Shown: one piece after another, positions 1 through 64,000 of the stretch
How positions within the stretch are numbered: position 1 is the stretch's first letter
How the letters are laid out: each line of letters starts with the position of its first letter
NCBI RefSeq assembly: GCF_900110865.1
Contig: NZ_FOFD01000002.1
Location: forward strand, 368,835-432,834
Direction: 5' to 3'
Origin: Natrinema salaciae
Lineage (GTDB): Archaea > Halobacteriota > Halobacteria > Halobacteriales > Natrialbaceae
Length of the DNA stretch: 64,000 nucleotides
Program-made: the position numbers and the translations under genes
Notes under the pieces: generated by a model
The model's database searches: none
What the model was told of the DNA's origin: nothing
What the model saw: the letters and a program-made list of their open reading frames with translations, nothing else

Positions 1-376
1 CACCCGGGACGTTTCGGTACGCCCCCAACGGAGACTCGCTTCCGTTCTAATCATTGACTCGTTATGACTTATAACTATTGGAACCGGGGCGGAATAGAGG
101 GGGTGGAGGCCGAGCGAACAGTCGGACGAAGCCGTCGTCTCGCGACGGCAGCGATCCGCGTAACAGCCCGGTATTCCCGGAAGTGCCCACAGCGCTGGTC
201 CGGTGTTCGGGACGATCCGACACTGAACGGGACGGGGAGTACTCGTGCGTACTGAACGGCGGCGCGAAACCCGCCCGGGTACTGGCCACGCTCAGCGGGT
301 TTCCGACTCGATCAGATTCGGTAGCCATGCATTTGACGGGTGCCTGATTATTCGTGTCGGTCCCCAAGTTAGCCCG
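1..376. other. Left-edge stretch without a supported gene
   Basis: Reading frames on both strands here are arginine/proline-rich in the way typical of non-coding frames in GC-rich DNA, and none resembles a protein family I know. A TATA-like string (cttataac) sits at 68-75 but leads to no credible start. The rest is presumably the 5' flank of the halocyanin gene. Confidence 0.5.
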
Positions 377-988
377 ATGACACAAGATGACCGCGTAACC
401 CGACGCCGGATGCTCACACTGACAGGTGCCGCGACATCGACAGCGTTCGTCGCCGGTTGCGGCGGCGGTGGGAACGGCGGCAACGGCGGCAACGGTGGCA
501 ACGGCGGTACCGGCGGTGGCGGTATCGAGATCGAGCCCGACACACAGATCGAGTTCGACGGGCAGACGTCCGGCTGGCTCGGTATCGCGCCCGACGCGAT
601 CGCTGACGAGGAGAACCCGACGCTCATCCTCCAGGAGGGAGCAACTTACGAGATGGGCTGGACGACCGGCGACGGCGCCGAGCACAACATCGCGATCTAC
701 GACGAAAACGACGAGGTCGTCGACGATCTCGTGACCGAGCGGGTCACCGAACCCGAAGACCAGTGGCTCGAGTTCGAGGCCAGCAGCGAGATGGTCACCT
801 ACATCTGCGAGGTCCACCCGAACACGATGATCGCCGATATTCAGGTCGAAGGTGGCGGCGGTGGCGGCAACGAGACCGGCGGCAACGAAACCGGTAACGA
901 GACTGGTGGTAACGAGACTGGCGGCAACGAAACTGGCAACGAGACCGGCAACGAAACTGGCAACGAAACCGGCAACGAAACCGGCTAA
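377..988 (+). CDS. Halocyanin-like type I copper lipoprotein with NETG-repeat tail
   Basis: Predicted 203-residue blue-copper (cupredoxin) protein, likely an electron carrier on the outer face of the membrane. The N-terminus has a twin-arginine motif (R9-R11) and a lipobox ending at Cys28 (VAGC), so Tat export and lipid anchoring are expected. A Gly/Asn linker follows (about 28-52). The cupredoxin domain is about 53-160, with putative copper ligands His103 (AEHN), Cys144, His147 and Met151 (C-x2-H-x3-M). The C-terminal 39 residues are nine NETG units separated by occasional Gly. I chose the ATG at 377 because the Tat motif begins directly after it; the longer GTG-initiated frame from 245 adds residues with no signal character. 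Family assignment is firm; the redox partner is unknown. Confidence 0.88.
   Translation: MTQDDRVTRRRMLTLTGAATSTAFVAGCGGGGNGGNGGNGGNGGTGGGGIEIEPDTQIEFDGQTSGWLGIAPDAIADEENPTLILQEGATYEMGWTTGDGAEHNIAIYDENDEVVDDLVTERVTEPEDQWLEFEASSEMVTYICEVHPNTMIADIQVEGGGGGGNETGGNETGNETGGNETGGNETGNETGNETGNETGNETG
869..985 (+). repeat. In-frame 12-base repeat encoding nine Asn-Glu-Thr-Gly units
   Basis: Residues 165-203 of the halocyanin are built from aac-gag/gaa-acc/act-ggc units with occasional extra Gly codons. Each unit contains an N-x-T sequon, the acceptor site for archaeal N-glycosylation. Synonymous codons vary between units, so the tract is not a fresh slippage product. Confidence 0.8.
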
Positions 989-1408
989 CGACAGCTACTT
1001 CGACAGATCTCGGCCGTTGTCACGGCGAAGAGACAGACGACCGCTCTTTTTCCGCACCCCGTACTGGTCGGATCGAAATACGCACCACTCGGCAATACGG
1101 CCTCGATACCGGGGTCCTGTCGTCCGCTACGGGGTCGCCGATACCGTCGAGAGGGCCGGGGCAAGCGGTGATGACACGAGACGATGGTACCGGTTCTCCA
1201 TCGTGCCCCGACAAAACCGGTACGCCGTCGCCATCTATAGCTCTGGCACTTACAAAGACATGGTCGGTCCCCAGTGTCGCCCGAAATCAGGTGGAGACGA
1301 ACAGCTTGCCCGTTCCGTCGAAATGACGCTCGGACTGCGTCGTCTACCGCCTCCCCGACACCGACCTCGCACGAGCGGGACGTTCCGCACCCGCCTGTCC
1401 CGCGGTTT
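989..1408. other. Intergenic stretch, no gene seen
   Basis: This is 420 bases between the halocyanin stop and the convergent SRPBCC gene. The frames present are short and of non-coding composition. No tRNA, repeat or clear promoter was seen; tatag at about 1237 is the only AT-rich string. Confidence 0.45.
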
Positions 1409-1819
1409 TCACGAGTGGGGCTCGAGCAGCGACTCGAGGTTCTCTAGCGATCGCAGACAGATCGGCACGTATCCGGCACCGCCGAGCGGCAGTTCGAAGG
1501 CGATCCGACACCGAGCCGCGCCGAGGTCGTCGACGCGGTGGCCGGCGGCGGGAATCCCCGTCACGCGCCAGGTCCACCGCCGCTCCGTGCACGCGGTGAT
1601 CCGAAACGGGAGCCAGACGCCGGGGACGCGGATTCGGCCGGTCGTCCCGGTCCGGACCCGACGATCCGTCGCCTCCACGCCGGTCAGGAGCGGCGACCAC
1701 GTCGGCCACCGAGTCGTGTCGACGAGGGCGTCCCAAGCGTCGGTCGCGGGGACCTGCAGGACGTGCGAGACTTCGAGGCGGCGGCCGTCCGGCGTTCGCG
1801 CGGTCCGGACTCGAGTCAT
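1409..1819 (-). CDS. SRPBCC (START/polyketide-cyclase-like) domain protein
   Basis: This 136-residue single-domain protein has the features of the SRPBCC ligand-binding fold: an N-terminal strand with the VPATDAWDAL helix, the W-P-T-W-S-P-L-L-T-G-V element near residue 40, and a C-terminal helix (RSLENLESLL). Such proteins bind hydrophobic ligands or act as small cyclases or dehydratases; the ligand cannot be read from the sequence. It stands alone between the halocyanin and ABC genes, so the context gives no function. Confidence 0.72.
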   Translation of the reverse strand: MTRVRTARTPDGRRLEVSHVLQVPATDAWDALVDTTRWPTWSPLLTGVEATDRRVRTGTTGRIRVPGVWLPFRITACTERRWTWRVTGIPAAGHRVDDLGAARCRIAFELPLGGAGYVPICLRSLENLESLLEPHS

Positions 1820-1973
1820 GGTCGGTGGTACGCGGTCCTCGGCAATGGGGGTTTGGACGAGTACAGGTCCGACGACGGCGAGCGACGACGCGACGACCGA
1901 TCGACCGGTCGCTCGCGGTGACTGTCGTGGCCGCTAAACTTTACTAAGGGGGCTCCTTCCGTCGGCCTAACGA

Positions 1974-2891
1974 ATGGCGATACTCGAGGTAGACGACCTC
2001 CGGAAGGAGTACGGCGGATTCGCGGCGGTCGAGGGGAGCTCCTTCGAAATCGAGCGCGGTGAGGTCTTCGGCGTCGTCGGCCCCAACGGGGCGGGCAAGA
2101 CGACGACGCTGAAGATGCTGGCCGGGCTGATCGAACCCTCCGCCGGCACCGCCGTCGTCGCCGGCCACACCCCCGGCCAGCGCGCGATGCAACGCCGACT
2201 CGGCTTCCTGCCGGAGGAGTCCCCACTCTACGAGGAGATGACCGCGGTCGACTACCTCGCGTTCTTCGCCGACCTCTACGACGTCCCGTCGGATGCCGCC
2301 CGCGAGCGGATCCACGACTCGCTGGACAGGCTCGACCTCGAGCACCGCGACCGGCGGATCGGCAACATGTCGAAAGGGATGCAGCGGAAGGTCGCGATCG
2401 CGCGGGCTCTGGTCAACGATCCCGACGTGCTGATATTCGACGAGCCGGCGTCGGGGCTGGACCCGCTGACGACCAACTACATCATCGAGTTCACCCGCGA
2501 GCTGAGCGACGAGGGAAAGACGATCGTCTTCAGCGCACACAACCTCTTCCACGTCGAGAGCATCTGCGACCGGATCGTCATCATGAACGACGGCCGGATC
2601 GTCGCCCGCGGCACGCTCGAGGAGATCCGGGACGCCCACGGCGGCACCGAGTACCACGTCTACGCGACGAGCGACGGCAGCGACGGCCTCGACGCGACCG
2701 CGGGATCGATCGAGGTCTCCCGCGAGAACGGCCAGGTCCGCCACGTCGTCCCCGACATGACCGCCGTCGACGCCGTCCGCGAGCGCGTCGAGGCCGACGG
2801 CGGCCGCGTGACCGACGTCCGGACGGAGACGCCGAGCCTCGAGGAGATCTTCCTCGAGGTCGCGAGCGAACCGGAGGCGACCGACGCGTGA
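1974..2891 (+). CDS. ABC transporter ATP-binding protein (NatA/CcmA type)
   Basis: 305-residue ATPase of an ABC-2 exporter. Walker A is GPNGAGKTT (about 36-44), the signature is MSKGMQRK (132-139, replacing LSGGQ as in NatA-type exporters), and Walker B is VLIFDEPASGLD (about 152-163), followed by a switch histidine (SAHNL). The last 90 residues form the C-terminal extension usual for this subgroup. Its stop codon overlaps the GTG start of the first permease (GTGA), so translation is coupled. It should energise export by the two permeases that follow; the substrate is unknown. Confidence 0.92.
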   Translation: MAILEVDDLRKEYGGFAAVEGSSFEIERGEVFGVVGPNGAGKTTTLKMLAGLIEPSAGTAVVAGHTPGQRAMQRRLGFLPEESPLYEEMTAVDYLAFFADLYDVPSDAARERIHDSLDRLDLEHRDRRIGNMSKGMQRKVAIARALVNDPDVLIFDEPASGLDPLTTNYIIEFTRELSDEGKTIVFSAHNLFHVESICDRIVIMNDGRIVARGTLEEIRDAHGGTEYHVYATSDGSDGLDATAGSIEVSRENGQVRHVVPDMTAVDAVRERVEADGGRVTDVRTETPSLEEIFLEVASEPEATDA

Positions 2892-4756
2892 GCGACGGCG
2901 GCCTTCGCGGGGTCATCGCGCGCACGGCCCGGATCGCCCGCTGGGAGGTCGTCCGGAGCGCCGGCACCGTCGATCGGAAGACGGTGCTGGCCCTCGCGGT
3001 GCTGGCCCTCGCGGTCGGGACTGCCGGCTTCTCCGTCGCCGACGAAGGGCTCGGCCTCGAGCGCGAAATCTACGTCGTCGGCGTCGACGAGGACAGTCAG
3101 TACCACGACGTGGCCGTCGCCAGCGAGCAGTTCCGGCCGGTGCCGCTCGAGCGCGTCGAGGCCGAGCGCGACGGCGAGGCGAACGCCGACGCCATCGCGG
3201 TTCGAGGCGACGCCGCCGTCGACGTGGTCGTGACGCGGGACGGGGGGATCGATCACGTCGGCGACAACGGCGCGGCAGCCTACGACGCGTTTCGAGACTC
3301 CGTCGAGGAGTACAACGCGGAGCTGATGGACGGGGAAGCCGATCGAGCGGCCGCGTACCCGGTGCTCGTCTCGATCGACTACCAGCAACGCGATTCCGCC
3401 GAGCCGGCCGACTCCGGGGCTGACGGCGGGGGCGGGACGGGGGGCGGAGACGGCTCCGACGGCGGAGGCGGAACGGACGAACGTGCCGACGGGAGCGACG
3501 GAACCGATTCGACGGCTGGCGGCGGCAGCGGCGGGAGCGGTACCGACGGCGGGAGCGAATCCCTGCAGGTCCCCGGCGTCGGTGACGGATCGACGGCGTC
3601 GACGGAGCCCGGAACGCCCGGTTCGATCGCTCCGCCGTTCCCCTTCCAGTCGCTCGTCCTCGCGTTCCTGTTCGTCGTGCCGATGAACTTCGTCATCCAG
3701 GCCTACGGGAGCACGATCATGGACGAGCGAGTCAAGCGACGCGGCGAACTCCTGTTGGTCTCGCCGGCCTCGAGCCGCGAAATCGTCGCGGGGAAGACGC
3801 TGCCGTACCTGCTCGGACTGGTGGTCGTCGTCGCGGTCATCGCGAGAGCGATCGACGGGGGTCCGGTCGCGGTCGCGGCGGCACTGCCGGTCGCACTCCT
3901 CTTTCTGGCGGCGACGTTCGTCGGCGCGATGCTCGCCCGCTCGTTCAAGGAGTTGACCTTCGTGACGGTCACGATCAGCGTCGGGCTGACGACGTACACG
4001 TTCGTTCCGGCGATCTTCACCGACGTCAATTCGATCGCGCTGATCTCGCCGCTGACGCTGGTCGTGATGGACTTGCAGGACGAGTCGGTTCGACTGGGGG
4101 AGTACCTGTTCTCGACCGGTCCGTTCTACCTGAGCGCGGCCGTCTGCTTCCTGCTGGGCGTCGGCGTCTACCGCGAGGAGGACATGTTCGCCCAGAAGCC
4201 GATCCCGGCGAAAGTGATCGACGCGGTCGCCAGTCGCGTTCGCGGTCGCCAAAGCATACCCCTGCTGTCGGCACTGTTCATCCCGTTCGTCTTCGTGAGC
4301 CAGCTTCTCGCCGTGGCCCTGTTGTTCGCGGTTCCGGAAGCGGTCGCGGTCCCGGTCATCGTGGTCGTCGCCGCCGCGGTCGAGGAGGTCGCGAAGAGCG
4401 TCCACGTCTACGCCGGCTTCGCCCGCTCGCGGTTCGACGCGACGCTGCGGACGGCCGCCGTCCTCGGCGCGCTCTCGGGTGCCGGCTTCTTCGTCGGCGA
4501 GAAACTCACCCACGTCGTCCAGTTCGTCGGCCTGCCCGACCTGTCGGTCGGCGTCGCCGCCTTCGGGCCGGCCGTCTCGAGCGACCCGTTCGTGCTCGCC
4601 GCGGTCTTCCTCGCGCCGCTGGTCTTGCACGTGGTGACGGCCGTCTGCTCGGCACTGGGTGCGAGCCGCGGGCGGAACGGCTACGCCCTCGGCTTCCTCG
4701 CCGCGACGCTGGTTCACGCGGCCTACAATCTGGGGGTGATCTTCCTTGTCGCGTGA
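2888..4756 (+). CDS. ABC-2 permease fused to a PrsW/CPBP-like intramembrane peptidase module
   Basis: 622 residues with a GTG start overlapping the ATPase stop. Order: one membrane helix (about 31-50); a large extracytoplasmic domain (about 55-170); a Gly/Asp/Ser-rich low-complexity segment (about 175-245); an ABC-2-type membrane block (about 253-428); then five or six further helices (about 455-622). The last block carries motifs resembling PrsW/CPBP glutamic-type peptidases: EEVAK (499-503), a buried GEKL with E538, H581 in LHVVTA, and H610...N614 in HAAYNL. Ordinary ABC-2 permeases lack this block. Expected role: export together with the next gene, perhaps coupled to cleavage of a membrane substrate. 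The fusion is visible in the sequence; peptidase activity is inference. Confidence 0.85.
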   Translation: MSDGGLRGVIARTARIARWEVVRSAGTVDRKTVLALAVLALAVGTAGFSVADEGLGLEREIYVVGVDEDSQYHDVAVASEQFRPVPLERVEAERDGEANADAIAVRGDAAVDVVVTRDGGIDHVGDNGAAAYDAFRDSVEEYNAELMDGEADRAAAYPVLVSIDYQQRDSAEPADSGADGGGGTGGGDGSDGGGGTDERADGSDGTDSTAGGGSGGSGTDGGSESLQVPGVGDGSTASTEPGTPGSIAPPFPFQSLVLAFLFVVPMNFVIQAYGSTIMDERVKRRGELLLVSPASSREIVAGKTLPYLLGLVVVVAVIARAIDGGPVAVAAALPVALLFLAATFVGAMLARSFKELTFVTVTISVGLTTYTFVPAIFTDVNSIALISPLTLVVMDLQDESVRLGEYLFSTGPFYLSAAVCFLLGVGVYREEDMFAQKPIPAKVIDAVASRVRGRQSIPLLSALFIPFVFVSQLLAVALLFAVPEAVAVPVIVVVAAAVEEVAKSVHVYAGFARSRFDATLRTAAVLGALSGAGFFVGEKLTHVVQFVGLPDLSVGVAAFGPAVSSDPFVLAAVFLAPLVLHVVTAVCSALGASRGRNGYALGFLAATLVHAAYNLGVIFLVA

Positions 4757-5894
4757 GCGCGAGCGGGGGCCCGAGTCGAGCCGACGCGGGCCGAACCCGC
4801 CGACGAGACCCGACGGCGGTACCGACCTGGGATCGACCCGGGGTGCCCGCTGGGCGATCGCCCGCCGGGAGCTGCGCTCGCTGCGCTCCGAGAAGACGAT
4901 CGTTCTGGCGCTGGCGATTCAGCTGTTCATCGCCGGGTTCTCGTCGTTCCTCGTCGTCGGGTTGGTCTCGCTGTACGATCCCGGTTCGGTCGACGGCTAT
5001 CAGACGGACGTCGCCGTCACGGGGGACGACACCGAGACCCTCCTCGCGGTCGCGAACGAGCGAGACGGCGTCACCGCCCGATACTACAGCAACCGGGCGG
5101 ACGCCTACGAGGCGTTCGAATACGGCCGCACCTCGGCCGTCCTCGACGCGAATCGGAACGACGACGGCCGACTCAGCGTCAGGGTCACCGCGCCCGAGGA
5201 GGGGTTGCGAACGACCCTGCTCGTCGTCCAGCTTCGGGACACCTTAGAGCACGTCGAGCGCGTCGAGCGCCAGCAGAACGCCGACGCCGGTCGACTCGAG
5301 CAGTCGCCCGTTCCCGTCCCGGATTCGATTCAGGCGAGCCCGTACGCGGGCTTTACGTACACGATCCTGCTACCGCTGCTGTGCTTCCTGCCGGTGTTCA
5401 TCAGCGGCTCGATCGTCGTCGACTCGCTGATCGAGGAGCGACAGCGAGGCACCCTCGAGCTGCTCCGGGTCGCCCCGCTCTCGCTGGCGGACGTGATCGA
5501 CGCGAAGCTCCTCGCGATCGCGACGCTGGCGCCGCTGCAGGCAGTCGCCTGGCTCCTCCTGCTGGCGGTCAACGGAACCGCGATCGCAGCGCCCGTGGCG
5601 CTGGTCGTGCTGGTGGCCGCGCTCTCCCTGCTCGTCGTCACCGTCGGCGTGGCGGTCGCGCTGTGGGCCCCTGATCGGCGGCAGGCCCAGTTGCTCTACT
5701 CGATGGCTACCGTCGGTGCGCTGGTCGTCGCGACGGGACTGCCCGAACACCCCGCCAACACCGTCGCGAAGTTCGCGATCGGTAACCCGACGACGACGAC
5801 GTGGGGACTGCTCGGGGCGTACTGCCTGCTGGCGATCGCCGCGTTCATCGTGCTCGGGCGGGGTATCGGTCGTCTCGATCCCGACTCGCTGTAG
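4746..5894 (+). CDS. ABC-2 type exporter permease
   Basis: Third gene of the exporter operon, overlapping the previous one by 11 bases if the TTG at 4746 is used (382 aa). A later start near the segment WAIARRELRSL is possible, because the first 35 residues are charged and low-complexity. Topology is typical: helix 1 (about 53-75), an extracytoplasmic loop of about 130 residues, then five helices in the C-terminal half with the conserved ABC-2 segment IEERQRGTLELLRVAPLS. It probably forms a heterodimer with the peptidase-fused permease. Confidence 0.85.
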   Translation: MSRERERGPESSRRGPNPPTRPDGGTDLGSTRGARWAIARRELRSLRSEKTIVLALAIQLFIAGFSSFLVVGLVSLYDPGSVDGYQTDVAVTGDDTETLLAVANERDGVTARYYSNRADAYEAFEYGRTSAVLDANRNDDGRLSVRVTAPEEGLRTTLLVVQLRDTLEHVERVERQQNADAGRLEQSPVPVPDSIQASPYAGFTYTILLPLLCFLPVFISGSIVVDSLIEERQRGTLELLRVAPLSLADVIDAKLLAIATLAPLQAVAWLLLLAVNGTAIAAPVALVVLVAALSLLVVTVGVAVALWAPDRRQAQLLYSMATVGALVVATGLPEHPANTVAKFAIGNPTTTTWGLLGAYCLLAIAAFIVLGRGIGRLDPDSL

Positions 5895-5983
5895 CGATTC
5901 GGGCCCAGCGAGCCGTCGGGTGTCGACGCGGCCGCAATGGCAGATCCTAAACGCTTAGTCTCTCTACGAATGCGTGTCTGCTA

Positions 5984-7849
5984 ATGAGTAATCCCGACCA
6001 GGAGCGGACGGACCACGATCCGCCCAACCAGGAACAACAGCGGGCTCGCGAGCCGCCCGAACAGGAACAGGTTCGAGAGGCGGTCGAACGGTCCAGAAGC
6101 GGTGCTCCGGCCGTGGGGGCGGTCGTCCGGGATCGCTTCTCCGCCGACGAGGTCTTTCAGCGGATCGTCGCCGCGGCGGACGAGGAGGTCACCTCGGGGA
6201 GCCGCGAGCTTTTCTTCAGCGGTATCGCCGCCGGATTCGCGATCTCGATCACGGTCCTGCTGTACGCCTCGCTGTACGGCTCGACCGACGGCCACCCGAT
6301 ACTGAGCGCCTTGCTCTATCCGCTCGGGTTCGTCTACATCATCATCGGCGGCTACCAGCTCTACACCGAGAACACGCTGCCGCCGGTCGCGCTCACCTTA
6401 GAGCGGATCGCCAGCCTTCCCGCCCTCCTGCGCCACTGGTCGATCGTGCTGGCCGGGAACTTCACCGGCGGCCTGATCGGCGCAGCGGTGCTCGCCTGGG
6501 GCGGCGTGTTTTCCCCCGAGGCGGCCGAGGCGGCGATGCATCTCGGGACCCACGGCCCGGAGACGCCGTGGTGGGACCTGTTCTTCAAGGCCGCCTTCGC
6601 CGGCCTGATCGTCGCCGGCGTCGTCTGGGTGGAGTACTCCGCCCGCGAGACGATCGCCAGGATCGTGATCGTCTACATGGCCTTCCTCGCGATCCCGATC
6701 GGGAATCTGTTCCACGTCGTCACCTCCTTCACCGAGATGGCCTACGTCGTCTTCCTCGGCCAACTCGATCCGCTCGTCGGCCTGACCCAGTTCGTCCTGC
6801 CGGTCCTACTCGGGAACACCATCGGAGGTATCCTCCTGGTGACCGTCGTCAACTACTTCCAGACGAGCGAGCGACGACTCGAGTCGGCCCGGTTCGAGGG
6901 GAACGAGCGCCAGCTCTCGATGCGGGAGTGGCTGTTCGGGGGCTACGCCGGCCGCTCGTACGTCCCCCTGATCGATACCGCCGAGTCGACCGCGGTCGAC
7001 AACGGCGAGACCTACCGCGTGCTCGTCCCGATCTCGAACCCCCGAACCGAGTCGCGGATCGTGGATCTGGCCTGTACGCTGGCGAACAACCACGAGAACG
7101 CGGTGGTTCACGCCGTCCACATCGTCCAGGTACCCGAGCGCCGATCGATGCGGTACGGTTCCGGGCGCAACCAGCGGATCGTCTCCGAATCCGAGAAGCA
7201 GATGAAGGGGATTCGAGAGACGGTCTCCTCGTACGATATCGGCTGTGAGACCTCGACGGTCGTCTCTCACCGGTCGTTCGAAGACGTCTTCGACACCGCA
7301 GAGCGCGAACGAGCGGACCTCGTCGTCCTCGGCTGGGGAGACGATCTCCCGTGGGGAGCGGGCCGTGCCGAGGGGCGGATCAGCAAGCTGACCAGTAACC
7401 TCCCCAGTGACTTCCTCGTCCTCAAGGACAGAGAACTGGACACGTCACGCATCCTCCTCCCGACCGCGGGCGGTCCGGACTCGGACCTCAGCGCCGAAGT
7501 CGCCCGAACGCTCGAGCAGGCCGACGGGTCGTCCATCTCCCTCTTGCACGTCGTCGACGACGCCGAGGAACGCGCGGACGGCCGGGCGTTCCTCGCGAAC
7601 TGGGCCGCCGAACACGGCCTCGAGAACGCGGACCTCACGATCGACGACTCGGGCGACGTCGAGGGGGCGATCTGTCGCGAAGCGGCCGATAACTCGCTCG
7701 TGATCATCGGCGCGACGGAGTCGGGACTGCTCTCGCGGCTCGTGAGCGATTCCCTCCACATGGACGTCGTCAACGAGGTCGACAGTTCGGTCCTGCTCGC
7801 CGAGCGACCCAGCAAACGAAACGTCGTCCGGCGGCTGTTGGGCCGCTAG
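5984..7849 (+). CDS. FNT-family anion channel fused to two UspA domains
   Basis: 621 residues. After a charged, Gln-rich N-terminus (1-50), residues about 55-292 form a six-helix formate/nitrite transporter (FNT) domain, with the conserved loops ENTLPPVALTL (129-139) and AGNFTGG (157-163) and the pore-histidine segment NLFHVVTSF (His244). Residues about 343-475 and 488-605 are two UspA-type nucleotide-binding domains. FNT channels pass formate, nitrite, hydrosulfide or similar weak-acid anions; cytoplasmic UspA tails could gate transport in response to ATP or a stress ligand (inference). The gene stands alone. Confidence 0.88.
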   Translation: MSNPDQERTDHDPPNQEQQRAREPPEQEQVREAVERSRSGAPAVGAVVRDRFSADEVFQRIVAAADEEVTSGSRELFFSGIAAGFAISITVLLYASLYGSTDGHPILSALLYPLGFVYIIIGGYQLYTENTLPPVALTLERIASLPALLRHWSIVLAGNFTGGLIGAAVLAWGGVFSPEAAEAAMHLGTHGPETPWWDLFFKAAFAGLIVAGVVWVEYSARETIARIVIVYMAFLAIPIGNLFHVVTSFTEMAYVVFLGQLDPLVGLTQFVLPVLLGNTIGGILLVTVVNYFQTSERRLESARFEGNERQLSMREWLFGGYAGRSYVPLIDTAESTAVDNGETYRVLVPISNPRTESRIVDLACTLANNHENAVVHAVHIVQVPERRSMRYGSGRNQRIVSESEKQMKGIRETVSSYDIGCETSTVVSHRSFEDVFDTAERERADLVVLGWGDDLPWGAGRAEGRISKLTSNLPSDFLVLKDRELDTSRILLPTAGGPDSDLSAEVARTLEQADGSSISLLHVVDDAEERADGRAFLANWAAEHGLENADLTIDDSGDVEGAICREAADNSLVIIGATESGLLSRLVSDSLHMDVVNEVDSSVLLAERPSKRNVVRRLLGR

Positions 7850-7941
7850 ACGGCTCTCTTCGCTCGACGTCCGCGATCGTCTCCGTCGGTGGTCGTCACG
7901 CGCGAAAAAAGCCGATACCCGATCGAAACCGGCCGTCCGGA

Positions 7942-8031
7942 TCAGCTGCGATCGAACACGTTCTTGATTCGCGAGACGATACCGCCGTCCTCGTTGCGTT
8001 TCGCCTCTCGGTCGTCGTGTTCGTCCGCCAT
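7942..8031 (-). CDS. Very small acidic/basic protein (29 aa)
   Basis: A 30-codon frame starting MADEHDDREAKR and ending RIKNVFDRS. Acidic N-terminal residues followed by an amphipathic basic segment are common in haloarchaeal mini-proteins, and codon use is coding-like. It lies between the FNT gene and the aldo/keto reductase, on the opposite strand to both. No function can be assigned, and the length alone makes it uncertain. Confidence 0.45.
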   Translation of the reverse strand: MADEHDDREAKRNEDGGIVSRIKNVFDRS

Positions 8032-8138
8032 AGACAACCGGTCGTAGACGTTTTCGTCACTAAAAAATAACGCCGGGCGATAGTGATAGTGGTTGCCGTA
8101 CCACGTACTGTTTTCTCTCCGGTTCTCCTACAACCGCT

Positions 8139-9113
8139 ATGGAATACACGACCCTCGGTTCGACCGGCATGGCGGTCAGTCGCCTCTGTCTCGGCTGCAT
8201 GAGCTTCGGCTCGAGCGACTGGCGCGAGTGGGTTCTCGAGGACGAGGAGAGCACGGAGATCATCGATCGGGCGCTCGACCTCGGGATCAACTTCTTCGAC
8301 ACGGCGAACATGTACTCGCGGGGCGAGTCCGAGCGCATCCTCGGCGAGGCGCTCGAGGGCCGCCGCGAGGAGACGGTGGTCGCGACGAAGGGCTTCTTCC
8401 GGATGCGCGACGACGATCCGAACTCGGGCGGGCTCTCCCGGAAGGCGATCGAACAGGAGCTGGCGGCCAGCCGCGACCGACTGGGAATGGAGACGATCGA
8501 CCTCTACCAGCTCCACCGCTGGGATTACGACACGCCGATCGAGACGACCCTCCGGACGCTCGACGACGCCGTGCGACGGGGACACGTCCGCTACATCGGG
8601 GCCTCCTCGATGTGGGCCCACCAGTTCGCCGACGCGTTGCACACGAGCGACTCGCTGGGACTCGAACGGTTCGTCACGATGCAGAACCACTACAACCTCG
8701 TCTACCGCGAGGAAGAGCGGGAGATGCTGCCGCTGTGTGAGAACGAAGCCGTCGGCGTTCTCCCGTGGTCGCCGCTGGCTCGGGGCTACCTGACGCGCCC
8801 GCACGAGGAGATCGACGCGACCACCCGCGGCGAGACGGAGGAGCACCTGTACGACCACCCCTACCGCGAGGGCGGCGGCCAGGAGATCAACGAGCGCGTC
8901 GCCGATCTGGCCGACGACAAAAACGCGACGATGGCCCAGATCGCACTCTCGTGGCTGCTCCACCAGGAGTGGGTCGACGCGCCGATCGTCGGGACGACCA
9001 GCGTCGAACACCTAGAGCAGGCCGTCGAAGCCCTCGAGATCGAGCTCACCGATTCGGATCTCGAGCACCTCGAGGAGCCGTACGAGCCGGTGCCGGTGTC
9101 CGGACACCGCTGA
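8139..9113 (+). CDS. Aldo/keto reductase
   Basis: 324-residue NAD(P)H-dependent oxidoreductase of the AKR superfamily. The catalytic tetrad is present: Asp54 (FFDTAN), Tyr59, Lys84 (ATKGF) and His126 (YQLHRWD). The N-terminus (YTTLGSTGMAVSRLCLG) and the C-terminal cofactor segment (VGTTSVEHLEQAVEAL) are typical of the YajO/Tas-like subgroup. Substrate not predictable; probably aldehyde or ketone reduction or detoxification. Monocistronic. Confidence 0.9.
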   Translation: MEYTTLGSTGMAVSRLCLGCMSFGSSDWREWVLEDEESTEIIDRALDLGINFFDTANMYSRGESERILGEALEGRREETVVATKGFFRMRDDDPNSGGLSRKAIEQELAASRDRLGMETIDLYQLHRWDYDTPIETTLRTLDDAVRRGHVRYIGASSMWAHQFADALHTSDSLGLERFVTMQNHYNLVYREEEREMLPLCENEAVGVLPWSPLARGYLTRPHEEIDATTRGETEEHLYDHPYREGGGQEINERVADLADDKNATMAQIALSWLLHQEWVDAPIVGTTSVEHLEQAVEALEIELTDSDLEHLEEPYEPVPVSGHR

Positions 9114-9139
9114 AGCCGTTCGCTCGACCCGCCGTCGCG

Positions 9140-9364
9140 TTACTCCCGCGAACAGGACGCCGAGTCGGTCGTATCGATGCCGAGCAGGTAGTTCCCGCCG
9201 CAGAACCGGGTGGTCGCGTTGAACAGGAGGCCGGCGGCCGCGATCGTCGCAGTCACGGCAGTCGCGCGCCGATCGGCGAGAACCGCCGCGACGGCGACCG
9301 CGAGCAACCAGGTTCCGAGGACGCCCCTGACGATTCGATCCGATCCGCCGACGTTTCGTTCCAT
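9140..9364 (-). CDS. DUF2892 (YgaP-like) small membrane protein
   Basis: 74 residues with the start MERNVGGSDRIVRGVLG, two hydrophobic helices and the FCGGNYLLGI C-terminal motif typical of DUF2892 proteins, which are often linked to rhodanese or sulfur metabolism. No rhodanese is present nearby, so its role here is unknown. The ATG at 9362-9364 directly precedes the conserved N-terminus; upstream codons in the same frame are non-coding. Confidence 0.78.
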   Translation of the reverse strand: MERNVGGSDRIVRGVLGTWLLAVAVAAVLADRRATAVTATIAAAGLLFNATTRFCGGNYLLGIDTTDSASCSRE

Positions 9365-9508
9365 GCTCGAACGAGCGGGCTGCAGGCAGTAATCAGTGCG
9401 GCCGAATCTCTCGGGTCGGTTTATATGGTGCCCGTGCACGCGTTCGAGACACGGCCACCAGTCCGCGCTCGGAGCAATCGTTTTCAGCCAGCCGCCGAAC
9501 GGTGACCT

Positions 9509-10165
9509 ATGAAACGCGTTCGAATAACGCTGCGTCCGCGGGGCGACTACGCCCCGACGATATACGAACGGCTGGCGGGCGGCGCGAGCTACCTCGAGCG
9601 AGCCCGGATCGTTAACTGGAACGTTTCGACACCGCCGACGGCGTTTCTGTTCCGGCTCGAGGGCGAGTACGAGCGGTTCGAACGCGTGCTCGACGAGAGC
9701 GAGATGGTCTCGGCGTACGAACTGCTCCCGATTACGGATCGGTCGTGTTACTGCTTTTTCGAGGGCACCGTGTCGCCGGCCGCGCGCTCGTTGTTCGAGA
9801 ACTTCACGCGGGGAAGCCTGATGACGGTCCCGCCGATCGAGTGCAACGAAGACGGGAGCACCACGTACACGATCGTCGGAACGGAGGCGGACATTCAGGC
9901 CGCAGTCGACGGCGTTCCCGACGCGGTTGGCGTCACCGTCGAGGCAGTCGGGGGGAAGCGGGTCGCCCCCGATAGCGTCGTCGGTCGACTGTCTCCCCGG
10001 CAGCGGGACGCGGTCGAAACCGCCCTCGAACTCGGCTACTACGACGTGCCCCGCGACGCGACGAGCGAGGACGTCGCCGACGAGCTGGACTGTGCGACCG
10101 CGACCGCGGCGGAGCACCTCCAGAAAGCCGAGTCCGCGGTGATGGCGTCCCTGTTCGAGCCGTGA
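9509..10165 (+). CDS. HTH-10 (bacterio-opsin activator type) transcription regulator
   Basis: 218 residues. An N-terminal sensor-like domain (about 1-150) is followed by an HTH-10 domain (about 158-215) with the hallmark string LSPRQRDAVETALELGYYDVPR and the recognition-helix region CATATAAEHLQKAES. These haloarchaeal regulators act near their own loci. Its divergent neighbour is the DUF2892 membrane protein, and a shared promoter region of about 145 bases lies between them; the target is inferred, not shown. Confidence 0.88.
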   Translation: MKRVRITLRPRGDYAPTIYERLAGGASYLERARIVNWNVSTPPTAFLFRLEGEYERFERVLDESEMVSAYELLPITDRSCYCFFEGTVSPAARSLFENFTRGSLMTVPPIECNEDGSTTYTIVGTEADIQAAVDGVPDAVGVTVEAVGGKRVAPDSVVGRLSPRQRDAVETALELGYYDVPRDATSEDVADELDCATATAAEHLQKAESAVMASLFEP

Positions 10166-10720
10166 TCAGGGAATCCGTTCCGCGGCTTCGACGAGTTCGT
10201 CCTCGGTCTCCCACTGGTACAGCCGTCCATCCGACTCGAGCAGGTCGAAGACGCCGTCCTCCATCCAGCCGTAGGGTCGGTCCTCGTCCGGGTACTCCCG
10301 CTTGAGCACGTAGGTCTTCTCGAAGTACTCCTCGGTGCCCGCGAGCACGCCCTGTTCGACGAGAAAGCCGCTCGGGTCCCGCTCGGCGACTCCGACGACG
10401 TGGGTGACGAGATCGGCGAGCAGACAGAACTTCTGGATCCCGTTGTCCCACTCGCCGCGGACGTCGACCATCCGAAAGGCGTAGACACCCGACCGGCGGT
10501 TCAGGCGATCGACGACCAGATTTAGTCGACGGATCGGCTCGCGATCGTAGTTCCCGAGGACGAAGTACGACCGCTCGCTCTCGTAGAGCGGCCGGAGTTC
10601 GCTCACCGCGTGGAGGAGCTCCTCGTTGTCCGCGAGCGAGAGCTCCGCGGCCTCGAGCCGCTCCGTCGCGCTCGCGAGCACCGCCTCGGGGTCGGGGACC
10701 GGCGAATCGTCGTCTGTCAT
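10166..10720 (-). CDS. Conserved haloarchaeal hypothetical protein
   Basis: 184-residue soluble acidic protein starting MTDDDSPVPDPEAVLASA. It has an N-terminal helical segment and a C-terminal half with several aromatic motifs (YFVLGNYDREP, YGWMEDGVFDLLE). It is translated convergently with the HTH-10 gene, whose stop it abuts, and divergently from the next regulator. I do not recognise the family. Confidence 0.7.
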   Translation of the reverse strand: MTDDDSPVPDPEAVLASATERLEAAELSLADNEELLHAVSELRPLYESERSYFVLGNYDREPIRRLNLVVDRLNRRSGVYAFRMVDVRGEWDNGIQKFCLLADLVTHVVGVAERDPSGFLVEQGVLAGTEEYFEKTYVLKREYPDEDRPYGWMEDGVFDLLESDGRLYQWETEDELVEAAERIP

Positions 10721-10750
10721 GCCTACGGATTCTCGTGAATTAGGGAAAGT

Positions 10751-10833
10751 AGTTACCGTGTTATTTCCGTTTCCAATAGTCGATGCGGGTGCCAGCAAGT
10801 TACCGACGGGTGAGTTACTCCAGGGTAAACTAC
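10751..10833. promoter_or_regulatory. Repeated AGTTAC motifs in a divergent promoter region
   Basis: agttaccg occurs at 10751-10758 and 10798-10805, a related agttactc starts at 10813, and an inverted counterpart ggtaaact starts near 10825. All lie in the 140-base gap between the hypothetical gene and the winged-helix regulator, the layout expected of autoregulatory operator half-sites. Function is inferred. Confidence 0.4.
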
Positions 10834-10860
10834 TTGGTGTCGCGGTCCGTAACTGGCTCT

Positions 10861-11274
10861 ATGAGCACCGACGTGGGGACGCCGGAGGGGGACACCGCCC
10901 GCGAACTCGTCCGCTTCGTGACCCAGGAGACGCGGTTCGCACTGCTTTCCAATATCCTCCAACACCCCGAGGGGCTGCCGTCGATGTACGAACTCGAGCA
11001 GTTGAACCCGAGCGTGAGCGAGGCGACGGTCTACAAGCACGTCCAGAAGCTGATCGACGCCGGAATCGTCGAATCGGTCGTGCTCCCGGAAGACGAGCGA
11101 CAGCAGGGCTACCCCTGGACGTTCTACCGACTGACCGACGAGGGGCGGGCCCTCCTCGACGATCACAACCTGCTCGCGGCCGAGGAGACGCTCAAACGGA
11201 TCTACGAGACGATTTCCGATAAACCCGAGAAGATGATCAAGTACGAGAACGCGCCCCGCCCCGACGTCGAGTAG
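10861..11274 (+). CDS. Winged-helix transcription regulator (PadR/MarR-like)
   Basis: 137 residues. The winged-helix core covers about 20-100: LSNILQHPEGLPSMYELEQL, the recognition helix SEATVYKHVQKLIDAGIV, and a wing around Y-P-W-T-F-Y-R-L-T-D-E-G. The ATG at 10861 is used because the haloarchaeal-type acidic N-terminus begins there. Repeated AGTTAC sites upstream suggest autoregulation. The next gene downstream is ureF on the opposite strand, so a link to urease is possible but unsupported. Confidence 0.82.
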   Translation: MSTDVGTPEGDTARELVRFVTQETRFALLSNILQHPEGLPSMYELEQLNPSVSEATVYKHVQKLIDAGIVESVVLPEDERQQGYPWTFYRLTDEGRALLDDHNLLAAEETLKRIYETISDKPEKMIKYENAPRPDVE

Positions 11275-11324
11275 GCCGGTGCTCGGTCGCAGCGGCCGCG
11301 TTCGACGCCGCTTCGCCGCGTTCG

Positions 11325-12086
11325 TTAGCTCATGAACAGCCGTCTTCCGGCGCGTTCGTGGCGCATTCCCATGATTTCGGCCAGCGGCGCGAAGGAAGCC
11401 ATCGCCGCCGCGTCGTCGTCGACGTGGCGTTCGCAGACCGCGGTGATGACCGGTTCGAGCGACTCGAGCACCGACTGGATCTCCGTGTGGCCGAACCGCC
11501 CGAGCCGCTGCGCCGCGCCCAGCAGCCCGGTGACGAACGAGTACGCGTGGCTGAGGCAGGCCTCGAGCCGTGCGACCCCCCGCGACTGACTGACGACACC
11601 GAAGACGACCGGGTAATGGCCGGGGGTCGCGTCGGTCTCGATCGCGTCGGCCATGGCAGCCGTGAGGTCGCCGCCGTCGGCCGCCGGCGACGGGGCGGCG
11701 CGTCCCGCGTCTCCCTCCTCGCGAGGCTCCGCACCCTCGATCGAGCCCGAACCGACCAGTTCGGAGAGCTTCGCACCCGCCTTCGTCGAACTCTCGCGGA
11801 ATTCCCGGGGCATCGTCACCGCGTGGAGTCGCTCGTCGACGGCCAGCAGTCGCTCGAGTTCCCCGTCGCCGCTCGCGGCGTGTGCGCTCGCCAGCGCGAC
11901 GGTTTCGCAGGGGCCGACCACGCGCCGGAGATAGGCCGCGAGCAGCGCCCGAAGGTCGTCGCCGGTCTCGATTCGGTCCTCGTTGAGATACTGCTCGAGG
12001 CCGTAGGAGGCCGTGTACCCGCCGACGGGGAGAAACGAGTCCGAGAGTCGAAGCGCCGTCAGGAAGGAGCCGGGATCAGTGGTCAT
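11325..12086 (-). CDS. ureF: Urease accessory protein UreF
   Basis: 253 residues; last gene of the urease operon. The N-terminal segment LRLSDSFLPVGGYTASYGLEQYL is the conserved UreF start, and the C-terminal helices with LAEIMGMRHE are typical. UreF joins UreD and UreG to load nickel into apo-urease and gates GTP hydrolysis by UreG. It carries a roughly 30-residue Gly/Glu/Asp-rich insert (about 110-140). It overlaps the 3' end of ureE by 11 bases. Confidence 0.93.
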   Translation of the reverse strand: MTTDPGSFLTALRLSDSFLPVGGYTASYGLEQYLNEDRIETGDDLRALLAAYLRRVVGPCETVALASAHAASGDGELERLLAVDERLHAVTMPREFRESSTKAGAKLSELVGSGSIEGAEPREEGDAGRAAPSPAADGGDLTAAMADAIETDATPGHYPVVFGVVSQSRGVARLEACLSHAYSFVTGLLGAAQRLGRFGHTEIQSVLESLEPVITAVCERHVDDDAAAMASFAPLAEIMGMRHERAGRRLFMS

Positions 12087-12711
12087 GGGCGTGATCGTGC
12101 TCGTGGGAATGGTCGATTCCGTCAGTGCCGTGCTCGTGGGTGTGGTCCACGCCGCCGCGGCCGTGCCCGTGCTCGACCCCGTTCCCGTGTTCGGAAACCC
12201 CGTCGGAACCGGTCCTCTCCGCCTCGAGGTCCGCCACGAACAGGTCGGCTTCGACCGTCGTCTCCCGAACGTCGGACCCCGGAACGACGTCGGCGACGAC
12301 GCGCTCGACGATGTGGCGATCCGCCTCGAGCGGGACGTAGACGGTCCCTTCCTCGACCGCGAGGTCCCAGTGCTGGTTGCCGACGCGGTGGCCGAGTTCG
12401 ACCGCCGCCTCGAGGCGCTCCGGCGTCGCGTCGGGCAGCGTGACCGCGAGCGCGTCGCGGGGTTCGAACGCGACGACGATCAGCCGATCGTCCTCGGCGA
12501 GCAGGACGTCGCCGGCCGACACCGCGGGTTTATCGACGACGACGCCTACGTCCGTCCCCCGGTCGGTCGTCGCCCGAAACCGCGATCGGCGACGGTTGTC
12601 GGCGTCGATCACGACGCGCTCGAGGGTGTCCGCTTCCTCGTGGGCCGCACGCGACGCAGCGAGCTCGTCGTCGGCGTGGACGTTGCCGACGATGCCGTCG
12701 ATTCGCTCCAT
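12076..12711 (-). CDS. ureE: Urease nickel chaperone UreE with long His-rich tail
   Basis: 211 residues. The UreE core includes the GHRVGNQHWDL metal-site region near residue 130. The final 40 residues are rich in His, Asp and Glu (HGHGRGGVDHTHEHGT...HDHAHDH), a tail that in other UreE proteins stores or delivers Ni2+. The ATG at 12709-12711 touches the ureD stop by one base, so translation is coupled. Confidence 0.92.
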   Translation of the reverse strand: MERIDGIVGNVHADDELAASRAAHEEADTLERVVIDADNRRRSRFRATTDRGTDVGVVVDKPAVSAGDVLLAEDDRLIVVAFEPRDALAVTLPDATPERLEAAVELGHRVGNQHWDLAVEEGTVYVPLEADRHIVERVVADVVPGSDVRETTVEADLFVADLEAERTGSDGVSEHGNGVEHGHGRGGVDHTHEHGTDGIDHSHEHDHAHDH

Positions 12712-13682
12712 CAGTATCGCCGGTCGGCGGGTGCGCCGACCCCGAGTGTTGCCCGTCTCGTTTCGTCCCACGCGCCGCGCAGCGCCCCGGTCACGTCCGT
12801 TTGCCGGTGACCGAGGAGCCGAACGATCGCTCCGGCGTCGGCCGGGAGCTGCGAGACCCCGGCCGCGACGTCCTCGCGGTCCGCGAGCCGGTTGCGGATC
12901 GCCTCGACGAGCGACTCGAGATCCGTCCGGCTCGAATCCGCGGTCGCGCCCGCGCCGCCCCCATCGTCGTCCCGATCGCCGCCCGGCGCGAAGACGTACA
13001 GGGAGCCGACGACACCGTACTCGCCGACGCTGGCCGGGTCCCGCGGATCGCGCTCGTCGGGGCGCAGATCGACGGCATCGGCACAGACCAGACGGCCGTC
13101 GTACTCGGCCTCGACGCGCGCGTGGTAGTGCTCGAAACTGAAGGGGTCGTGATCGCTCAGCCCGTCCGGCACGAGCACGTCCGCGACGACGACGACCGTG
13201 TCCGAGGCCAGGTCGACGGACACCGTCTGGAGACACCGCGCGTCCTCGTTGACGATCGTCGGTCCCGGCACGTACTCGAGATGACTTCCCGCCTCGACCC
13301 GGAGCGAGGCGTCGAGGTGCGCGTAGTTGGCGTCCATGCTGTGGACCGTCGTCGCGCTCTGGGTCGTCACGTGTGCGCGGGCACCGGCCCGCGCGTCGAC
13401 GGCCATCCGATGGCGGTCGCCCTGGACGACGCCGCCGGTCGGTTCCTGTGCGACCACCGTCGCGAGTCCGGGCGCTGGATCGGTCTCGAGCGTCCCGGTC
13501 AAGTGGTAGGGGACCGCCGCGCGGTCCCGAATCAGACGCGTCGGACCCTCGCCGCTGCGAGCGAACGTCGCCTCGAGCAGCCCGTTCTTGCCGGGGCCGC
13601 CGGCGGGTGCCTGCGCGAGGGATTCGTCGGCGTAGGCCTCGAACGCGGGCGGCAGGCGCGCCGCGTTTGCAGCGGCGCTCAC
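12711..13682 (-). CDS. ureD: Urease accessory protein UreD
   Basis: 323 residues. Recognised by the conserved strands [30 protein letters not shown] and [15 protein letters not shown], plus [18 protein letters not shown] near the end. UreD (UreH) docks on urease and channels Ni from UreG/UreF. A Gly/Asp/Ser-rich insertion near residue 245 is an acidic halophilic addition. Start and stop overlap ureG and ureE by a few bases. Confidence 0.9.
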
Positions 13683-14299
13683 GCGAACAGCACCTCCCGC
13701 TCGACGTGGGAGAGCACGTCGTCGATCCCCTCGCCGTCCTTGCAGTTGGTGAAGACGAACGGGTCGTCACCGCGGACCGTCGCGGCATCGTCTTCGATCA
13801 CGGCCAGGTCGGCGTCGACGTGGGGCGCGAGGTCGGTCTTGTTGACGACGAGCAGGTCAGCCTGCGTGACGCCGGGTCCGCGCTTGCGCGGGATATCCTC
13901 CCCCTCGGCGACCGAGATGACGAACACGAAGTAATCCGCGAGTTCGGGGTTGAAGGTCGCGGCGAGGTTGTCGCCGCCGCTCTCGATCAGGACCACGTCC
14001 AACTCGGGGTGTCGCTCGGTGAACTCGTCGATTGCCGCGAGATTCATCGACGGGTCCTCGCGGATTCCCGTGTGCGGACAGGCCCCGGTCTCGACGCCCT
14101 CGACGAGATCCGCGGGGAGCAGGTCGGCGAACGACTCCCGGAAGACGTCGGCGTCAGCCTGGGTCATGATGTCGTTGGCGATGACACCGACCGCGTAGTC
14201 GCGATCGACGAGTTCGGGCACCAGTCGGCGGACCATCGCCGTCTTGCCGGAGCCGACGGGACCGCCGAGGCCGACCTTCGCGACGTCGCGGTACCCCAT
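13679..14299 (-). CDS. ureG: Urease accessory GTPase UreG
   Basis: 206-residue SIMIBI GTPase. P-loop [10 protein letters not shown] (about 12-21), the conserved CPHTGIRED metal-binding motif (Cys-Pro-His), the [11 protein letters not shown] switch segment and the NKTDLAPH base-recognition motif are all intact. It provides GTP-driven nickel insertion together with UreD and UreF. It overlaps ureA by one base and ureD by four. Confidence 0.95.
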
Positions 14300-14709
14300 C
14301 AGTCCCCCTCCATCGGTTCCGAGCGGCTGTCGCCCTCGCGTCCGCCCTCCGTCCCGAGTTCCTCGTCGGGGTCCGGATCGACCGTCTCGAGTTGCTCGCG
14401 GCTGTCGGCCCGGATCGGATCGTGAACGGTGACGAGCTTGGTGCCGTCGGGGAAGACCGGCTCGACCTGAATCACGTCGACCAGTTCGGGGACGCCGTCC
14501 ATGACGTCCTCGCGGGTGAGCAGTTGGGTCACCTCCGATCGGATCTGCGAGACCGATTTGCCCTCGCGGGCGGCTTCACAGGCCCAGTCGGAGATGTACG
14601 CGACGGTCTCGGGGTGGTTGAGCTGCACGCCGCGATCCTTGCGCCGCCGAGCGAGTTCGGCAGCCACGAAGACCGTCAGCCGCTCCATCTCCTTCGGTGA
14701 GAGGTTCAT
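14299..14709 (-). CDS. ureA: Urease gamma subunit
   Basis: 136 residues, longer than the usual 100 because of an acidic C-terminal extension after the canonical end (VTVHDPI). The family start [11 protein letters not shown], the central [15 protein letters not shown] and the [10 protein letters not shown] motif are all present. It is a structural subunit of the urease trimer. Unusually for bacteria but common in haloarchaea, it follows ureC rather than leading the operon. Confidence 0.94.
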
Positions 14710-14820
14710 CGGTTCACCCCAGTCGCGGTGAGCAGGGTGTCTCTTCGGCTCGAGTCGGTCGGTCGTCTCGCCGATACGGTCGCCGTCCTCGTCGTCCGTG
14801 TGCGTTCGTGAATCATGCGT

Positions 14821-16527
14821 TCAGAGCAGGTACCGCTGTGCGAGCGGGAGTTCCGTGGCGGGGTCGCAGGCGACGTGTTCGCCGTCCACTTCCACCTCGA
14901 ACGTCTGCGCGTCGATTTCGACGTCCTCCGGGCAGCGGTCGTTGTGGAGCATGTCCGACTTGCTGACCGACCGCGTGCCGCTGACGGGTCGGACCGGCGT
15001 CTGCAGGTCGTAGGCGTCGCCGACCTCGTTCTCGTAGGCCGCCTCGCTGACGAACGAAACCGAGAGTCCGTGTTTCGCTCGACCCTGTGCCCCGGCGCGT
15101 TCGCGGCCGATGACCGGCTCGCAGGTCATCAGCGAGCCGTTGGCCTCGCCCATCTGGGACCAGACCGGGAAGCCGCCTTTGACGACCGCCTGCGGCTTGC
15201 TCCCGAAGAAGGCGGGATCCCACAGCACGATGTCGGCCAGCTTGCCCGGCTCGAGCGAGCCGACGTAGTCGTCGATCCCCGCCGTAATCGCGGGGTTGAT
15301 CGTGTACTTCGCGACGTAGCGCTCGATGCGGGCGTTGTCGGCCTCGGTTCCCGCGTCGGCCTCGAGCGGGCCGCGCTGGGCCTTCATCTTGTGCGCGGTC
15401 TGCCACGTCCGACAGACGAGTTCGGCCATCCGGCCCATCGCCTGCGAGTCGGTGGTCATCATCGAGATCGCGCCGGTGTCGTGGAGGACGTCTTCCGCGC
15501 CCAGCGTCTCCGCGCGGATGCGCGACTCGGCGAAGGCGACGTCCTCGGGGACGTCGGGGTTGAGATGGTGACAGACCATCACCATGTCGAGGTGTTCGTC
15601 GAACGTGTTCTCGGTGTAGGGCATCGAGGGGTTCGTCGACGACGGCAGCATGTGCTCGTGGCCGATCAGTTCGAGCACGTCCGGCGCGTGACCCCCGCCG
15701 GCTCCCTCGATGTGGAAGGTGTGGATCGCGCGGCCGTCGATGGCGTCGAACGTGTCCTCGACGAAGCCCGACTCGTTCAAGGTATCCGTGTGGATACAGA
15801 CCTGGACGTCTTCGTCCTCGGCGACCGCGAGACAGGTGTCGATCGCCGCGGGCGTCGAGCCCCAGTCCTCGTGGAGTTTGAGCCCTGCCGCGCCGGCCTC
15901 AATCTGCTCCCGGAGTGCGTCGGGTTCGCTGCTGTTGCCCTTTCCGTAGAAACCGACGTTGACGGGCCACTCCTCGGCGGCCTGCAGGAACCGCTGGATG
16001 TTCCGCGGACCCGGCGTGCAGGTCGTCGCACCGCCGCCGAACCCGCCGCCGAACATGGTGGTCACGCCCGCGGCGAGCGCGTGGTCGACCAGTTGCGGGC
16101 TGTTGAAGTGGACGTGGATGTCGAGCGCGCCGGGCGTCGCGATCAACCCGTCGGCCGGAATCGTGTCCGTGCTCGGACCGATCACCATGTCGACGTCGGC
16201 CATGACGTCCGGATTGCCCGCGTTGCCGACGCCGACGATCTTCCCGTTTCGGACCCCGATATCTCCCTTCCGAACGCCCAGCACGGGGTCGACGATCACG
16301 ACGTTCGTAAAGGCCCAGTCGAGCGCTCCCTCGGCCTGGGTCGTGCCGGACTGCATGCCCATCCCGTCGCGCATCGTCTTTCCGCCGCCGAAGACAGCCT
16401 CTTCGCCGGGAACCGTGTGGTCGCGGTCGACCTTCGCCAGCAGGTTCGTATCGCCCAGCCGAAGGCGGTCGCCTTCGGTCGGCCCGAACAGTTCCGTGTA
16501 CTCCTCTCGCGGGAGGTCACGACTCAC
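14821..16527 (-). CDS. ureC: Urease alpha (catalytic) subunit
   Basis: 568 residues, full length. Active-site residues are intact: His138/His140 (IHVHFN), the carbamylated Lys217 (GLKLHED), [12 protein letters not shown], and the mobile-flap Cys319-His320 (MVCHHLN). C-terminal segments [24 protein letters not shown] are typical. It hydrolyses urea to ammonia and carbamate at a Ni-Ni centre in the cytoplasm, supplying nitrogen. It overlaps ureB by four bases; 111 bases without a gene separate it from ureA. Confidence 0.97.
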
Positions 16528-16910
16528 TGCGACCCCTCCGAGCGGTAGCCCTGCGCTCGAGCGCGCTCGAGCGCCGCCGCTTTCGCGTCCTCGTCGTCGA
16601 GTCGCCCGTCGACCAGCCCGCCCATCCCGCGGACGATCCGATCGCCGCCGATTGCGACGAGGTCGACGTCGCGTTCACACCCCGGCTCGAACCGGATCGC
16701 CGTTCCCGCCGGGATGTCCAGGCGGGTTCCGTAGGCGGTCTCGCGGTCGAACTCGAGTCCGGGGTTGACCTCGAAGAAGTGAAAGTGGGAGCCGACCTGA
16801 ACCGGTCGATCGCCGGTGTTCTCGACCGTAACCGCCGCGGTCGGCCGCCCCTCGTTTATCGTCACCGGCTCGTCGGCCGGGAGCAGCTCGCCCGGGACGA
16901 ACTCGCTCAT
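16524..16910 (-). CDS. ureB: Urease beta subunit
   Basis: 128 residues and the first gene of the operon. The start [19 protein letters not shown], the [11 protein letters not shown] segment and [15 protein letters not shown] match the family. The ATG at 16908-16910 fits the family N-terminus; the frame continues upstream only into arginine-rich, non-conserved codons. Confidence 0.94.
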
Positions 16911-17141
16911 CGATCGACCACTCCGGCGACAGCGCCGGACCGAACGGAACACCGAATATCCATCACGCCCAGTATAATGCGAACAGTGAGTGTAAATGTC
17001 CGCCAGAACGCCAATATTTGCGAGGAATTGGACGAAATGCGTTATATTTTGGCAAAAATTTGCGAATATCCCCTTCGATATAGAAGGCCGTATTAGGATT
17101 GAACGGATGGGACGATACGTCCTGGAAAAGAGAACACGAAA
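16911..17141. promoter_or_regulatory. AT-rich upstream region of the urease operon
   Basis: On the minus strand a TATA-like ttatac lies at about 16971-16978, about 60 bases before the ureB start, so a short leader is expected. Farther upstream (about 17010-17085) is an island of much lower GC than its surroundings, with atttgcga present twice (about 17013 and 17058) and a near-palindrome gcaaaaatttgc. Regulator binding by nitrogen or nickel status is a reasonable guess only. Confidence 0.45.
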
Positions 17142-17680
17142 CTACCCGCTGCCGCCGGCCAGGAACGCCGATTCCGGCCGCGTTCGCAGTCTGAGCATCG
17201 CGATCGTCCCGATCAGCGGCCCGACGACGAGCGGGGCGAACGCCCACTGCCAGCCCACGGCGCGCTGCACGACGGGAACCAGCTGGATCGACCCGATCGT
17301 CACGAGGAACCCGACGGCCGTCTGGAGTGTCAGTGCGGACCCGACGTAGCTGTCGTCCGCGATTCCGAGATCGCCGCGGAGAACTGTGCGGAGTCCGCGA
17401 CGACGAAAAAGCCCCAGACCAGCACGAAGGGGGCGACCACGGCGAACGACGACCCGTAGACCGCTCCCGCGAGCAGGCACGCGGCCCCGGAGACGACCAT
17501 CGACGCGCTGGTGACGAGCGAACGGCCGACGCGATCGGCGACCGCGCCCGCGAGCCAGGCACCGACGCCGCCGATCGCGATCGTTCCGAACGCGAGGAGC
17601 GCCGCGCGTCGCCCGGGGTTCGGCGCGCCGCTCGCCTCGAGTCGCGCGAGGCGGTACTGGTCCCGGAGTCGCTCGCGGTC
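17142..17680 (-). pseudogene. Truncated and frameshifted MFS transporter remnant
   Basis: On the minus strand, one frame reads hydrophobic MFS-like sequence (FGTIAIGGVGAWLAGAVADR..., VVAPFVLVWGFFVVADSAQFSA), then runs into a stop near 17340. The continuation (YVGSALTLQTAVGFLVTIGSIQLV...) is in another frame and ends normally at 17142. The N-terminal half of a normal 400-residue MFS protein is missing: coding sequence begins abruptly beside the stop codon of the XRE-CBS gene. Both the deletion and the frameshift indicate a dead gene. Its original substrate is unknown. Confidence 0.8.
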
Positions 17681-18220
17681 TCAGGAGAGGCGCGCGGCGA
17701 TGTCGGCCTCGGTGATGATGCCGACGGTCTCGCCGGCCTCGGTGATCATCACGGCCTTGTAGTGCTCGAGTAAGTTGCTGATCTCGTCGAGGGTGGCGTC
17801 TTTCGAGACGGTCGGGAAGCTCTCGCTCATGTGCTCCTCGATCGGTTCGTCGCGGTCGTCGGAGTCCAGATGGACGAGGTCGCTCTGGCTGATCGATCCG
17901 ACGGGGATACCGTCCTGAATGACCGCTAACTGCGAGTAAGCCTCCTCCTCCATCTTCTGGGCGGCCTGACTGACCGGATCGTCGGGAGCCACGCTGACGA
18001 CGGCCTCGTTCATCAGGTCCTCGGCGCGGATCACGTCGCTCTCGGCTTTCTCCAGGGCGTTGACGATCCGCCGGAGCGTCGACAGGCGCGGATCGACGTC
18101 ACCGCCCTCGATTCGGGCGATCAGCGGCTGGGAGACGTCGGCCGTGTCCGCCAGTTCGCTCTGGGTAAGCCCGAGTTCGGTACGGCGCTGCCGGAGGTCT
18201 GCAGGCGTCGGGAGTTCCAT
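17681..18220 (-). CDS. XRE-family HTH regulator with two CBS domains
   Basis: 179 residues. An N-terminal lambda-repressor-like HTH (about 5-58: LRQRRTELGLTQSELADTADVS, SQPLIARIEGGDVDPRLSTLRRI) is followed by a CBS pair (about 65-179: MNEAVVSVAPDDPVSQAA, MSESFPTVSKDATLDEI). CBS pairs bind adenosyl ligands, so the protein probably ties DNA binding to AMP/ATP or SAM level. ATG at 18218-18220 chosen; a TTG nine bases upstream is in frame. The next gene downstream is the MFS remnant. Confidence 0.9.
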   Translation of the reverse strand: MELPTPADLRQRRTELGLTQSELADTADVSQPLIARIEGGDVDPRLSTLRRIVNALEKAESDVIRAEDLMNEAVVSVAPDDPVSQAAQKMEEEAYSQLAVIQDGIPVGSISQSDLVHLDSDDRDEPIEEHMSESFPTVSKDATLDEISNLLEHYKAVMITEAGETVGIITEADIAARLS

Positions 18221-18348
18221 ACGAATCAATAACCACGGGTTATAGAAAGTACTTTGGGTTGGCTCGGGTCGGGACCGAGACCGACGGCTCCTCGACTCGA
18301 GTGGTCACCGCGAAACCAAACCGTCGAACAGACGAGACGGCGGCGTCC

Positions 18349-18705
18349 TTACTCGTCGTCCGCGTCCGTCTCGAAGATCTCGACGACCGACAGCGGTACG
18401 TCGCGCAGCGCGCCACCGACCTCGCTCTTGGCGATTCGCGAGGCGTGTTCCTCGCCGTCCGCGTTGAAGACCTCCATCTCGAGCGCGAGGCCGACGAGCG
18501 CGGTGTCGGCCGCGATAAAGGCCGAGTCGAACGGCTCGCCACAGGCCGGACAGCCCGTCGCACCGACTTCGACCTCGACGTAGTCCATGTCTTCGCTGTT
18601 GAGTCGCTTCCCGGCTTCGCTGACGGCGACGCCGATCGCGTCGTCGATCTCACCGACGTCACGAACGAGCCATGCCGCTTCCATCGCGACGAGATAGTTG
18701 CCCAT
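18349..18705 (-). CDS. UPF0212 (DUF555) family protein
   Basis: 118 residues: MGNYLVAMEAAWLVRDVGEIDDAIGVAV, with a single CPACGEPF zinc-like knuckle near residue 53 and an acidic C-terminus. This is a conserved archaeal family of unknown function. The length matches the family and the start is unambiguous. Confidence 0.85.
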   Translation of the reverse strand: MGNYLVAMEAAWLVRDVGEIDDAIGVAVSEAGKRLNSEDMDYVEVEVGATGCPACGEPFDSAFIAADTALVGLALEMEVFNADGEEHASRIAKSEVGGALRDVPLSVVEIFETDADDE

Positions 18706-19023
18706 ACCCCGTGGTCGGGCCGAGGGGTTTCCTGCTTTGCGGTTCGTCCGCGCTTGCTTCGTAGACAGTACGCGTGTTCGCGTGTTTCACCGATCGAGCG
18801 TGCGCACGTGAATCGGATGATTCGCATAAGTTACGAGAAATCCCCGGATCGATTGCCACCGACATACCCGTAGTTCGGCTCGAGTCCGCCTCCAGTTGTT
18901 CCGCCGGCAACCTCAGTTGAATCGCAAGCAGGCGGCGACCCGATTAGGAATTAACTACCATTATAAATTCCTATTTTCAAGAAGACTTATATATGCCCTC
19001 CGTCTGGGCATGGCTGAACGCCG
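18706..19023. promoter_or_regulatory. Intergenic region with TATA box for the following small gene
   Basis: No gene is supported in this 318-base stretch. From about 18945 the sequence is AT-rich and ends in a strong TATA-like element cttatatat at 18986-18994, about 30 bases before the ATG at 19024. This predicts a nearly leaderless transcript of the small membrane protein. Confidence 0.55.
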
Positions 19024-19194
19024 ATGATATCCCGCGCGTACCACGCGACCCTGTTCGCACTGTACCAACTGTGCATCGTGATCGGCATCGTCGCGATGCC
19101 GCTCGCGATCGCCGCCCGCCAGGCCGGGCTCACCCTGCCCGTTCACCGCGTCCTCGCCAACGTCGAGGAGGCCTACGAAGCCGCACAGCACTGA
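19024..19194 (+). CDS. Small membrane protein (56 aa)
   Basis: A 57-codon frame: MISRAYHATLFALYQLC begins a hydrophobic helix (about 8-30), followed by an amphipathic segment ending VEEAYEAAQH. Codon use is haloarchaeal, and a well-placed TATA box precedes it. No family recognised. It lies upstream of psmB on the same strand but with its own promoter and a gap of about 180 bases. Confidence 0.68.
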   Translation: MISRAYHATLFALYQLCIVIGIVAMPLAIAARQAGLTLPVHRVLANVEEAYEAAQH

Positions 19195-19345
19195 TCGACC
19201 GACGCTGACTGATTCTCCGGCACGCCGACCGCCGAGCCGTCGGCACCCGATGCGATCGACTCGTCGCAACCACCGCGCTCCCGTCGCTCGAGCCGTCTCG
19301 CTTGCGGGCAGTCGGAAGCGGAAACGAGGGCGGTGACCGCCGGTG

Positions 19346-19351
19346 TTTTAT
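19346..19351 (+). promoter_or_regulatory. TATA-like box of psmB
   Basis: tttata lies 27 bases before the ATG at 19378, the distance expected for leaderless initiation in haloarchaea. Confidence 0.55.
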
Positions 19352-19377
19352 ACCGTCCCGGTCGTAGAGTTCGATCA

Positions 19378-20109
19378 ATGCGTACGCCCAGACACGACTC
19401 CGATTTCTCTCGGACGGTCGACCAGTTGGCCGACGATCCGAACCCCTACGAGCCGGAGATCGGATCGATGCCCCAGAACGACATGACGCGTGATGATCTG
19501 GACAACGTCAACAAGACCGGGACGACGACGATCGGCATCTCCACTGCCGACGGCGTCATCATCGCGACGGACATGCGAGCCAGCCTCGGCGGCCGGTTCG
19601 TCTCGAACAAGAACGTCCAGAAGGTCGAGCAGATCCACCCGACCGCCGCCCTCACGCTCGTCGGCAGCGTCGGCGGTGCCCAGTCGTTCATCTCGACGCT
19701 CCGCGCCGAGGTCAACCTCTACGAGGCCCGCCGCGGGGAGGACATGAGCATCGACGCGCTGGCGTCGCTCGCGGGCAACTTCGCCCGCGGTGGCCCGTTC
19801 TTCGCCATCCACCCGATCCTGGGCGGGGTCGACGCCGAGGGCAGCCACGTCTACAGTATCGATCCCGCCGGCGGCGTCATGGAAGACGACTACACCGTCA
19901 CCGGCAGCGGGATGCAACTGGCCTACGGGCACCTCGAACAGGCCTACGAACCGGACATGTCCAACGAGGAAGCGAAGACGGTCGCCGCCCGCGGGATCAA
20001 GTCCGCCGTCGAGCGCGACACCGGCTCCGGAAACGGCGTCTTCCTCGCGGAGATCACCGGCGAGGGTGTCGACATCCACGGCCACCACGACTTCGACGAG
20101 GTCCTCTAG
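19378..20109 (+). CDS. psmB: Proteasome beta subunit
   Basis: 243 residues. A 48-residue propeptide precedes the KTG|TTTIGI processing site, leaving Thr49 as the catalytic N-terminal nucleophile. The conserved Asp in GVIIATDMRAS and the Lys in NKNVQKV are present, as is the GSGMQLAYG loop. It forms the inner rings of the 20S core particle that degrades unfolded cytoplasmic proteins. The alpha subunit is not in this window. Confidence 0.96.
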   Translation: MRTPRHDSDFSRTVDQLADDPNPYEPEIGSMPQNDMTRDDLDNVNKTGTTTIGISTADGVIIATDMRASLGGRFVSNKNVQKVEQIHPTAALTLVGSVGGAQSFISTLRAEVNLYEARRGEDMSIDALASLAGNFARGGPFFAIHPILGGVDAEGSHVYSIDPAGGVMEDDYTVTGSGMQLAYGHLEQAYEPDMSNEEAKTVAARGIKSAVERDTGSGNGVFLAEITGEGVDIHGHHDFDEVL

Positions 20110-20400
20110 ACCGGTCGACGGCCGAGCCGAGCGGCTTTTGCGGTTTTCTCCCGTCCGGACAGCGTGGCCACCGGCACCGACATCCGCGGCTCCGTCCCGG
20201 TGACTGCCTCGCTGTCGCAGCGACCGTCATCGACACCAGAACGGGACCAGCGACGACGACGAGGACAGGAACGACAACAGCAACACAACAGCAACAGGGA
20301 ACCGGTCTCACCAGTACGGGGCGAACGAGCACGAAGACGAAACACACGTCCGCCGTCGCACACGGGGACCGAGCGCAGGCGATACCGAGCGTCGAGTCGG
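20110..20400. other. Convergent intergenic region, no gene seen
   Basis: This region separates psmB and the oxidoreductase, which are transcribed toward each other. It holds a run of short caacaacag-type repeats (about 20265-20300) but no credible gene. Confidence 0.4.
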
Positions 20401-21525
20401 CTAGTCGAGCCGCGTCGCCTGCTCGAGCTGGGCCTCGCTGACACGAGTGTCGGCGAGGGTCGTCGTCCGACCCGTCTCGCTCGAGCGATAGATCGCATCG
20501 ATGACTCGCTGGACGGTCAACGCTTCGGCCACCGTGTTCGTCTCCGGGACCGTGCCCGTGGCGATGGCCTCGAGGAACTGCTCGTCCTGCTTGGCGTAGC
20601 CGGTCAGCGTCTCGTCACCGGTGAGATTGACGTCGGCGTAGTGATCGCAGCCGGCCGTTCCGGCCTCCAGAATCCGCAGATCGGTGTCGCCGATGTCGAA
20701 CTGGGCACCCGCGCGCGTTCCGCGCACGCGGAAGTCCATGCTCTCCTCGCGGTTGGTCGCCCACGCGGCCTCGAGCGAGACCGTCTGCCCGTCCGCACAG
20801 CGGATGAAGGCGCTGACGGAGTCGTCGACGTCGTACGTCTCGGCTTCCGCGTCCCAGTTGTCGCCGAAGCCGTCCGGATCGGCGTACTCCTCGGTGGTGC
20901 CGAACGTGGTTCGCGTGACGCCGCTCACTTCGACGATTTCGGGGAAATCGAGGGCGTAGAGCGCGAGATCCAGCGCGTGAACGCCGATGTCGAGCAGAGC
21001 ACCGCCGCCGGCGAGTTCGGGATCGGTGAACCACGAGCCGGGGCCGGGAACGCCGCGTCGGCGGACGTAGTTGGCCTCGACGTGGGTCAGATCGCCGAAG
21101 CGGCCGCGCGCGTGCTGTTCGTCGAACATGGCCATCGACGCGGCGTGGCGGTTGTGAAAGCCGACCATACAGATACCCGTCGAACGGGCCGCCGCTTCGG
21201 CGATTCGCTCCGCGCTCTCGAGCGTGTGTGCGAGCGGTTTCTCGACGAGGACGTCGAGTCCTTCGTCGAGAGCCGCGACGGCGATCGGTTCGTGGAACCG
21301 GTTCGGCGTCGTCACGATGACGGCGTCGACCGCGTCGTCGACGACGAGTTCGTCGTGGGTCTCGTAGGTTCGCGCGCCGAACTCCGCGCCGAATCGGTCG
21401 CGCTGCTCCGGGACGAGGTCGACGCCGGCGACGACGTCGGCACCGAGTTCCCGGACGCTTCGCGCGTGGAGGTTCCCCATCCCTCCGAGGCCGACGATTC
21501 CCACACCGATTCCGGTACCGATCAT
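20401..21525 (-). CDS. Gfo/Idh/MocA family oxidoreductase
   Basis: 374 residues. Rossmann motif GIVGLGGMGNLHA at the N-terminus, VEKPLAHT (the family Lys-Pro signature) near residue 93, and a C-terminal alpha/beta domain with GGGALLDIGVHALDLALY. Such enzymes oxidise sugars or sugar derivatives with NAD(P). It is divergent from a ThuA-like gene, a pairing found in disaccharide and polyol catabolism. The ATG at 21523-21525 precedes the Rossmann motif; longer versions add residues with no similarity. Confidence 0.9.
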   Translation of the reverse strand: MIGTGIGVGIVGLGGMGNLHARSVRELGADVVAGVDLVPEQRDRFGAEFGARTYETHDELVVDDAVDAVIVTTPNRFHEPIAVAALDEGLDVLVEKPLAHTLESAERIAEAAARSTGICMVGFHNRHAASMAMFDEQHARGRFGDLTHVEANYVRRRGVPGPGSWFTDPELAGGGALLDIGVHALDLALYALDFPEIVEVSGVTRTTFGTTEEYADPDGFGDNWDAEAETYDVDDSVSAFIRCADGQTVSLEAAWATNREESMDFRVRGTRAGAQFDIGDTDLRILEAGTAGCDHYADVNLTGDETLTGYAKQDEQFLEAIATGTVPETNTVAEALTVQRVIDAIYRSSETGRTTTLADTRVSEAQLEQATRLD

Positions 21526-21882
21526 GTCCAAATCCCCGATTTCGTCGCAGGAGCGTTGGAGGTGAAGTGAGAAATCAACCCTTTCGCTGTCGTTAGTGTT
21601 CGATCCCGGTCCATACGGAGAGGCAGTCGGCGATCGAAATAAGGGTTGTGACCGATTAATCTGTACAACCATTTCGTATTTCACGTGTTACTATACTATT
21701 ATGAGGAAAGAGTGCAGATATATTGAATATGTATGGTATTGCAGACTGTATTACCGACGGCGATCCGTCCGATCGATCCTATCGACGGTGTTCCGCCGCC
21801 GGACGCCTCGATTCCGTTCCCGCGGGTGCCCGTCCGGGCGTCCGGCAGACAGTATAAGACGCCGGAGCGTCGACCGGTCGCT
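21526..21882. promoter_or_regulatory. Divergent promoter region of the oxidoreductase and ThuA genes
   Basis: 357 bases without a gene. It includes a strongly AT-rich block (about 21655-21765) with tgcagatatattgaata and a second tgcaga about 28 bases later, which may be regulator sites. A TATA-like tataag at 21853-21858 lies about 27 bases before the ThuA ATG at 21883. Confidence 0.5.
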
Positions 21883-22578
21883 ATGGTGGCAGTCACGGTC
21901 TGGAACGAGTTCCGACACGAACGGGAGGACGACGACGTCGCGGCCGTCTATCCGGACGGCATTCACGAGGCGATCGCCGGCGCTCTCGACGCCGATCACG
22001 ACGTCCGAACCGCGACGCTCGACGAGCCCGAGCACGGCCTCACCGAAGGCGTACTCGAGTCGACGGACGTCCTGCTGTGGTGGGGCCACGAGGCTCACGA
22101 CGCGGTTGCCGACGCGGTCGTCGACCGCGTTCACGACCGGGTGCTCGAGGGAATGGGACTGATCGTGCTGCACTCGGGTCACTACGCGAAACTATTCAAG
22201 CGGCTCATGGGGACGTCCTGTAGCCTGCAGTACCGCGAGGACGGCGGCACCGAGCGGCTCTGGGTCGTCGATCCCGGTCATCCCATCGCCGACGGGCTCG
22301 ACGAGTACATCGAGCTTCCCGAAACGGAGATGTACGGCGAGCCGTTCGACGTCCCCGAACCGGACCGGCTGGTGTTCACGAGCTGGTTCGAGGGCGGCGA
22401 GGTGTTCCGGAGCGGCTGCTGCTACCGGCGCGGAAACGGACGGATATTCTACTTCCGGCCGGGTCACGAGACCTATCCGATCTACGAGAACGAGGCGATT
22501 CGCCGGGTGCTTCGCAACGCGGTCGCGTGGGCCAGTCCGACCGACGGCTCGCCGCGGACGTTCGGAGCCCGCGAGTAA
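21883..22578 (+). CDS. ThuA-like trehalose-utilisation domain protein
   Basis: 231 residues of the class I glutamine-amidotransferase-like ThuA fold: [10 protein letters not shown] at the start, [10 protein letters not shown], a central [35 protein letters not shown] and [14 protein letters not shown]. ThuA proteins act with Gfo/Idh/MocA dehydrogenases in 3-keto-sugar pathways, which fits the divergent neighbour. The ATG at 21883 is supported by the TATA box 27 bases upstream. Confidence 0.88.
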
Positions 22579-22592
22579 CGGCCGCCCCGGCG

Positions 22593-23885
22593 TTAGCCGC
22601 TCCGAAGGGTCGACACCAGTTCGACGATCACCTCGAGCTCGACGCCGGCCGCCGACTCCAGCCGTTCGCGCACGTCGTCGGCGAAGTCGTCCGGCAGTTC
22701 CTCGTCGGGCGGTCGTTCCACGAGGACCGTCACCGTCGGCTGCTCGCCGGTGTAGACGTCGACGAGTTCGTAGTCGATCGCGGTCTCCCGGAACTGTAGT
22801 TCGGTGCCGGCCGCCAGCTGTTCTTCGCTCATCGTCTCGAGTTCGGTACTGACGTCGTATTCGACCGCTGCGGTGCGGTAGGTCCCGTACGTGACGCCGC
22901 CGAGAACGACCGAGAGAACGAGGATCGCGGCCAAGATGACCGCAACGCGCGAGCGGACCCGACCGTAGACGCGGTCGACGGTCTCCGCTCGCTCCGGTCG
23001 ATACCCTGCGAACCACAACAGGACCAACGCGGTGAGGTTGATCGAGAGCACGTTGACCAGGACGAGCGTCCCCGCCGTGACGACGACCGCTGGCTTCCCC
23101 CAGGCGATGCCGAGTCCGACGGTGGCCGCGGGCGGCACGAGCGCGACGGCGATCGCGACGCCGACGAGGACCGAACCGACGTTGCGGGTCAGGCTGATGA
23201 CGGCAGCGACGCCGGAGCCCAGCGCGAGAAACAGGGCGAGAACGTTCGGCGTGATTCGCTCTTCGATCTGCGGGACCGCCGTAATATCGAACCCCGGGGG
23301 AAGCAACACCGACCCTCTGAGCATCCAGCCGATCACCGCCGCCGTCAGGACGGCGACCGCGAGTCCGACCACCTGTAACGTGACGCCGCGCGTCGCAAGC
23401 GCATCGTCGTCGACGATCACCCCGACGCTGGCCGCCAGTGCCGGCCCCATCAGCGGTGCGACGACCATCGCGCCGATGATCGTCGCCGCCGAATCGAGCA
23501 ACAGTCCGGCCGTCGCGATCGCCGTACTCACGATCAGGAGACTGAAGTAGGTCGACGCAGTCGGCGCGAGATCCGCCGCCCGGGACCGAAGTTCCTCTCG
23601 AGCGATCCTGGTCCCCACGAACTGACCGGTCAGGTCGTCGATCCGATCCGAGACGATCGTCTCTGCCGCCACGACGACCGTGTACGAGCCCTCGTCGAGC
23701 CCGGCGCTCCGAAGATCTGCCAGCAGCGGTTCGACTGCCGGCGGCGGGACGGGTATCGAAACGAGGGCCTCGAAATCGCCGCGGTCCGTATCCCGGGAGA
23801 CGGTGTAATCGACGCCGGCCTCCTCTACCACCTCGAGAACGAGGTCCAGTTCGGTTCGGGGAACGAACACCTGTACGAGACGCAT
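22593..23885 (-). CDS. DUF389 (TIGR00341-type) membrane protein
   Basis: 430 residues: an N-terminal ferredoxin-like domain (about 1-85, MRLVQVFVPRTEL) followed by a DUF389 core of about six helices (LDSAATIIGAMVVAPLMGP, NVGSVLVGVAIAVALVPPAAT), then a C-terminal extracytoplasmic domain. The family is widespread and uncharacterised. Only 15 bases separate its stop from the convergent ThuA gene. Confidence 0.88.
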   Translation of the reverse strand: MRLVQVFVPRTELDLVLEVVEEAGVDYTVSRDTDRGDFEALVSIPVPPPAVEPLLADLRSAGLDEGSYTVVVAAETIVSDRIDDLTGQFVGTRIAREELRSRAADLAPTASTYFSLLIVSTAIATAGLLLDSAATIIGAMVVAPLMGPALAASVGVIVDDDALATRGVTLQVVGLAVAVLTAAVIGWMLRGSVLLPPGFDITAVPQIEERITPNVLALFLALGSGVAAVISLTRNVGSVLVGVAIAVALVPPAATVGLGIAWGKPAVVVTAGTLVLVNVLSINLTALVLLWFAGYRPERAETVDRVYGRVRSRVAVILAAILVLSVVLGGVTYGTYRTAAVEYDVSTELETMSEEQLAAGTELQFRETAIDYELVDVYTGEQPTVTVLVERPPDEELPDDFADDVRERLESAAGVELEVIVELVSTLRSG

Positions 23886-23994
23886 ACGGACCGTACACCG
23901 GTGTCGGGGATAGGCTGTTGCCACCCGATCCTGACCGTCACGACGGCCGGACCGTTCGATCGGGGACGCAGTCGCGATCGAACCGGTCGCCGGT

Positions 23995-24846
23995 TCAGAA
24001 CTCCCAGCGACCCTCGTCCGTGATGACGCTCTCGAGCAACTCGATCGGCGTCGCGTCGTAGGCGGGGTTCTCGACCCGGAACCCGTCGGCGGGTTCGGGC
24101 AGTACCTCGCTGCCGGGCCGGAACTCGTTTTCGAAGACGAACCCCTCGCTGACGATCTTCGACGCCGAGCCGAGAACGGTGACCGGCACGTCCAGTCGGG
24201 CGGCCGTCGACGCGATCGGGAACGTGCCGACGCGGTTGTACAGCGTGTCGTCGACGATACAGTCCATGCCGACGACGACCCGATCGCACTCCTCGAGATA
24301 GATTCCCTGCGCGCTATCGGTGATCAGCGTCGTGTCGACGCCCTCGAGGTCGGCGAGCATCCGAGCGGTCTTGCGCCCGATATAGCGCGGTCGCGCCTCG
24401 GTGACGTACACGTCGAACGTCTTGCCGGTCGCGGTCGCCTGCTCGAGCGCCTCGATGACCGTCGAGGAGTAGTCGTGAGTCAGGACGGTCGCGCCGTCGT
24501 CGAGGACGTCGGCGGCGTTTTCGGCTGCCAGCCGTTTGCCGGACTCGATCCGCGAGACGACCTCGTCGATCTTCTCGCTGGTGAGTCGGCGGGCCGCCGC
24601 GACGCTGTCGGGGTCGGCGTCGGTCACGTCGGCGACGATCTCCCGAACGGCGACCTGTAGCGAGGCGTGCGAGGGGTTCGCCCGCCGCAGCACGGAACCG
24701 TTCCGCTCGAGGGCGCGGGTGTACTCCTCGACGGTCGCGAACTCCCGCTCGATCAGCTCCTCGAGGGCCTGGGCCGCGCGGACCGCGACCACCGAGGAGC
24801 TGTGCGTCTGCATCTCGCGGATTTCCTCGGCCGTCTCGTCGATCAT
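23995..24846 (-). CDS. eIF2B-alpha / ribose-1,5-bisphosphate isomerase-like protein
   Basis: 283 residues of the eIF2B/R15P-isomerase/MTNA fold: helical N-terminal domain (1-115), then a Rossmann-like half with THDYSSTVIEAL, YVTEARPRYIGRKTA and VVVGMDCIVDDTLYNRVGTFPIA. It is shorter than typical R15P isomerases (about 320 residues) and may be either a pentose-bisphosphate enzyme or a related protein with another substrate. ATG at 24844-24846. Confidence 0.8.
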   Translation of the reverse strand: MIDETAEEIREMQTHSSSVVAVRAAQALEELIEREFATVEEYTRALERNGSVLRRANPSHASLQVAVREIVADVTDADPDSVAAARRLTSEKIDEVVSRIESGKRLAAENAADVLDDGATVLTHDYSSTVIEALEQATATGKTFDVYVTEARPRYIGRKTARMLADLEGVDTTLITDSAQGIYLEECDRVVVGMDCIVDDTLYNRVGTFPIASTAARLDVPVTVLGSASKIVSEGFVFENEFRPGSEVLPEPADGFRVENPAYDATPIELLESVITDEGRWEF

Positions 24847-24931
24847 ACCTACACGGTTTCCCGTCATCGCAAAAGGTGTTCCGGGTGCACTCACGCGTTC
24901 CGTCCGTCGCCCGTCGGTCGTCGTGGCCCCG

Positions 24932-25255
24932 TCAGGCGGTCTCGTCGAACTCGAACGTCCGCCGTAGCTCGTCCTCGATCCGATCGACGAGCGTCTCGAG
25001 GACGGTATCGAACTGCTCGTGGTCGGCTACCGCCCCAACTCGCTTGCGGGGATTTTCGGGGAGTTCGACGCGGAACTCGCCGGCGCCGTCGTAGACGGGT
25101 TCGCTCTCGCTCAGCACCTGTCGATCGACGGCGCGGAGCACCGTCGAGTCGTACTCTCCGTGGAGCTGCTGGTACGCGTTCGAATAGGCCGCCTCGAGTT
25201 CCTCGAAGTAGTGGACGTACTTCGCCTCGAAGAGCTCGGGATCGAACTCGGTCAT
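24932..25255 (-). CDS. Conserved haloarchaeal protein (DUF5783-like)
   Basis: 107 residues: MTEFDPELFEAKYVHYFEELE with a helical N-terminus and an acidic C-terminal helix (ETLVDRIEDELRR). The pattern matches a family I associate with DUF5783; no function known. It diverges from the next zinc-knuckle gene. Confidence 0.72.
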   Translation of the reverse strand: MTEFDPELFEAKYVHYFEELEAAYSNAYQQLHGEYDSTVLRAVDRQVLSESEPVYDGAGEFRVELPENPRKRVGAVADHEQFDTVLETLVDRIEDELRRTFEFDETA

Positions 25256-25376
25256 AGCTAGCCGTCGGAGCCTCGACGGGTAAACGGTTCGAACGCGCGC
25301 TACGCGGCCGGGTCGACTGGTCGTCGGCCTCACCGACGCCCGCAGGTTTACGTTCTCGAGCACCCTAGAACGCCCG

Positions 25377-25697
25377 ATGACCGTCACCGTCCGGTACACT
25401 TGTCCCCACTGCGGAGCCGTGGTCAGCGTCGAGCGCGAACCTGATCTCGCGGACCGGTCCGTCACCACAGTCCCCCAACCGGGCTGGGAGTACGCGGAGC
25501 CGGACGGCGACCTCGAGTCCGCCGACGGAATCGAGTTCCACTGCGGCGAGGACGGCGACGTCACCGATCTCGACGGCGATCCGGTCGCGGGCTGTGGCCG
25601 TCCCTTCTACCTGAACTTCGTTCGCTACGAGCAGGGGATCGAACTCGAGCCGGAGCCGCCGACCTACGGCGGGCCGCGGTTCGATTTCAACGCGTAG
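25377..25697 (+). CDS. Small zinc-knuckle protein
   Basis: 106 residues with CPHCG at 9-13 and a second set, FHCGEDGD...VAGCGRPFY, near 54-76, so one zinc site is likely. Otherwise acidic and aromatic at the C-terminus (PPTYGGPRFDFNA). No domain name recognised. 186 bases separate it from the Mrp gene. Confidence 0.7.
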   Translation: MTVTVRYTCPHCGAVVSVEREPDLADRSVTTVPQPGWEYAEPDGDLESADGIEFHCGEDGDVTDLDGDPVAGCGRPFYLNFVRYEQGIELEPEPPTYGGPRFDFNA

Positions 25698-25883
25698 GGA
25701 CGGACTCCAACTAACAGGTGAGGCGGTAGCTGCGGATGATCGTGTCCGAGCGATGCACCCGCGAGCGAGGGCGTTCGAAACGGCGGACCCGTTTCGGGAT
25801 GTGAGAACCCGTCGGTTTCTCAGCAACCCGCAGCAAAGAGGTGGGAACACAACCCTTTTCGACGCCCGGAAGTAGCTAGTGAC

Positions 25884-26960
25884 ATGGACGAAGCCGCCGT
25901 TCGCGACCGCCTCCGGACGGTCGAGGATCCGGAACTCGGCGACGACATCGTTTCGCTCGGACTCGTCAACGACATCACCGTCGACGGCGACGCGGTCGAC
26001 GTCGATCTCGCCCTGGGTGCCCCCTACTCACCGACGGAGAGCGACGTCGCGGCGGAGGTCCGCGAGGTGCTCACCGCCGCGGGCCTCGAGCCCGACCTCA
26101 CCGCGAGCGTCCCCGACCGCGACGACCTCACCAGCGAGGAACAGGTCCTGCCCAACGTCAAGAACGTCATCGCCGTCGCTTCCGGGAAAGGCGGCGTCGG
26201 CAAGTCGACGGTCGCGGTCAACCTCGCCGCCGGTCTCTCGCAACTGGGTGCCCGCGTGGGCCTCTTCGACGCCGACGTCTACGGACCGAACGTCCCGCGG
26301 ATGGTCGACGCCGACGAGCCGCCGATGGCGACCGAGGACGAGACCCTCGTCCCGCCCGAGAAGTACGGCGTGAAGCTGATGAGCATGGCCTTCCTCACCG
26401 GCGAGGACGACCCGGTCATCTGGCGCGGTCCGATGGTCCACAAGGTCATCACCCAGCTGACGGAGGACGTCGAGTGGGGCCACCTCGACTACCTCGTGGT
26501 CGACCTCCCGCCGGGCACCGGCGACACCCAGCTGACGATGCTCCAGACGATGCCCGTCACGGGCGCGGTCATCGTCACGACGCCCCAGGACGTCGCGCTG
26601 GACGACGCCCGCAAGGGCCTCGAGATGTTCGCCAAACACGACACCGTCGTCCTCGGGATCGCCGAGAACATGTCGACTTTCGCTTGCCCCGACTGCGGCG
26701 GCGAACACGACATCTTCGGCTCCGGCGGCGGCGAGGCCTTCGCGGAGGAGCACGAACTCCCCTTCCTCGGCTCGATCCCGCTCGACCCGGCCGTCCGTGA
26801 GGGCGGCGACGGCGGGAAGCCGACGGTCCTGAAAGACGGGAACGGGACCAGCGACGCCCTCCGGACGATCACCGAGAACGTCGCCAACAATACCGGGATC
26901 GTCCACCGTCAGGCCATCTCCCAGAGTCGACACAGCGAAGCGGCGTCTCCGGATCGATGA
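25884..26960 (+). CDS. Mrp/NBP35-type iron-sulfur carrier ATPase with MIP18 domain
   Basis: 358 residues. An N-terminal MIP18/DUF59 domain (about 1-85: VEDPELGDDIVSLGLVNDI) precedes a ParA-like P-loop ATPase with the deviant Walker A SGKGGVGKST (about 99-108) and the FACPDCGG CxxC motif used to bridge a 4Fe-4S cluster. It carries Fe-S clusters to target apoproteins. The following small gene overlaps its stop by four bases (ATGA), indicating co-translation. Confidence 0.93.
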   Translation: MDEAAVRDRLRTVEDPELGDDIVSLGLVNDITVDGDAVDVDLALGAPYSPTESDVAAEVREVLTAAGLEPDLTASVPDRDDLTSEEQVLPNVKNVIAVASGKGGVGKSTVAVNLAAGLSQLGARVGLFDADVYGPNVPRMVDADEPPMATEDETLVPPEKYGVKLMSMAFLTGEDDPVIWRGPMVHKVITQLTEDVEWGHLDYLVVDLPPGTGDTQLTMLQTMPVTGAVIVTTPQDVALDDARKGLEMFAKHDTVVLGIAENMSTFACPDCGGEHDIFGSGGGEAFAEEHELPFLGSIPLDPAVREGGDGGKPTVLKDGNGTSDALRTITENVANNTGIVHRQAISQSRHSEAASPDR

Positions 26961-27214
26961 GTTCGAGCGGCAACGACGAGGAGGGCGGCAGCGATCCGGA
27001 TGACGGATTCGAGCCCGACCCCGATCGCGTCGCTTTCCTCCGCGAGATCGCCGACGACGTCCGCGGCGACACGAGCGAGAGCAAACAGCTCGCGAACGTC
27101 CTGTATCGGACCAGCGACCTCTACGACGAGAGCGAGGAAACTTCCCCCGAGGAGATCGTTCGCAACGTGAAGTTCATTCTCGAGGTCACCGAGCAAGGGG
27201 GTCTCGAGCGCTGA
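26957..27214 (+). CDS. Small acidic protein coupled to the Mrp ATPase
   Basis: 85 residues, start ATG overlapping the Mrp stop. Disordered acidic N-terminus (1-25), then a helical domain (VAFLREIADDVRGD, QLANVLYRTSDLYDE, SPEEIVRNVKFILEV). No family recognised. The tight coupling suggests a partner or regulator of Fe-S delivery, which is inference. Confidence 0.72.
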   Translation: MSSSGNDEEGGSDPDDGFEPDPDRVAFLREIADDVRGDTSESKQLANVLYRTSDLYDESEETSPEEIVRNVKFILEVTEQGGLER

Positions 27215-27521
27215 GCGGTCGACTCGAGTGTGCGGGTAAACCAACGTATTCTCGGGTGTCGAGCGCGCCCAGAGTCGATCGGTGGAGTGTCGCTCGAGAC
27301 CCCGCTTCGGCCAGCCCCGACCAGCGAGTGTCGTCCCCTCTCGCGATACACTGTGAACGAAAAACCGCGAGCCAGCGACGCGCCGATACTGTATACCACT
27401 TTGTGGTATCAAATACCCTCTAAAACCATTTAGGGGTGTGCCTTATTCGTCTGGCCCGTGTTCGTCCGGCTAGGAAACAGTGGCGGGGCATCGATTCGTC
27501 TCGACGCTGGACCCGATACCC
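27215..27521 (+). promoter_or_regulatory. Promoter region with a perfect dyad before the coiled-coil HhH gene
   Basis: 307 bases without a gene. At 27393-27409, ataccac and gtggtat form a perfect 7-base inverted repeat around ttt. Immediately downstream is a second imperfect dyad (ccctctaaa...tttagggg, about 27416-27436). Both lie within 130 bases of the next start codon and look like repressor sites. Confidence 0.55.
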
Positions 27522-28529
27522 ATGACCGACACGACATCACCTATCGAAAGCACGTTCGAGATGCAGCGCCGATCGATCAAACAGAGCCAGCAGCTGGTCC
27601 AGCAGGGACTCGAGTTCCAGGAGAACGCCGCCGAGACGTTCCTGCACAACAGTATGGCGATGCAGCGAAGCGCCCAGCGCCAGGGAACCGAACTCGCCCG
27701 GCAGCTCTTCGACGCGCAGCTCGAGGCCCTCGAGTCGGCCATCGACGAGGACGCGTACGACATCCGGTCGACCATCGACGAGGGGTTCGAAGAGGGAACG
27801 GAACAGACACGGCAGCTGTTCAACGATGGATTCGAGCAGGGGACCGAGATGGTCCAGCAACTGCTGCACGCACAGTTCGACGCGCTCGAGTCGGCTCTGA
27901 ACGGAGACGGGGCGGACATCCGATCGACGGTCGATCAGCAGTTCGACGAGTTCGAGCGGAGTCAGGACGACGTCTGGGACGAGGTCGAGACGGAGTTCCT
28001 CCACGCAGTCGAGGATCTCACCGACCAGCAACGGCGGATGCTCGTGGAGTCGATCGACTCGGTCCTCGACGCACACCAGGAGACCGAACAGCAGACGGTC
28101 GAGGGAGTCCGTCGAGCCGAGGAAACCGTCGGCACCGTCCAGCGCCAGACCGAAGAGGTCGCCGAAACCATCCAGCAGGGGACTGAAGCCACCATGCGGA
28201 CGGCTCAGAACGACGCCGAATCGGTCGCCGAAACGACCCGAGAGAGCGCCGAGGCCACCATCGACGAAGCCGCCGAAACGACCGAGCACCTGGCGGTCGA
28301 TACGACCGACGCGATCGAAACCGCGTCCGAGCAGGAGACAAACGCTGCGGAGCAGAATCTGCAAGCCATCGATGGCGTCGGCCAGACCTACGCCGACCGG
28401 CTCGCCGAGGCGGGGATCGAAACCCTCGCGGACCTGGCCAGAACGGAAGCGACCACCGTCGCGGAGGCCGCAGAGATCACACAGGCCCGTGCAGCAGAGT
28501 GGATTCAAGCCGCTCAGTCCCACACGTAA
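27522..28529 (+). CDS. Long coiled-coil protein with C-terminal helix-hairpin-helix domain
   Basis: 335 residues, almost all predicted amphipathic helix rich in Gln, Glu and Thr (QQLVQQGLEFQENAAETFL; FDAQLEALESAIDE; FEQGTEMVQQLLHAQFDALESAL). Repeated AQ[FL][DE]ALES units suggest internal duplication. A Thr/Ala/Glu-rich spacer (about 200-280) leads to a helix-hairpin-helix (about 285-335: IDGVGQTYADRLAEAGIETLADLA). The first 200 residues resemble phasin-like granule-coating proteins in character, but this is weak. ATG at 27522 preferred to GTG at 27480. The upstream dyad suggests regulated expression. Confidence 0.75.
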   Translation: MTDTTSPIESTFEMQRRSIKQSQQLVQQGLEFQENAAETFLHNSMAMQRSAQRQGTELARQLFDAQLEALESAIDEDAYDIRSTIDEGFEEGTEQTRQLFNDGFEQGTEMVQQLLHAQFDALESALNGDGADIRSTVDQQFDEFERSQDDVWDEVETEFLHAVEDLTDQQRRMLVESIDSVLDAHQETEQQTVEGVRRAEETVGTVQRQTEEVAETIQQGTEATMRTAQNDAESVAETTRESAEATIDEAAETTEHLAVDTTDAIETASEQETNAAEQNLQAIDGVGQTYADRLAEAGIETLADLARTEATTVAEAAEITQARAAEWIQAAQSHT

Positions 28530-28654
28530 TCGAACGTCGGAGCGAAGCCGCGAGGCCCCGTGTGCCACCTCGAGCTAGACGCGTCGCTTTTAGTTGCTGC
28601 TTCCGAAACGGGAGTGTGGACGCGAATCAACGGTCTCGAGCGAACCCCTACGGG

Positions 28655-29257
28655 ATGGACGAGGAGTGTCGGAACTGTCCGGCGCTCTGTGAGACGCGCA
28701 CGCGGGTCGTTCACGGCTACGGCGACGTCGGCGCGGACTTCCTGTTCGTCGGCGAGCGGCCGACGACGCGCGCGGACGCGACCGGCGTCCCCTTCGCCGG
28801 CGAGGGCGGCAGTACGGGAGACGGCGGGCTGCGACGCATGCTCGAGCGGCTCGGGCTCTGTGCCGTCGACTCACCAGCCGACGAACCGGCACTCGAGAAC
28901 GCTTACCTGACGAATCTCACTCGCTGTCGCGACCCCGACCGGCGGCCGACCGACGAGGAGATCGGCAACTGCGAGCCGTATCTCAACGCCGAGATTCGGA
29001 TGATAAACCCCGAAATTCTCGTTCCTATCGGCGAGCGCGCGCTGACGGAACTCGGCACCGAGTACACGACGACCCCGGTCGAGGAGCTCGTGCTCCCCGA
29101 CGATCACGCGACGCGGATTCGTGGTCGCGGCTTCGAGCTCGTTCCCATGATCGATCCCCGGGAGCAGACCGACGAGCAGACGCAGGCGTGGCTCGAGGCA
29201 TTCGTGGAGCTGATGGCATCGGACTATCGGCAGACGAAGGGGCGTCGGGAGCGATAG
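28655..29257 (+). CDS. Uracil-DNA glycosylase superfamily protein (Fe-S type)
   Basis: 200 residues. Four cysteines in the family-4 pattern (Cys5, Cys8, Cys91, Cys106) could hold a 4Fe-4S cluster. The fold motifs FLFVGERP, GVPFAGEGG and TNLTRC are present. The canonical GEAPG is GERPT here, and the last motif is MIDPRE rather than HPS, so glycosylase activity is uncertain. Either a divergent UDG or a repurposed family member. Confidence 0.78.
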   Translation: MDEECRNCPALCETRTRVVHGYGDVGADFLFVGERPTTRADATGVPFAGEGGSTGDGGLRRMLERLGLCAVDSPADEPALENAYLTNLTRCRDPDRRPTDEEIGNCEPYLNAEIRMINPEILVPIGERALTELGTEYTTTPVEELVLPDDHATRIRGRGFELVPMIDPREQTDEQTQAWLEAFVELMASDYRQTKGRRER

Positions 29258-29282
29258 AACCGTCGAACGATCGAGTGAGCGG

Positions 29283-29504
29283 TCACCAGTAGGGGTTTTC
29301 GCGCCAGCGCCGCGAGCCGGCACCGAGGGCGGTCAGGCCGCCCACGACGAGAACCGTGACGACGAGGACGCCGATCGTCGGCGCGAGGAATCCGCTGTCG
29401 GGCGAGTCGATCAGGTAACCGTTGCTGAATCCGAAGACGCCGAGGACTGCGAGCGCGACGATCACGAGCGTCGCGAACAGTCCGGCGATCGTCCGTTCGT
29501 CCAT
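29283..29504 (-). CDS. Small two-helix membrane protein
   Basis: 73 residues: MDERTIAGLFATLVIVALAVLGVFGF forms helix 1 and FLAPTIGVLVVTVLVVGGLTAL helix 2, ending in RRWRENPYW. This type of small membrane protein is common in haloarchaea and has no known function. Confidence 0.68.
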   Translation of the reverse strand: MDERTIAGLFATLVIVALAVLGVFGFSNGYLIDSPDSGFLAPTIGVLVVTVLVVGGLTALGAGSRRWRENPYW

Positions 29505-29616
29505 ATCGGACCGGAGGTGCTACTCCATTATAATTCATCTTCATTTCGGATTCGGTCCCGGACGGTCGGTTCCCGGAAGCGCCGCGTTCAAGGCCCGCGC
29601 GCTCGGAGTATGAGCC

Positions 29617-30357
29617 ATGATCGTCGTCGTTCCGGTCGACCCGCCGCGGGAAGGGCTCGTGCTATCGTCGCTCGTCGACCAGTCGCCCCTGACCGACGCC
29701 GAGGCGGTGTCGGTCTACGAGGCCGCCGTCGCCGACGTCCTGTGGGCGGTCTCCCGGAGCGGCGGCGACCTCCTGGTCAACTACCGCGACGAGGAAACCC
29801 TCCCGGAGGCGTACGCGGACGGCGATCCCGAAGCCGAAACCCGTGCGCTCGCCCTCGACGCGCTCGGCGACGACGCGGCCGTTCGATTCGAACGGCAGGT
29901 CGGCTCGAGCCGAGCCGCACGGATCGGGAACACCGTCACACACCTGCTCGATCGCGAAGACGCCCAGAGCGTCGGCGTGCTCGAGCCGACGGCACCGCTG
30001 GTCGCCCGGACGGAGATCGACGGCGCGGCGATGTCGCTGCGCCGTCACGACGTCGTGCTGGGGCCGTCCGACGAGGGACGGGTGTACTTCGCGGGCTTTT
30101 CCGACCCGATCGACTTCACCGACGCGTACGCGACGCCCGAACTGTCGACGCTGGCGCGGCGGGCGAGCGACGAGGGTCTCGGCGTCGGTTTCGCACCGAT
30201 GCTCCCGACCGTCGCGACGCCGGCCGGGTTCCGAGCGACCGTCGCCGGTCTCGAGGCCAGGCGCGCAGCCGGGCGGCCGGGTGCCGAGGCGACGGCCGCG
30301 CTCGTGGGCGAACTCGGGATCACCGTGGGCGACGATGGGCGACTCGAGCGCGAATAG
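29617..30357 (+). CDS. Glycosyltransferase-like protein (DUF2064 type)
   Basis: 246 residues. The start MIVVVPVDPPREGLVLSSLVDQSPL resembles the nucleotide-binding N-terminus of DUF2064/TIGR04282 GT-A-like proteins. VYEAAVADVLWAV and VGVLEPTAPLVART also fit. Possibly a nucleotidyl- or glycosyltransferase; the acceptor is unknown. Assignment is moderate. Confidence 0.6.
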   Translation: MIVVVPVDPPREGLVLSSLVDQSPLTDAEAVSVYEAAVADVLWAVSRSGGDLLVNYRDEETLPEAYADGDPEAETRALALDALGDDAAVRFERQVGSSRAARIGNTVTHLLDREDAQSVGVLEPTAPLVARTEIDGAAMSLRRHDVVLGPSDEGRVYFAGFSDPIDFTDAYATPELSTLARRASDEGLGVGFAPMLPTVATPAGFRATVAGLEARRAAGRPGAEATAALVGELGITVGDDGRLERE

Positions 30358-30398
30358 ACCGACAACCCTTTTTGAGCGTGCGGAGAACGCAGTAGTGA

Positions 30399-30482
30399 GG
30401 TGGGGTGGCAGAGCGGCCTAACGCGCCTGCCTTGAGAGCAGGTGGCTGTCAAGCCTCATGGGTTCAAATCCCATCCCCACCG
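30399..30482 (+). tRNA. tRNA-Ser (anticodon UGA)
   Basis: The acceptor stem ggtggggg-type pairing (30399-30405 with 30475-30481) is perfect, with discriminator G at 30482. The anticodon stem cctgc/gcagg encloses loop cttgaga (anticodon TGA). The long variable arm (ggct...aagcc) marks a class II tRNA, and the T arm is atggg-ttcaaat-cccat. No CCA is encoded and no intron is seen. Confidence 0.95.
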
Positions 30483-30680
30483 TTTCTGCCACGAGCGATG
30501 CGCAAAGAGCAACGCGTAGGACGAGAGTGCGAATTGCGGACTGCGTATCTACTGCTGCCCCTCGATGGAGTGCTCGAATTCGCGGCCGAAAGGTATTCTG
30601 GCGGTCTCGGGGGACCGACCGTTTTCGGTCGAATCGGTGAATCCGAGACGGCGCGCTCGCGGGGAGGACTCGCCAACGCC

Positions 30681-31433
30681 TCAGCGCCGATTGTGGCCGC
30701 GGTACGCGAGTAGCGCCGCACCGACGAGCACCGCGAGGACGGCGATCCCAGCGCCGAACCCGGGGATGCTCGTGCCGTCGGCCGCCGTCTCATCGGGTTC
30801 GAACGTCGCTTCGAACCCCTCGAATGCCGTCCCGCCGTTCCACGTCGCGGCGGTGCGCGTTCGGTCGGTCGGCTCCGGCGTCACCGTCGTCAGTTCGTAC
30901 CCGTCGGGACCGGTAATACGGACGGTGCGGTCCGTGGCGAATTCGCTATCGAAGGGCTCTCGGACCACGAGCCGATCACCCGTCCGGGCAGCGAGCCCGT
31001 CCCACGTCACCGAGAGCGTGACGATCCCGGTGTCCTCTCGCTCGGTGAACGAAATGGCAGCCCCGCGGACCTGCATCGCCCGTCCGGTGTCGTTCGCAGC
31101 CCCGCTCGCGATAGCCCGCATCCGCGCGGCGAATTGCTCCGTCCGTCGCTCGTGTGCCGTCGCGTTCGCGCGGAGGGACTGGAAGGCCTGCCGTTCGCTG
31201 TCGGTGGTGAGATCGAACGTGACCGTGAGCGCCACCTGCGCCGAGCCGTTTACGTCGAGTTCCACAACGAACGCCGGTTCGGCTGGCACCGGGTCCGACA
31301 TCTGACTCGTTGCTGCTCTCGCTTCCGTCGCTGCAGCGACCGGTGCGGTCACGAGTAGTGCGATCGCGACGAGTACGTACGCGACGCGAACTCGCCGTCG
31401 TCTCGGTCGTCTCTGGATCTCATCGTCAGTCAT
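30681..31433 (-). CDS. Secreted surface protein with PGF-CTERM-type anchor (DUF7345-like domain)
   Basis: 250 residues. N-terminal signal (VAYVLVAIALLVTAPVAAA), a beta-rich extracytoplasmic domain (about 45-210) with several N-x-T/S sequons, then SIPGFGAGIAVLAVLVGAALLAY followed by RGHNRR: the PGF motif, hydrophobic helix and basic tail recognised by archaeosortase. The extracytoplasmic domain is clearly homologous to that of the gene at 33196 (shared VD.NGSA, RMR...AN.TGR.M, TW....RT patterns). Confidence 0.82.
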   Translation of the reverse strand: MTDDEIQRRPRRRRVRVAYVLVAIALLVTAPVAAATEARAATSQMSDPVPAEPAFVVELDVNGSAQVALTVTFDLTTDSERQAFQSLRANATAHERRTEQFAARMRAIASGAANDTGRAMQVRGAAISFTEREDTGIVTLSVTWDGLAARTGDRLVVREPFDSEFATDRTVRITGPDGYELTTVTPEPTDRTRTAATWNGGTAFEGFEATFEPDETAADGTSIPGFGAGIAVLAVLVGAALLAYRGHNRR

Positions 31434-31515
31434 ACTTGTGAATCATGTGTCTCGAGTTCTGTCGGCGAATCATCGTCGTTCGCATCGGAGCATCGTACCC
31501 GGCCAAAACACCGGC

Positions 31516-33000
31516 TCAGGTGTCTTCGACCTCGGATTCGGTCTCCGTCTCGTCGTCATCGTCCGGCTCTTCGTCTCCGTCGTCGACGGATTCGGTCTCC
31601 GTCTCGTCGTCATCGTCCGGCTCTTCGTCTCCATCGTCGACGGGTTCAGTCTCGTCCTCGCTCTCGTGTGCGTCCTCGGTCAGCGTGAGCGAGCCGTCCC
31701 GGACCTCGTATTCGAGTTCGGCCTCGAACTCGCCTTTGCGGACGTCCAGCTCGAGTTCGTCGGTCTCGCGCACGTCGAAGATGAACGTCACCGTTCCGTC
31801 CGCGTTCGTCGTTCCGACCACTCGGTCGTTCGCGGAGACCGTCGCGTTGGCGACGGCCGATCCATCGTAGTTGACGACCGCCGTCGCGGTTTCTCCTTCG
31901 AGCGTCGTCTCGACGCTTAGATTCCGGATGGCGTCCGCATCGTCTCGCTTATCTTCACGTTCGTCGTCCTCTCGATCGTCTTCACGCTCGTCGTCCGCTT
32001 CGTCTTCACGTTCGTCCTCTCGATCGTCTTCACGTTCGTCGTCCGCTTCGTCTTCGGCCTCGATCTCCTCTTCGAGTTTGTACACCTCACCCGTCGAACC
32101 GTCGATCCGGACCTCGGCCTCGCCCGTCTGGCCGGCAGCGTTCCGGAGCGCGAACTCGAACTCGTAGGCACCCTCGTCCTCCTTCACGCTCGATTCGCTG
32201 TGCTCCCAAGTGCCGTTTTCGGGCGTCGAAAGCGCCGCCTGCGCCGTCTCGAGGGCAGCGGACTGGCTCACCGTGATGGACCGATCACCATCGCGCGTGC
32301 GTTCGACCTCGCGCGACCGTTCGCCGTCTTCGCTCGCTACTTCGATGGAGAGTCCGCCGGCGGTCTCGAGTTCGATTTCGCCCCGTGACTCACCGGTGAA
32401 CCGCTCGAGCAGCGCTGTGGTACCGCTTCCGCTGACGCTACTCAGGTCGTTCACTGCCTCGTCGAGTGCGGACTGATTGACGCCGGCCGCCTGGAGTTCG
32501 AGTGCGGAGACGTTCGCGGCCCGCCGTTGGAGCTGTTCGTTGCTGTCGGCTACGTTCGCCGCCCGGGCGTTCAAGGTCGCGAGCCGCTGGGCGTACTCGG
32601 ATCTGCTGATATCGCCCGCCTCGTACTCTTCGGTGGCTTCGTCGTACTCCTCACGGATGTCCTCGGCGCGCTCGCGCAGCGTTTCCGCGCGCTCGGCGAC
32701 GGCCTCGACCCGTTCCTCCTCGCTGTCACTCTCGATGGACACCTCGAACGCGGTGTTCTCGAAGTCCGTCCGTACCTCGTCGCTCGACACGTCGATGACT
32801 GTCGAAAGCTGTTGGCCGACCGTGACGTTCACGTTCGAGCCCGAGCCGGATTGCGTCCCGTTCTCCTGTACCACCATTCCAGCTGCCTGCCCCGAACCCA
32901 CGCTCGAGGCCGTCCCGGTGTCGACCGCGACCGCCGGCGGGACGGTCATCCCGACGACGAGCACTGCGAACAGTAGGGAACCGATCGTGATTCGTTTCAT
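31516..33000 (-). CDS. Secreted coiled-coil/PepSY protein with acidic tail
   Basis: 494 residues. Signal peptide (about 1-25), a helical coiled-coil domain (about 75-180: ERVEAVAERAETLRERAEDI), a PepSY-like domain (about 245-320: SAALETAQAALSTPENGTWE, EVRIDGSTGEVYKLEEEIE), a highly charged Asp/Glu/Arg/Lys repeat (about 322-365), an Ig-like strand region, and an acidic C-terminal repeat with two copies of SVDDGDEEPDDDDETETES. Expected on the cell surface. ATG at 32998-33000 preferred to GTG at 33012. It sits between the two homologous surface-protein genes. Confidence 0.8.
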   Translation of the reverse strand: MKRITIGSLLFAVLVVGMTVPPAVAVDTGTASSVGSGQAAGMVVQENGTQSGSGSNVNVTVGQQLSTVIDVSSDEVRTDFENTAFEVSIESDSEEERVEAVAERAETLRERAEDIREEYDEATEEYEAGDISRSEYAQRLATLNARAANVADSNEQLQRRAANVSALELQAAGVNQSALDEAVNDLSSVSGSGTTALLERFTGESRGEIELETAGGLSIEVASEDGERSREVERTRDGDRSITVSQSAALETAQAALSTPENGTWEHSESSVKEDEGAYEFEFALRNAAGQTGEAEVRIDGSTGEVYKLEEEIEAEDEADDEREDDREDEREDEADDEREDDREDDEREDKRDDADAIRNLSVETTLEGETATAVVNYDGSAVANATVSANDRVVGTTNADGTVTFIFDVRETDELELDVRKGEFEAELEYEVRDGSLTLTEDAHESEDETEPVDDGDEEPDDDDETETESVDDGDEEPDDDDETETESEVEDT

Positions 33001-33160
33001 CGTAGGAGACACTCACGACAGATCCTATGATAAATCAGAGAGACGTTCGGAGTGGTTTGCAGCGGTTTGCACCGTCATTTGTAGCCGTTTGCACTCGTTT
33101 TCACGTTCCCGTCGTTGCCCACACCGTGGAATTCCGATACGCGGGTTGGTGTGGCCGTCG

Positions 33161-33170
33161 AACTTATACG
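33161..33170 (+). promoter_or_regulatory. TATA-like box of the membrane-anchored regulator
   Basis: aacttatacg is centred about 30 bases before the ATG at 33196. A purine-rich ggggggtgag directly before the ATG could also act as a ribosome-binding site. Confidence 0.5.
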
Positions 33171-33195
33171 AATCTCGTTTAAACAGGGGGGTGAG

Positions 33196-34293
33196 ATGGA
33201 TCGTTTGCTGGAGTCTCGTCCGAGAAGACACGTCGTAGTCGGCGTCGTTATTCTCTTGCTCGGAGGGATGATCCTGCCCGTGGGAACCGCCGGCGGTGTG
33301 ACGCGCCAGACCGAGCCCGAAGCGGACAACACCGTCACCCGGATCGACGTGGACGCTAACGGGTCTGCACGGTGGACGATTCAGGTTCGAACGCGGCTCG
33401 ACACCGACGAGCGCGTCGAAGAGTACGAGGCGTTCCAGACACGTTTCCGGAACGATACGTCGCGGTATCTCGACCCCTTCCGGGACCGAATGCGCGGGGT
33501 CGTCTCTAACGGGGCGAACGTGACCGGCCGAGAGATGCGCGCGACGAATTTCACCGCCTCCACCAGCGTTCAGGAGGTCCCGCGCCGCTGGGGGGTAGTC
33601 ACCTACCGATTTACCTGGACGAACTTCGGAACCCGAACGGACGGGGAAATCGCCGTTGGCGACGTCTTTCAGGACGGATTTTTCATCTCGTCCGACGATA
33701 CGCTCACGATCGAAGCACCCGCGGAGTACGAGATCAGTCGAATAGAGCCCGCGCCGGACAGTCGGAACGAGCGAGCGGTAACGTGGGTCGGCAGAGCGGA
33801 CTTTTCGAACGAACACCCGCAGGTTGTCTTCGCCCCAGCGGGGGCAACCGCCGGGACACAGTCGTCTTCCTCCTGGATACCGTTCCTCTTCGGCCAGAAG
33901 TGGCCCGGGTTCGTGGTTGGCGTGGTCGTTTCGTTCGGGATCGTCACCATCGCGTACACGGTGTACCGACGGCGGGATGATTCCGCCGAGACCCACCAGC
34001 CGCCGACGGCTGTCCCCGAGGAACCGTCGAATGCGACCACAGGTCCGGCGACGGGCCCGATACCCCAATCCGACAACTCGCAGGCGGAGGAGCAAGTCAT
34101 GACGGACGAGGAACGCGTTCTCGCCCTCCTCGAGGACAACGGCGGTCGAATGCGTCAGGCGACGATCGACGACGAGTTCGACTGGTCCGCCTCGAAAACG
34201 TCGCGTGTCATCGGGAAGCTGGTCGACGACGGATCGGTCGAGAAACGCAGGATCGGTCGGGAAAACCTGATCGATCTCGTGGACGACGAGTGA
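33196..34293 (+). CDS. Membrane-tethered winged-helix protein with surface sensor domain
   Basis: 365 residues. Signal or helix 1 (about 12-34); an extracytoplasmic domain (about 40-225) homologous to that of the gene at 30681; a second membrane helix (about 237-258: WPGFVVGVVVSFGIVTIAYTV); a Pro/Thr linker; and a cytoplasmic winged helix (about 300-365: DEERVLALLEDNGGRMRQATIDDEFDWSASKTSRVIGKL). The layout is that of a one-component sensor reading the cell surface and acting on DNA. The target is unknown. Confidence 0.84.
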   Translation: MDRLLESRPRRHVVVGVVILLLGGMILPVGTAGGVTRQTEPEADNTVTRIDVDANGSARWTIQVRTRLDTDERVEEYEAFQTRFRNDTSRYLDPFRDRMRGVVSNGANVTGREMRATNFTASTSVQEVPRRWGVVTYRFTWTNFGTRTDGEIAVGDVFQDGFFISSDDTLTIEAPAEYEISRIEPAPDSRNERAVTWVGRADFSNEHPQVVFAPAGATAGTQSSSSWIPFLFGQKWPGFVVGVVVSFGIVTIAYTVYRRRDDSAETHQPPTAVPEEPSNATTGPATGPIPQSDNSQAEEQVMTDEERVLALLEDNGGRMRQATIDDEFDWSASKTSRVIGKLVDDGSVEKRRIGRENLIDLVDDE

Positions 34294-34691
34294 CGATCCC
34301 CGGGCCTGTCCTCTCATCACGATCGGAGCACCGGAGGGAGTAGTCGACGCTCCGCCGACGTCACATTCGGTCCGACACTGACGGGATCACGTAAAAGACC
34401 GCGCAGTTCATCAGACGGTCGTATACAGCAGAAACCGCACTACTGGAACGAGTAGCAGTACCAGCTCCGTCAGTATCGGTCGCTCTCGCAGGGCAGCCGC
34501 GATCGCGCGGAGGCCGACGACGAGGCACCAGAACGGACGCTTGCTCCACGCACCGACAGCGGTGACCGATTCCGCGCGCCGGAGTCGTTCGATCCGACCA
34601 TCTCTGGCTACCCGGCGCTCACGGCAGTCGCTCGAGACAGTATTACACGCGAAAAATATGGGTTCGATATTCGGTAGGCGCGAGGCGACGA
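34294..34691. other. Intergenic stretch, no gene seen
   Basis: 398 bases between the membrane-tethered regulator and the convergent lyase gene. Frames are short with non-coding composition. An AT-richer segment (cgcgaaaaatatgggttcg, about 34649) is the only notable feature. Confidence 0.4.
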
Positions 34692-35735
34692 TTAGCGGTA
34701 GGAGAGCTCGAGGTCGCGCGCTCGATCGAGCAACTCGGCGTCGTAGTAGTCTTCGGTCTGTGCGGGTCGGACGTCGTCGATCGCGCGGACCTGCTGGACG
34801 GTGTTCCGGAAGTTCTTGAAGGTGGCCTCGTCGACCATCTGGCCGTCGATGGTGACCGCGCCGGTCCCCTCGCGCTTGGCCTCGTTGAAGCGCTCGATCT
34901 TGTGGACGTCGCGCTCGAGTTCGGCGGGCGTGGGCATGTGGACGGTGTTGGCCTGGACGGTCTGCTTGGGGTACAGCGACCAGGAGCCGTCCAGTCCGAG
35001 GCGGGCCTCGTGCTCGACCTGGTCGGCGTACTCGTCGGCGTTGTAGTAGGTCAGCCCGGCGCGTTCCTTGAACAGGTCGTCGAAGGGGCCGCCGATCGAG
35101 AGCAGGCCGCCGGCGCTGGCTTCGTTCGAGAGGGCCTCGAGGAGGCCGTCCCAGCGGGGCATGCCGTCACCGAGGTCGCGGCCGCCGAGTTCGGCGGCGT
35201 AGTCGACGGGGCCGAAGACCAGCGCGGTGAGTCGGGAGTCCTCGCCGAATTTGGCGATTTCGCGCAGGTCGGAGCGGGCACGGCCGGTTTCGATGATGAT
35301 CGAGAGGCCGATGGAGCCGTCGTCGTAGCCGTGTTCGGCCTCGGCCTCGGCGACGACTTCGGCGGCGCGTTTCACGTCCTCGAGGCGGCCGACCTTGGGG
35401 ACGACGACGCCGTCGATCTCGCCACCGATCTCGCCGACGAGGCGGTCGATCTGGTCGCGGCCCTTCTCGCAGTACTCCTCGTCCTCGTAGCTCCACTCGA
35501 CGCGGGGCCAGATCTCGCCGGGGAAGTCGTACTGTGGGACCTTCTCGATGGTGTTCTCGAGCCCTTCGGCTTTCATGTCCGGTGCCGTCCCGTCTTCCAT
35601 GTCGGGGACGAGCCAGTCGGGGGCCTGGAATCCCTCCGCCTCGAGGGCGGAGGTGAGATACTTCGCCGAGTCGTCTTTCGGAACGGCGGCCGGTGCGGTC
35701 TGGAACGTACGGCAGAGTCGGATGTCGTCAGTCAT
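34692..35735 (-). CDS. CitE-like malyl-CoA / beta-methylmalyl-CoA lyase
   Basis: 347 residues of the HpcH/HpaI-CitE TIM-barrel family. Metal-binding segments SIIIETGRA and VFGPVDYAAELG are present, as is VPDMEDG near the N-terminus. In the methylaspartate cycle this enzyme cleaves beta-methylmalyl-CoA to glyoxylate and propionyl-CoA. It is last in the operon, 48 bases after the mesaconyl-CoA hydratase gene. Assignment rests on family plus context. Confidence 0.88.
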   Translation of the reverse strand: MTDDIRLCRTFQTAPAAVPKDDSAKYLTSALEAEGFQAPDWLVPDMEDGTAPDMKAEGLENTIEKVPQYDFPGEIWPRVEWSYEDEEYCEKGRDQIDRLVGEIGGEIDGVVVPKVGRLEDVKRAAEVVAEAEAEHGYDDGSIGLSIIIETGRARSDLREIAKFGEDSRLTALVFGPVDYAAELGGRDLGDGMPRWDGLLEALSNEASAGGLLSIGGPFDDLFKERAGLTYYNADEYADQVEHEARLGLDGSWSLYPKQTVQANTVHMPTPAELERDVHKIERFNEAKREGTGAVTIDGQMVDEATFKNFRNTVQQVRAIDDVRPAQTEDYYDAELLDRARDLELSYR

Positions 35736-35783
35736 GTGTCTGAGTTCGGAATTGTCTGCTGTCGAGTATGATGTTCGATCGTG

Positions 35784-36854
35784 TTAGTTAGAACGCTTTC
35801 GAATCTCGGCGGTTCGCGTCCCCGAGTAGACGGGTTCGTCGTCCTGGTTGAACGCGATGTGTTCGAACGTGACCGTCCCCGCGTCGTCGCTCGAGGCGTC
35901 GTCGTCGGCCTCGAGCACGCGCGTGAACGCGTAGACGGTGTCGCCAACGGCGACGAACGTGTGGAACGACTCGTCGTCGAAGCCGACCTCGCGCCACGTT
36001 TCCTCGTCGGAGCGCGCGTGTCCCAGCGCCGTGGAGCGAGTGACGTCGCCGTAGGTGACGATGTCGCCCGACGGCGAGTCGGCCATCACGTCGACGTTGT
36101 GGTGCTGTTTGGCCGTGTTGAGCGTCGACAGCGGCAGGGAGGCGACGGTGACGTCGTCCTGCGTGCGGCCGCGCTCGTGTCGATAGGCGACGGCGGCGTC
36201 GCGGTCCGCGGCCGCCTCGAGCGCCTCGACGAAGTCCTCGTAGTAGCCGCCCTCCGGTGTGACGAACTCCTCGGGGAGGTCGGGGTCGGGACCGTCGTCA
36301 CCGTCCCCTTCGGTAGCCGCCGTGCCGCCGTCCGTGGCCACTGGCTCCCGGCGCGGAATCATGTTCGTCCGCTCGTAGGAACAGAGCACGTCGCCGGTCT
36401 CCGCGTCCGTCCCGCGGGTCCGCCAGGAGACGATGCCGTACTCCGGTCGGGAGCTCGAGGTGGCCGTATTCACGACCTCGCTCTCGACGTGGAGTTCGGT
36501 CCCCGCGTAGACCGGCGACTCGGGAAACCGGACGTCGGTGCGGCCGAGGAAGTAGCCCCCCTTCTCGCTCAGGTCCTCGACGGTGATGCCGAGGGTGGCC
36601 GCGGTCAGATAATCCGGATGGATCGGCGGCTCGTCGAAGCCGCGTTCCGCCGCGGCGTCCGTGCGCCAGTAGGCCGGATCGTGGTTGAGCGTCTGGCTCA
36701 TCCAGGACTCGTTGCCGAACTGGGTCAGCGTGAGCCCGGGGTCGTGTTCGATCACGTCCCCCTCCTCGAAGTCCTCGAAGCAGTTGCCCTTCTCCTTGGT
36801 CTCGACCTGGTCGAGCGCCTGTGCAAACGTGTCGGGATCGGTCCAATCAGTCAT
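35784..36854 (-). CDS. mch: Mesaconyl-CoA hydratase (double MaoC fold)
   Basis: 356 residues. Two MaoC-like hot-dog domains: the first with FEEGDVIEHDPG and LTQFGNESWMSQTLNHDPAYW, the second with VTYGDVTRSTALGHARSDEETW. An acidic Gly/Asp linker lies at about 170-190. It hydrates mesaconyl-CoA to beta-methylmalyl-CoA. It overlaps mal by eight bases. Confidence 0.9.
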   Translation of the reverse strand: MTDWTDPDTFAQALDQVETKEKGNCFEDFEEGDVIEHDPGLTLTQFGNESWMSQTLNHDPAYWRTDAAAERGFDEPPIHPDYLTAATLGITVEDLSEKGGYFLGRTDVRFPESPVYAGTELHVESEVVNTATSSSRPEYGIVSWRTRGTDAETGDVLCSYERTNMIPRREPVATDGGTAATEGDGDDGPDPDLPEEFVTPEGGYYEDFVEALEAAADRDAAVAYRHERGRTQDDVTVASLPLSTLNTAKQHHNVDVMADSPSGDIVTYGDVTRSTALGHARSDEETWREVGFDDESFHTFVAVGDTVYAFTRVLEADDDASSDDAGTVTFEHIAFNQDDEPVYSGTRTAEIRKRSN

Positions 36855-38124
36855 CTGCGGTCACCTCGTCGGTTTCGGTTCGCTGCTGGTCCCGCTCGCG
36901 GCGGGCGATCGTTCGTCGCATCTCGTTTTCGACGATCATGTACCCCTCGTCGAAGCCCATGCCGGGCTTTGCGAGCACCTGCGCGGCGTCCGTCGCGAGC
37001 GCGACGTGAGCGCAGGCACGCGCGGAGGTTTCCGTTTCGTTGCAGGTCCCGCCCAGATAGGCGCGGGTCTCGGTCCCCTCACAGTAGCGGACCGCCTGCC
37101 CGCTGCGGTGGATACCGCCTAGATCGGGCGTCTTGACCTGCACGAGGTCCGCTGCGCCGGCGTCGACGAACGCCTGCACGTCCTCGAACGTGTTACACCA
37201 CTCGTCGGCCACGATGTCGACGCCGACGTTGGCGTCGGCGAGCCCTTCGCGGAGCTCGACCATCGCCGCGATCTGGTCGGCGCGGTCGCCGACGTCCATC
37301 GGTCCCTCGATCTGGATCGGGAACGGGGCCGCGGCTTCCTCGAGCGCGGCGAAGTAGTCGACGACCTCGTCGCGATCGTAGGGCGCGCCGAAAATCTCCC
37401 CGATCATCCCGTAGACGTCGATGTGGAACCGCGGCTCGTAGTTCTCGGGGCCGAGTTCCTGTGAGCGCTCGACGAGCCACTCCACGTACTCGAGGAGGGT
37501 CTCGCCGTTCTCGCCGATTTTCTCGACGCTGTTGATCAGGGCGTGGGGCAGGACGGGAACGCCCTTGACGAACATCTTCTCGGTGTTGGTGTAGCGGTCG
37601 TCGCCGGACTGGCCGAAGACGGGCACCGGCTCCGTCGCGGGCTCGGTGCCCAAGGCGTCGGCCACGATATCCGTGCGCGTCGTGTTCTCGGCTTCCGCGG
37701 CGGCGGCGAGCAGCGCCTGCGAGACGCCGTACCGGATCGCCGTGTGGAGCCGGTCGCCCTCGACCTGCATCTCCTCGAGCAGCTCCGCGTTGGCGAGGAA
37801 CTCGGTCGCGTCCCGGCCCTCGAGTTCGTCGGCGACGGGGCCCTCGATGACGGGGGCGTACTCCTCGGCCTGAAAGAGCGGGTCGCGCCCGCCGGCACCG
37901 GAGTACTGGACCGCGGCGCAGTCGCCACGCAATACGGTTCCGTCGGCGAGTTCGACGTCGACGATGATCGTTTCGCCGGCCTGACGGATCTCGTCGAAGC
38001 CGTCGGTGACGGGTTCGCCCTCGTAGGTGAACCCGTCCTGCGTTGCTCCCTGCTTGATCGCGCGCTGGTCGTCGAAGAAGAACCCGGAGTAGCCGGGCGT
38101 GGCGTGTAGTCCTGTAATCTCCAT
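36847..38124 (-). CDS. mal: Methylaspartate ammonia-lyase
   Basis: 425 residues, enolase superfamily. The N-terminal MAL domain (MEITGLHATPGYSGFFFDDQ) and barrel motifs FHIDVYG (catalytic His and metal Asp), IQIEGPMD (metal Glu), VADEWCN (metal Asp) and LVQVKTPDLGG (catalytic Lys) are intact. It eliminates ammonia from 3-methylaspartate to give mesaconate. It directly abuts the glutamate mutase large-subunit gene. Confidence 0.95.
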   Translation of the reverse strand: MEITGLHATPGYSGFFFDDQRAIKQGATQDGFTYEGEPVTDGFDEIRQAGETIIVDVELADGTVLRGDCAAVQYSGAGGRDPLFQAEEYAPVIEGPVADELEGRDATEFLANAELLEEMQVEGDRLHTAIRYGVSQALLAAAAEAENTTRTDIVADALGTEPATEPVPVFGQSGDDRYTNTEKMFVKGVPVLPHALINSVEKIGENGETLLEYVEWLVERSQELGPENYEPRFHIDVYGMIGEIFGAPYDRDEVVDYFAALEEAAAPFPIQIEGPMDVGDRADQIAAMVELREGLADANVGVDIVADEWCNTFEDVQAFVDAGAADLVQVKTPDLGGIHRSGQAVRYCEGTETRAYLGGTCNETETSARACAHVALATDAAQVLAKPGMGFDEGYMIVENEMRRTIARRERDQQRTETDEVTADD

Positions 38125-39558
38125 TTAGACGTCACCCTGCGGTCGGCCGATGAGTTTGCCGTCGCTGATCGCGTCGACGTCGTCCGCGACCATCCGGAAC
38201 GACTGGTCGCGGCCTTCGGTCGTGGCCCGTTGCGAGAGCCGGGCCTTGTGAATCTCCTTGATATCGTCGTCCATCGCGAGGTCGGCCCACTCGAAGATGC
38301 GGACGCGACCGTCGTCGTCCCGCGCGGGGAGGACGGCACCCCGTGCGCTGTCGCTGGGTGCGAACGGCACGTCGAGCGCACCGGAGTCGAAGGCCTTGAG
38401 CGTCCCCTGAACGACGTCGCCGTCGCCGTGTTCGAAGATGGTGTCCATCAGACACCGGGTCTCGCGCTCGATGAGGTCCTGTTCTTCCTCGATGCCGTCG
38501 ATGTCTATCTGCTGCTCGATGGCCATGTCGATGACCTGGCGCGTGGTGCGCAGGCCGGCCGAGTTGGCCTCCATGGTCGGCACCCCCTGGAACTCCTGGG
38601 GCGACTTGGTGATGACCTTGTCCGGTTGCGCGATAGCCGCGGTCATGCCGCCGAGGCTGATGACGCCGTTGGCGCGGGCCTCGTCCGGCGGGAAGCCGCC
38701 CATCCACTCGTGGAAGACGGTCGTGACGACGACCTCGTCCGGCAGGTACTCGTTGCCCAGTTTCTTGAGCGCGTTCAGGGCGGCCACGTCCTGCACGATG
38801 TTGCCGACCTGCCCGTAGCCGAGCGTGATCGAGCGCACGCCTTGCGTCGCCGCTAACTTCCCTTCGACCAGCATGATCGCGATCGCGATCGACGGCGGAA
38901 CGAGCGTCCCCGTCAGCGGGCCGAACGGCTCGCGGTTGATCCGCACGCCGCGTTCGGTGTAAGCGCCCGCCAGCCGGTCGACGAACTGCCACTTCTCGAT
39001 CGTCTCCTCGAGTCCGTGGCGTTTCGTGTACGGAATGTTGTAGGAGATCGGGCCGCCCTCGAAGCTCTGGAAGCCGCCGGCGAAGGTGATCGCCGCGAGC
39101 AGTCGGGCGTCCGGCGTCCCGTGGCGAACCTCGATCGGCGCGTCGACCGCGTCGATCAGTTCGCGGCAGCCGTCGACGCCGTGGTTGACGGCCGGGAAGC
39201 CGTTGAGGGTGTCGTCGCCCGTCTCGAGGGCCTTGTCCAGCCCCTGCTGGGCCTTCTCGTACTCGTTGTCGCGCGTGTACGAGTCGATCGTCGTCGGCAG
39301 GAGATCCGCCTTCCCCTCCTCGAGGAGGTACTGCAGGAGCTCGATCTGGTCGTCGAGCCGGGGGACGCCGGCCCGAGGCTGCAAGAGGGGTTTGTCCGCC
39401 GACTCGAGGACGTCCGCGAATCGCTTGTGATCCGGCAGCGATTCGTGGTACTCGATTGCGTCCTCGAAGTCGATGTCCGCGCCCGTGGGCCAGTTAGATC
39501 GGATCGCTTCGTCAATACGCCGTAGCTCGTCGGATGGAATGCGTTCGTCTCGTATCAT
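38125..39558 (-). CDS. mamB: Glutamate mutase epsilon subunit
   Basis: 477 residues: the catalytic TIM-barrel partner of the B12-binding subunit. Family strings include LLQPRAGVPRLDDQIELLQYL, VNHGVDGCRELIDAVDAPIEVRHGTPD (split here across the substrate site), FEGGPISYNIPY and FHEWMGGFP. It converts glutamate to 3-methylaspartate with adenosylcobalamin. Eight bases separate it from the small-subunit stop. Symbol follows haloarchaeal usage (glmE elsewhere). Confidence 0.94.
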   Translation of the reverse strand: MIRDERIPSDELRRIDEAIRSNWPTGADIDFEDAIEYHESLPDHKRFADVLESADKPLLQPRAGVPRLDDQIELLQYLLEEGKADLLPTTIDSYTRDNEYEKAQQGLDKALETGDDTLNGFPAVNHGVDGCRELIDAVDAPIEVRHGTPDARLLAAITFAGGFQSFEGGPISYNIPYTKRHGLEETIEKWQFVDRLAGAYTERGVRINREPFGPLTGTLVPPSIAIAIMLVEGKLAATQGVRSITLGYGQVGNIVQDVAALNALKKLGNEYLPDEVVVTTVFHEWMGGFPPDEARANGVISLGGMTAAIAQPDKVITKSPQEFQGVPTMEANSAGLRTTRQVIDMAIEQQIDIDGIEEEQDLIERETRCLMDTIFEHGDGDVVQGTLKAFDSGALDVPFAPSDSARGAVLPARDDDGRVRIFEWADLAMDDDIKEIHKARLSQRATTEGRDQSFRMVADDVDAISDGKLIGRPQGDV

Positions 39559-39566
39559 CTAGACAT

Positions 39567-40007
39567 CTACGAACTGATAGTCGCCCGTTCCGACTCCGCC
39601 GGTCTGATCTGGAGATCCTCGCGGAGTGCGGCGATCGCGTCCTCGGGATCCGTCTCGGAGTCGAAGACGCGGTCGAACCCGAGCTCCCGGAACGTCTTCC
39701 GGGTCTGCTCGAAGTCGTCCTGCCCGACGGCGAGGTTGCCGCCGATGTAGCTGACCGCGTCGACGCCCGCGTCCTCGAGGACGTCGTGGAATCCCTGACA
39801 GTCCTGCTCGGCGTGGCCGTAGAGCGACGAGACCAGTACTGCCTGGGCGTCGTGAGCTACCGCGGCCTCGGCGAACTCCTCCTGGGAGGTCTGGACGCCG
39901 AGGTTCACGACATCGAAGCCGGCTGCACTGAAGGCTTGCTCTAGGATTGTGATGCCAACGACGTGGGCATCGGAGCCGATCACGCCGAGGACGACCGTTT
40001 GGGACAT
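39567..40007 (-). CDS. mamA: Glutamate mutase sigma (B12-binding) subunit
   Basis: 146 residues. The base-off cobalamin motif D13-x-H15-x-x-G18 (GSDAHVVG), the SLYGH loop and GGNLAVG are present. First gene of the methylaspartate-cycle operon. ATG at 40005-40007 chosen; a longer version starts MVLDT five codons upstream. A TATA-like ttatag (minus strand, about 40032) lies close enough for leaderless transcription. Also called glmS. Confidence 0.93.
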   Translation of the reverse strand: MSQTVVLGVIGSDAHVVGITILEQAFSAAGFDVVNLGVQTSQEEFAEAAVAHDAQAVLVSSLYGHAEQDCQGFHDVLEDAGVDAVSYIGGNLAVGQDDFEQTRKTFRELGFDRVFDSETDPEDAIAALREDLQIRPAESERATISS

Positions 40008-40022
40008 CGTATCCAAAACCAT

Positions 40023-40183
40023 GATGGACCACCCTATAAACCTAATGATCTTCCATGATAATACTCCTTAAACATCCTAGCAGCGTCTCTATGTCGGACG
40101 TTCACAGGGACTGTGGTAGGGTGAAACAACTACATGATCGATGGTAAGGGTTTTGGTAGTGGTTTCGGAAGGGACTCGTACAC
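40023..40183. promoter_or_regulatory. Divergent promoter region of the methylaspartate cluster
   Basis: This AT-rich 160-base gap separates mamA from mct. A minus-strand TATA-like string lies at about 40030-40038. On the plus strand no textbook TATA box is seen, but ttaaac at about 40068 could serve. Sharing one region allows coordinated control of both halves of the pathway. Confidence 0.5.
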
Positions 40184-41359
40184 ATGGGAGCACTCTCGAA
40201 CCTCCGCGTGCTGGATCTGACCCAGGTGCTGGCTGGGCCGTACTGCACGATGTTGCTCGCGGATATGGGCGCTGACGTCGTCAAAATCGAGCGGCCGGGC
40301 GGCGATATGATCCGGTCGAACCCGCCGTTCGTCGACGACCCCGAGGCCGAAGCCTACGGCGGCTACTTCCAGAGCGTCAACCGCGGCAAGAAGAGCATCG
40401 AGCTGAACCTCGGTGACGAGGAGGATCGTGCGGATTTCCTCTCGCTCGTCGAGGAAGCCGACGTCGTCGTCGAGAACTATCGCTCGGGGACGATGGCGAA
40501 GTACGATCTCGGCTACGAGACGCTCACCGAATACAAGCCCGACCTCATCTACTCCTCGATCCGCGGCTTCGGCGACCCGCGGACGGGCGAAACCGACCGC
40601 CAGGGCCAGCCCTCCTTCGACCTCATCGCGCAGGCGCTGGGCGGCGTCATGGAGACCACCGGCCAGCCCGACGGCCCGCCGACGAAGACCGGCCCCGGCG
40701 TCGGCGACCTCTTCACCGCGACGCTGAACTGCATCGGCATTCTCGCGGCGGTCAACCACCGCGAACAGACCGGCGAGGGCCAGTACGTCGACACCGGCAT
40801 GTACGACTCGATGCTCAGCTTCACCGAGCGCGCCATCTACCAGCAGTCCTACACCGGCGAGGCCCCCACCCGACGGGGTAACTCTCACCCGACGCTGTTT
40901 CCCTACAACGCCTTCGAGACCGCCGACGGGTACGCCGTCATCGCCGCCTTCAACAACAACCACTGGGCGGAACTCTGCGACGTGATGGACCGCGAGGACC
41001 TGGCCGAGGAGTACCCGACGACCGCAGAGCGACTCGAGCACCGAGAGACGCTCCGCGCGGAAATCGCCGACTGGACGGTCGAGCAATCCAACGACGAACT
41101 CGTCAGCAAACTCGAGGGCCGGGTCCCGGCCGCCCCGGTCCAGACTACCGCGGAGATCTTCGACGATCCGCACGTGCACACTCGAGATATGCTCGTCCCC
41201 GTCGAACAGCCGGGTGCCGACACCGAGGTCGAAATCGCGGGCAACCCGATCAAGATGACCGAGACGAACCCCGAACCCCGCGGTCGAGCGCCCCTGCTGG
41301 ACGAGCACCGCGAGGAAGTGCTCGGCGAGGACGCGGACGCCGAGCCGGCCGACGACTGA
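40184..41359 (+). CDS. mct: Succinyl-CoA:mesaconate CoA-transferase (CaiB/BaiF family III)
   Basis: 391 residues. Family motifs LRVLDLTQVLAGPYCTMLLADMGADVVKIE (read here in parts), VNRGKKSIELNL and the catalytic Asp175 in GVGDLFTAT are present. It moves CoA from succinyl-CoA to mesaconate, providing mesaconyl-CoA for the hydratase encoded opposite. The substrate is inferred from context, since family III enzymes are diverse. The last 12 residues are an acidic extension. Confidence 0.91.
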   Translation: MGALSNLRVLDLTQVLAGPYCTMLLADMGADVVKIERPGGDMIRSNPPFVDDPEAEAYGGYFQSVNRGKKSIELNLGDEEDRADFLSLVEEADVVVENYRSGTMAKYDLGYETLTEYKPDLIYSSIRGFGDPRTGETDRQGQPSFDLIAQALGGVMETTGQPDGPPTKTGPGVGDLFTATLNCIGILAAVNHREQTGEGQYVDTGMYDSMLSFTERAIYQQSYTGEAPTRRGNSHPTLFPYNAFETADGYAVIAAFNNNHWAELCDVMDREDLAEEYPTTAERLEHRETLRAEIADWTVEQSNDELVSKLEGRVPAAPVQTTAEIFDDPHVHTRDMLVPVEQPGADTEVEIAGNPIKMTETNPEPRGRAPLLDEHREEVLGEDADAEPADD

Positions 41360-41416
41360 CCGCGGTCGGTTCGGACGGCGGTCGCCGATCGACGGGACTC
41401 GAGTCCGAGCCCCGGC

Positions 41417-41581
41417 TCAGTCGCCACGCCGGAGCAAGTCGGGCGGCACCGAACAGCCGCAGGGACTCGCCGATCCCGTGTGGGGGCCGCTGGCGGTGAC
41501 GACGGCGACCGGCGCGCCGCAGGTAGGACAGTCGGGGAGCGGCGGCGAACCGTCGTTAGTCCCGTCCGAGGCGTCACCCAT
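41417..41581 (-). CDS. Small CxxC zinc protein (54 aa)
   Basis: A 55-codon frame starting MGDASDGTNDGSPPLPD, with CPTCGAP (Cys18/Cys21) and a second pair SPCGCSVP near residue 41. The C-x2-C...C-x-C arrangement suggests one zinc site. It is convergent with mct and lies 57 bases after its stop. No family recognised; coding-like composition and cysteine spacing are the evidence. Confidence 0.62.
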   Translation of the reverse strand: MGDASDGTNDGSPPLPDCPTCGAPVAVVTASGPHTGSASPCGCSVPPDLLRRGD

Positions 41582-42230
41582 CGCGACCACCGTTCGGGTG
41601 CCGTCGCGGCCTCGAAACTACTCGGTCCGGGCGGTTCGATCGCCGTTCGGGAAGGTTCCATCCCGATGGAATGTGCGGAATCATACGTGCGGAATCATGC
41701 GTCCCGAATCTCGGTTCGGTAATCCGGAAGCCGAGTCTCGGATGCGTGGCTCATCCGCGGCGTTTCCGCGCATCCCTTCGGAGACGCGGCCTCCGATTTA
41801 CTCGTCTATTTACCATTACTTATAGCTATTGCTATTCGGGACGGGTGTCGGTGGCGAACCGAGCGGAACTGGAGTCGTTCCGGTCGCTGACGGCCGGTCG
41901 AGCGGGACCTCGAGCGACCGTTCGCTCGAGACGTACCCGAGAGGTGGACGACCGATTCCGATCGCTCGAGCGCGGTGGTCGGACGCGTCCGCCGTGTCCC
42001 GCCCGGGGTATCGTCCCTGTTCGAGCGTACCGGGCCGATCGATACGGGAACTCGAGTTCACTCCGCTCGCGCCGGTATCCAGCGCGGTTGCCACAGCGCC
42101 GATCCGAGACGCTGCCCGCTCGGATCGGGCCGTCACTGGTGCCGATTCTGGGCGTCGGTTACCGATCGGACACACAGCCAAATTGTCCGGGGAACAGATT
42201 GATCATCGACGCATCGGTACTCCGTCGTGG
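41582..42230. other. Long intergenic region with a short tandem repeat
   Basis: 649 bases without a convincing gene. Near its start, tgcggaatcatacg (41674-41687) is followed at once by tgcggaatcatgcg (41688-41701), a 13/14 tandem duplication. An AT-rich patch lies at about 41800-41840 (tttaccattacttatagc). Downstream frames are Arg/Ser-rich and show no similarity. Confidence 0.45.
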
Positions 42231-42359
42231 ATGAATGCTCGGTGCCCGGACTGTGGCAGTGGGTTCGGCGAACTACTCGAGAAATACGTCGCTAACGGCG
42301 AGGTGATCGCGGATTTCAGGTGCTCGAACTGTGGTCACGAGTGGTCGCTGTCGCTGTGA
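42231..42359 (+). CDS. Mini zinc-ribbon protein (42 aa)
   Basis: MNARCPDCGSGFGELL...FRCSNCGHEWSLSL: two CxxC knuckles (Cys5/Cys8 and Cys30/Cys33) separated by about 22 residues, a compact zinc ribbon ending in the common CGHEW motif. It may be a stand-alone nucleic-acid- or protein-binding ribbon. Residues upstream in the same frame show no similarity, so the ATG at 42231 is used. Confidence 0.7.
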   Translation: MNARCPDCGSGFGELLEKYVANGEVIADFRCSNCGHEWSLSL

Positions 42360-42461
42360 CAGATTTCGCTCGAACTCGGCGAGCTGTCGAACAGGCGAAC
42401 GGGCTGCCGGGCGGTCCGACTCGAACTCGACCGCCGAAACCCGTCGGTGAGACGATCCGAA

Positions 42462-42470
42462 TCTATATCC
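42462..42470 (+). promoter_or_regulatory. TATA-like box of the multi-PAS kinase
   Basis: tctatatcc is centred about 27 bases before the ATG at 42493, consistent with a leaderless transcript. Confidence 0.5.
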
Positions 42471-42492
42471 CCCTCGTCGCCCGACAACTCCC

Positions 42493-44706
42493 ATGGACAG
42501 CCGAGACGAATCCCTGAGCGGGAGCGTCTCGATGGACCCGATCCGCGTGTTGTACGTGGACGACGAGTCAGAGTGTGTCGCTGCGAGCGCCGAACTCCGC
42601 GAGTGTGAGGATGTCGCCATCGAAACGTACAGTGTGACCACCGCGAGCGACGGACTCGATCGACTCGCCGAGACGGATATCGACTGCATCGTTTCGGAGT
42701 ACGGGCTGCCAGACGCGGACGGAGTAGCGTTTCTGGAGGCGGTCCGGATGCGAGACGAGGACGTCCCGTTTATCCTGTTCCCAGAGGCCGGCTCGGAGTC
42801 GATCGCGAGCGAAGCGATTGCTGCGGGCGTCACGGACTATCTGCCGAACGACGGCTCGAGCGATCGGTATTCGGCGCTGGCGGAGCGAATCGTTACCGCC
42901 GTCGACCGGGCCCGAACGCGCCTGCAGAACCGGCGGCAACTCCACGCCATCGAAACGGCGCGGGAGGGGATCGGTCTCCTCGACGACGACGGCCGTTTCG
43001 TCTACGTGAACCGAGCGTACGCGGACCTCTACGGCTACGAGCCGGCGGAGCTGATCGGCGCTCACTGGGAGCGGCTCTATCCGGACGACGACGTCGCGAC
43101 CGTCCGTGACGAGATCATTCCGACGGTGATGGCCGAGGGCGACTGGTGCGGAGAGACGACCGGCCGCAGGGCCGACGGCACGACCTTCGTCGAAGCGCAC
43201 TCGCTGTCGACGACCGGCAACGGCGACCTCGTCTGTACGGTGCAGGACATCACCGAGCGCAAGGAACGCGAGCGCGATCTCGAGCGCTACGAGACGATCA
43301 TCGACGCCCTCGGGGACCCCGTCTACACGGTCGACGAGGCGGGACGGTACACGTTCGTCAACGACGCCTACGCCGACCTGACCGGCTACGAAAAGGACGA
43401 GATCCGCGGCCGACACGTCTCGTTCCTCCTCGACGACCCGTCCGTGGAACGGGCCAGAGCGTGTGTCAGGTCGCTGCTCTCCGATCGGAACGACGCGCAG
43501 AAGAAAACCTACGAGATCACCGTCGAGACGAGCGGCGGCGAAGGAATCCAGTGTGAGGACCACCTCTCCTTGCTGCCGCTCGAGAACGGCCGCTTTCGGG
43601 GTGTCGCCGGCGTCGTTCGGGACATTACCGAACGGACGGAACGCGAGCGGGAGCTCGAGCAGTACGAGACGATCTTGAAAACGATCCCCGACGAAGTGTA
43701 TAGTCTGGACCCCGACGGCTACTTTACACGGGTCGTGCCGCCGATCAACGCGGAGATGTCGACGATGGGATACAGCCCGGCTGAGCTGGTCGGCGAGCAC
43801 GTCTCGAAGATCATGGACGCCGAGGACGTCGCCGAGGGGGAAGCGGAAATCGCCGCGGTGCTGAGCGACGACGACCGCGAGAACGCGTCGTTCGAGATGG
43901 AGATCATCACCAACGACGGCGAGCGGGTGCCGATCGAGAACCACATCGCGATTCTCCCGCCGGACGAGCACGGCCGCTTTCGGGGGACCGTCGGCGTGTT
44001 GCGCGACATCACCGACCGCAAGGCCCGAGAACGCGAACTGAGGGCACAGAACGAGCGACTCGAGCGCTTCGCCAGCATCGTCTCGCACGACCTCCGAAAC
44101 CCGCTCAACGTCGCGCAGGGCAACCTCGAGCAGGCCCGCGAGAACGCCGACTGTGACGGCGAAGCGCTCGAGGCCGTCGACTGGGCGCACGATCGGATGT
44201 CGGTCCTGATCGACAATCTCCTGACCGTCGCACGGCAACGGGATCCGGATCCGGATCTCGAACCGATCGAACTGGCGACCCTCGTCGACGATTGCTGGCG
44301 ACACGTCGAGACGGCCGATGCGAGGCTCCGAATCGAAACCGACGCCCTCGTGCTTGCCGATCGCGCTCGGCTCACCCAGCTCCTCGAGAACCTGATTCGA
44401 AACGCCGTCGAACACGGGGGGCCGACCGTCACGATCACCGTCGGCGACCTCGAGACCGCGGCGGGAGACGGGTTCTACGTCGCGGACGACGGCCCCGGGA
44501 TACCGGACGACGAACGCGAGCGGGTCCTCGAGAGCGGCTATTCGGGCACCGGCGACGGAACCGGCCTCGGGCTCGCGATCGTCGAACGGATCGCCGACGC
44601 CCACGGCTGGACGGTCACCGTCACTACCGGCGACGACGACGGTGCGCGGTTCGAACTGACGGGAGTCGAATCGGGTAATCGACGAGCCGGCGGCGACGAG
44701 GAGTAA
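42493..44706 (+). CDS. Receiver-PAS-PAS-PAS histidine kinase with degenerate receiver
   Basis: 737 residues, no membrane helices, so a cytoplasmic sensor. Receiver (about 16-125) with the acidic pair VDDE; the phospho-acceptor position is Glu69 (IVSEYGLPDADG) instead of Asp. Three PAS domains follow (about 145-255, 265-380, 388-505), each ending in a PAC-like DITER/DITDR segment. HisKA has His532 (IVSHDLRNPLN). HATPase: LIRNAVEHGG, DDGPGIPD, GTGLGLAIVERIADAHGW. A later start at Met14 is possible. No separate response-regulator gene is adjacent. Confidence 0.92.
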   Translation: MDSRDESLSGSVSMDPIRVLYVDDESECVAASAELRECEDVAIETYSVTTASDGLDRLAETDIDCIVSEYGLPDADGVAFLEAVRMRDEDVPFILFPEAGSESIASEAIAAGVTDYLPNDGSSDRYSALAERIVTAVDRARTRLQNRRQLHAIETAREGIGLLDDDGRFVYVNRAYADLYGYEPAELIGAHWERLYPDDDVATVRDEIIPTVMAEGDWCGETTGRRADGTTFVEAHSLSTTGNGDLVCTVQDITERKERERDLERYETIIDALGDPVYTVDEAGRYTFVNDAYADLTGYEKDEIRGRHVSFLLDDPSVERARACVRSLLSDRNDAQKKTYEITVETSGGEGIQCEDHLSLLPLENGRFRGVAGVVRDITERTERERELEQYETILKTIPDEVYSLDPDGYFTRVVPPINAEMSTMGYSPAELVGEHVSKIMDAEDVAEGEAEIAAVLSDDDRENASFEMEIITNDGERVPIENHIAILPPDEHGRFRGTVGVLRDITDRKARERELRAQNERLERFASIVSHDLRNPLNVAQGNLEQARENADCDGEALEAVDWAHDRMSVLIDNLLTVARQRDPDPDLEPIELATLVDDCWRHVETADARLRIETDALVLADRARLTQLLENLIRNAVEHGGPTVTITVGDLETAAGDGFYVADDGPGIPDDERERVLESGYSGTGDGTGLGLAIVERIADAHGWTVTVTTGDDDGARFELTGVESGNRRAGGDEE

Positions 44707-44738
44707 TCCTTTTGCGGGACCCCTGCACACGTCCGGGT

Positions 44739-45065
44739 ATGAGCAACGAGTGGCCAGTCGATCCTGACGGCGAGGAGGGCAGCGATGGGATGCGCAGGTA
44801 CGACATGCGGATCATCGCAGACAAGGTCGACGAGGAGGAGGACTTCCCCATGAACCGCGACGAGTTCGTCGCGGAGTACGGCGATTACCCGATCCGGATC
44901 AACCACGAGAAGGTCGTCGCACTCAGCGATATCTTCGACTACGTCGAACCCGAGGAGTTCGAGACGATGGTCGACATGCACAAGGCCGTCGGTGCGGCGA
45001 TGCGCGCCGGAAACTTCTGGACGTACCATCCGAAGGGCGACGACCCCGAGAAGAAACACGCCTGA
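44739..45065 (+). CDS. Conserved haloarchaeal protein (DUF5785-like)
   Basis: 108 residues: MSNEWPVDPDGEEGSDGMRRYDM, then IADKVDEEEDFPMNRDEFV and HEKVVALSDIFDYVEPEEFE. Soluble and acidic, conserved in composition with a family I associate with DUF5785. No known function. It starts 32 bases after the kinase stop. Confidence 0.75.
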   Translation: MSNEWPVDPDGEEGSDGMRRYDMRIIADKVDEEEDFPMNRDEFVAEYGDYPIRINHEKVVALSDIFDYVEPEEFETMVDMHKAVGAAMRAGNFWTYHPKGDDPEKKHA

Positions 45066-45141
45066 ACCGCAGCTCGCGAGGCGCATCACGAATCTGGATT
45101 ACGTATCACTTATACGACGGCGTTCGAAAGAGTCGGCTACA

Positions 45142-45912
45142 GTGACTAACACGCAGGTAACGCTCGTTCAGATCGACAACTACGGGCCGTGGACCGTGAC
45201 GCCGGAACCCCGGCGGGAAGCGGATCTCCAGACCATGCAGTCCCGGCTGTACGCGGACATCTCGCAGTTCGTCGGTAACCGCGGCGGCTACGTCTTTTTC
45301 ACTCGCTTCGATAACATGATCGCCGTCACGAACGGCTGCTCGCTCGAGGATCACGCCCTCATGCAGGAGTCGGTCGGCAACCGATACCCCGTGACGCTCA
45401 GCCTCGGTGTCGCCACCGGGAGAAGCCCCGTGCAGGCACTGTCCGACGCGACCGAACGCCTGCAAGACGCCGGCAGCGCACAGGACGAAACCCGCCGCGA
45501 GTGTCTCGAGGGCCGCGTCATCGGCGACGACCACCGGTCCGACGACGACGTCCAGATCGCCCACTTCGACGTGATCGACGCGACCGGCAACTACACGGAC
45601 GAACTCAACGCCTTCGACACGTTCATCCGGATCGAACAGGGCTATGCGGAACTCATGCGACACATGCGCTACTCCCACGAGAGCCTCTCTTTCTTCGTCG
45701 GCGGCGACAACGTCATCGTCGTCTGTCCGGACCTCGGGACGGCCGAGTACGAGGAAGCGATCAGCCACGTCGAGGAGGCCGTCGACGTCGAGATGCAGGT
45801 CGGCGTCGGCCGCGGGCCGAACGCCCACGAGGCGGGCTTCGCGGCGAAACACGCCCTCGAGACCTGCCGAGCGGACGGAACCAGGGTCGAACTCGAGTGG
45901 GAGACGGCCTGA
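45142..45912 (+). CDS. GTP cyclohydrolase III
   Basis: 256 residues, GTG start. Two tandem GGDEF-cyclase-like half domains: VTLVQIDNYGPWTVTPEPRREADLQ and SRLYADISQFVGNRGGYVFFTRFDNM in the first; HESLSFFVGGDNVIVVCPD and the VGVGRGPNAHEAGFAAKHALE segment in the second. It opens the GTP ring to the formylamino-pyrimidine (FAPy) nucleotide that feeds riboflavin and F420 synthesis in archaea. A TATA-like cttatacg lies at about 45110-45117. Confidence 0.92.
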   Translation: MTNTQVTLVQIDNYGPWTVTPEPRREADLQTMQSRLYADISQFVGNRGGYVFFTRFDNMIAVTNGCSLEDHALMQESVGNRYPVTLSLGVATGRSPVQALSDATERLQDAGSAQDETRRECLEGRVIGDDHRSDDDVQIAHFDVIDATGNYTDELNAFDTFIRIEQGYAELMRHMRYSHESLSFFVGGDNVIVVCPDLGTAEYEEAISHVEEAVDVEMQVGVGRGPNAHEAGFAAKHALETCRADGTRVELEWETA

Positions 45913-45996
45913 GATCCGGAATCACGGAACTTCGGCGCCGGTTCGCTTAAGTGTGGCGGAGGTAGCTTTTAGCCCGTTCGTGTTATCAATTCACAC

Positions 45997-46605
45997 ATGG
46001 AATCGGAACTGTCCGTCAGAGATGTCCTGACGACCGACTACGTCGGCGTCAGCGAGTCCGACGCCCTCCGCGGAGTCGTGGGACTCATGCGCGACGAACG
46101 GACGAGCTGTGCGCTGGTCGTCCGCGGCGCGGACCCAGTTGGCATCGTGACAGAGTGGGACGTGCTCGGCGTCGTCGCCGACGCCCGCGATCCAGCCGAC
46201 ACGACCGTCGGCGACGTGATGACGACGCCGGTCATCACGGTCAGTCCCGATCGGTCGCTCACGGACGTCGCCACCATGATGGCCCGCCAGAACATCCGTA
46301 ACGTCGTCGTCGAAGACGAGAGCGGTATCGTCGGCCTGGTCACCCAGCGTGACGTCATCGCCGCCGCCGGCTCGTTCCAGGCGACCATGACTCCTGCTCG
46401 CTCGACCGACCCGCCGGTCGACAGCGAACGCGGGGTCGCCGAACCGGCGGCCGCCCGTACGACCGAGGAGGGTGACACCCAACTGCTCCCCAACGGGGGC
46501 GACGAGTACACCACGCAAGGCGTCTGTGAGGCCTGCGGCTCGCTCGCCGACGCACTCTGGGACGCCAACGGGCAACTGGTCTGTGCTGATTGTCGGACGG
46601 TGTGA
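45997..46605 (+). CDS. CBS-pair protein with C-terminal zinc ribbon
   Basis: 202 residues. CBS1 (about 5-60: VRDVLTTDYVGVSESDALRGVVGLM) and CBS2 (about 68-125: VGDVMTTPVITVSPDRSLTDVATMM) are followed by a linker and a zinc-knuckle pair CEACG...CADC (about 172-199). Likely an adenosyl-nucleotide sensor acting on a partner through the zinc module (inference). Confidence 0.87.
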   Translation: MESELSVRDVLTTDYVGVSESDALRGVVGLMRDERTSCALVVRGADPVGIVTEWDVLGVVADARDPADTTVGDVMTTPVITVSPDRSLTDVATMMARQNIRNVVVEDESGIVGLVTQRDVIAAAGSFQATMTPARSTDPPVDSERGVAEPAAARTTEEGDTQLLPNGGDEYTTQGVCEACGSLADALWDANGQLVCADCRTV

Positions 46606-46703
46606 TTGCGGAACCGTCTCCGACGACAGCGCTCCGCGGCAGTCACTGCTCCCTATCTCTCCGATAGAAAGACCTTTCGGGAGGCGCGGTGGAGGGGTCG
46701 ATA

Positions 46704-47927
46704 ATGATCGAGACCCTCGACGACCTGGACGTCGAAGGGACTACCGTCGGTGTTCGCGTCGACGTCAATAGTCCGATCGACGACGACGGCACGCTCGCGG
46801 ACGACGCCCGGCTTCGTGCCCACGTCGACACCCTCTCGGAACTGCTCGACCGCGGCGGTCGCGTCGCCGTCCTCGCCCACCAGGGACGACCCGGCGGCGA
46901 CGATTTTGTCTCGCTCGAGTCCCACGCAGATCGCCTCTCGGAACTGCTCGACCGGCCAGTCGGCTACGTCGATGCGACCTTTACGGCGGCCGCCCGCGAG
47001 GCGGTCAGCGGCCTCGCGAACGGCGACTGCGTCGTCCTCGAGAATACGCGCTTCTACAGCGAAGAGTACATGGAATTCGATCCCGAGCGGGCCGCTCGAA
47101 CGCACCTCGTCGAGGGACTGGAATCCGTCCTCGACGCCTACGTCAACGACGCCTTCGCCGCGGCACACCGGTCGCAACCCTCGCTCGTCGGCCTCCCCAC
47201 CGTGCTCCCCAGCTACGCCGGCCGCGTCATGGAGTCCGAACTCGACGTGCTGGGCTCTATCGAGGAGACCGGCGAACCCCGCGTCTACGTCCTCGGCGGC
47301 GCGAAAGTCCCCGACTCGATCGACGTGGCCTGGTCCGTCCTCGAGAAGGGACTGGCCGATCACGTCCTCACCGCGGGCGTCGTCGGCAACGTCTTCCTCA
47401 TCGCCGACGGCGTCGACCTGGGCGACGCCAGCTCGGACTTCATCTACGATCAGGGGTACTGGGACGAGATCGACCGCGCCGCCGACCTGCTCGACGCCTA
47501 CGGGGACCGGATCGCCATCCCGCGGGACGTCGCCGTCGACCGGGGCGACGACCGACACGAACTCGGCATCAACGCCCTGCCGCCCGGGGACGAAGAAGCC
47601 GCCATGGACATCGGCGAATCGACGCTGGACTACTACCGGCGCATCCTCGCGGACGCGGAGACGGTCATCCTCAACGGCCCCGCCGGCGTCTTCGAAGACG
47701 AGCGCTTCGAGACGGGGACGCGACAGCTCTACAGCGCGGCCACGGACATCCCCACGAGCATCGTCGGCGGCGGCGACACGGCCTCCGCACTGCGCCGGCT
47801 CGGGATCGACGGCTTCTCCCACGTCAGCACCGGCGGCGGCGCCGCGCTCCGGATGCTCACCGCCGAATCGCTCCCCGCCGTCACTGCACTCGAGAATGCC
47901 CCCCAACAGCCCGCAGCCGACGATTGA
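46704..47927 (+). CDS. pgk: Phosphoglycerate kinase
   Basis: 407 residues. Substrate-binding VRVDVNSP (about 17-24) and LAHQGRPGG (about 57-65), hinge elements GGAKVPDS, the GPAGVFED nucleotide loop, and the C-terminal GGGDTASALRRLG and STGGGAALRML motifs are all intact. It makes ATP from 1,3-bisphosphoglycerate in glycolysis and runs in reverse in gluconeogenesis. ATG at 46704 preferred to GTG at 46689. The GNAT gene overlaps its 3' end by 32 bases. Confidence 0.95.
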   Translation: MIETLDDLDVEGTTVGVRVDVNSPIDDDGTLADDARLRAHVDTLSELLDRGGRVAVLAHQGRPGGDDFVSLESHADRLSELLDRPVGYVDATFTAAAREAVSGLANGDCVVLENTRFYSEEYMEFDPERAARTHLVEGLESVLDAYVNDAFAAAHRSQPSLVGLPTVLPSYAGRVMESELDVLGSIEETGEPRVYVLGGAKVPDSIDVAWSVLEKGLADHVLTAGVVGNVFLIADGVDLGDASSDFIYDQGYWDEIDRAADLLDAYGDRIAIPRDVAVDRGDDRHELGINALPPGDEEAAMDIGESTLDYYRRILADAETVILNGPAGVFEDERFETGTRQLYSAATDIPTSIVGGGDTASALRRLGIDGFSHVSTGGGAALRMLTAESLPAVTALENAPQQPAADD

Positions 47928-48411
47928 ACCCGCCTCCCGCGACGACCTCGAGACTCTCGCCGATCTGTGGGTCCGACTCGCTCGAGACCAGCGGCGATAC
48001 GACTCGGCCGTCCGTCCCGACGCGAACCGCGAGACGATGCGCGAGACGCTCGCGGCCTACCGGGTCACCGACGGCCTGCTCGTCGCCCGCCTCGAGGGCG
48101 ATATCGTCGGCTTCGCTTCGGTGTCGATCGAGCGGGGCTCGCTCGAGCTCGATACCACTCGCGGCCTCCTCTCGAACATCTACGTCGAACCCGCCTACCG
48201 CGGCCGCGGAATCGGAACGGCACTGCTCGAGGCCGCCGAGGAGTCGCTCTCTCGACAGGGGGCCGAGGAACTGCTCCTCGAGGTGATGGCCAACAACGAG
48301 TCCGCCCGCCGGTTCTACCGACACAACGGCTACGACGAGTTCCGCGTGACAATGGCGCGTTCCCTCGAGGATCGGGAGGAAAACGATACACACTCAAGGG
48401 AGGACGGCTAA
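47896..48411 (+). CDS. GNAT family N-acetyltransferase
   Basis: 171 residues. The acetyl-CoA-binding motif is present: NIYVEPAYRGRGIGTALLEAAEE (Arg/Gln-x-x-Gly-x-Gly/Ala type) near residue 95, and ANNESARRFYRHNGYDEFR follows. The acceptor is unknown. The start overlaps pgk in another frame, so the two are probably co-transcribed. Confidence 0.88.
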   Translation: MPPNSPQPTIEPASRDDLETLADLWVRLARDQRRYDSAVRPDANRETMRETLAAYRVTDGLLVARLEGDIVGFASVSIERGSLELDTTRGLLSNIYVEPAYRGRGIGTALLEAAEESLSRQGAEELLLEVMANNESARRFYRHNGYDEFRVTMARSLEDREENDTHSREDG

Positions 48412-48423
48412 CCCTCGGCCTGC

Positions 48424-48497
48424 GCCAGGGGAGCATGGGCGGTTCATGCACTCGACTTGTAATCGAGACTTCGTGGGTTCAAATCCCACCCCTGGCT
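48424..48497 (+). tRNA. tRNA-Thr (anticodon UGU)
   Basis: Acceptor gccaggg (48424-48430) pairs with ccctggc (48490-48496); discriminator T at 48497. Anticodon stem ctcga/tcgag with loop cttgtaa (anticodon TGT). T arm gtggg-ttcaaat-cccac. No CCA encoded, no intron. Its 3' end is duplicated just downstream, marking an integration target. Confidence 0.95.
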
Positions 48498-48498
48498 T
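48476..48498 (+). repeat. att-like repeat, copy 1 (3' end of tRNA-Thr)
   Basis: A 23-base string covering the T arm and acceptor 3' strand of tRNA-Thr is identical to copy 2 at 48577-48599. Duplicated tRNA 3' ends are the classic footprint of tyrosine-integrase insertion. Confidence 0.8.
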
Positions 48499-48530
48499 GG
48501 CGGCGCGAACAAACCCGTGAGCGCCGCCAA
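48497..48530 (+). terminator. Perfect 10-base stem-loop directly after tRNA-Thr
   Basis: ttggcggcgc (48497-48506) and gcgccgccaa (48521-48530) form a perfect inverted repeat around a 14-base loop. No T-run follows. It may be a transcript-end or processing structure, or part of the integration site. Confidence 0.5.
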
Positions 48531-48576
48531 CACGACGGATTTGACGCAGGGAGTGAAGCGGAGCGGAACGACCATG

Positions 48577-48599
48577 GTTCAAATCCCACCCCTGGCTTA
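48577..48599 (+). repeat. att-like repeat, copy 2
   Basis: Identical over 23 bases to the tRNA-Thr 3' end and starting 101 bases after copy 1. Only the T-arm and acceptor half is present, so this is not a second tRNA. Confidence 0.8.
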
Positions 48600-48607
48600 C
48601 ATCCGGA

Positions 48608-48690
48608 GGTTCAAATCCGCTACCGACTGGTGGCGGCATTTTCCGACGTTTTGGAGATGTCGATGAGACGAACCTGCGGTTCAAAGTCCG
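48608..48690 (+). repeat. Two further T-loop-like strings
   Basis: ggttcaaatcc at 48608-48618 and ggttcaaagtccg at 48678-48690 resemble the T loop of the neighbouring tRNA but are embedded in unrelated flanks. They may be remnants of other att sites or chance similarity. Confidence 0.35.
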
Positions 48691-48723
48691 TTCTACCTGT
48701 GGCCAGAATGGCGGTGGCAGAGC

Positions 48724-48873
48724 GTGCGCTCCGCGACCGACGGGTTCGGTCCGTTCTGCGGAGCGCTCGGCTGCACTGAAGACGCCACCGTCGTCATCCA
48801 CCATTCCGAGCGCGGCGAGTTGTGCGCCTGCGACGGCTGTGCCGAGAGCCACGAGGTGGTTCGTGATGTCTGA
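48724..48873 (+). CDS. Mini zinc-finger protein, plasmid/provirus type (49 aa)
   Basis: GTG-initiated frame: M-R-S-A-T-D-G-F-G-P-F-C-G-A-L-G-C, then TEDATVVIHHSERGELCACDGC and AESHEVVRDV. Four cysteines in two pairs (FCGALGC and CDGC) suggest one zinc site. The composition is of the kind found in small proteins of haloarchaeal plasmids and proviruses (from memory, not searched). It overlaps the next start codon by eight bases, as in a coupled pair. Confidence 0.58.
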   Translation: MRSATDGFGPFCGALGCTEDATVVIHHSERGELCACDGCAESHEVVRDV

Positions 48874-49204
48874 GGAGACGGACGTCCGCCCGGAGGACGC
48901 CCTCGAGGTTGCACAGCGAGCGCTCGAAAGGATCGACGAACTCGCGGGCTGCGTCGTGGAGCTCGAAGCGCTCCTCGAGGACTCGGCCGGCGCGGCGATT
49001 GACCACGACGATCGCGACGGCGTTGAGCAGCGGCGAGAGGATCTGATCGGACTGACGTATGACCGTGTCCAGAGACTTCGATTTCGGAGTGAGAACGATG
49101 CACAACTTCGCCAGCTTGATCACCCAGCCAGTCCTAGAAGCGTGCCAGCATCCCAATTTACGGGATCGCTGGTCGCGTACCACGCTCCTGGCCCCGAAGA
49201 GTGA
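48866..49204 (+). pseudogene. Truncated coiled-coil gene of a mobile element
   Basis: The frame begins MSEETDVRPEDALEVAQRALERIDEL, a coiled-coil start that resembles plasmid/virus-encoded haloarchaeal proteins. After about 45 residues the helical pattern fades into sequence with no recognisable domain. I read it as a fragment whose 3' part has been lost or replaced. An intact novel protein of 112 residues cannot be excluded. Confidence 0.45.
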
Positions 49205-49374
49205 AGGTCAAGTGAAACTCCTGTCGGGAGGGGCCGGTATGCCGTACACCATTCTACTGGAAATAGCTATTGGCCGCACAACATGTTCTGAGTGTATCGT
49301 TCGGTTTTCAGTCGGCCAGGGAACCGATCGCCCAGTCACACAGTTCGAGAACGCTGCGCGAAGCAAAGGGAGAG
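49205..49374. other. Degraded element sequence, no gene seen
   Basis: This stretch has open frames but none with recognisable motifs. Its composition is less GC-rich than the core genome. Confidence 0.35.
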
Positions 49375-49608
49375 ATGACACGTGGCGACCGGCTACGTGT
49401 GGCCAAACTCGACAACGGGCATAACGGCTATTGTGTCGAGAATCCCGTCGGCGTCACGTACTGCGGGGAGGCGTTCGACCCGAGGTCGTCGAGCGCGAGC
49501 GCTACGCGATCGATCGCGGTCACGATACCCGCATAACACTCTCCGCAGTAACTGTTCGAAGGTCGATTCGCGGACAGTCCACGGCACAGTTCAGGGAGAG
49601 GTGTCACG
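49375..49608 (+). pseudogene. Frameshifted small mobile-element gene
   Basis: One frame reads MTRGDRLRVAKLDNGHNGYC then VENPVGVTYCGEAFDP. The sensible continuation (EVVERERYAIDRGHDTRITL) is in the next frame. The first frame ends at 49536. Two coding-like pieces offset by one frame indicate a recent frameshift in a protein with paired cysteines. Function unknown. Confidence 0.45.
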
Positions 49609-49701
49609 ATGAGTGTCTTCGGAGACACCTGCGAACGCAGGTACAACGTCCTCGAGCACGACGACGTCCACGTCCGTTATTCAGAGGACCACCAGAACTA
49701 G
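49609..49701 (+). CDS. Mini protein of the island (30 aa)
   Basis: MSVFGDTCERRYNVLEHDDVHV ending YSEDHQN. The halophilic acidic composition and clean start/stop suggest a real small gene or the end of one. It lies just before the convergent HTH-10 gene. Confidence 0.4.
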   Translation: MSVFGDTCERRYNVLEHDDVHVRYSEDHQN

Positions 49702-49717
49702 CCACCGACGTCGGGCT

Positions 49718-50389
49718 TCAACGGGGCCGTCTGTTTCCGATACAGTGTCTGATAAGCCGTGCCTCTGCCTTTTGGAGATGGGTCGAGGCAGTACTCGTTG
49801 CACAGTCGAGAATCTCGGCTACGTCTGCGACACTCCCGGTCCGAGGATACTCATAGAACCCGACCTCAACCGCCGCTCGAAGCGCCTCACGCTGCCGGCC
49901 CGTGAGATCGACAGCAGGGACGCCTGGGCGAGCATCGTACTCGCCGACCTCGGACACCTCTGCAGTGATTTCGTCGGGCAACCTGTCAAGAATTCCTGCT
50001 AGATCGTCGGGCTCGCCGACGACGTCGAAGTCTACCCTCCCGTTGGGCCGATAGGCGAGTGGTGGCACAACAACCACTGACGGCTGTTGGAATGCTGTCC
50101 GGAAGCGCTTGAAGATCGCCTTCTCGCGCTCCCGAACGTATGCGTAGAAAGAGCTGTCGTCAACGGGTGTAATATTGTAGTCGACCGTCCCCTCGGCACC
50201 AGCGATATGTTGCTTGTATCGTTCACGGTCGCCGATAAGATAAAATAACGTGTAGATGACGTCGCCCTCACCCAGCAAGTTCCACGTGATCAGCCAACTG
50301 CGCTCGAGAGTCGCAGAATCCGTCAGGAACCGCTGCATCGGATGCTGGACCGCCCGCTCATACTGCAGCGACAGATGAAGGTATTTCAT
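49718..50389 (-). CDS. HTH-10 transcription regulator divergent from a hydrolase
   Basis: 223 residues. An N-terminal sensor-like domain (about 1-150) and the HTH-10 domain (about 160-218: LTGRQREALRAAVEVGFYEYPR; CATSTASTHLQKAEARL) mark a bacterio-opsin-activator-type regulator. ATG at 50387-50389. The divergent alpha/beta hydrolase gene shares an 85-base promoter gap, making it the likely target (inference). Confidence 0.85.
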   Translation of the reverse strand: MKYLHLSLQYERAVQHPMQRFLTDSATLERSWLITWNLLGEGDVIYTLFYLIGDRERYKQHIAGAEGTVDYNITPVDDSSFYAYVREREKAIFKRFRTAFQQPSVVVVPPLAYRPNGRVDFDVVGEPDDLAGILDRLPDEITAEVSEVGEYDARPGVPAVDLTGRQREALRAAVEVGFYEYPRTGSVADVAEILDCATSTASTHLQKAEARLIRHCIGNRRPR

Positions 50390-50474
50390 GGCTAGTGCAG
50401 CGGCCGCCTCGCTTTTAAATGCACTAGAACATCCGACAACGACTGCATACGATTTGAGCCCCAAACCGCTACTG
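50390..50474. promoter_or_regulatory. Divergent promoter of the HTH-10 / hydrolase pair
   Basis: cttttaaatg at about 50410-50419 is the best TATA-like element for the plus-strand hydrolase, about 55 bases before its ATG. The minus-strand regulator shares the gap. Confidence 0.4.
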
Positions 50475-51368
50475 ATGGCAGGCGTAGAAACGCTCACGGA
50501 CACAGATGCATCGTTACGTAATGCACACGGGCTCGAGTCCACCGCCCGCGAAATTAACGACTTGCAGTTACACGTCGTGGCCGCGGGCGACCCCGACGAT
50601 CCACTGGTCGTCCTCCTGCACGGCCATCCCGATTTCTGGTACGGCTGGCGCGACCAGATCGGTCCGCTCGTTGACGCCGGCTTCCGTGTGGTCGTTCCGG
50701 ATCAGCGGGGCTGTAATCTGAGCGACGCTCCCGATGGTATCGATGCTTATCGGCTCTCGACTCTCGCAACAGACATCTGCGAGCTGATCCATAGCGAGGG
50801 GCAGGAGTCGGCCCACGTCGTTGGGCACGACTTTGGTGGTTTTGTCGCCTGGCATCTCGCTCTCCGGCACCCATCCATCGTCGATCACCTCGGTATCTTG
50901 AACGTCCCCCATCCGACGGTCTATCGAAAGACCCTCCGCTCAAGTCCCCAGCAGATCATCCGGAGCTGGTACGTGTGGTTCTATCAGATTCCGACGCTCC
51001 CCGAATGGCTTTTGCGTCGGAACGACATGGACAACATGGTCGATTCCCTCGAAATCACGTCAAACGAGGGGACGTTCGACGACGAAACGATCGAGCGCTA
51101 CAAGACGGCTTGGCGATACACCGGCATCGAACCGAGGATCAACTGGTATCGTGGGTTCCGTCGGTCAGACAGCCCTCCGCGGGACACTGTCACCCAGCCA
51201 ACGCTGATTTGCTGGGGCAACGATGACATCGCTCTTCGCCCCTCGATGGCCGAAGAGAGCGTCGACTACTGCGACGACGGGCAGCTCCGGATGTTCCCCG
51301 ATGCGTCACACTGGGTCCATCACGAGCGTGAAGAAGTGACTGAAGAATTGATCCGGCACCTCGCGTAG
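50475..51368 (+). CDS. Alpha/beta hydrolase, epoxide hydrolase/dehalogenase-like (Asp nucleophile)
   Basis: 297 residues. Oxyanion segment LLHGHPDFWYGWRDQI; nucleophile elbow VGHDFGGF with Asp where serine hydrolases have Ser; acid region WGNDD; catalytic His in DASHWVHHE. The Asp nucleophile plus HGxP motif is the pattern of epoxide hydrolases and haloalkane dehalogenases. ATG at 50475 chosen. The divergent HTH-10 gene suggests substrate-responsive control. Confidence 0.88.
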   Translation: MAGVETLTDTDASLRNAHGLESTAREINDLQLHVVAAGDPDDPLVVLLHGHPDFWYGWRDQIGPLVDAGFRVVVPDQRGCNLSDAPDGIDAYRLSTLATDICELIHSEGQESAHVVGHDFGGFVAWHLALRHPSIVDHLGILNVPHPTVYRKTLRSSPQQIIRSWYVWFYQIPTLPEWLLRRNDMDNMVDSLEITSNEGTFDDETIERYKTAWRYTGIEPRINWYRGFRRSDSPPRDTVTQPTLICWGNDDIALRPSMAEESVDYCDDGQLRMFPDASHWVHHEREEVTEELIRHLA

Positions 51369-51399
51369 AACTCGCTGTAGCTGTCTCCGAGATCCGCAG

Positions 51400-51727
51400 A
51401 TCTTCGTCCGAGTACTCGAAACGATCACTATGGTATCATATCCGCCTGCCGGTGTCTCCTCTCTGTTCAGTACGCCGTTTCTGGCGGCTATCGGAGAGAA
51501 CGATGGCTTCTCCAGTACCGACTCCATCTGTACCGTCCACCGATAGTTCCCGAAAAACAGCGTCCTCTCTATTCGCTCGAGTTTACCAGCGTAGACGCCC
51601 CAGCTGATGTCGCCTTCGGCGCTCGTATCGAGGTCCTAGCTCTCGATGAACTCTTCACCGGCCTCGAGCTCGAACAGCCGGCGATCGCGACCAGAGCACT
51701 AGCGGCAAGCAGTTCGCGACGTTTCAT
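51400..51727 (-). pseudogene. Lipoprotein gene remnant, copy A
   Basis: From the ATG at 51725-51727 the minus strand reads MKRRELLAASALVAIAGCSS, a twin-arginine lipoprotein signal. The mature part then falls out of frame: the sensible continuation (EAGEEFIES, stop, DLDTSAEGDISWGVYAGKLE) is in another frame and contains a stop at 51636-51638. The 3' limit is approximate. The signal-coding part is nearly identical to copy B at 52698-52760. Confidence 0.65.
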
Positions 51728-51737
51728 GTCTATAGAT
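51675..51737 (-). repeat. 63-base direct repeat, copy A (lipoprotein signal)
   Basis: 62 of 63 bases match the stretch at 52698-52760, in the same orientation. It covers the signal-peptide codons and ten bases upstream of the ATG, so one copy is a duplication of the 5' end of the other gene. Confidence 0.85.
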
Positions 51738-51791
51738 TATGTTATCTTAGAAAGTATTAAGATACTACAGTTAGAAATATGCCATGTCGAC

Positions 51792-52382
51792 ATGGACGAT
51801 AATAACCCGACTGCATTGACCCGACGTACCGCGATAAAGTCAGTTGGTACTGCCAGTATAGCCGGTCTGGGAATTACTCTTGGCACTGGGAGCGCTGCAG
51901 CCACACCAAGTGGCCCAGAGATCAGAGTCACCACCCAAAGTTCTGGATCGTACGTCATCTCGACCGACGCTTCCAATGTCGAAGCAGGTGGAAGCGCCAC
52001 TCGAGACAACATTCAGAACACATACCCCGGTCGAAATTTCCATGGTGATATTGAAGGGGACGAGACGCACATCTTTTACACCGACTCTGCAGTAATCCAA
52101 AAGGCACACCTCCAAGATAGCGTGTTCGTCGATGTCTATAATACAGGTGACGAAAACGGTAGTGGGGCACTCACTGTTGAGGCGAGGGATACGGAATATC
52201 ATTTCTATGCAACAGGTGATGTAGTCGCCAACGGTGATGCTGGCGAGATCAATAACGGGAATGCAACCGCTGTCGTCGATGGGACAGCTACTCACGACTA
52301 CTTCGCGTCCGGCGAAATTGGCGCACTTACTTCCATCCCACGCTCGTCGACTGCAAACGTGACGTTCACCTACGACATCTAA
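51792..52382 (+). CDS. Tat-exported protein of unknown function
   Basis: 196 residues. TRRTAIKSVGTASIAGLGITLGTG gives a twin-arginine motif and hydrophobic core with an Ala-x-Ala cleavage region (SAAATPSG) near residue 36. The mature part is beta-rich, Gly/Asn/Thr/Asp-rich, with single short motifs (YVISTDASNVEAG, TEYHFYATGDV, ATHDYFASGEIG). The last two are similar to each other, hinting at a repeated beta motif. No lipobox, so it is probably released. The gene lies between the two signal-sequence repeats. GC is lower than in core genes. Confidence 0.75.
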   Translation: MDDNNPTALTRRTAIKSVGTASIAGLGITLGTGSAAATPSGPEIRVTTQSSGSYVISTDASNVEAGGSATRDNIQNTYPGRNFHGDIEGDETHIFYTDSAVIQKAHLQDSVFVDVYNTGDENGSGALTVEARDTEYHFYATGDVVANGDAGEINNGNATAVVDGTATHDYFASGEIGALTSIPRSSTANVTFTYDI

Positions 52383-52400
52383 CTGACTCCATTTCCCATT

Positions 52401-52750
52401 TCAGTTTTCGAGCACGTCGACGGCCGCGGCAGGCTCGACAGTGTGCTCGATGAGGAGTAACGGACAACTGCCACATCCACTTGGCGAGTTCGAGATTGAC
52501 TTGCTTTTGATGGACAGTAGCGAATAGCTCAATCGTCGACCCCCCTGAGGTTGACAGAGTATTGAGGGTCGACGGAAATCGATTTGTGTGAGCGATCTGT
52601 AATTCCGCTCAGAGTCGGGATTCCGGCATGGTTTCAGACGAACCCTTGTGGGGTTGAAGCACCAACGTCGTACTCGAGACTGGCCTCGTCGCTTGAGCAG
52701 CCGGCGATCGCGACCAGAGCACTGGCGGCAAGCAGTTCGCGACGTTTCAT
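52401..52750 (-). pseudogene. Lipoprotein gene remnant, copy B
   Basis: MKRRELLAASALVAIAGCSSDEASLEYDVG (shown here in two parts by context: signal, then mature start) ends after 38 codons at a stop near 52634. A piece in another frame ends VEPAAAVDVLEN at 52401. The gene is broken by at least one frameshift or indel. Its 5' end is the donor or copy of the repeat at 51675-51737. Confidence 0.6.
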
Positions 52751-52760
52751 GTCTATAGAT
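52698..52760 (-). repeat. 63-base direct repeat, copy B (lipoprotein signal)
   Basis: Matches copy A with one mismatch. The two copies are 1,023 bases apart and flank the Tat-exported protein gene. Confidence 0.85.
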
Positions 52761-52871
52761 CACGCGATTCAGTGGTAAGCGTGAAGACAGTTCAAAAATG
52801 ATTTACGATCCGATATATTGGTTAGGGTCTCGACTAGAAATACATTTATGCATGTGTCATGGGTATGAATT

Positions 52872-53744
52872 ATGGCAAGCGATGAGTCAGGTATAGTTGA
52901 AGACATTATTTTAGCTATTGGTTTTTGTTTATTTTTTATTATACCTTCAATTTCTGCAGGTAGGAACAGTTCGTATGCAGCACTTGTGGGACTGTCCGCT
53001 GGCGTGGGTATAATTTTGAAAGGTGAATTTAGCAGTGGAGTGTCTGTCGTTCCAGAAAAACGACTGGCTATATTTGGGGAAGGACTTTTGTTGGCTGCGT
53101 GGACGATGTTTATTGCTAGCGTATGGAGCACACCACGCCTCGGGGTGGCCGTCGGGATCGTAGTCATGAGTATTATACAACTCGTTGGACCATCGTACTT
53201 CGAGATTTGTGCCGCCGTGAGACGGGAGGCTGCTGATCGAGAGGGCGGACGTGACATCGACGACCGGGAAGGCAAGAGCGAGCAGTCTGCATCCGGTGCG
53301 GACTCAGGCCCTCAGACCTCCCGTTTCAGTCCCGACAATCTGGGGCGAACGTTTTTACTGCTGTTCGGCGCGAGTGCAGCGGTATTTTATCTGTCGGTGA
53401 TTGTGTTTGTGGGATACGTTTGGCAAAGTCCTCCAGAGGCGACGACGGGGATTCATCCGGTCGTCCTGGTCCCTGTAATCTCGTGGGCTGGGATGGTCCT
53501 GTCGCTTGCTGGGTACAGTCTGTGCTCCATCCGAAAAATCCGCCGAATGCGTCGGAACGGGGGCCGGTCACCCACTCGGAATCCGGTAACGAAACTCCTC
53601 TATCTGTTGGCGTTGGTAAACTCCAACGGTCAGGAACTGTCCACGTACGACAGGCGGGCTCGCCGGACCACGCTTTCGGTTCTCTTCGGACTGTTCTTCC
53701 TCATGATCCCAGTAGCTATTTTGTACGGAGAGCCTGGTTACTAA
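52872..53744 (+). CDS. AT-rich multi-helix membrane protein of unknown family
   Basis: 290 residues. Hydrophobic helices at about 10-28, 35-50, 65-82 and 88-105; a charged, Ser/Asp/Glu-rich cytoplasmic segment (about 118-150); then helices at about 158-182, 193-212 and 268-285. The first 200 bases have many A/T third positions (tttttattataccttcaatt-like runs), unlike any core gene here, which points to transfer. No domain recognised. Confidence 0.7.
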   Translation: MASDESGIVEDIILAIGFCLFFIIPSISAGRNSSYAALVGLSAGVGIILKGEFSSGVSVVPEKRLAIFGEGLLLAAWTMFIASVWSTPRLGVAVGIVVMSIIQLVGPSYFEICAAVRREAADREGGRDIDDREGKSEQSASGADSGPQTSRFSPDNLGRTFLLLFGASAAVFYLSVIVFVGYVWQSPPEATTGIHPVVLVPVISWAGMVLSLAGYSLCSIRKIRRMRRNGGRSPTRNPVTKLLYLLALVNSNGQELSTYDRRARRTTLSVLFGLFFLMIPVAILYGEPGY

Positions 53745-53767
53745 TATTCACGCGTGCACTTCCGTCG

Positions 53768-53878
53768 ATGCACGCGGCCTCGCGGACATCTGTTTTCGAG
53801 ACGCCTGTACCAAGCGCGGCTCACTTCGTCGACGAAGTCATCCTCGGCGTCCTGGACGAACTGGCGGAGGGAAACTGA
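53768..53878 (+). pseudogene. Short C-terminal gene fragment
   Basis: 36 codons ending FVDEVILGVLDELAEGN: a helical end typical of a longer protein, with an ATG only by chance. The parent gene is not recognised. Confidence 0.3.
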
Positions 53879-53895
53879 TATCTCCCGGTCCTGTT

Positions 53896-54141
53896 TCACG
53901 TTCTCGCGCGTGTAGACCCTGGCACGCCAGAGGCGTCACTGTCGGCGTAGGGCGGCTCCAGATCGAGATCGCCGCCGACGTCGCTACCCTCGAGTGGCGT
54001 ATCCGCCGCCGGTCCGAACGATGGCTCGTCGCTCTCCTCCTGGTCGTCTTCGAGCCCCGATCGGTCGGCGGCTACGACCGCGAAGAGTACGAGTGCCGCA
54101 GCGGCGAGTGGCGTTGCGTCGGTCGCGAGATTGTCGCCCAT
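53896..54141 (-). CDS. Small acidic protein of the island
   Basis: 81 residues: MGDNLATDATPLAAAALVLFAVVAAD gives one short hydrophobic helix, followed by an acidic Asp/Glu/Pro-rich tail (EDDQEESDEPSFGPAADTP). The frame is open upstream to 54231. Single-helix membrane protein or the end of a larger one; no family recognised. Confidence 0.4.
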   Translation of the reverse strand: MGDNLATDATPLAAAALVLFAVVAADRSGLEDDQEESDEPSFGPAADTPLEGSDVGGDLDLEPPYADSDASGVPGSTRART

Positions 54142-54655
54142 GTCGATCTCGAGACCGGCGACGGCGTCCCGATTCGCGAGTAGAATTCGTTCAGGATTTG
54201 GGACGCTCCCTTCACGAATTGGTACTGGCATGCTCCGGCACGGACGCCTTCCGGGTACCAGTCTCCGTTCTATTTGGCCCCGGCTCCAATGAGTTCCTGC
54301 ACTTCATAACCAGCTGTGCCGACGGGGCCATCGGACGCGACCCCCATCGGGTCGTGTTATTTTTGAATACATATCCGGTTTAGAATTGCGCCTGAAAATG
54401 CCAACAGTGTCGTGATCGGCGAGTAGAGCGATCTGGCTCTGCTTAAACTCTTACCGGGCGATAGGTTCTGCTCTATGATGATCAGTACAGGCTACCCAGA
54501 TACCGGTTCGCCCAAAGCTAGTAGGCATCAAACTGTCTACCGACCCAGGAGTGAGATGAAGCATACGCGTAACTGCGTGTCTGAACCTAACTATCGACCC
54601 CGCCTATGCTACACAGTAACAAGAACTATTTCAGACGCAGGAGCGTGGGCCACCT
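54142..54655. other. Island stretch without a supported gene
   Basis: 514 bases. Short frames occur on both strands but none carries a motif. AT-rich segments at about 54355-54385 and 54600-54640 resemble promoter DNA, the latter upstream of the Lrp gene. Confidence 0.4.
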
Positions 54656-55132
54656 ATGACGGACACCAGTCTGGACGAGGTTGATCGGGCCATCCTCCGG
54701 GCACTTCAAGAGGACGCACGACACCACACGAACGCCGAGATCAGCGAGCGGGTGGACGTCTCCGCAACCACCGTCGGCAAGCGCATTGCCGCGCTCGAAG
54801 AACAGGGGGTTATCCAGGGCTATCGAACGGAAATCGACTACGAGGTGGCTGGCTACCCGCTGCTTGTCCTGTTTATCTGTACGGCCCCGATTGCCGACCG
54901 CGAACGCCTACTCCGGGAGACATTCGACTTTGATGGGGTCGTGAACGTCCGCGAGTTAATGACCGGAGTGAATAACGTCCACATCCTCGTCGCTGGCACA
55001 GCCACCGACGAGATCACGCGGATCGCCCACCAAATCGATGAACTGGGATTCAACGTGAACGACGAGATCCTGCTGCGCAACGAGTACAACGAGCCGTCGG
55101 CCCACTTTGAGCCCGGTGTCGCCGACGAGTGA
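54656..55132 (+). CDS. Lrp/AsnC family regulator
   Basis: 158 residues. HTH (about 4-55: LDEVDRAILRALQEDARHHTNAEISERVDVSATTVGKRIAALEEQGVI, in family order) and a C-terminal RAM-like sensing domain (about 65-145: YEVAGYPLLVLFICTAP; VNVRELMTGVNNVHILVAGTATDEI). These act as amino-acid- or metabolite-responsive dimers. It is upstream of the HalOD1 gene on the same strand. Confidence 0.9.
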   Translation: MTDTSLDEVDRAILRALQEDARHHTNAEISERVDVSATTVGKRIAALEEQGVIQGYRTEIDYEVAGYPLLVLFICTAPIADRERLLRETFDFDGVVNVRELMTGVNNVHILVAGTATDEITRIAHQIDELGFNVNDEILLRNEYNEPSAHFEPGVADE

Positions 55133-55302
55133 CCGGTCACGCGAGCCACCAGCTTCAGAATCGGTCATCGAGGGCATTTATTGCGTGCGTTTCCATCGGT
55201 ACGCCAGGATCGTTCGCGTTTGGGGTTTGTTACGATGGAATCGAAGGAACAAATTCCAATGTTCTTATAGTGAAACAAAGCGTGGAGGTAGCTGTGAATC
55301 AT

Positions 55303-55560
55303 ATGCCCGTTGTATCACCCGTGCAAACGAAGTTGCCGAGCATCGCTATCGTCGAATCCGTGGCTGCCCACGAAGGCGTCGATCCCGTAGACCTTGAGGT
55401 GCCACTGTACGACGTAATTGATCCTGACGCGCTGGACACCCTCCTCCAGGGAGCGAGCAAGGATGAACCCACCGAGCCGCTCGAGATCGAATTTACCTAC
55501 GTCGGCTACGACGTGACCGTGACCCGTGACGGCGCCGTCCACGTTACCGAATCTGGATAA
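55303..55560 (+). CDS. HalOD1 output-domain protein
   Basis: 85 residues with the halobacterial output domain 1 pattern: LPSIAIVESVAAHEGVDPVDLEVPLYDVIDPDALDTLL and ITYVGYDVTVT-like strand (EFTYVGYDVTVTRDG). A ggaggt at 55284-55289 could instead favour a GTG start at 55294. Stand-alone HalOD1 proteins are common next to regulators; function unknown. Confidence 0.82.
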   Translation: MPVVSPVQTKLPSIAIVESVAAHEGVDPVDLEVPLYDVIDPDALDTLLQGASKDEPTEPLEIEFTYVGYDVTVTRDGAVHVTESG

Positions 55561-55569
55561 CCGTTACGT

Positions 55570-55698
55570 ATGCCTGTGGTCGCATCATACAAACTGGAGT
55601 GTACCGACTGCTCCTTTCAAACAATCGTCGTCGGCGAGTACGAGACGGTCCTGGTCAAGGTCGAAGCCCACCAGGAAAACACAGGCCGGACCGCTTGA
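55570..55698 (+). CDS. Mini CxxC protein after HalOD1, probably frameshifted
   Basis: 42 residues: MPVVASYKLECTDCSFQTIVV...EAHQENTGRTA. The CTDC knuckle and position after a HalOD1 gene fit a common small-protein pair. The frame stops early, while a natural-looking ending (DHFVNDHCRR) continues in the next frame to 55729, so the 3' end has probably shifted. Confidence 0.5.
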   Translation: MPVVASYKLECTDCSFQTIVVGEYETVLVKVEAHQENTGRTA

Positions 55699-56035
55699 CC
55701 ACTTCGTGAACGACCACTGCCGACGGTGAGGAACCGACCCTGGCCAAGTTGGGGGGACCCGCATCGATAGGCTGGATTTTCTTCTGAGTGACTCCCTCGG
55801 AACAGGAACTGGCAGCTCTCTGTCGAACAATATCAACGCTGACGCTACGAAGCTAACTCCGTGCGAGATACGTACCCTGTACTGTATTCAGCAAGGTTAG
55901 TTCAGCAAGGTTAGATACGCAGATCTACTGAACGGCTGTTTCACTCTCAGTTGCATTTAGAAGGGTTCAACAAAGCCAGTTATTTCGAAACGACGCCCAT
56001 TACGGCTTTTATACTACCAATCGAAATAGTCAGGT
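55699..56035. promoter_or_regulatory. Region before the Orc1/Cdc6 remnant with tandem repeat
   Basis: No gene. Contains the 14-base tandem repeat at 55887-55914, AT-rich DNA, a ttatttcgaaacg element at about 55979, and a TATA-like ttttatac at 56007-56014, about 26 bases before the ATG at 56036. This is the position where a haloarchaeal plasmid origin would lie, but no clear ORB set was found. Confidence 0.45.
55887..55914 (+). repeat. Perfect 14-base tandem repeat
   Basis: ttcagcaaggttag occurs twice without spacer (55887-55900 and 55901-55914), about 120 bases before the Orc1/Cdc6 remnant. Possible iteron relic. Confidence 0.7.
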
Positions 56036-56704
56036 ATGATTGACTCTCGGTGGGTCTTTGACGACGCATATCCGACCGAGATCCTCCATCGCTACGAAGA
56101 GCTCAACGGCCTCTCGCGGTTGCTCAAACCCGCAACGATCGGCCATCGGGCAGACGATGTCCTGATCTACGGTCCCTCGGGCGTGGGGAAGACCGCGACC
56201 GCCCGGCGAATGCTTCGCGATCTCCGCCAGCGGGCCAAGGTCAGTTCGGCGCTGATCGAATGCTCAAGCAAGACGGGCAACGAAATCCTCCACGAAGCGA
56301 TCGAGAAGTAGCCCACGGGTCCGGTCGTCCACAGAAACTAGCCGCGGGCGGAACTCGTCGCGACGCTCGAGAAGATCGTCACCGAGCCGTTGATCGTCGT
56401 CCTCGACGAGGCTGATATCATCCCCGACCTCGAGGTTCTTGAAGGTCCATTCTCGGTCGAGCTCCGCCGGCCCGGCCTTCACGATCGCGCGCCGGCAAGA
56501 TCGTCTCCGATCCCGACGGCGGTGAACAATGGTGACCCAGGAGTATGCCGACGCTCGCCACGCCGACGAGTCACTCGACGAGGGTGTGGCCAACGACGTC
56601 GCCTTCCGAAAGCTCACCTACGGGCTTGCTGGCGACGATATCGACCCGACCGAGTGTGGCCCCGTCGAGGCAGCCCAGGCGTCGTCGAACTCAGTGACAC
56701 GGTA
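56036..56704 (+). pseudogene. Broken Orc1/Cdc6 replication initiator
   Basis: The start MIDSRWVFDDAYPTEILHRYEELNGLSRLL and Walker A YGPSGVGKTATARR belong to the Orc1/Cdc6 AAA+ family. A stop follows at residue 92. Downstream, in the same frame after a second stop, ELVATLEKIVTEPLIVVLDEADII supplies Walker B. The remainder is shifted, and the piece near 56530-56704 (YADARHADESLDEGVANDVAFRKLTYGL) lies in another frame. The winged-helix C-terminus is missing. Marks a former plasmid or provirus origin region. Confidence 0.78.
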
Positions 56705-56946
56705 ACCAAGATGAGACGGGCAGCGGAGTGCTACCGGGACGTCGCTCGAAAGACTGCGGCGAAGCGAGAACGGGTGGTAGTCTGGCTAGTGACTTCGTTG
56801 TGGTGCGATATCGGGAGTTGGCGAGGACCGTCCGTCTCGGAGCGGCAGATCGTGCCGTGCAACGACCAAATTCAGTTCCTCGCCATGTGAGGCGTGTCTC
56901 CCTCTTGCCATTGCTTGCAGGGTTTCCTGTACTTCCTCTTGTGGCC
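56705..56946. other. Gap between the Orc1/Cdc6 remnant and the kinase, no gene seen
   Basis: 242 bases with no recognisable coding content. Frames here are mainly antisense to the end of the kinase gene. Confidence 0.35.
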
Positions 56947-58983
56947 TCAGGACGAGGGAGACGTAATGAATTCGAATCGAGTACCACGATCCTCACTTTC
57001 GGTGACTTGGATCGACCAACCGTGACCGTCGACGATTTGACTGACGATGGCGAGACCGAATCCGGTCCCGCTCTCACTCGTGGTGTGACCGAACTCGAAA
57101 ATGCCCTGTCTGTCGCCGTCAGGAATTCCAGGACCGTCATCTTCGACGAAGAATCCATGCGCACACGTTTCAGCTCGCACGTGGACGGCTGGTCCACAGT
57201 GCTCGATTGCATTACGAAAGAGATTTTCGAGCAAGCGGAGGAGCCGGTCCTCGTCGGCGACGATCGATCGATCACTAGCTACGGATAGCGACGCATCGGC
57301 AGTATCGACGTTTTTCCACGCCTGTTTGACAGCGCGCGTAAAATCGATCGGTTCGGTATCAGTGATCACGTCTCCGTCGCGGGCCAAAAGGAGTACATCA
57401 CCGAGTATCGATTCGATTCGATCGTGTGCTATTTCGATATCGTCGTGGAACTCACACTCGACGCGTTCGCTGGCCGCCTCGAGGTAGCCTTGCGCGACAG
57501 CCAGAGGGTTACGCAAGTCATGACTGAGGATGCCCGCAAATCGGTCCAGCTGTTCGTTTTTCTGGCGTAGCTCTCGCTCGCGCCTTTTGCGTTCTGTGAT
57601 GTCACGGGTGTTTAATACGAACCCGTCGACGAATGGCTCGCCAAGCAGGTTTCTACCGATGGTTTCGACTTCACGCCACGCGCCGTCAGCGTCACGAAGC
57701 CTGTATTCTTCACGCCGGATTGAGTCCTGTTGTGTGAGGGACTCTCGGAACACGTCTTTGATTCGGGTTCGGTCTTCGGGATGCACATATTCGAGGTAGA
57801 ACTGCCCAGTGAGGTCCGATTGATCATACCCCAGGACGGTCGATACTGACGGACTCTGATAATGTACGATTCCGTTTCTATCAACCATGGTGATGAGGTC
57901 CGACGCGTTCTCGATGTACGCCTGATACCGCTGTTCGACGGCGTGTTGGCTTGTGACATCGCGTAAAAGAAGCAGCCGAAAATGTCCTTCACCTGAGAGT
58001 GGCTGGACCTGTACGTCGAATAATCGTCGCCCGTCTCCGCTATCCACGGAAATTTCGTTATGATCTGTTGATGAGTCCGCACGAATTATCGACGCAACGT
58101 CCGGAAGCACCGTGGTAACGTTACGGCCGATTACGGACCGGGGACCGTCTCTTGAGACCATTTTACGAACTGCTTCGTTAGCGTCTCGGATTCGGTCGGT
58201 GTCGTCAATGACGAGGAACCCATCGCGCATGTTTTCGACAACCGCAGTACGGGCGACTGGTTGAATATCCAGCAAGTGGTGCCGATAGACCGTAACTGCG
58301 TATACAAGCCCCGAGACGACGAACGCGACCGGCGTAAAATCGATCCCTTCGATCGGTCCCAGTTCGAGAAACCACACAATGTTCGCAAAAATCGGAACGA
58401 GAATCGCGATCAACACCGCGATAGCCTGGACTTTGTAGACTCGTCGGGAGTTGTAGGCCATCCTCAGCAAAAACCCGGCGGCGACGATCAGGAGGCTGTA
58501 CAAGTACAGAACGTGAATGAGCCCGATCGGGCCGAACGAACGATCTAGTACGATGAGTCCTGAAACGGAGACGGTTTCGGCGGACTGGGTGTACAGATTT
58601 TGATACCGGGTCACCAACAATACGAAAGCGAAAATAGGTTCAATTGCCACCAGAAGCAGGGTTCTGCGGGAAAGCCATTTTTCATAGCCAGTGTACGCGA
58701 TAGCGAACGAGAATATAGACACCACTACCAGTACAGAGCCAATCCATGCTACCGTAAACCAGGCCAGCTTCGTTTGCAACGAAACACTCAATACCTGTAT
58801 TGCGTATGCACCCGACCAGAGCGCAGATCCGACGTTGAGGCCGACAAACGCTCTGACGCTGGGCTCACGCAACGAATCTGGCTTTGCGACGATCGTATAG
58901 GTGGCTATTCCGCTGGCGATGAGCGTCGACAGGAAGAGAATCCAGATGTATGGAATTACTTCGGGAATATATTGTAAATTCAT
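56947..58983 (-). CDS. 7TM-type sensor histidine kinase with two PAS domains
   Basis: 678 residues. Seven N-terminal membrane helices (about 8-225) of the histidine-kinase N7TM type; PAS1 (about 240-345: ENMRDGFLVIDDTDRIRDANEAV); PAS2 (about 355-470: ENASDLITMVDRNGIVHYQSPS); HisKA with His488 (GILSHDLRNPLAVAQG); HATPase with NLFRNAIEHCG, EDDGPGIPDGDR and GTGFGLAIVSQIVDGHGW. It should sense a membrane or extracellular cue; no response regulator is adjacent, which is common in haloarchaea. Less GC-rich than core genes, consistent with the island. Confidence 0.9.
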   Translation of the reverse strand: MNLQYIPEVIPYIWILFLSTLIASGIATYTIVAKPDSLREPSVRAFVGLNVGSALWSGAYAIQVLSVSLQTKLAWFTVAWIGSVLVVVSIFSFAIAYTGYEKWLSRRTLLLVAIEPIFAFVLLVTRYQNLYTQSAETVSVSGLIVLDRSFGPIGLIHVLYLYSLLIVAAGFLLRMAYNSRRVYKVQAIAVLIAILVPIFANIVWFLELGPIEGIDFTPVAFVVSGLVYAVTVYRHHLLDIQPVARTAVVENMRDGFLVIDDTDRIRDANEAVRKMVSRDGPRSVIGRNVTTVLPDVASIIRADSSTDHNEISVDSGDGRRLFDVQVQPLSGEGHFRLLLLRDVTSQHAVEQRYQAYIENASDLITMVDRNGIVHYQSPSVSTVLGYDQSDLTGQFYLEYVHPEDRTRIKDVFRESLTQQDSIRREEYRLRDADGAWREVETIGRNLLGEPFVDGFVLNTRDITERKRRERELRQKNEQLDRFAGILSHDLRNPLAVAQGYLEAASERVECEFHDDIEIAHDRIESILGDVLLLARDGDVITDTEPIDFTRAVKQAWKNVDTADASLSVASDRSIVADEDRLLRLLENLFRNAIEHCGPAVHVRAETCAHGFFVEDDGPGIPDGDRQGIFEFGHTTSESGTGFGLAIVSQIVDGHGWSIQVTESEDRGTRFEFITSPSS

Positions 58984-59305
58984 AATACGTTGCCCAGCGC
59001 TTAATTATTCTCGTGGTGCCATACCCGTTTTGGCCAGATTCATCAGGAATGTGATTTGATCACGGTTATTCTGAATCCAGCGAAGACGACTATCGATTGA
59101 GTTATTTCACGCATTCAGGAATTCCGAGCTTTTGGGATTCTCTCTTTCCTAGAATATAAATTCTCGAATACGACGCCGATCGAACTGCGAAGAACGTCGA
59201 CGTTCGATCGGCGTCAAAACCGGAATACAGAGCAACAGAGCGAACTCGCCCGTGACCGAGTCCTCGAGCGAAAGCGTGGACGAGTTCGATGGGGCCGTCA
59301 GCGGT
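58984..59305. other. AT-rich intergenic region at the island's right side
   Basis: 322 bases without a gene. Low-GC DNA upstream of the kinase (tatattgtaaattcataatacg, minus-strand promoter side) and a run near 59140-59165 (tctttcctagaatataaattc). No copy of the tRNA-Thr att string was found here. Confidence 0.45.
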
Positions 59306-59476
59306 CTACCACAGTCCGAGCCGATGACCCACTGCGATGAACGCAAACAGCAGCAACGCTAACAGCAGCAGTGCCGACACTTCGGGGGATTTGATCGCCT
59401 GCAGCATGTTCGCGGACCAGACGGTTCCCGCCTGGCTCCGACCGGTCGTCCAGTTCCTCCCCTCACTGTTTGCCAT
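59306..59476 (-). CDS. Small membrane protein (56 aa)
   Basis: MANSEGRNWTTGRSQAGTVW, then one hydrophobic helix (SALLLLALLLFAFIAVG) and GHRLGLW. A clean 57-codon frame with coding-like codons. No family recognised. It lies at the return to core-like sequence. Confidence 0.62.
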   Translation of the reverse strand: MANSEGRNWTTGRSQAGTVWSANMLQAIKSPEVSALLLLALLLFAFIAVGHRLGLW

Positions 59477-59723
59477 GGTATGTCATAGAATGGCGATCAC
59501 TAAAAGATGTTCATAGTCGCAGTATCATGTTCTCGATGACAGTACGTGACCTAATAGCACGGTCGTTCGACACGATTTCGCTCGAGTCGGCGTTCCGGTA
59601 TCGCAAGCGTCCTCTCTCACCCGCCGTGGAATCGGAGGCTGCGCGCTTTTCGGAGCGGCGTGTGCGGAACAGCCGGCCGGCAACCGAGGGCGGCCGTGGG
59701 GCACCGATCCGATCGCGGGAGTC
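59477..59723. other. Short intergenic stretch, no gene seen
   Basis: One plus-strand frame is open here but is Arg/Ser-rich without similarity. An AT-rich patch at about 59500-59550 may hold promoter elements for the small membrane gene. Confidence 0.35.
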
Positions 59724-60344
59724 CTAGTCGGTCCGCGTCCTGTCCGCGACCCGCGCCTCGCTGGTCACGGCGTCGACGTGGACGTGAACGGGTCCGGTGT
59801 CGGTCTCGAGCGGGACGATCCAGGAGGCGCTGGTCCGGTGGGGGTCCTCGCGGACGCTGACCCGCTCGTACCCCTCGTTCTCGGCCGTCCGTCGGGCGAT
59901 CCGTGCCGCCTCGTCGGCGTCCTCGATCCGGAGCTCGTCCGTCAGCCGGACGGTCACGACCGGCACGTCCGCCATCCGGACGACCCGTTCGGTGACGCTA
60001 CCGACCAGCACCCGGTCGAGCCCGGTTCGGCCCTGTGTTCCCATGACGATCATGTCGATCCCGTGGTCGTCCGCGTACGCGAGGATCTCCTCGTGAGGAA
60101 CGCCCCGTTCGACCGCAGTGACGGTGTCGACGCCCTCTCGCGTCGCTTCGGTCTCGACGCGCTCGACCGCCCGTTCGGCGGCCGGGATCGCTTCGTCCGT
60201 CTGGAGCGTCCCGAGCGGTCCCTCGGGGACGACCGACAGCGCGTGAATCGTCGCGTCGAACCGACTCGCGATCGTCACCCCGTGGTTGATCGACCGGCGA
60301 GTTCCGTCGCTCCCGTCCGTCGGGATGAGGACGTCCTGGTACAT
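59724..60344 (-). CDS. UspA-family protein with C-terminal extension
   Basis: 206 residues. The UspA domain (1-140) starts MYQDVLIPTDGSDGTRRSI and ends with the ATP-binding loop GTQGRTGLDRVLVGSVTERV, so nucleotide binding is likely. An extra segment of about 65 residues follows (DEAARIARRTAENEGYERVSV...VHVHVDAVTSEARV), a small alpha-beta unit resembling a PepSY-like fold. ATG at 60342-60344. Confidence 0.88.
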   Translation of the reverse strand: MYQDVLIPTDGSDGTRRSINHGVTIASRFDATIHALSVVPEGPLGTLQTDEAIPAAERAVERVETEATREGVDTVTAVERGVPHEEILAYADDHGIDMIVMGTQGRTGLDRVLVGSVTERVVRMADVPVVTVRLTDELRIEDADEAARIARRTAENEGYERVSVREDPHRTSASWIVPLETDTGPVHVHVDAVTSEARVADRTRTD

Positions 60345-60450
60345 GACACGCGAAATTGGGGATGCGGCCGTAAATACCTTCGAATCCGTCTCCAGCACGG
60401 ACCGTCGCCACATCGCCTCGAGCGCGGCCCAGTGGTTGAGTGACCGACAG

Positions 60451-60460
60451 GAATATATAT
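60451..60460 (+). promoter_or_regulatory. TATA-like box of the DUF6159-like gene
   Basis: gaatatatat lies about 26 bases before the ATG at 60482, the usual leaderless distance. Confidence 0.55.
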
Positions 60461-60481
60461 CTTAGCTAACGAGTATGAAAT

Positions 60482-61306
60482 ATGTCCGGACGATATCGAC
60501 GCGGGCTGGCGGTCGTCGACGCCAGCCTCGGCGTGTTTCGGGACCGCCCCCGTCTCGCGATTCTCCCGCTCTCGAGCCTCGTACTCGTCGGGTGCGCGTA
60601 CGCGGCGATCGGCGTGGCGATACTGCACTACGGGCTCGTGGAGGCGGTGTTCACGAACAGAATCGTCAAGTACGGCGTCATGTTCGCCGGGCTCGCCGTC
60701 TCCTCCGGCGTCGGCGTTTTCTTCAACGCCGCGGTGGTCCACTGTGCGGCCGGACACTTCGCCGGCGAGGAGGTGACGGTCGGCGACGGGCTGGCCGCCG
60801 CGTGGCGCGCTCGCAGCCGGATCGCGAAGTGGGCGCTCCTGTCTGCGACCGTCGGCACCGTCCTCTACATCGCCGAGGATAACGTCCCCGGAGTCGGAAC
60901 GATCACCCGCTCGATCCTCGAACTGACCTGGGGGCTCCTGACGTTTTTCGCGGTTCCGGTGATCGTCACGGATCGCACCGACGCGCTCCGGTCGGACCTG
61001 CGACGGAGCGGCACCGCCTTTTCCCGGACGTGGGGTGAGAGCGTCAGTGCGACGTTCGGTATCGGGCTGGCGCTGTTGCCGGCGACGCTCGCCGGGATCT
61101 TCCTCCTCGGGGTTGCGTACCTCTCGATGACGGGCGTTGCCGCGACCCTCACTGGTGTGATCGGTGGACTGCTTCTGGTCGCGACGATCGTCATCGCCCA
61201 GGTTCTCGGCATGGTCGTTCGGACCGCACTCTACCGGTACGCGACCACCGGCGAGCGAGTCGGTCCACTCGAGGAGCTCGAGCCGGACGCGATCCTCTCC
61301 GAGTAA
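60482..61306 (+). CDS. Multi-helix membrane protein (DUF6159-like)
   Basis: 274 residues with about six membrane helices (38-56, 60-84 region; 118-135; 150-167; 200-222; 228-252) and a short cytoplasmic tail (LEELEPDAILSE). The N-terminal YRRGLAVVDASLGVFRDRPRLAILP and internal FFNAAVVHCAAGHFAG match a conserved archaeal and bacterial membrane family I associate with DUF6159. Function unknown. Confidence 0.75.
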   Translation: MSGRYRRGLAVVDASLGVFRDRPRLAILPLSSLVLVGCAYAAIGVAILHYGLVEAVFTNRIVKYGVMFAGLAVSSGVGVFFNAAVVHCAAGHFAGEEVTVGDGLAAAWRARSRIAKWALLSATVGTVLYIAEDNVPGVGTITRSILELTWGLLTFFAVPVIVTDRTDALRSDLRRSGTAFSRTWGESVSATFGIGLALLPATLAGIFLLGVAYLSMTGVAATLTGVIGGLLLVATIVIAQVLGMVVRTALYRYATTGERVGPLEELEPDAILSE

Positions 61307-61446
61307 CGCGTTCGCGCGAGTGTGTGTCGAACGTCGAGTGAAACTCGTCCGTCCTCAGCGCCGCTTATCGCTGGTAAGGAAAGTCGGCCCTCTCGCCGAA
61401 CGATGTAAATCTTTTTTACGATACACGCAAACGTACCGCACGGACT

Positions 61447-63015
61447 ATGACAAATCTTGTCACTAATCTTGCGGCTGCCGTGGAGGAACACGGTGATAAC
61501 ACCGCAATCGGATTTCAGGGCTCCGAAACGAGCTACGACGAGTTCTGGGGACAGACGGGGGCGTTCGCGACCGCGCTCGAGGAACGGGGACTCGGCGCGG
61601 GCGACCGGGTCGCGCTCTATCTGCCGAACGTGCCGCCGTTCCTGATCGCCTTCCACGGGACGCTTCGCGCCGGCGGAGTCGTCGTCCCGATGAATCCACA
61701 GTACAAGGCGAGAGAGATCGGGCACCTGCTCGGCGACAGCGAGGCGAAAGTCGTCGTCGCGCTGGCGGACCTCGTCCCCTTCGTCACGGAGGTGCAGGAC
61801 GAGACCAGCGTCGAGCACGTGGTCAGCATCGGCGGCGACGCGGAGGGTGCAACCCCGCTCGAGGAGTTCCTCGAGCCGGGCGATCCCGAGGTCACCGCTC
61901 GCGACGACGACGACGTCGCGGTGCAGCCGTACACCTCGGGAACGACCGGGCAGCCGAAGGGCGTTCAGCTCACCCACGACAACCTCGCGTCGAACGCAAA
62001 CGCGGCGTCGAAGCTCATTCCCGACGGGATTCGACCTGACGACAGGACCCTCGGCGTGTTGCCGCTGTTTCACATCTACGGGATGACCGTCGTGATGAAC
62101 ACGTCGCTGTTCAACGGCGCCGCGTACTACCCGATGGCCGCGTGGGACGCACAGGAGGCCGTCTCCCTCATCGAGGACGAGGAGCTGACGATCTTGCACG
62201 GCGTGCCGGCGATGTACAACGACATCATCAACCAGCCCGACGCCGAGGAGTTCGACATGTCGTCGCTGCGGCTCTGTGGCGTCGGCGGCTCCGGGATCCC
62301 CGTCGAGGTCCTGCGCCGGTTCGAAGAGCTCTACGAGCCGAAGATCTACGAGGGGTACGGGCTCACCGAGACCAGTCCGATCACCCACTTCAACAGCCCG
62401 CTCGAGGGCCGCCGGGTCGGCAGCGTGGGGAAGACAGTCCCGGGCGTCGACTCGAAGGTCGTCGACGAGGACTTCGAGGAGGTGCCACCGGTCGAGGAGG
62501 GGCCGATCGACGAGGAGAACGCCGACCTCCGCGAGATCACCGGCGAGATCGTCGTCGCCGGGCGGAACGTGATGAAAGGCTACTACGGCCTGCCCGACGC
62601 CAACGAGGAGGTGTTCACCGAGGAGGGTGGCCGCCGCTGGTTCCACACCGGCGATATCGGCTACAGGGACGAAGACGGCTTCTTCTACGTCGTCGACCGC
62701 GAGAAACACATGATCGTCACCGGCGGCTACAACGTCTATCCGCGCGAGGTCGAGGAGCTCCTCTTCGAGCATCCCGACGTCGCCGACGCCGCGGTGGCCG
62801 GCATCCCCGACGAACGCCGCGGGGAGACCGTCAAGGCGTTCATCGTCCGAACGCCGGATGCCGACGTCACCGAGGACGAGATCAAGGAGTACTGCCTGAC
62901 CAACCTCGCGGAGTACAAACACCCGCGCGAGGTCGAATTCGTCGACGAACTGCCCCGGACCACGACCGGGAAAGTGCAGAAGTTCAAGCTCCGCGAACAG
63001 GAGGGAGGTGAATAA
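61447..63015 (+). CDS. Acyl-CoA ligase (AMP-forming, fatty-acid type)
   Basis: 522 residues of the ANL superfamily. Phosphate loop YTSGTTGQPKG (from residue 162), A5 motif YGLTETSP (from about 304), A7 FHTGDIGYRDEDGF, and C-terminal TTGKVQKFKLRE with the catalytic Lys. It activates a fatty or aromatic acid to its CoA thioester using ATP. The enoyl-CoA hydratase gene begins at its stop (taatg), which implies a shared acyl-CoA pathway. Confidence 0.92.
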   Translation: MTNLVTNLAAAVEEHGDNTAIGFQGSETSYDEFWGQTGAFATALEERGLGAGDRVALYLPNVPPFLIAFHGTLRAGGVVVPMNPQYKAREIGHLLGDSEAKVVVALADLVPFVTEVQDETSVEHVVSIGGDAEGATPLEEFLEPGDPEVTARDDDDVAVQPYTSGTTGQPKGVQLTHDNLASNANAASKLIPDGIRPDDRTLGVLPLFHIYGMTVVMNTSLFNGAAYYPMAAWDAQEAVSLIEDEELTILHGVPAMYNDIINQPDAEEFDMSSLRLCGVGGSGIPVEVLRRFEELYEPKIYEGYGLTETSPITHFNSPLEGRRVGSVGKTVPGVDSKVVDEDFEEVPPVEEGPIDEENADLREITGEIVVAGRNVMKGYYGLPDANEEVFTEEGGRRWFHTGDIGYRDEDGFFYVVDREKHMIVTGGYNVYPREVEELLFEHPDVADAAVAGIPDERRGETVKAFIVRTPDADVTEDEIKEYCLTNLAEYKHPREVEFVDELPRTTTGKVQKFKLREQEGGE

Positions 63016-63815
63016 TGACACTTGGTGACGACGTCCTCCTCGAGATCGAAGACGAGGGGGTCGCGACGATTACGCTCAACCAGCCGGACCGACGAAACCC
63101 CCTCTCGGAGGGGATCAGTGCGGGACTCACCGAGGCGTTCGACGAGATCGAAGACAGCGACGCCCGCTGCGTGATCGTCGAGGGATCGGGCGGGTCGTTC
63201 TCGGCCGGCGGCGACATCGAGGCGATGATCGAGGGAATCGAAAACGAGGTCCCCGCAGACGAACGGGTCCGCACGCTCGAGCGGTCGACGAACGAACTGA
63301 TGCGGCGGCTGATCGACTTCCCGGTGCCGACGGTCGCGGCCATCGACGGCCCCGCCGTCGGTGCCGGTGCGAACCTGGCGCTGGCCTGTGACATGCAACT
63401 CGCCACCGAGGACGCCGTCTTCGGCTTCGTCTTCCGGCAGGTCGGCCTGAGCGTCGACGCCGGCACCTCCTACCTGCTCCCCCGGGTCGTCGGGGAAAAC
63501 GTCGCGAAGGAACTCGTCCTCACGGGCGACATCATCGGCGCGGATCGCGCCCACGACCTCGGGCTGGTCAACCACGTCTACGCCGCCGACGAGTTCGACG
63601 AGCAACTCGAAGCGTTCGTCGACAAGATCGTCTCCGGCCCGCCGATCGCGCTCCGTCACGCCAACCGCCTCCTCGGCGAGGGCCTCGAGAAGTCACTCGG
63701 ACAGGCCCTGACCGACGAGGCGACGGCGCAGGGACTCGTCTTCGAGACCGCGGACCACGAAGAGGGCGTCAGCGCCTTCTTCGAGGACCGCGATCCCGAG
63801 TACGAAGGACGGTAG
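63015..63815 (+). CDS. Enoyl-CoA hydratase/isomerase family protein
   Basis: 266 residues, crotonase fold. The oxyanion-hole segments GSGGSFSAGGDIEAM and DGPAVGAGANLALACDMQLA are present, and the N-terminus (LLEIEDEGVATITLNQPDRRNPL) is standard. A catalytic Glu pair is not evident at the second site, so hydratase versus isomerase activity is open. Translationally coupled to the ligase. Confidence 0.9.
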   Translation: MTLGDDVLLEIEDEGVATITLNQPDRRNPLSEGISAGLTEAFDEIEDSDARCVIVEGSGGSFSAGGDIEAMIEGIENEVPADERVRTLERSTNELMRRLIDFPVPTVAAIDGPAVGAGANLALACDMQLATEDAVFGFVFRQVGLSVDAGTSYLLPRVVGENVAKELVLTGDIIGADRAHDLGLVNHVYAADEFDEQLEAFVDKIVSGPPIALRHANRLLGEGLEKSLGQALTDEATAQGLVFETADHEEGVSAFFEDRDPEYEGR

Positions 63816-64000
63816 GCCGGTCACCGCCGGTGCCGACGTGAGTTGCCGTCTGCTGCCGGTGGCCGGACTAACCGGATGGTCCGTGATCACCGAAAACGGT
63901 ATGACGGTTCGGTCACGGCGTCGCTCCACACGGTTTCGGATCGACTCGTCTCCGGAATTATTTCCGTTCCTCCATTGAGGTATGTTCCCATGTCGCCGTT
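63816..64000. other. Right-edge stretch, no complete gene
   Basis: Nothing supported within 185 bases. An ATG near 63991 could begin a gene beyond the window, but too little is visible to claim it. Confidence 0.4.

Follow-up and report, generated by a model that had tools for sequence, protein, structure and literature searches.

Transmembrane transcription regulators (TTRs), single proteins that contain a membrane helix as well as a domain that binds DNA, were surveyed by Demey et al. (2023; PMC10269533), according to whose available text single-pass forms are the commonest and about four occur per archaeal genome; that same portion of the text contains no word starting with "halo". Two further archaeal examples concern individual regulators. 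In Sulfolobus acidocaldarius, ArnR and ArnR1 are described, in the accessible part of PMC6396743, as membrane-bound HTH regulators of surface structures that are oligomeric and have two boxes at the flaB promoter, and in Methanococcus maripaludis the winged-helix activator EarA has at its promoter four repeats of a short site (accessible parts of PMC6396743 and PMC13286277). A fourth point of comparison are the co-component systems, in which ToxR, TcpP, PsaE or VtrA is paired with associated proteins.

The DNA analysed here (the window) is a stretch of 64,000 nucleotides from Natrinema salaciae (contig NZ_FOFD01000002.1), in which positions 30681-34293 are filled by three open reading frames, here called S, P and R (Table 1), as the preliminary description had it. 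The two outer genes encode homologous domains that flank P, since both match DUF7345 (PF24036; curated Pfam cut-off 27.5), R with an E-value of 2.3e-34 (118.8 bits) and S with 3.8e-23 (82.5 bits). For the ectodomain, a Foldseek search with the R model gave only matches at large rmsd (FMO protein, LppM), and for this reason we claim no fold name for DUF7345. Counted from the ATG at 33196, R has 365 residues (the listed reading frame begins at 33115 with TTG), and the membrane helix and winged helix first ascribed to it are borne out by the predicted model and by a match to DUF7343 (PF24034; E 1.8e-26, 92.2 bits, curated cut-off 27.6). By structure comparison the modelled winged helix is MarR-like (Z 11.2 over 63 residues, rmsd 1.7), with a match to the MarR_2 profile at E 1.1e-4, below that profile's cut-off, and its recognition-helix motif is WSASKTSRV, including Arg337. 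R thus has, by prediction, both a DNA-binding domain and at least one transmembrane region, the structural definition of a TTR.

Table 1. Features of the S-P-R locus, in window coordinates
Feature	Position	Strand	Basis
S, second DUF7345 with PGF-CTERM-like anchor, 250 aa	30681..31433	-	profiles, sequence
S C-terminal PGF-CTERM-like tail, aa 224-250	30684..30764	-	TIGR04126 21.9 bits vs cut-off 24.5
P, secreted, 494 aa; DUF7096 hairpin, PepSY-like, Ig-like, acidic tail	31516..33000	-	profiles, model
P Ig-like domain, aa 361-442	31675..31920	-	model; profiles in many of 28 relatives
P PepSY-like, helix and four strands, aa 246-315	32056..32265	-	model; weak profile matches
P helical hairpin, aa 63-161, inside DUF7096	32518..32814	-	model
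TATA-like box of P-S operon, TGATTTATC	33029..33037	-	inferred
Array of GTTTGCA-like units, putative R binding array	33055..33103	+	comparative motif analysis
Possible TATA-like box of R	33164..33168	+	inferred
R, membrane-tethered regulator, DUF7345 - TM - DUF7343 winged helix	33196..34293	+	profiles, predicted model
R ectodomain DUF7345, aa 45-214	33328..33837	+	Pfam E 2.3e-34; model pLDDT mostly >90
R membrane helix, aa 240-262	33913..33981	+	hydrophobic helix in model, then YRRRDD
R winged helix DUF7343, aa 304-361	34105..34278	+	profile, model, fold match

The P protein, 494 residues long from the ATG at 33000, matches DUF7096 (PF23379; E 5.5e-13, 49.7 bits, curated Pfam cut-off 27), as do all 28 aligned P proteins at E ≤0.01. 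The PepSY label initially given to it is weaker by profile, with PF14620 at E 0.039 and below cut-off in the window protein and PF03413 matching one of the 28 relatives, although in the model residues 246-315 form a confident helix and four strands; Foldseek returned no fold match for the P model at E ≤0.001. Its C-terminal part consists of an Ig-like domain followed by a D/E-rich tail, Ig-like and carboxypeptidase-regulatory-like profiles match many of the 28 relatives, and no membrane anchor of its own is visible in the sequence. The PGF-CTERM-type end proposed for S can be read from the sequence: the C-terminus reads IPGFGAG followed by a hydrophobic stretch and a basic end, which are features of PGF-CTERM substrates, and TIGR04126 is matched at E 1e-4, its 21.9 bits slightly under the cut-off of 24.5. 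Among relatives of S, 45 of 63 have PGF within the last 50 residues, and TIGR04126 matches 23 of 32 S proteins at E ≤0.01. S arose essentially once, as in the tree 34 of 35 S rows fall in one old clade apart from R.

Co-occurrence in haloarchaea, the check that had been proposed for the locus, found the three genes together far beyond chance rather than rarely, and confirmed that they recur as a set. The association of R with P cannot be put down to chance, because in 57 of 59 Halobacteria genomes the best DUF7096 gene has a DUF7345 gene in divergent orientation no more than 3 kb away; likewise, R is accompanied by P in 31 of the 32 named loci that have R. In 62 of 63 usable S loci the gene immediately upstream of S, on the same strand, is P, and in many of them the two genes overlap by 4 bp; R is found within 5.5 kb in 51 of 64 (these neighbor counts cover all but the 22 or so lowest-ranked S rows, and L158, with its broken S reading frame, was left out of the S count). 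Named loci with a divergent set include ones from Halorubrum and Natrinema. One may ask whether P and S are just ordinary surface proteins, structural or adhesive, that R regulates, the likeness of the S and R ectodomains reflecting common descent and carrying no signaling role. The age and separateness of the S clade, the anchor-like tail and the Ig-like domains of P would all fit such an explanation, yet one would then hardly expect S to be kept so specifically downstream of P and beside a DUF7345 regulator, and we consider it somewhat unlikely.

S is absent from 11 of the 31 named R-P loci, and therefore any feedback through S cannot be essential. The same absence bears on the original suggestion that the locus senses envelope stress through physical contacts among anchored S, P and tethered R. 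Each of these proteins is, by sequence, a membrane or surface protein, S and R have DUF7345 in common, and the P-S promoter is presumably under the control of R; however, P and R do occur without S, and nothing in the analysis points to stress as the signal, so that we regard this reading as decidedly improbable. The part of that interpretation that gained indirect support is the tethered protein as a probable DNA-binding regulator of its own locus, acting through a conserved phased array at the P promoter.

This array, which is what is new here, lies between R and P and consists of CGTTTGCAG-like units at a spacing of 10 bp, one turn of the helix. In the window its units start at 33055, 33065, 33077, 33087 and 33097, with one 12-bp step, and a weaker one possibly begins near 33043. 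Support for the array is comparative and does not come from a single locus: for the window locus taken alone, the plain TTGCA score of 16 does not exceed the shuffle maximum of 17 (the control was made by Markov resampling in place of an exact dinucleotide shuffle, and at single loci scores of this kind are only modest). Across loci, the R-P intergenic DNA, 16 kb in total, contains 14 TTGCA pairs exactly 10 bp apart versus three in 475 kb of flanks; there are none on the opposite strand. Scanning with a weight matrix placed the array, scoring above 13 bits, at the start of P in 66 of 93 P loci, 23 distinct arrays outside the training set among them, and at all loci with a divergent R except one; elsewhere, over 1.20 Mb, the model gave 11 matches, of which five lie upstream of a second secreted gene. 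The array also keeps its place at P where R has been displaced or reoriented (L182, L184, L186, L194 and L204). A generic three-unit pattern had 30 matches in 25 of 194 genomes, with five at R-P sites recognised by coordinate. Four matches to the three-unit pattern in genus g17 share one common neighborhood without R, P or S.

Not all R-P pairs have the array, as none was seen in class-I pairs or in codirectional sets outside the window's own family. No 10-bp array was seen in the intergenic regions of 30 class-I loci, a weak negative given that several of the segments resemble coding sequence, and the weight-matrix scan did not find the array at class-I loci L069, L079, L080, L081, L086 and L087; the codirectional sets had none by this model. 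Presence of the array tracks a basic residue in the recognition helix of R: it accompanies 40 of 49 R genes with Arg and six of eight with Lys (together 46 of 57) but none of 56 with Gln, the class-I genes included, in counts that are uncorrected for kinship and in which helix type and R-tree clade are confounded (Arg type corresponding to the D clade, Lys type to part of the C clade). The contrast is also seen within the codirectional clade.

For an array whose link to R is indirect, one may also consider that another regulator binds it, or that it is an element of promoter architecture, R being a neighbor that shares a physiological theme. Some Arg-type R genes lie kilobases from the array (L182). 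Against this, the array occurs solely with Arg or Lys helices, even within a single clade, and in the window's own genome the three-unit pattern, with at most one mismatch, is limited to the R-P site and one other site. We thus find this explanation rather improbable and hold that R itself probably binds the array.

With respect to the TATA-like box of P-S, the array is placed upstream and not over it, mostly at distances of 16, 26, 36 or 56-58 bp, and in 36 of 38 distinct promoters (again uncorrected for kinship, so that a binomial figure computed for it is no true probability) the distance equals 6, 7 or 8 modulo 10. MarR-like winged helices often belong to repressors and divergent repressor-target pairs are common, so that R might instead repress P-S through the array, with binding of S or P to R lifting the repression as a form of on-demand surface repair. 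This specific scheme seems to us quite improbable, as the near-constant helical register upstream of the box is rather what one would expect of an activator touching basal factors. While an activator site cannot be distinguished from a repressor site by position alone, position and register together make an upstream activating sequence the most likely reading, and R therefore probably activates P-S. Considering direction by itself, activation is the probable one, repression is unlikely, and action in either direction depending on state is less likely still.

The reading that we prefer, to which we assign a probability of a little under 0.6, is that R is a membrane-tethered one-component regulator that binds the array and probably activates P-S, with S feeding back. 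The DUF7345 domain of R would be outside the cell, its single helix would span the membrane and its MarR-like winged helix would be cytoplasmic, where several copies could bind side by side on the 10-bp-phased array upstream of the TATA-like box and activate the divergent operon. P is secreted, and S would meet the ligand of R or pair with its ectodomain, adjusting R in either direction as protein builds up at the surface. Feedback is the likeliest role for S because it has the sensor domain of R on an archaeosortase-type anchor.

Literature searches by family name returned no relevant paper on these families, and a further search, on haloarchaeal direct repeats of 10 bp, gave none either. Compared with TTRs as described in the available text of PMC10269533, R combines the same two elements but has its sensor N-terminal and outside, its winged helix C-terminal, and a proposed cis-element. 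ArnR and ArnR1, in contrast, have an N-terminal HTH, two C-terminal TM domains and inverted-repeat boxes (TCGAC-N5-GTCGA), and the accessible part of PMC6396743 mentions no sortase-anchored partner, whereas the EarA site is TACATA (accessible parts of PMC6396743 and PMC13286277), unlike the GTTTGCA-like units seen here. Co-component systems are defined by a partner protein that modulates the regulator through contact; for R and S the comparison stands on gene order. Unlike in those systems, S as putative partner would be a paralogue of the sensor of R itself, carried on an archaeosortase-type anchor, and the presumed regulated operon consists of the partner genes P-S.

A broader view, which we hold tentatively, is that the locus is a surface-signaling cassette in which a row of R on a phased array, in register with the core promoter, would drive a secreted partner and a sortase-anchored sensor copy, and would thereby gauge, by contacts between sensors or with a shared ligand, how much it puts on the surface. 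Of this cassette there would be at least two old paralogous versions in which array and recognition helix changed in concert, besides a third one that lacks the array and is near-universal in Halobacteria. To our knowledge, membrane-resident regulators in archaea are nearly uncharacterised, and little is known of how information from outside the cell reaches a promoter. For a regulator-partner pair of DUF domains that is near-universal in haloarchaea, there is now a target that can be tested, namely a short array at a named promoter. Further concrete handles are the recognition-helix residue that tracks the array and the partner, a copy of the sensor anchored at the surface, and the paired loci in many genera allow one to ask directly whether a membrane-bound winged helix acts as an ordered row on DNA.

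The preliminary description had placed at 30681-34293 of the window a three-gene surface module, and the open reading frames, domain matches and predicted models bear out both its extent and its described parts, namely R, a putative membrane-tethered regulator, P, a secreted protein, and S, which shares the DUF7345 domain of R and ends in a PGF-CTERM-like tail scoring slightly below the curated cut-off. Modelling divides R into an ectodomain spanning residues 45-214, a membrane-crossing helix at 240-262 and, at 304-361, a winged helix resembling MarR. For P it gives a helical hairpin at 63-161, a domain of a helix and four strands at 246-315 and an Ig-like domain at 361-442, and confidence is low for the rest of the chain; for the 246-315 domain the label PepSY is plausible, not proven. 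A tRNA-Ser (TGA) gene lies about 200 bp past the end of S, at 30399-30482, and the minus-strand ORFs adjoining the module at 34692-39558 presumably encode methylaspartate-cycle enzymes, among them a lyase, a hydratase, methylaspartate ammonia-lyase and glutamate mutase E. Further along, G+C drops from about 0.65 to 0.52-0.58 in 49000-60500, directly past a tRNA-Thr gene (48424-48497), and for this reason that stretch looks like an integrated element.

Coordinates of the module, its array and the small secreted protein Q
Feature	Location	Position	Strand	Description
S	window	30681-31433	-	DUF7345
P	window	31516-33000	-	DUF7096
R	window	33196-34293	+	DUF7345 + DUF7343 winged helix
Array unit	window, R-P intergenic	33055		GTTTGCA
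Array unit	window, R-P intergenic	33065		GTTTGCA
Array unit	window, R-P intergenic	33077		ATTTGTA
Array unit	window, R-P intergenic	33087		GTTTGCA
Array unit	window, R-P intergenic	33097		GTTTTCA
Q	L070	about 7456-7903
Q	L144, L146, L165, L173, L174, L177, L178
Q	L145

The haloarchaeal genome of 4.86 Mb has six DUF7345 and three DUF7096 matches, each of the latter adjoining a DUF7345 gene. Both domains are present in 59/59 Halobacteria genomes, and in at least 57 of these, among the matches listed, the best DUF7096 gene is divergent from a DUF7345 gene no more than 3 kb away. The exceptions are G029, where none of the 150 DUF7345 matches listed lies within 3 kb, and G021, where the best DUF7096 gene is codirectional with an S. 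Among 38 further, mostly weaker DUF7096 matches, at least 22 also have a listed DUF7345 match no more than 3 kb away (the two are divergent in 2 cases, DUF7345 comes first in 14 and DUF7096 in 6) and 16 have none, these proximity counts being lower bounds based on the best 150 DUF7345 matches. Two more DUF7345-HTH genes of the same genome (G000:C1:807906-808292 and G000:C3:508785-509171; L071 and L072) have no P beside them.

A profile built from five S proteins was searched against 391 Halobacteria genomes; short, HTH-less DUF7345 proteins headed the ranking, and about 87 rows from about 81 genomes reached 150 bits. Sixty of the top loci with 5.5 kb flanks, together with four found earlier (L073-L076), made up an S-centred set of 64 loci, to which some genomes contribute two. 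Of the 63 loci with a usable S, 62 have P upstream of it on that strand, typically with a 4-bp overlap or a gap of a few bases, and R is present within the flanks at 51/64, being divergent in 34, codirectional and upstream in 15, and convergent in 2. Of 34 named loci located through R, 32 contain R; 31 of these also have P, and 20 have all three genes. The counts in the two sets identify R-P as the core and S as an optional third member with strict placement, and the genes, which had been described as one set, do belong together. In several families the near-universal class-I R-P pair adjoins, by BLAST synteny, genes whose sequences read as pilin-like and as A-type ATP synthase (L069, at G000:C4:514000-532000, L079, L081, L086 and L087).

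When 87 DUF7345 domains were placed in a tree, a single supported clade, separate from R, took in 34 of the 35 S rows together with two stand-alone proteins resembling S, and only L076_S fell outside it, on a long branch. This argues that S was not repeatedly copied from a neighbouring R; R itself splits into divergent (D), codirectional (C) and class-I groups. Thirteen S tails carry [LA]PTPL instead of PGF before the hydrophobic tail (L074, L120, L121, L124, L125, L128, L129, L142, L143, L159, L161, L163 and L169), which may be a different sorting signal or simply a membrane tail.

The main point missed by the preliminary description is the phased array between R and P. In 31 segments, the window and 30 named loci, fourteen TTGCA pairs are spaced by 10 and four by 20, all of them on the R strand, and spacings of 1-9 and 11-19 do not occur. 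Flanking DNA totalling 475 kb holds only three such pairs at distance 10, and its strongest matches are arrays at P promoters falling outside the fixed segments. Scanning with a weight matrix of three 10-bp units detects an array at the start of P for 66 of the 93 P loci (S-centred and R-centred sets, overlapping in genomes), with 48 distinct 30-mers, 23 of them absent from training; the other 27 loci are codirectional, convergent or R-less, plus the divergent L163. Away from P starts there are 11 matches in the 1.20 Mb scanned, five of them upstream of R in codirectional loci, and in the genome that holds the window the pattern of three units (at most one mismatch) is confined to the window site and one other, C2:482069. 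The array is still at P where R has been displaced or turned (L182, L184, L186, L194 and L204). For the 38 distinct promoters whose TATA-like box is clear, the array-to-box distance modulo 10 is 6 (23 cases), 7 (6), 8 (7), 4 (1) or 5 (1), so that the units stay in helical register with the P core promoter.

At the position of Arg337 in the recognition helix R carries Arg, Lys or Gln, and among R genes with at least 700 bp of upstream DNA an array was found with Arg in 40/49, Lys in 6/8, Gln in 0/56, Met in 0/1 and Glu in 0/1. For several Arg cases lacking one, an array that is seen in the P-start scan is concealed by an ORF called from too early a start or by displacement of R. Kinship confounds this link, since Arg marks the D group and Lys part of the C group. 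The C group itself includes R proteins with Lys, which have arrays, and others with Gln, which lack them, and helix type and array appear to change together.

Within the family to which the window belongs (f1), codirectional sets have the same kind of array, of CGTTTTC-like units about 400-570 bp upstream of R, directly preceding Q. This protein of about 80-130 aa, with a motif like P-x-P-V-P-[DE]-F-V, occurs in seven S loci of the codirectional f1 group, in the C3 set of the own genome (L070, the place of L003) and in L145, near codirectional R genes and mostly with the 10-bp-phased array before it; the three members scanned gave no Pfam match above cut-off. Q may be a second target. A GTTTCG(G/A)ACC-like phased array in one neighbourhood shared by four g17 genomes (L242-L245), away from R, P and S, is maybe another target.

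Of the 124 genomes outside Halobacteria in the phylum sample, 14 have DUF7345, and DUF7096, nearly confined to Halobacteria, is matched in two genomes only, weakly and below cut-off. One of these two (G417, at C4:11-1925) has its weak DUF7096 match followed about 1 kb downstream by a same-strand DUF7345 match, the P-S order. COG2512, the predicted membrane-associated regulators of older databases, may include R; a text search of the literature for COG2512 found no relevant paper. The architecture of R is that of the transmembrane transcription regulators, described in PMC10269533 as widespread in bacteria and archaea, and by analogy R-P-S may be likened to the co-component systems typified by ToxR/S. 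R differs from ArnR (PMC6396743) in topology, sensor and operator.

The preliminary description's regulatory surface set was right in outline. The linked genes, the conserved P-promoter array in register and the helix link are, like the domains, established computationally. R would bind the array and through it activate P-S, as an array upstream of the TATA-like box and in register with it fits contact with basal factors. P and S would then be the output of R, and S, carrying R's sensor domain, may feed back on it. Envelope stress, which had been tentatively suggested, is one possibility among several for the signal.
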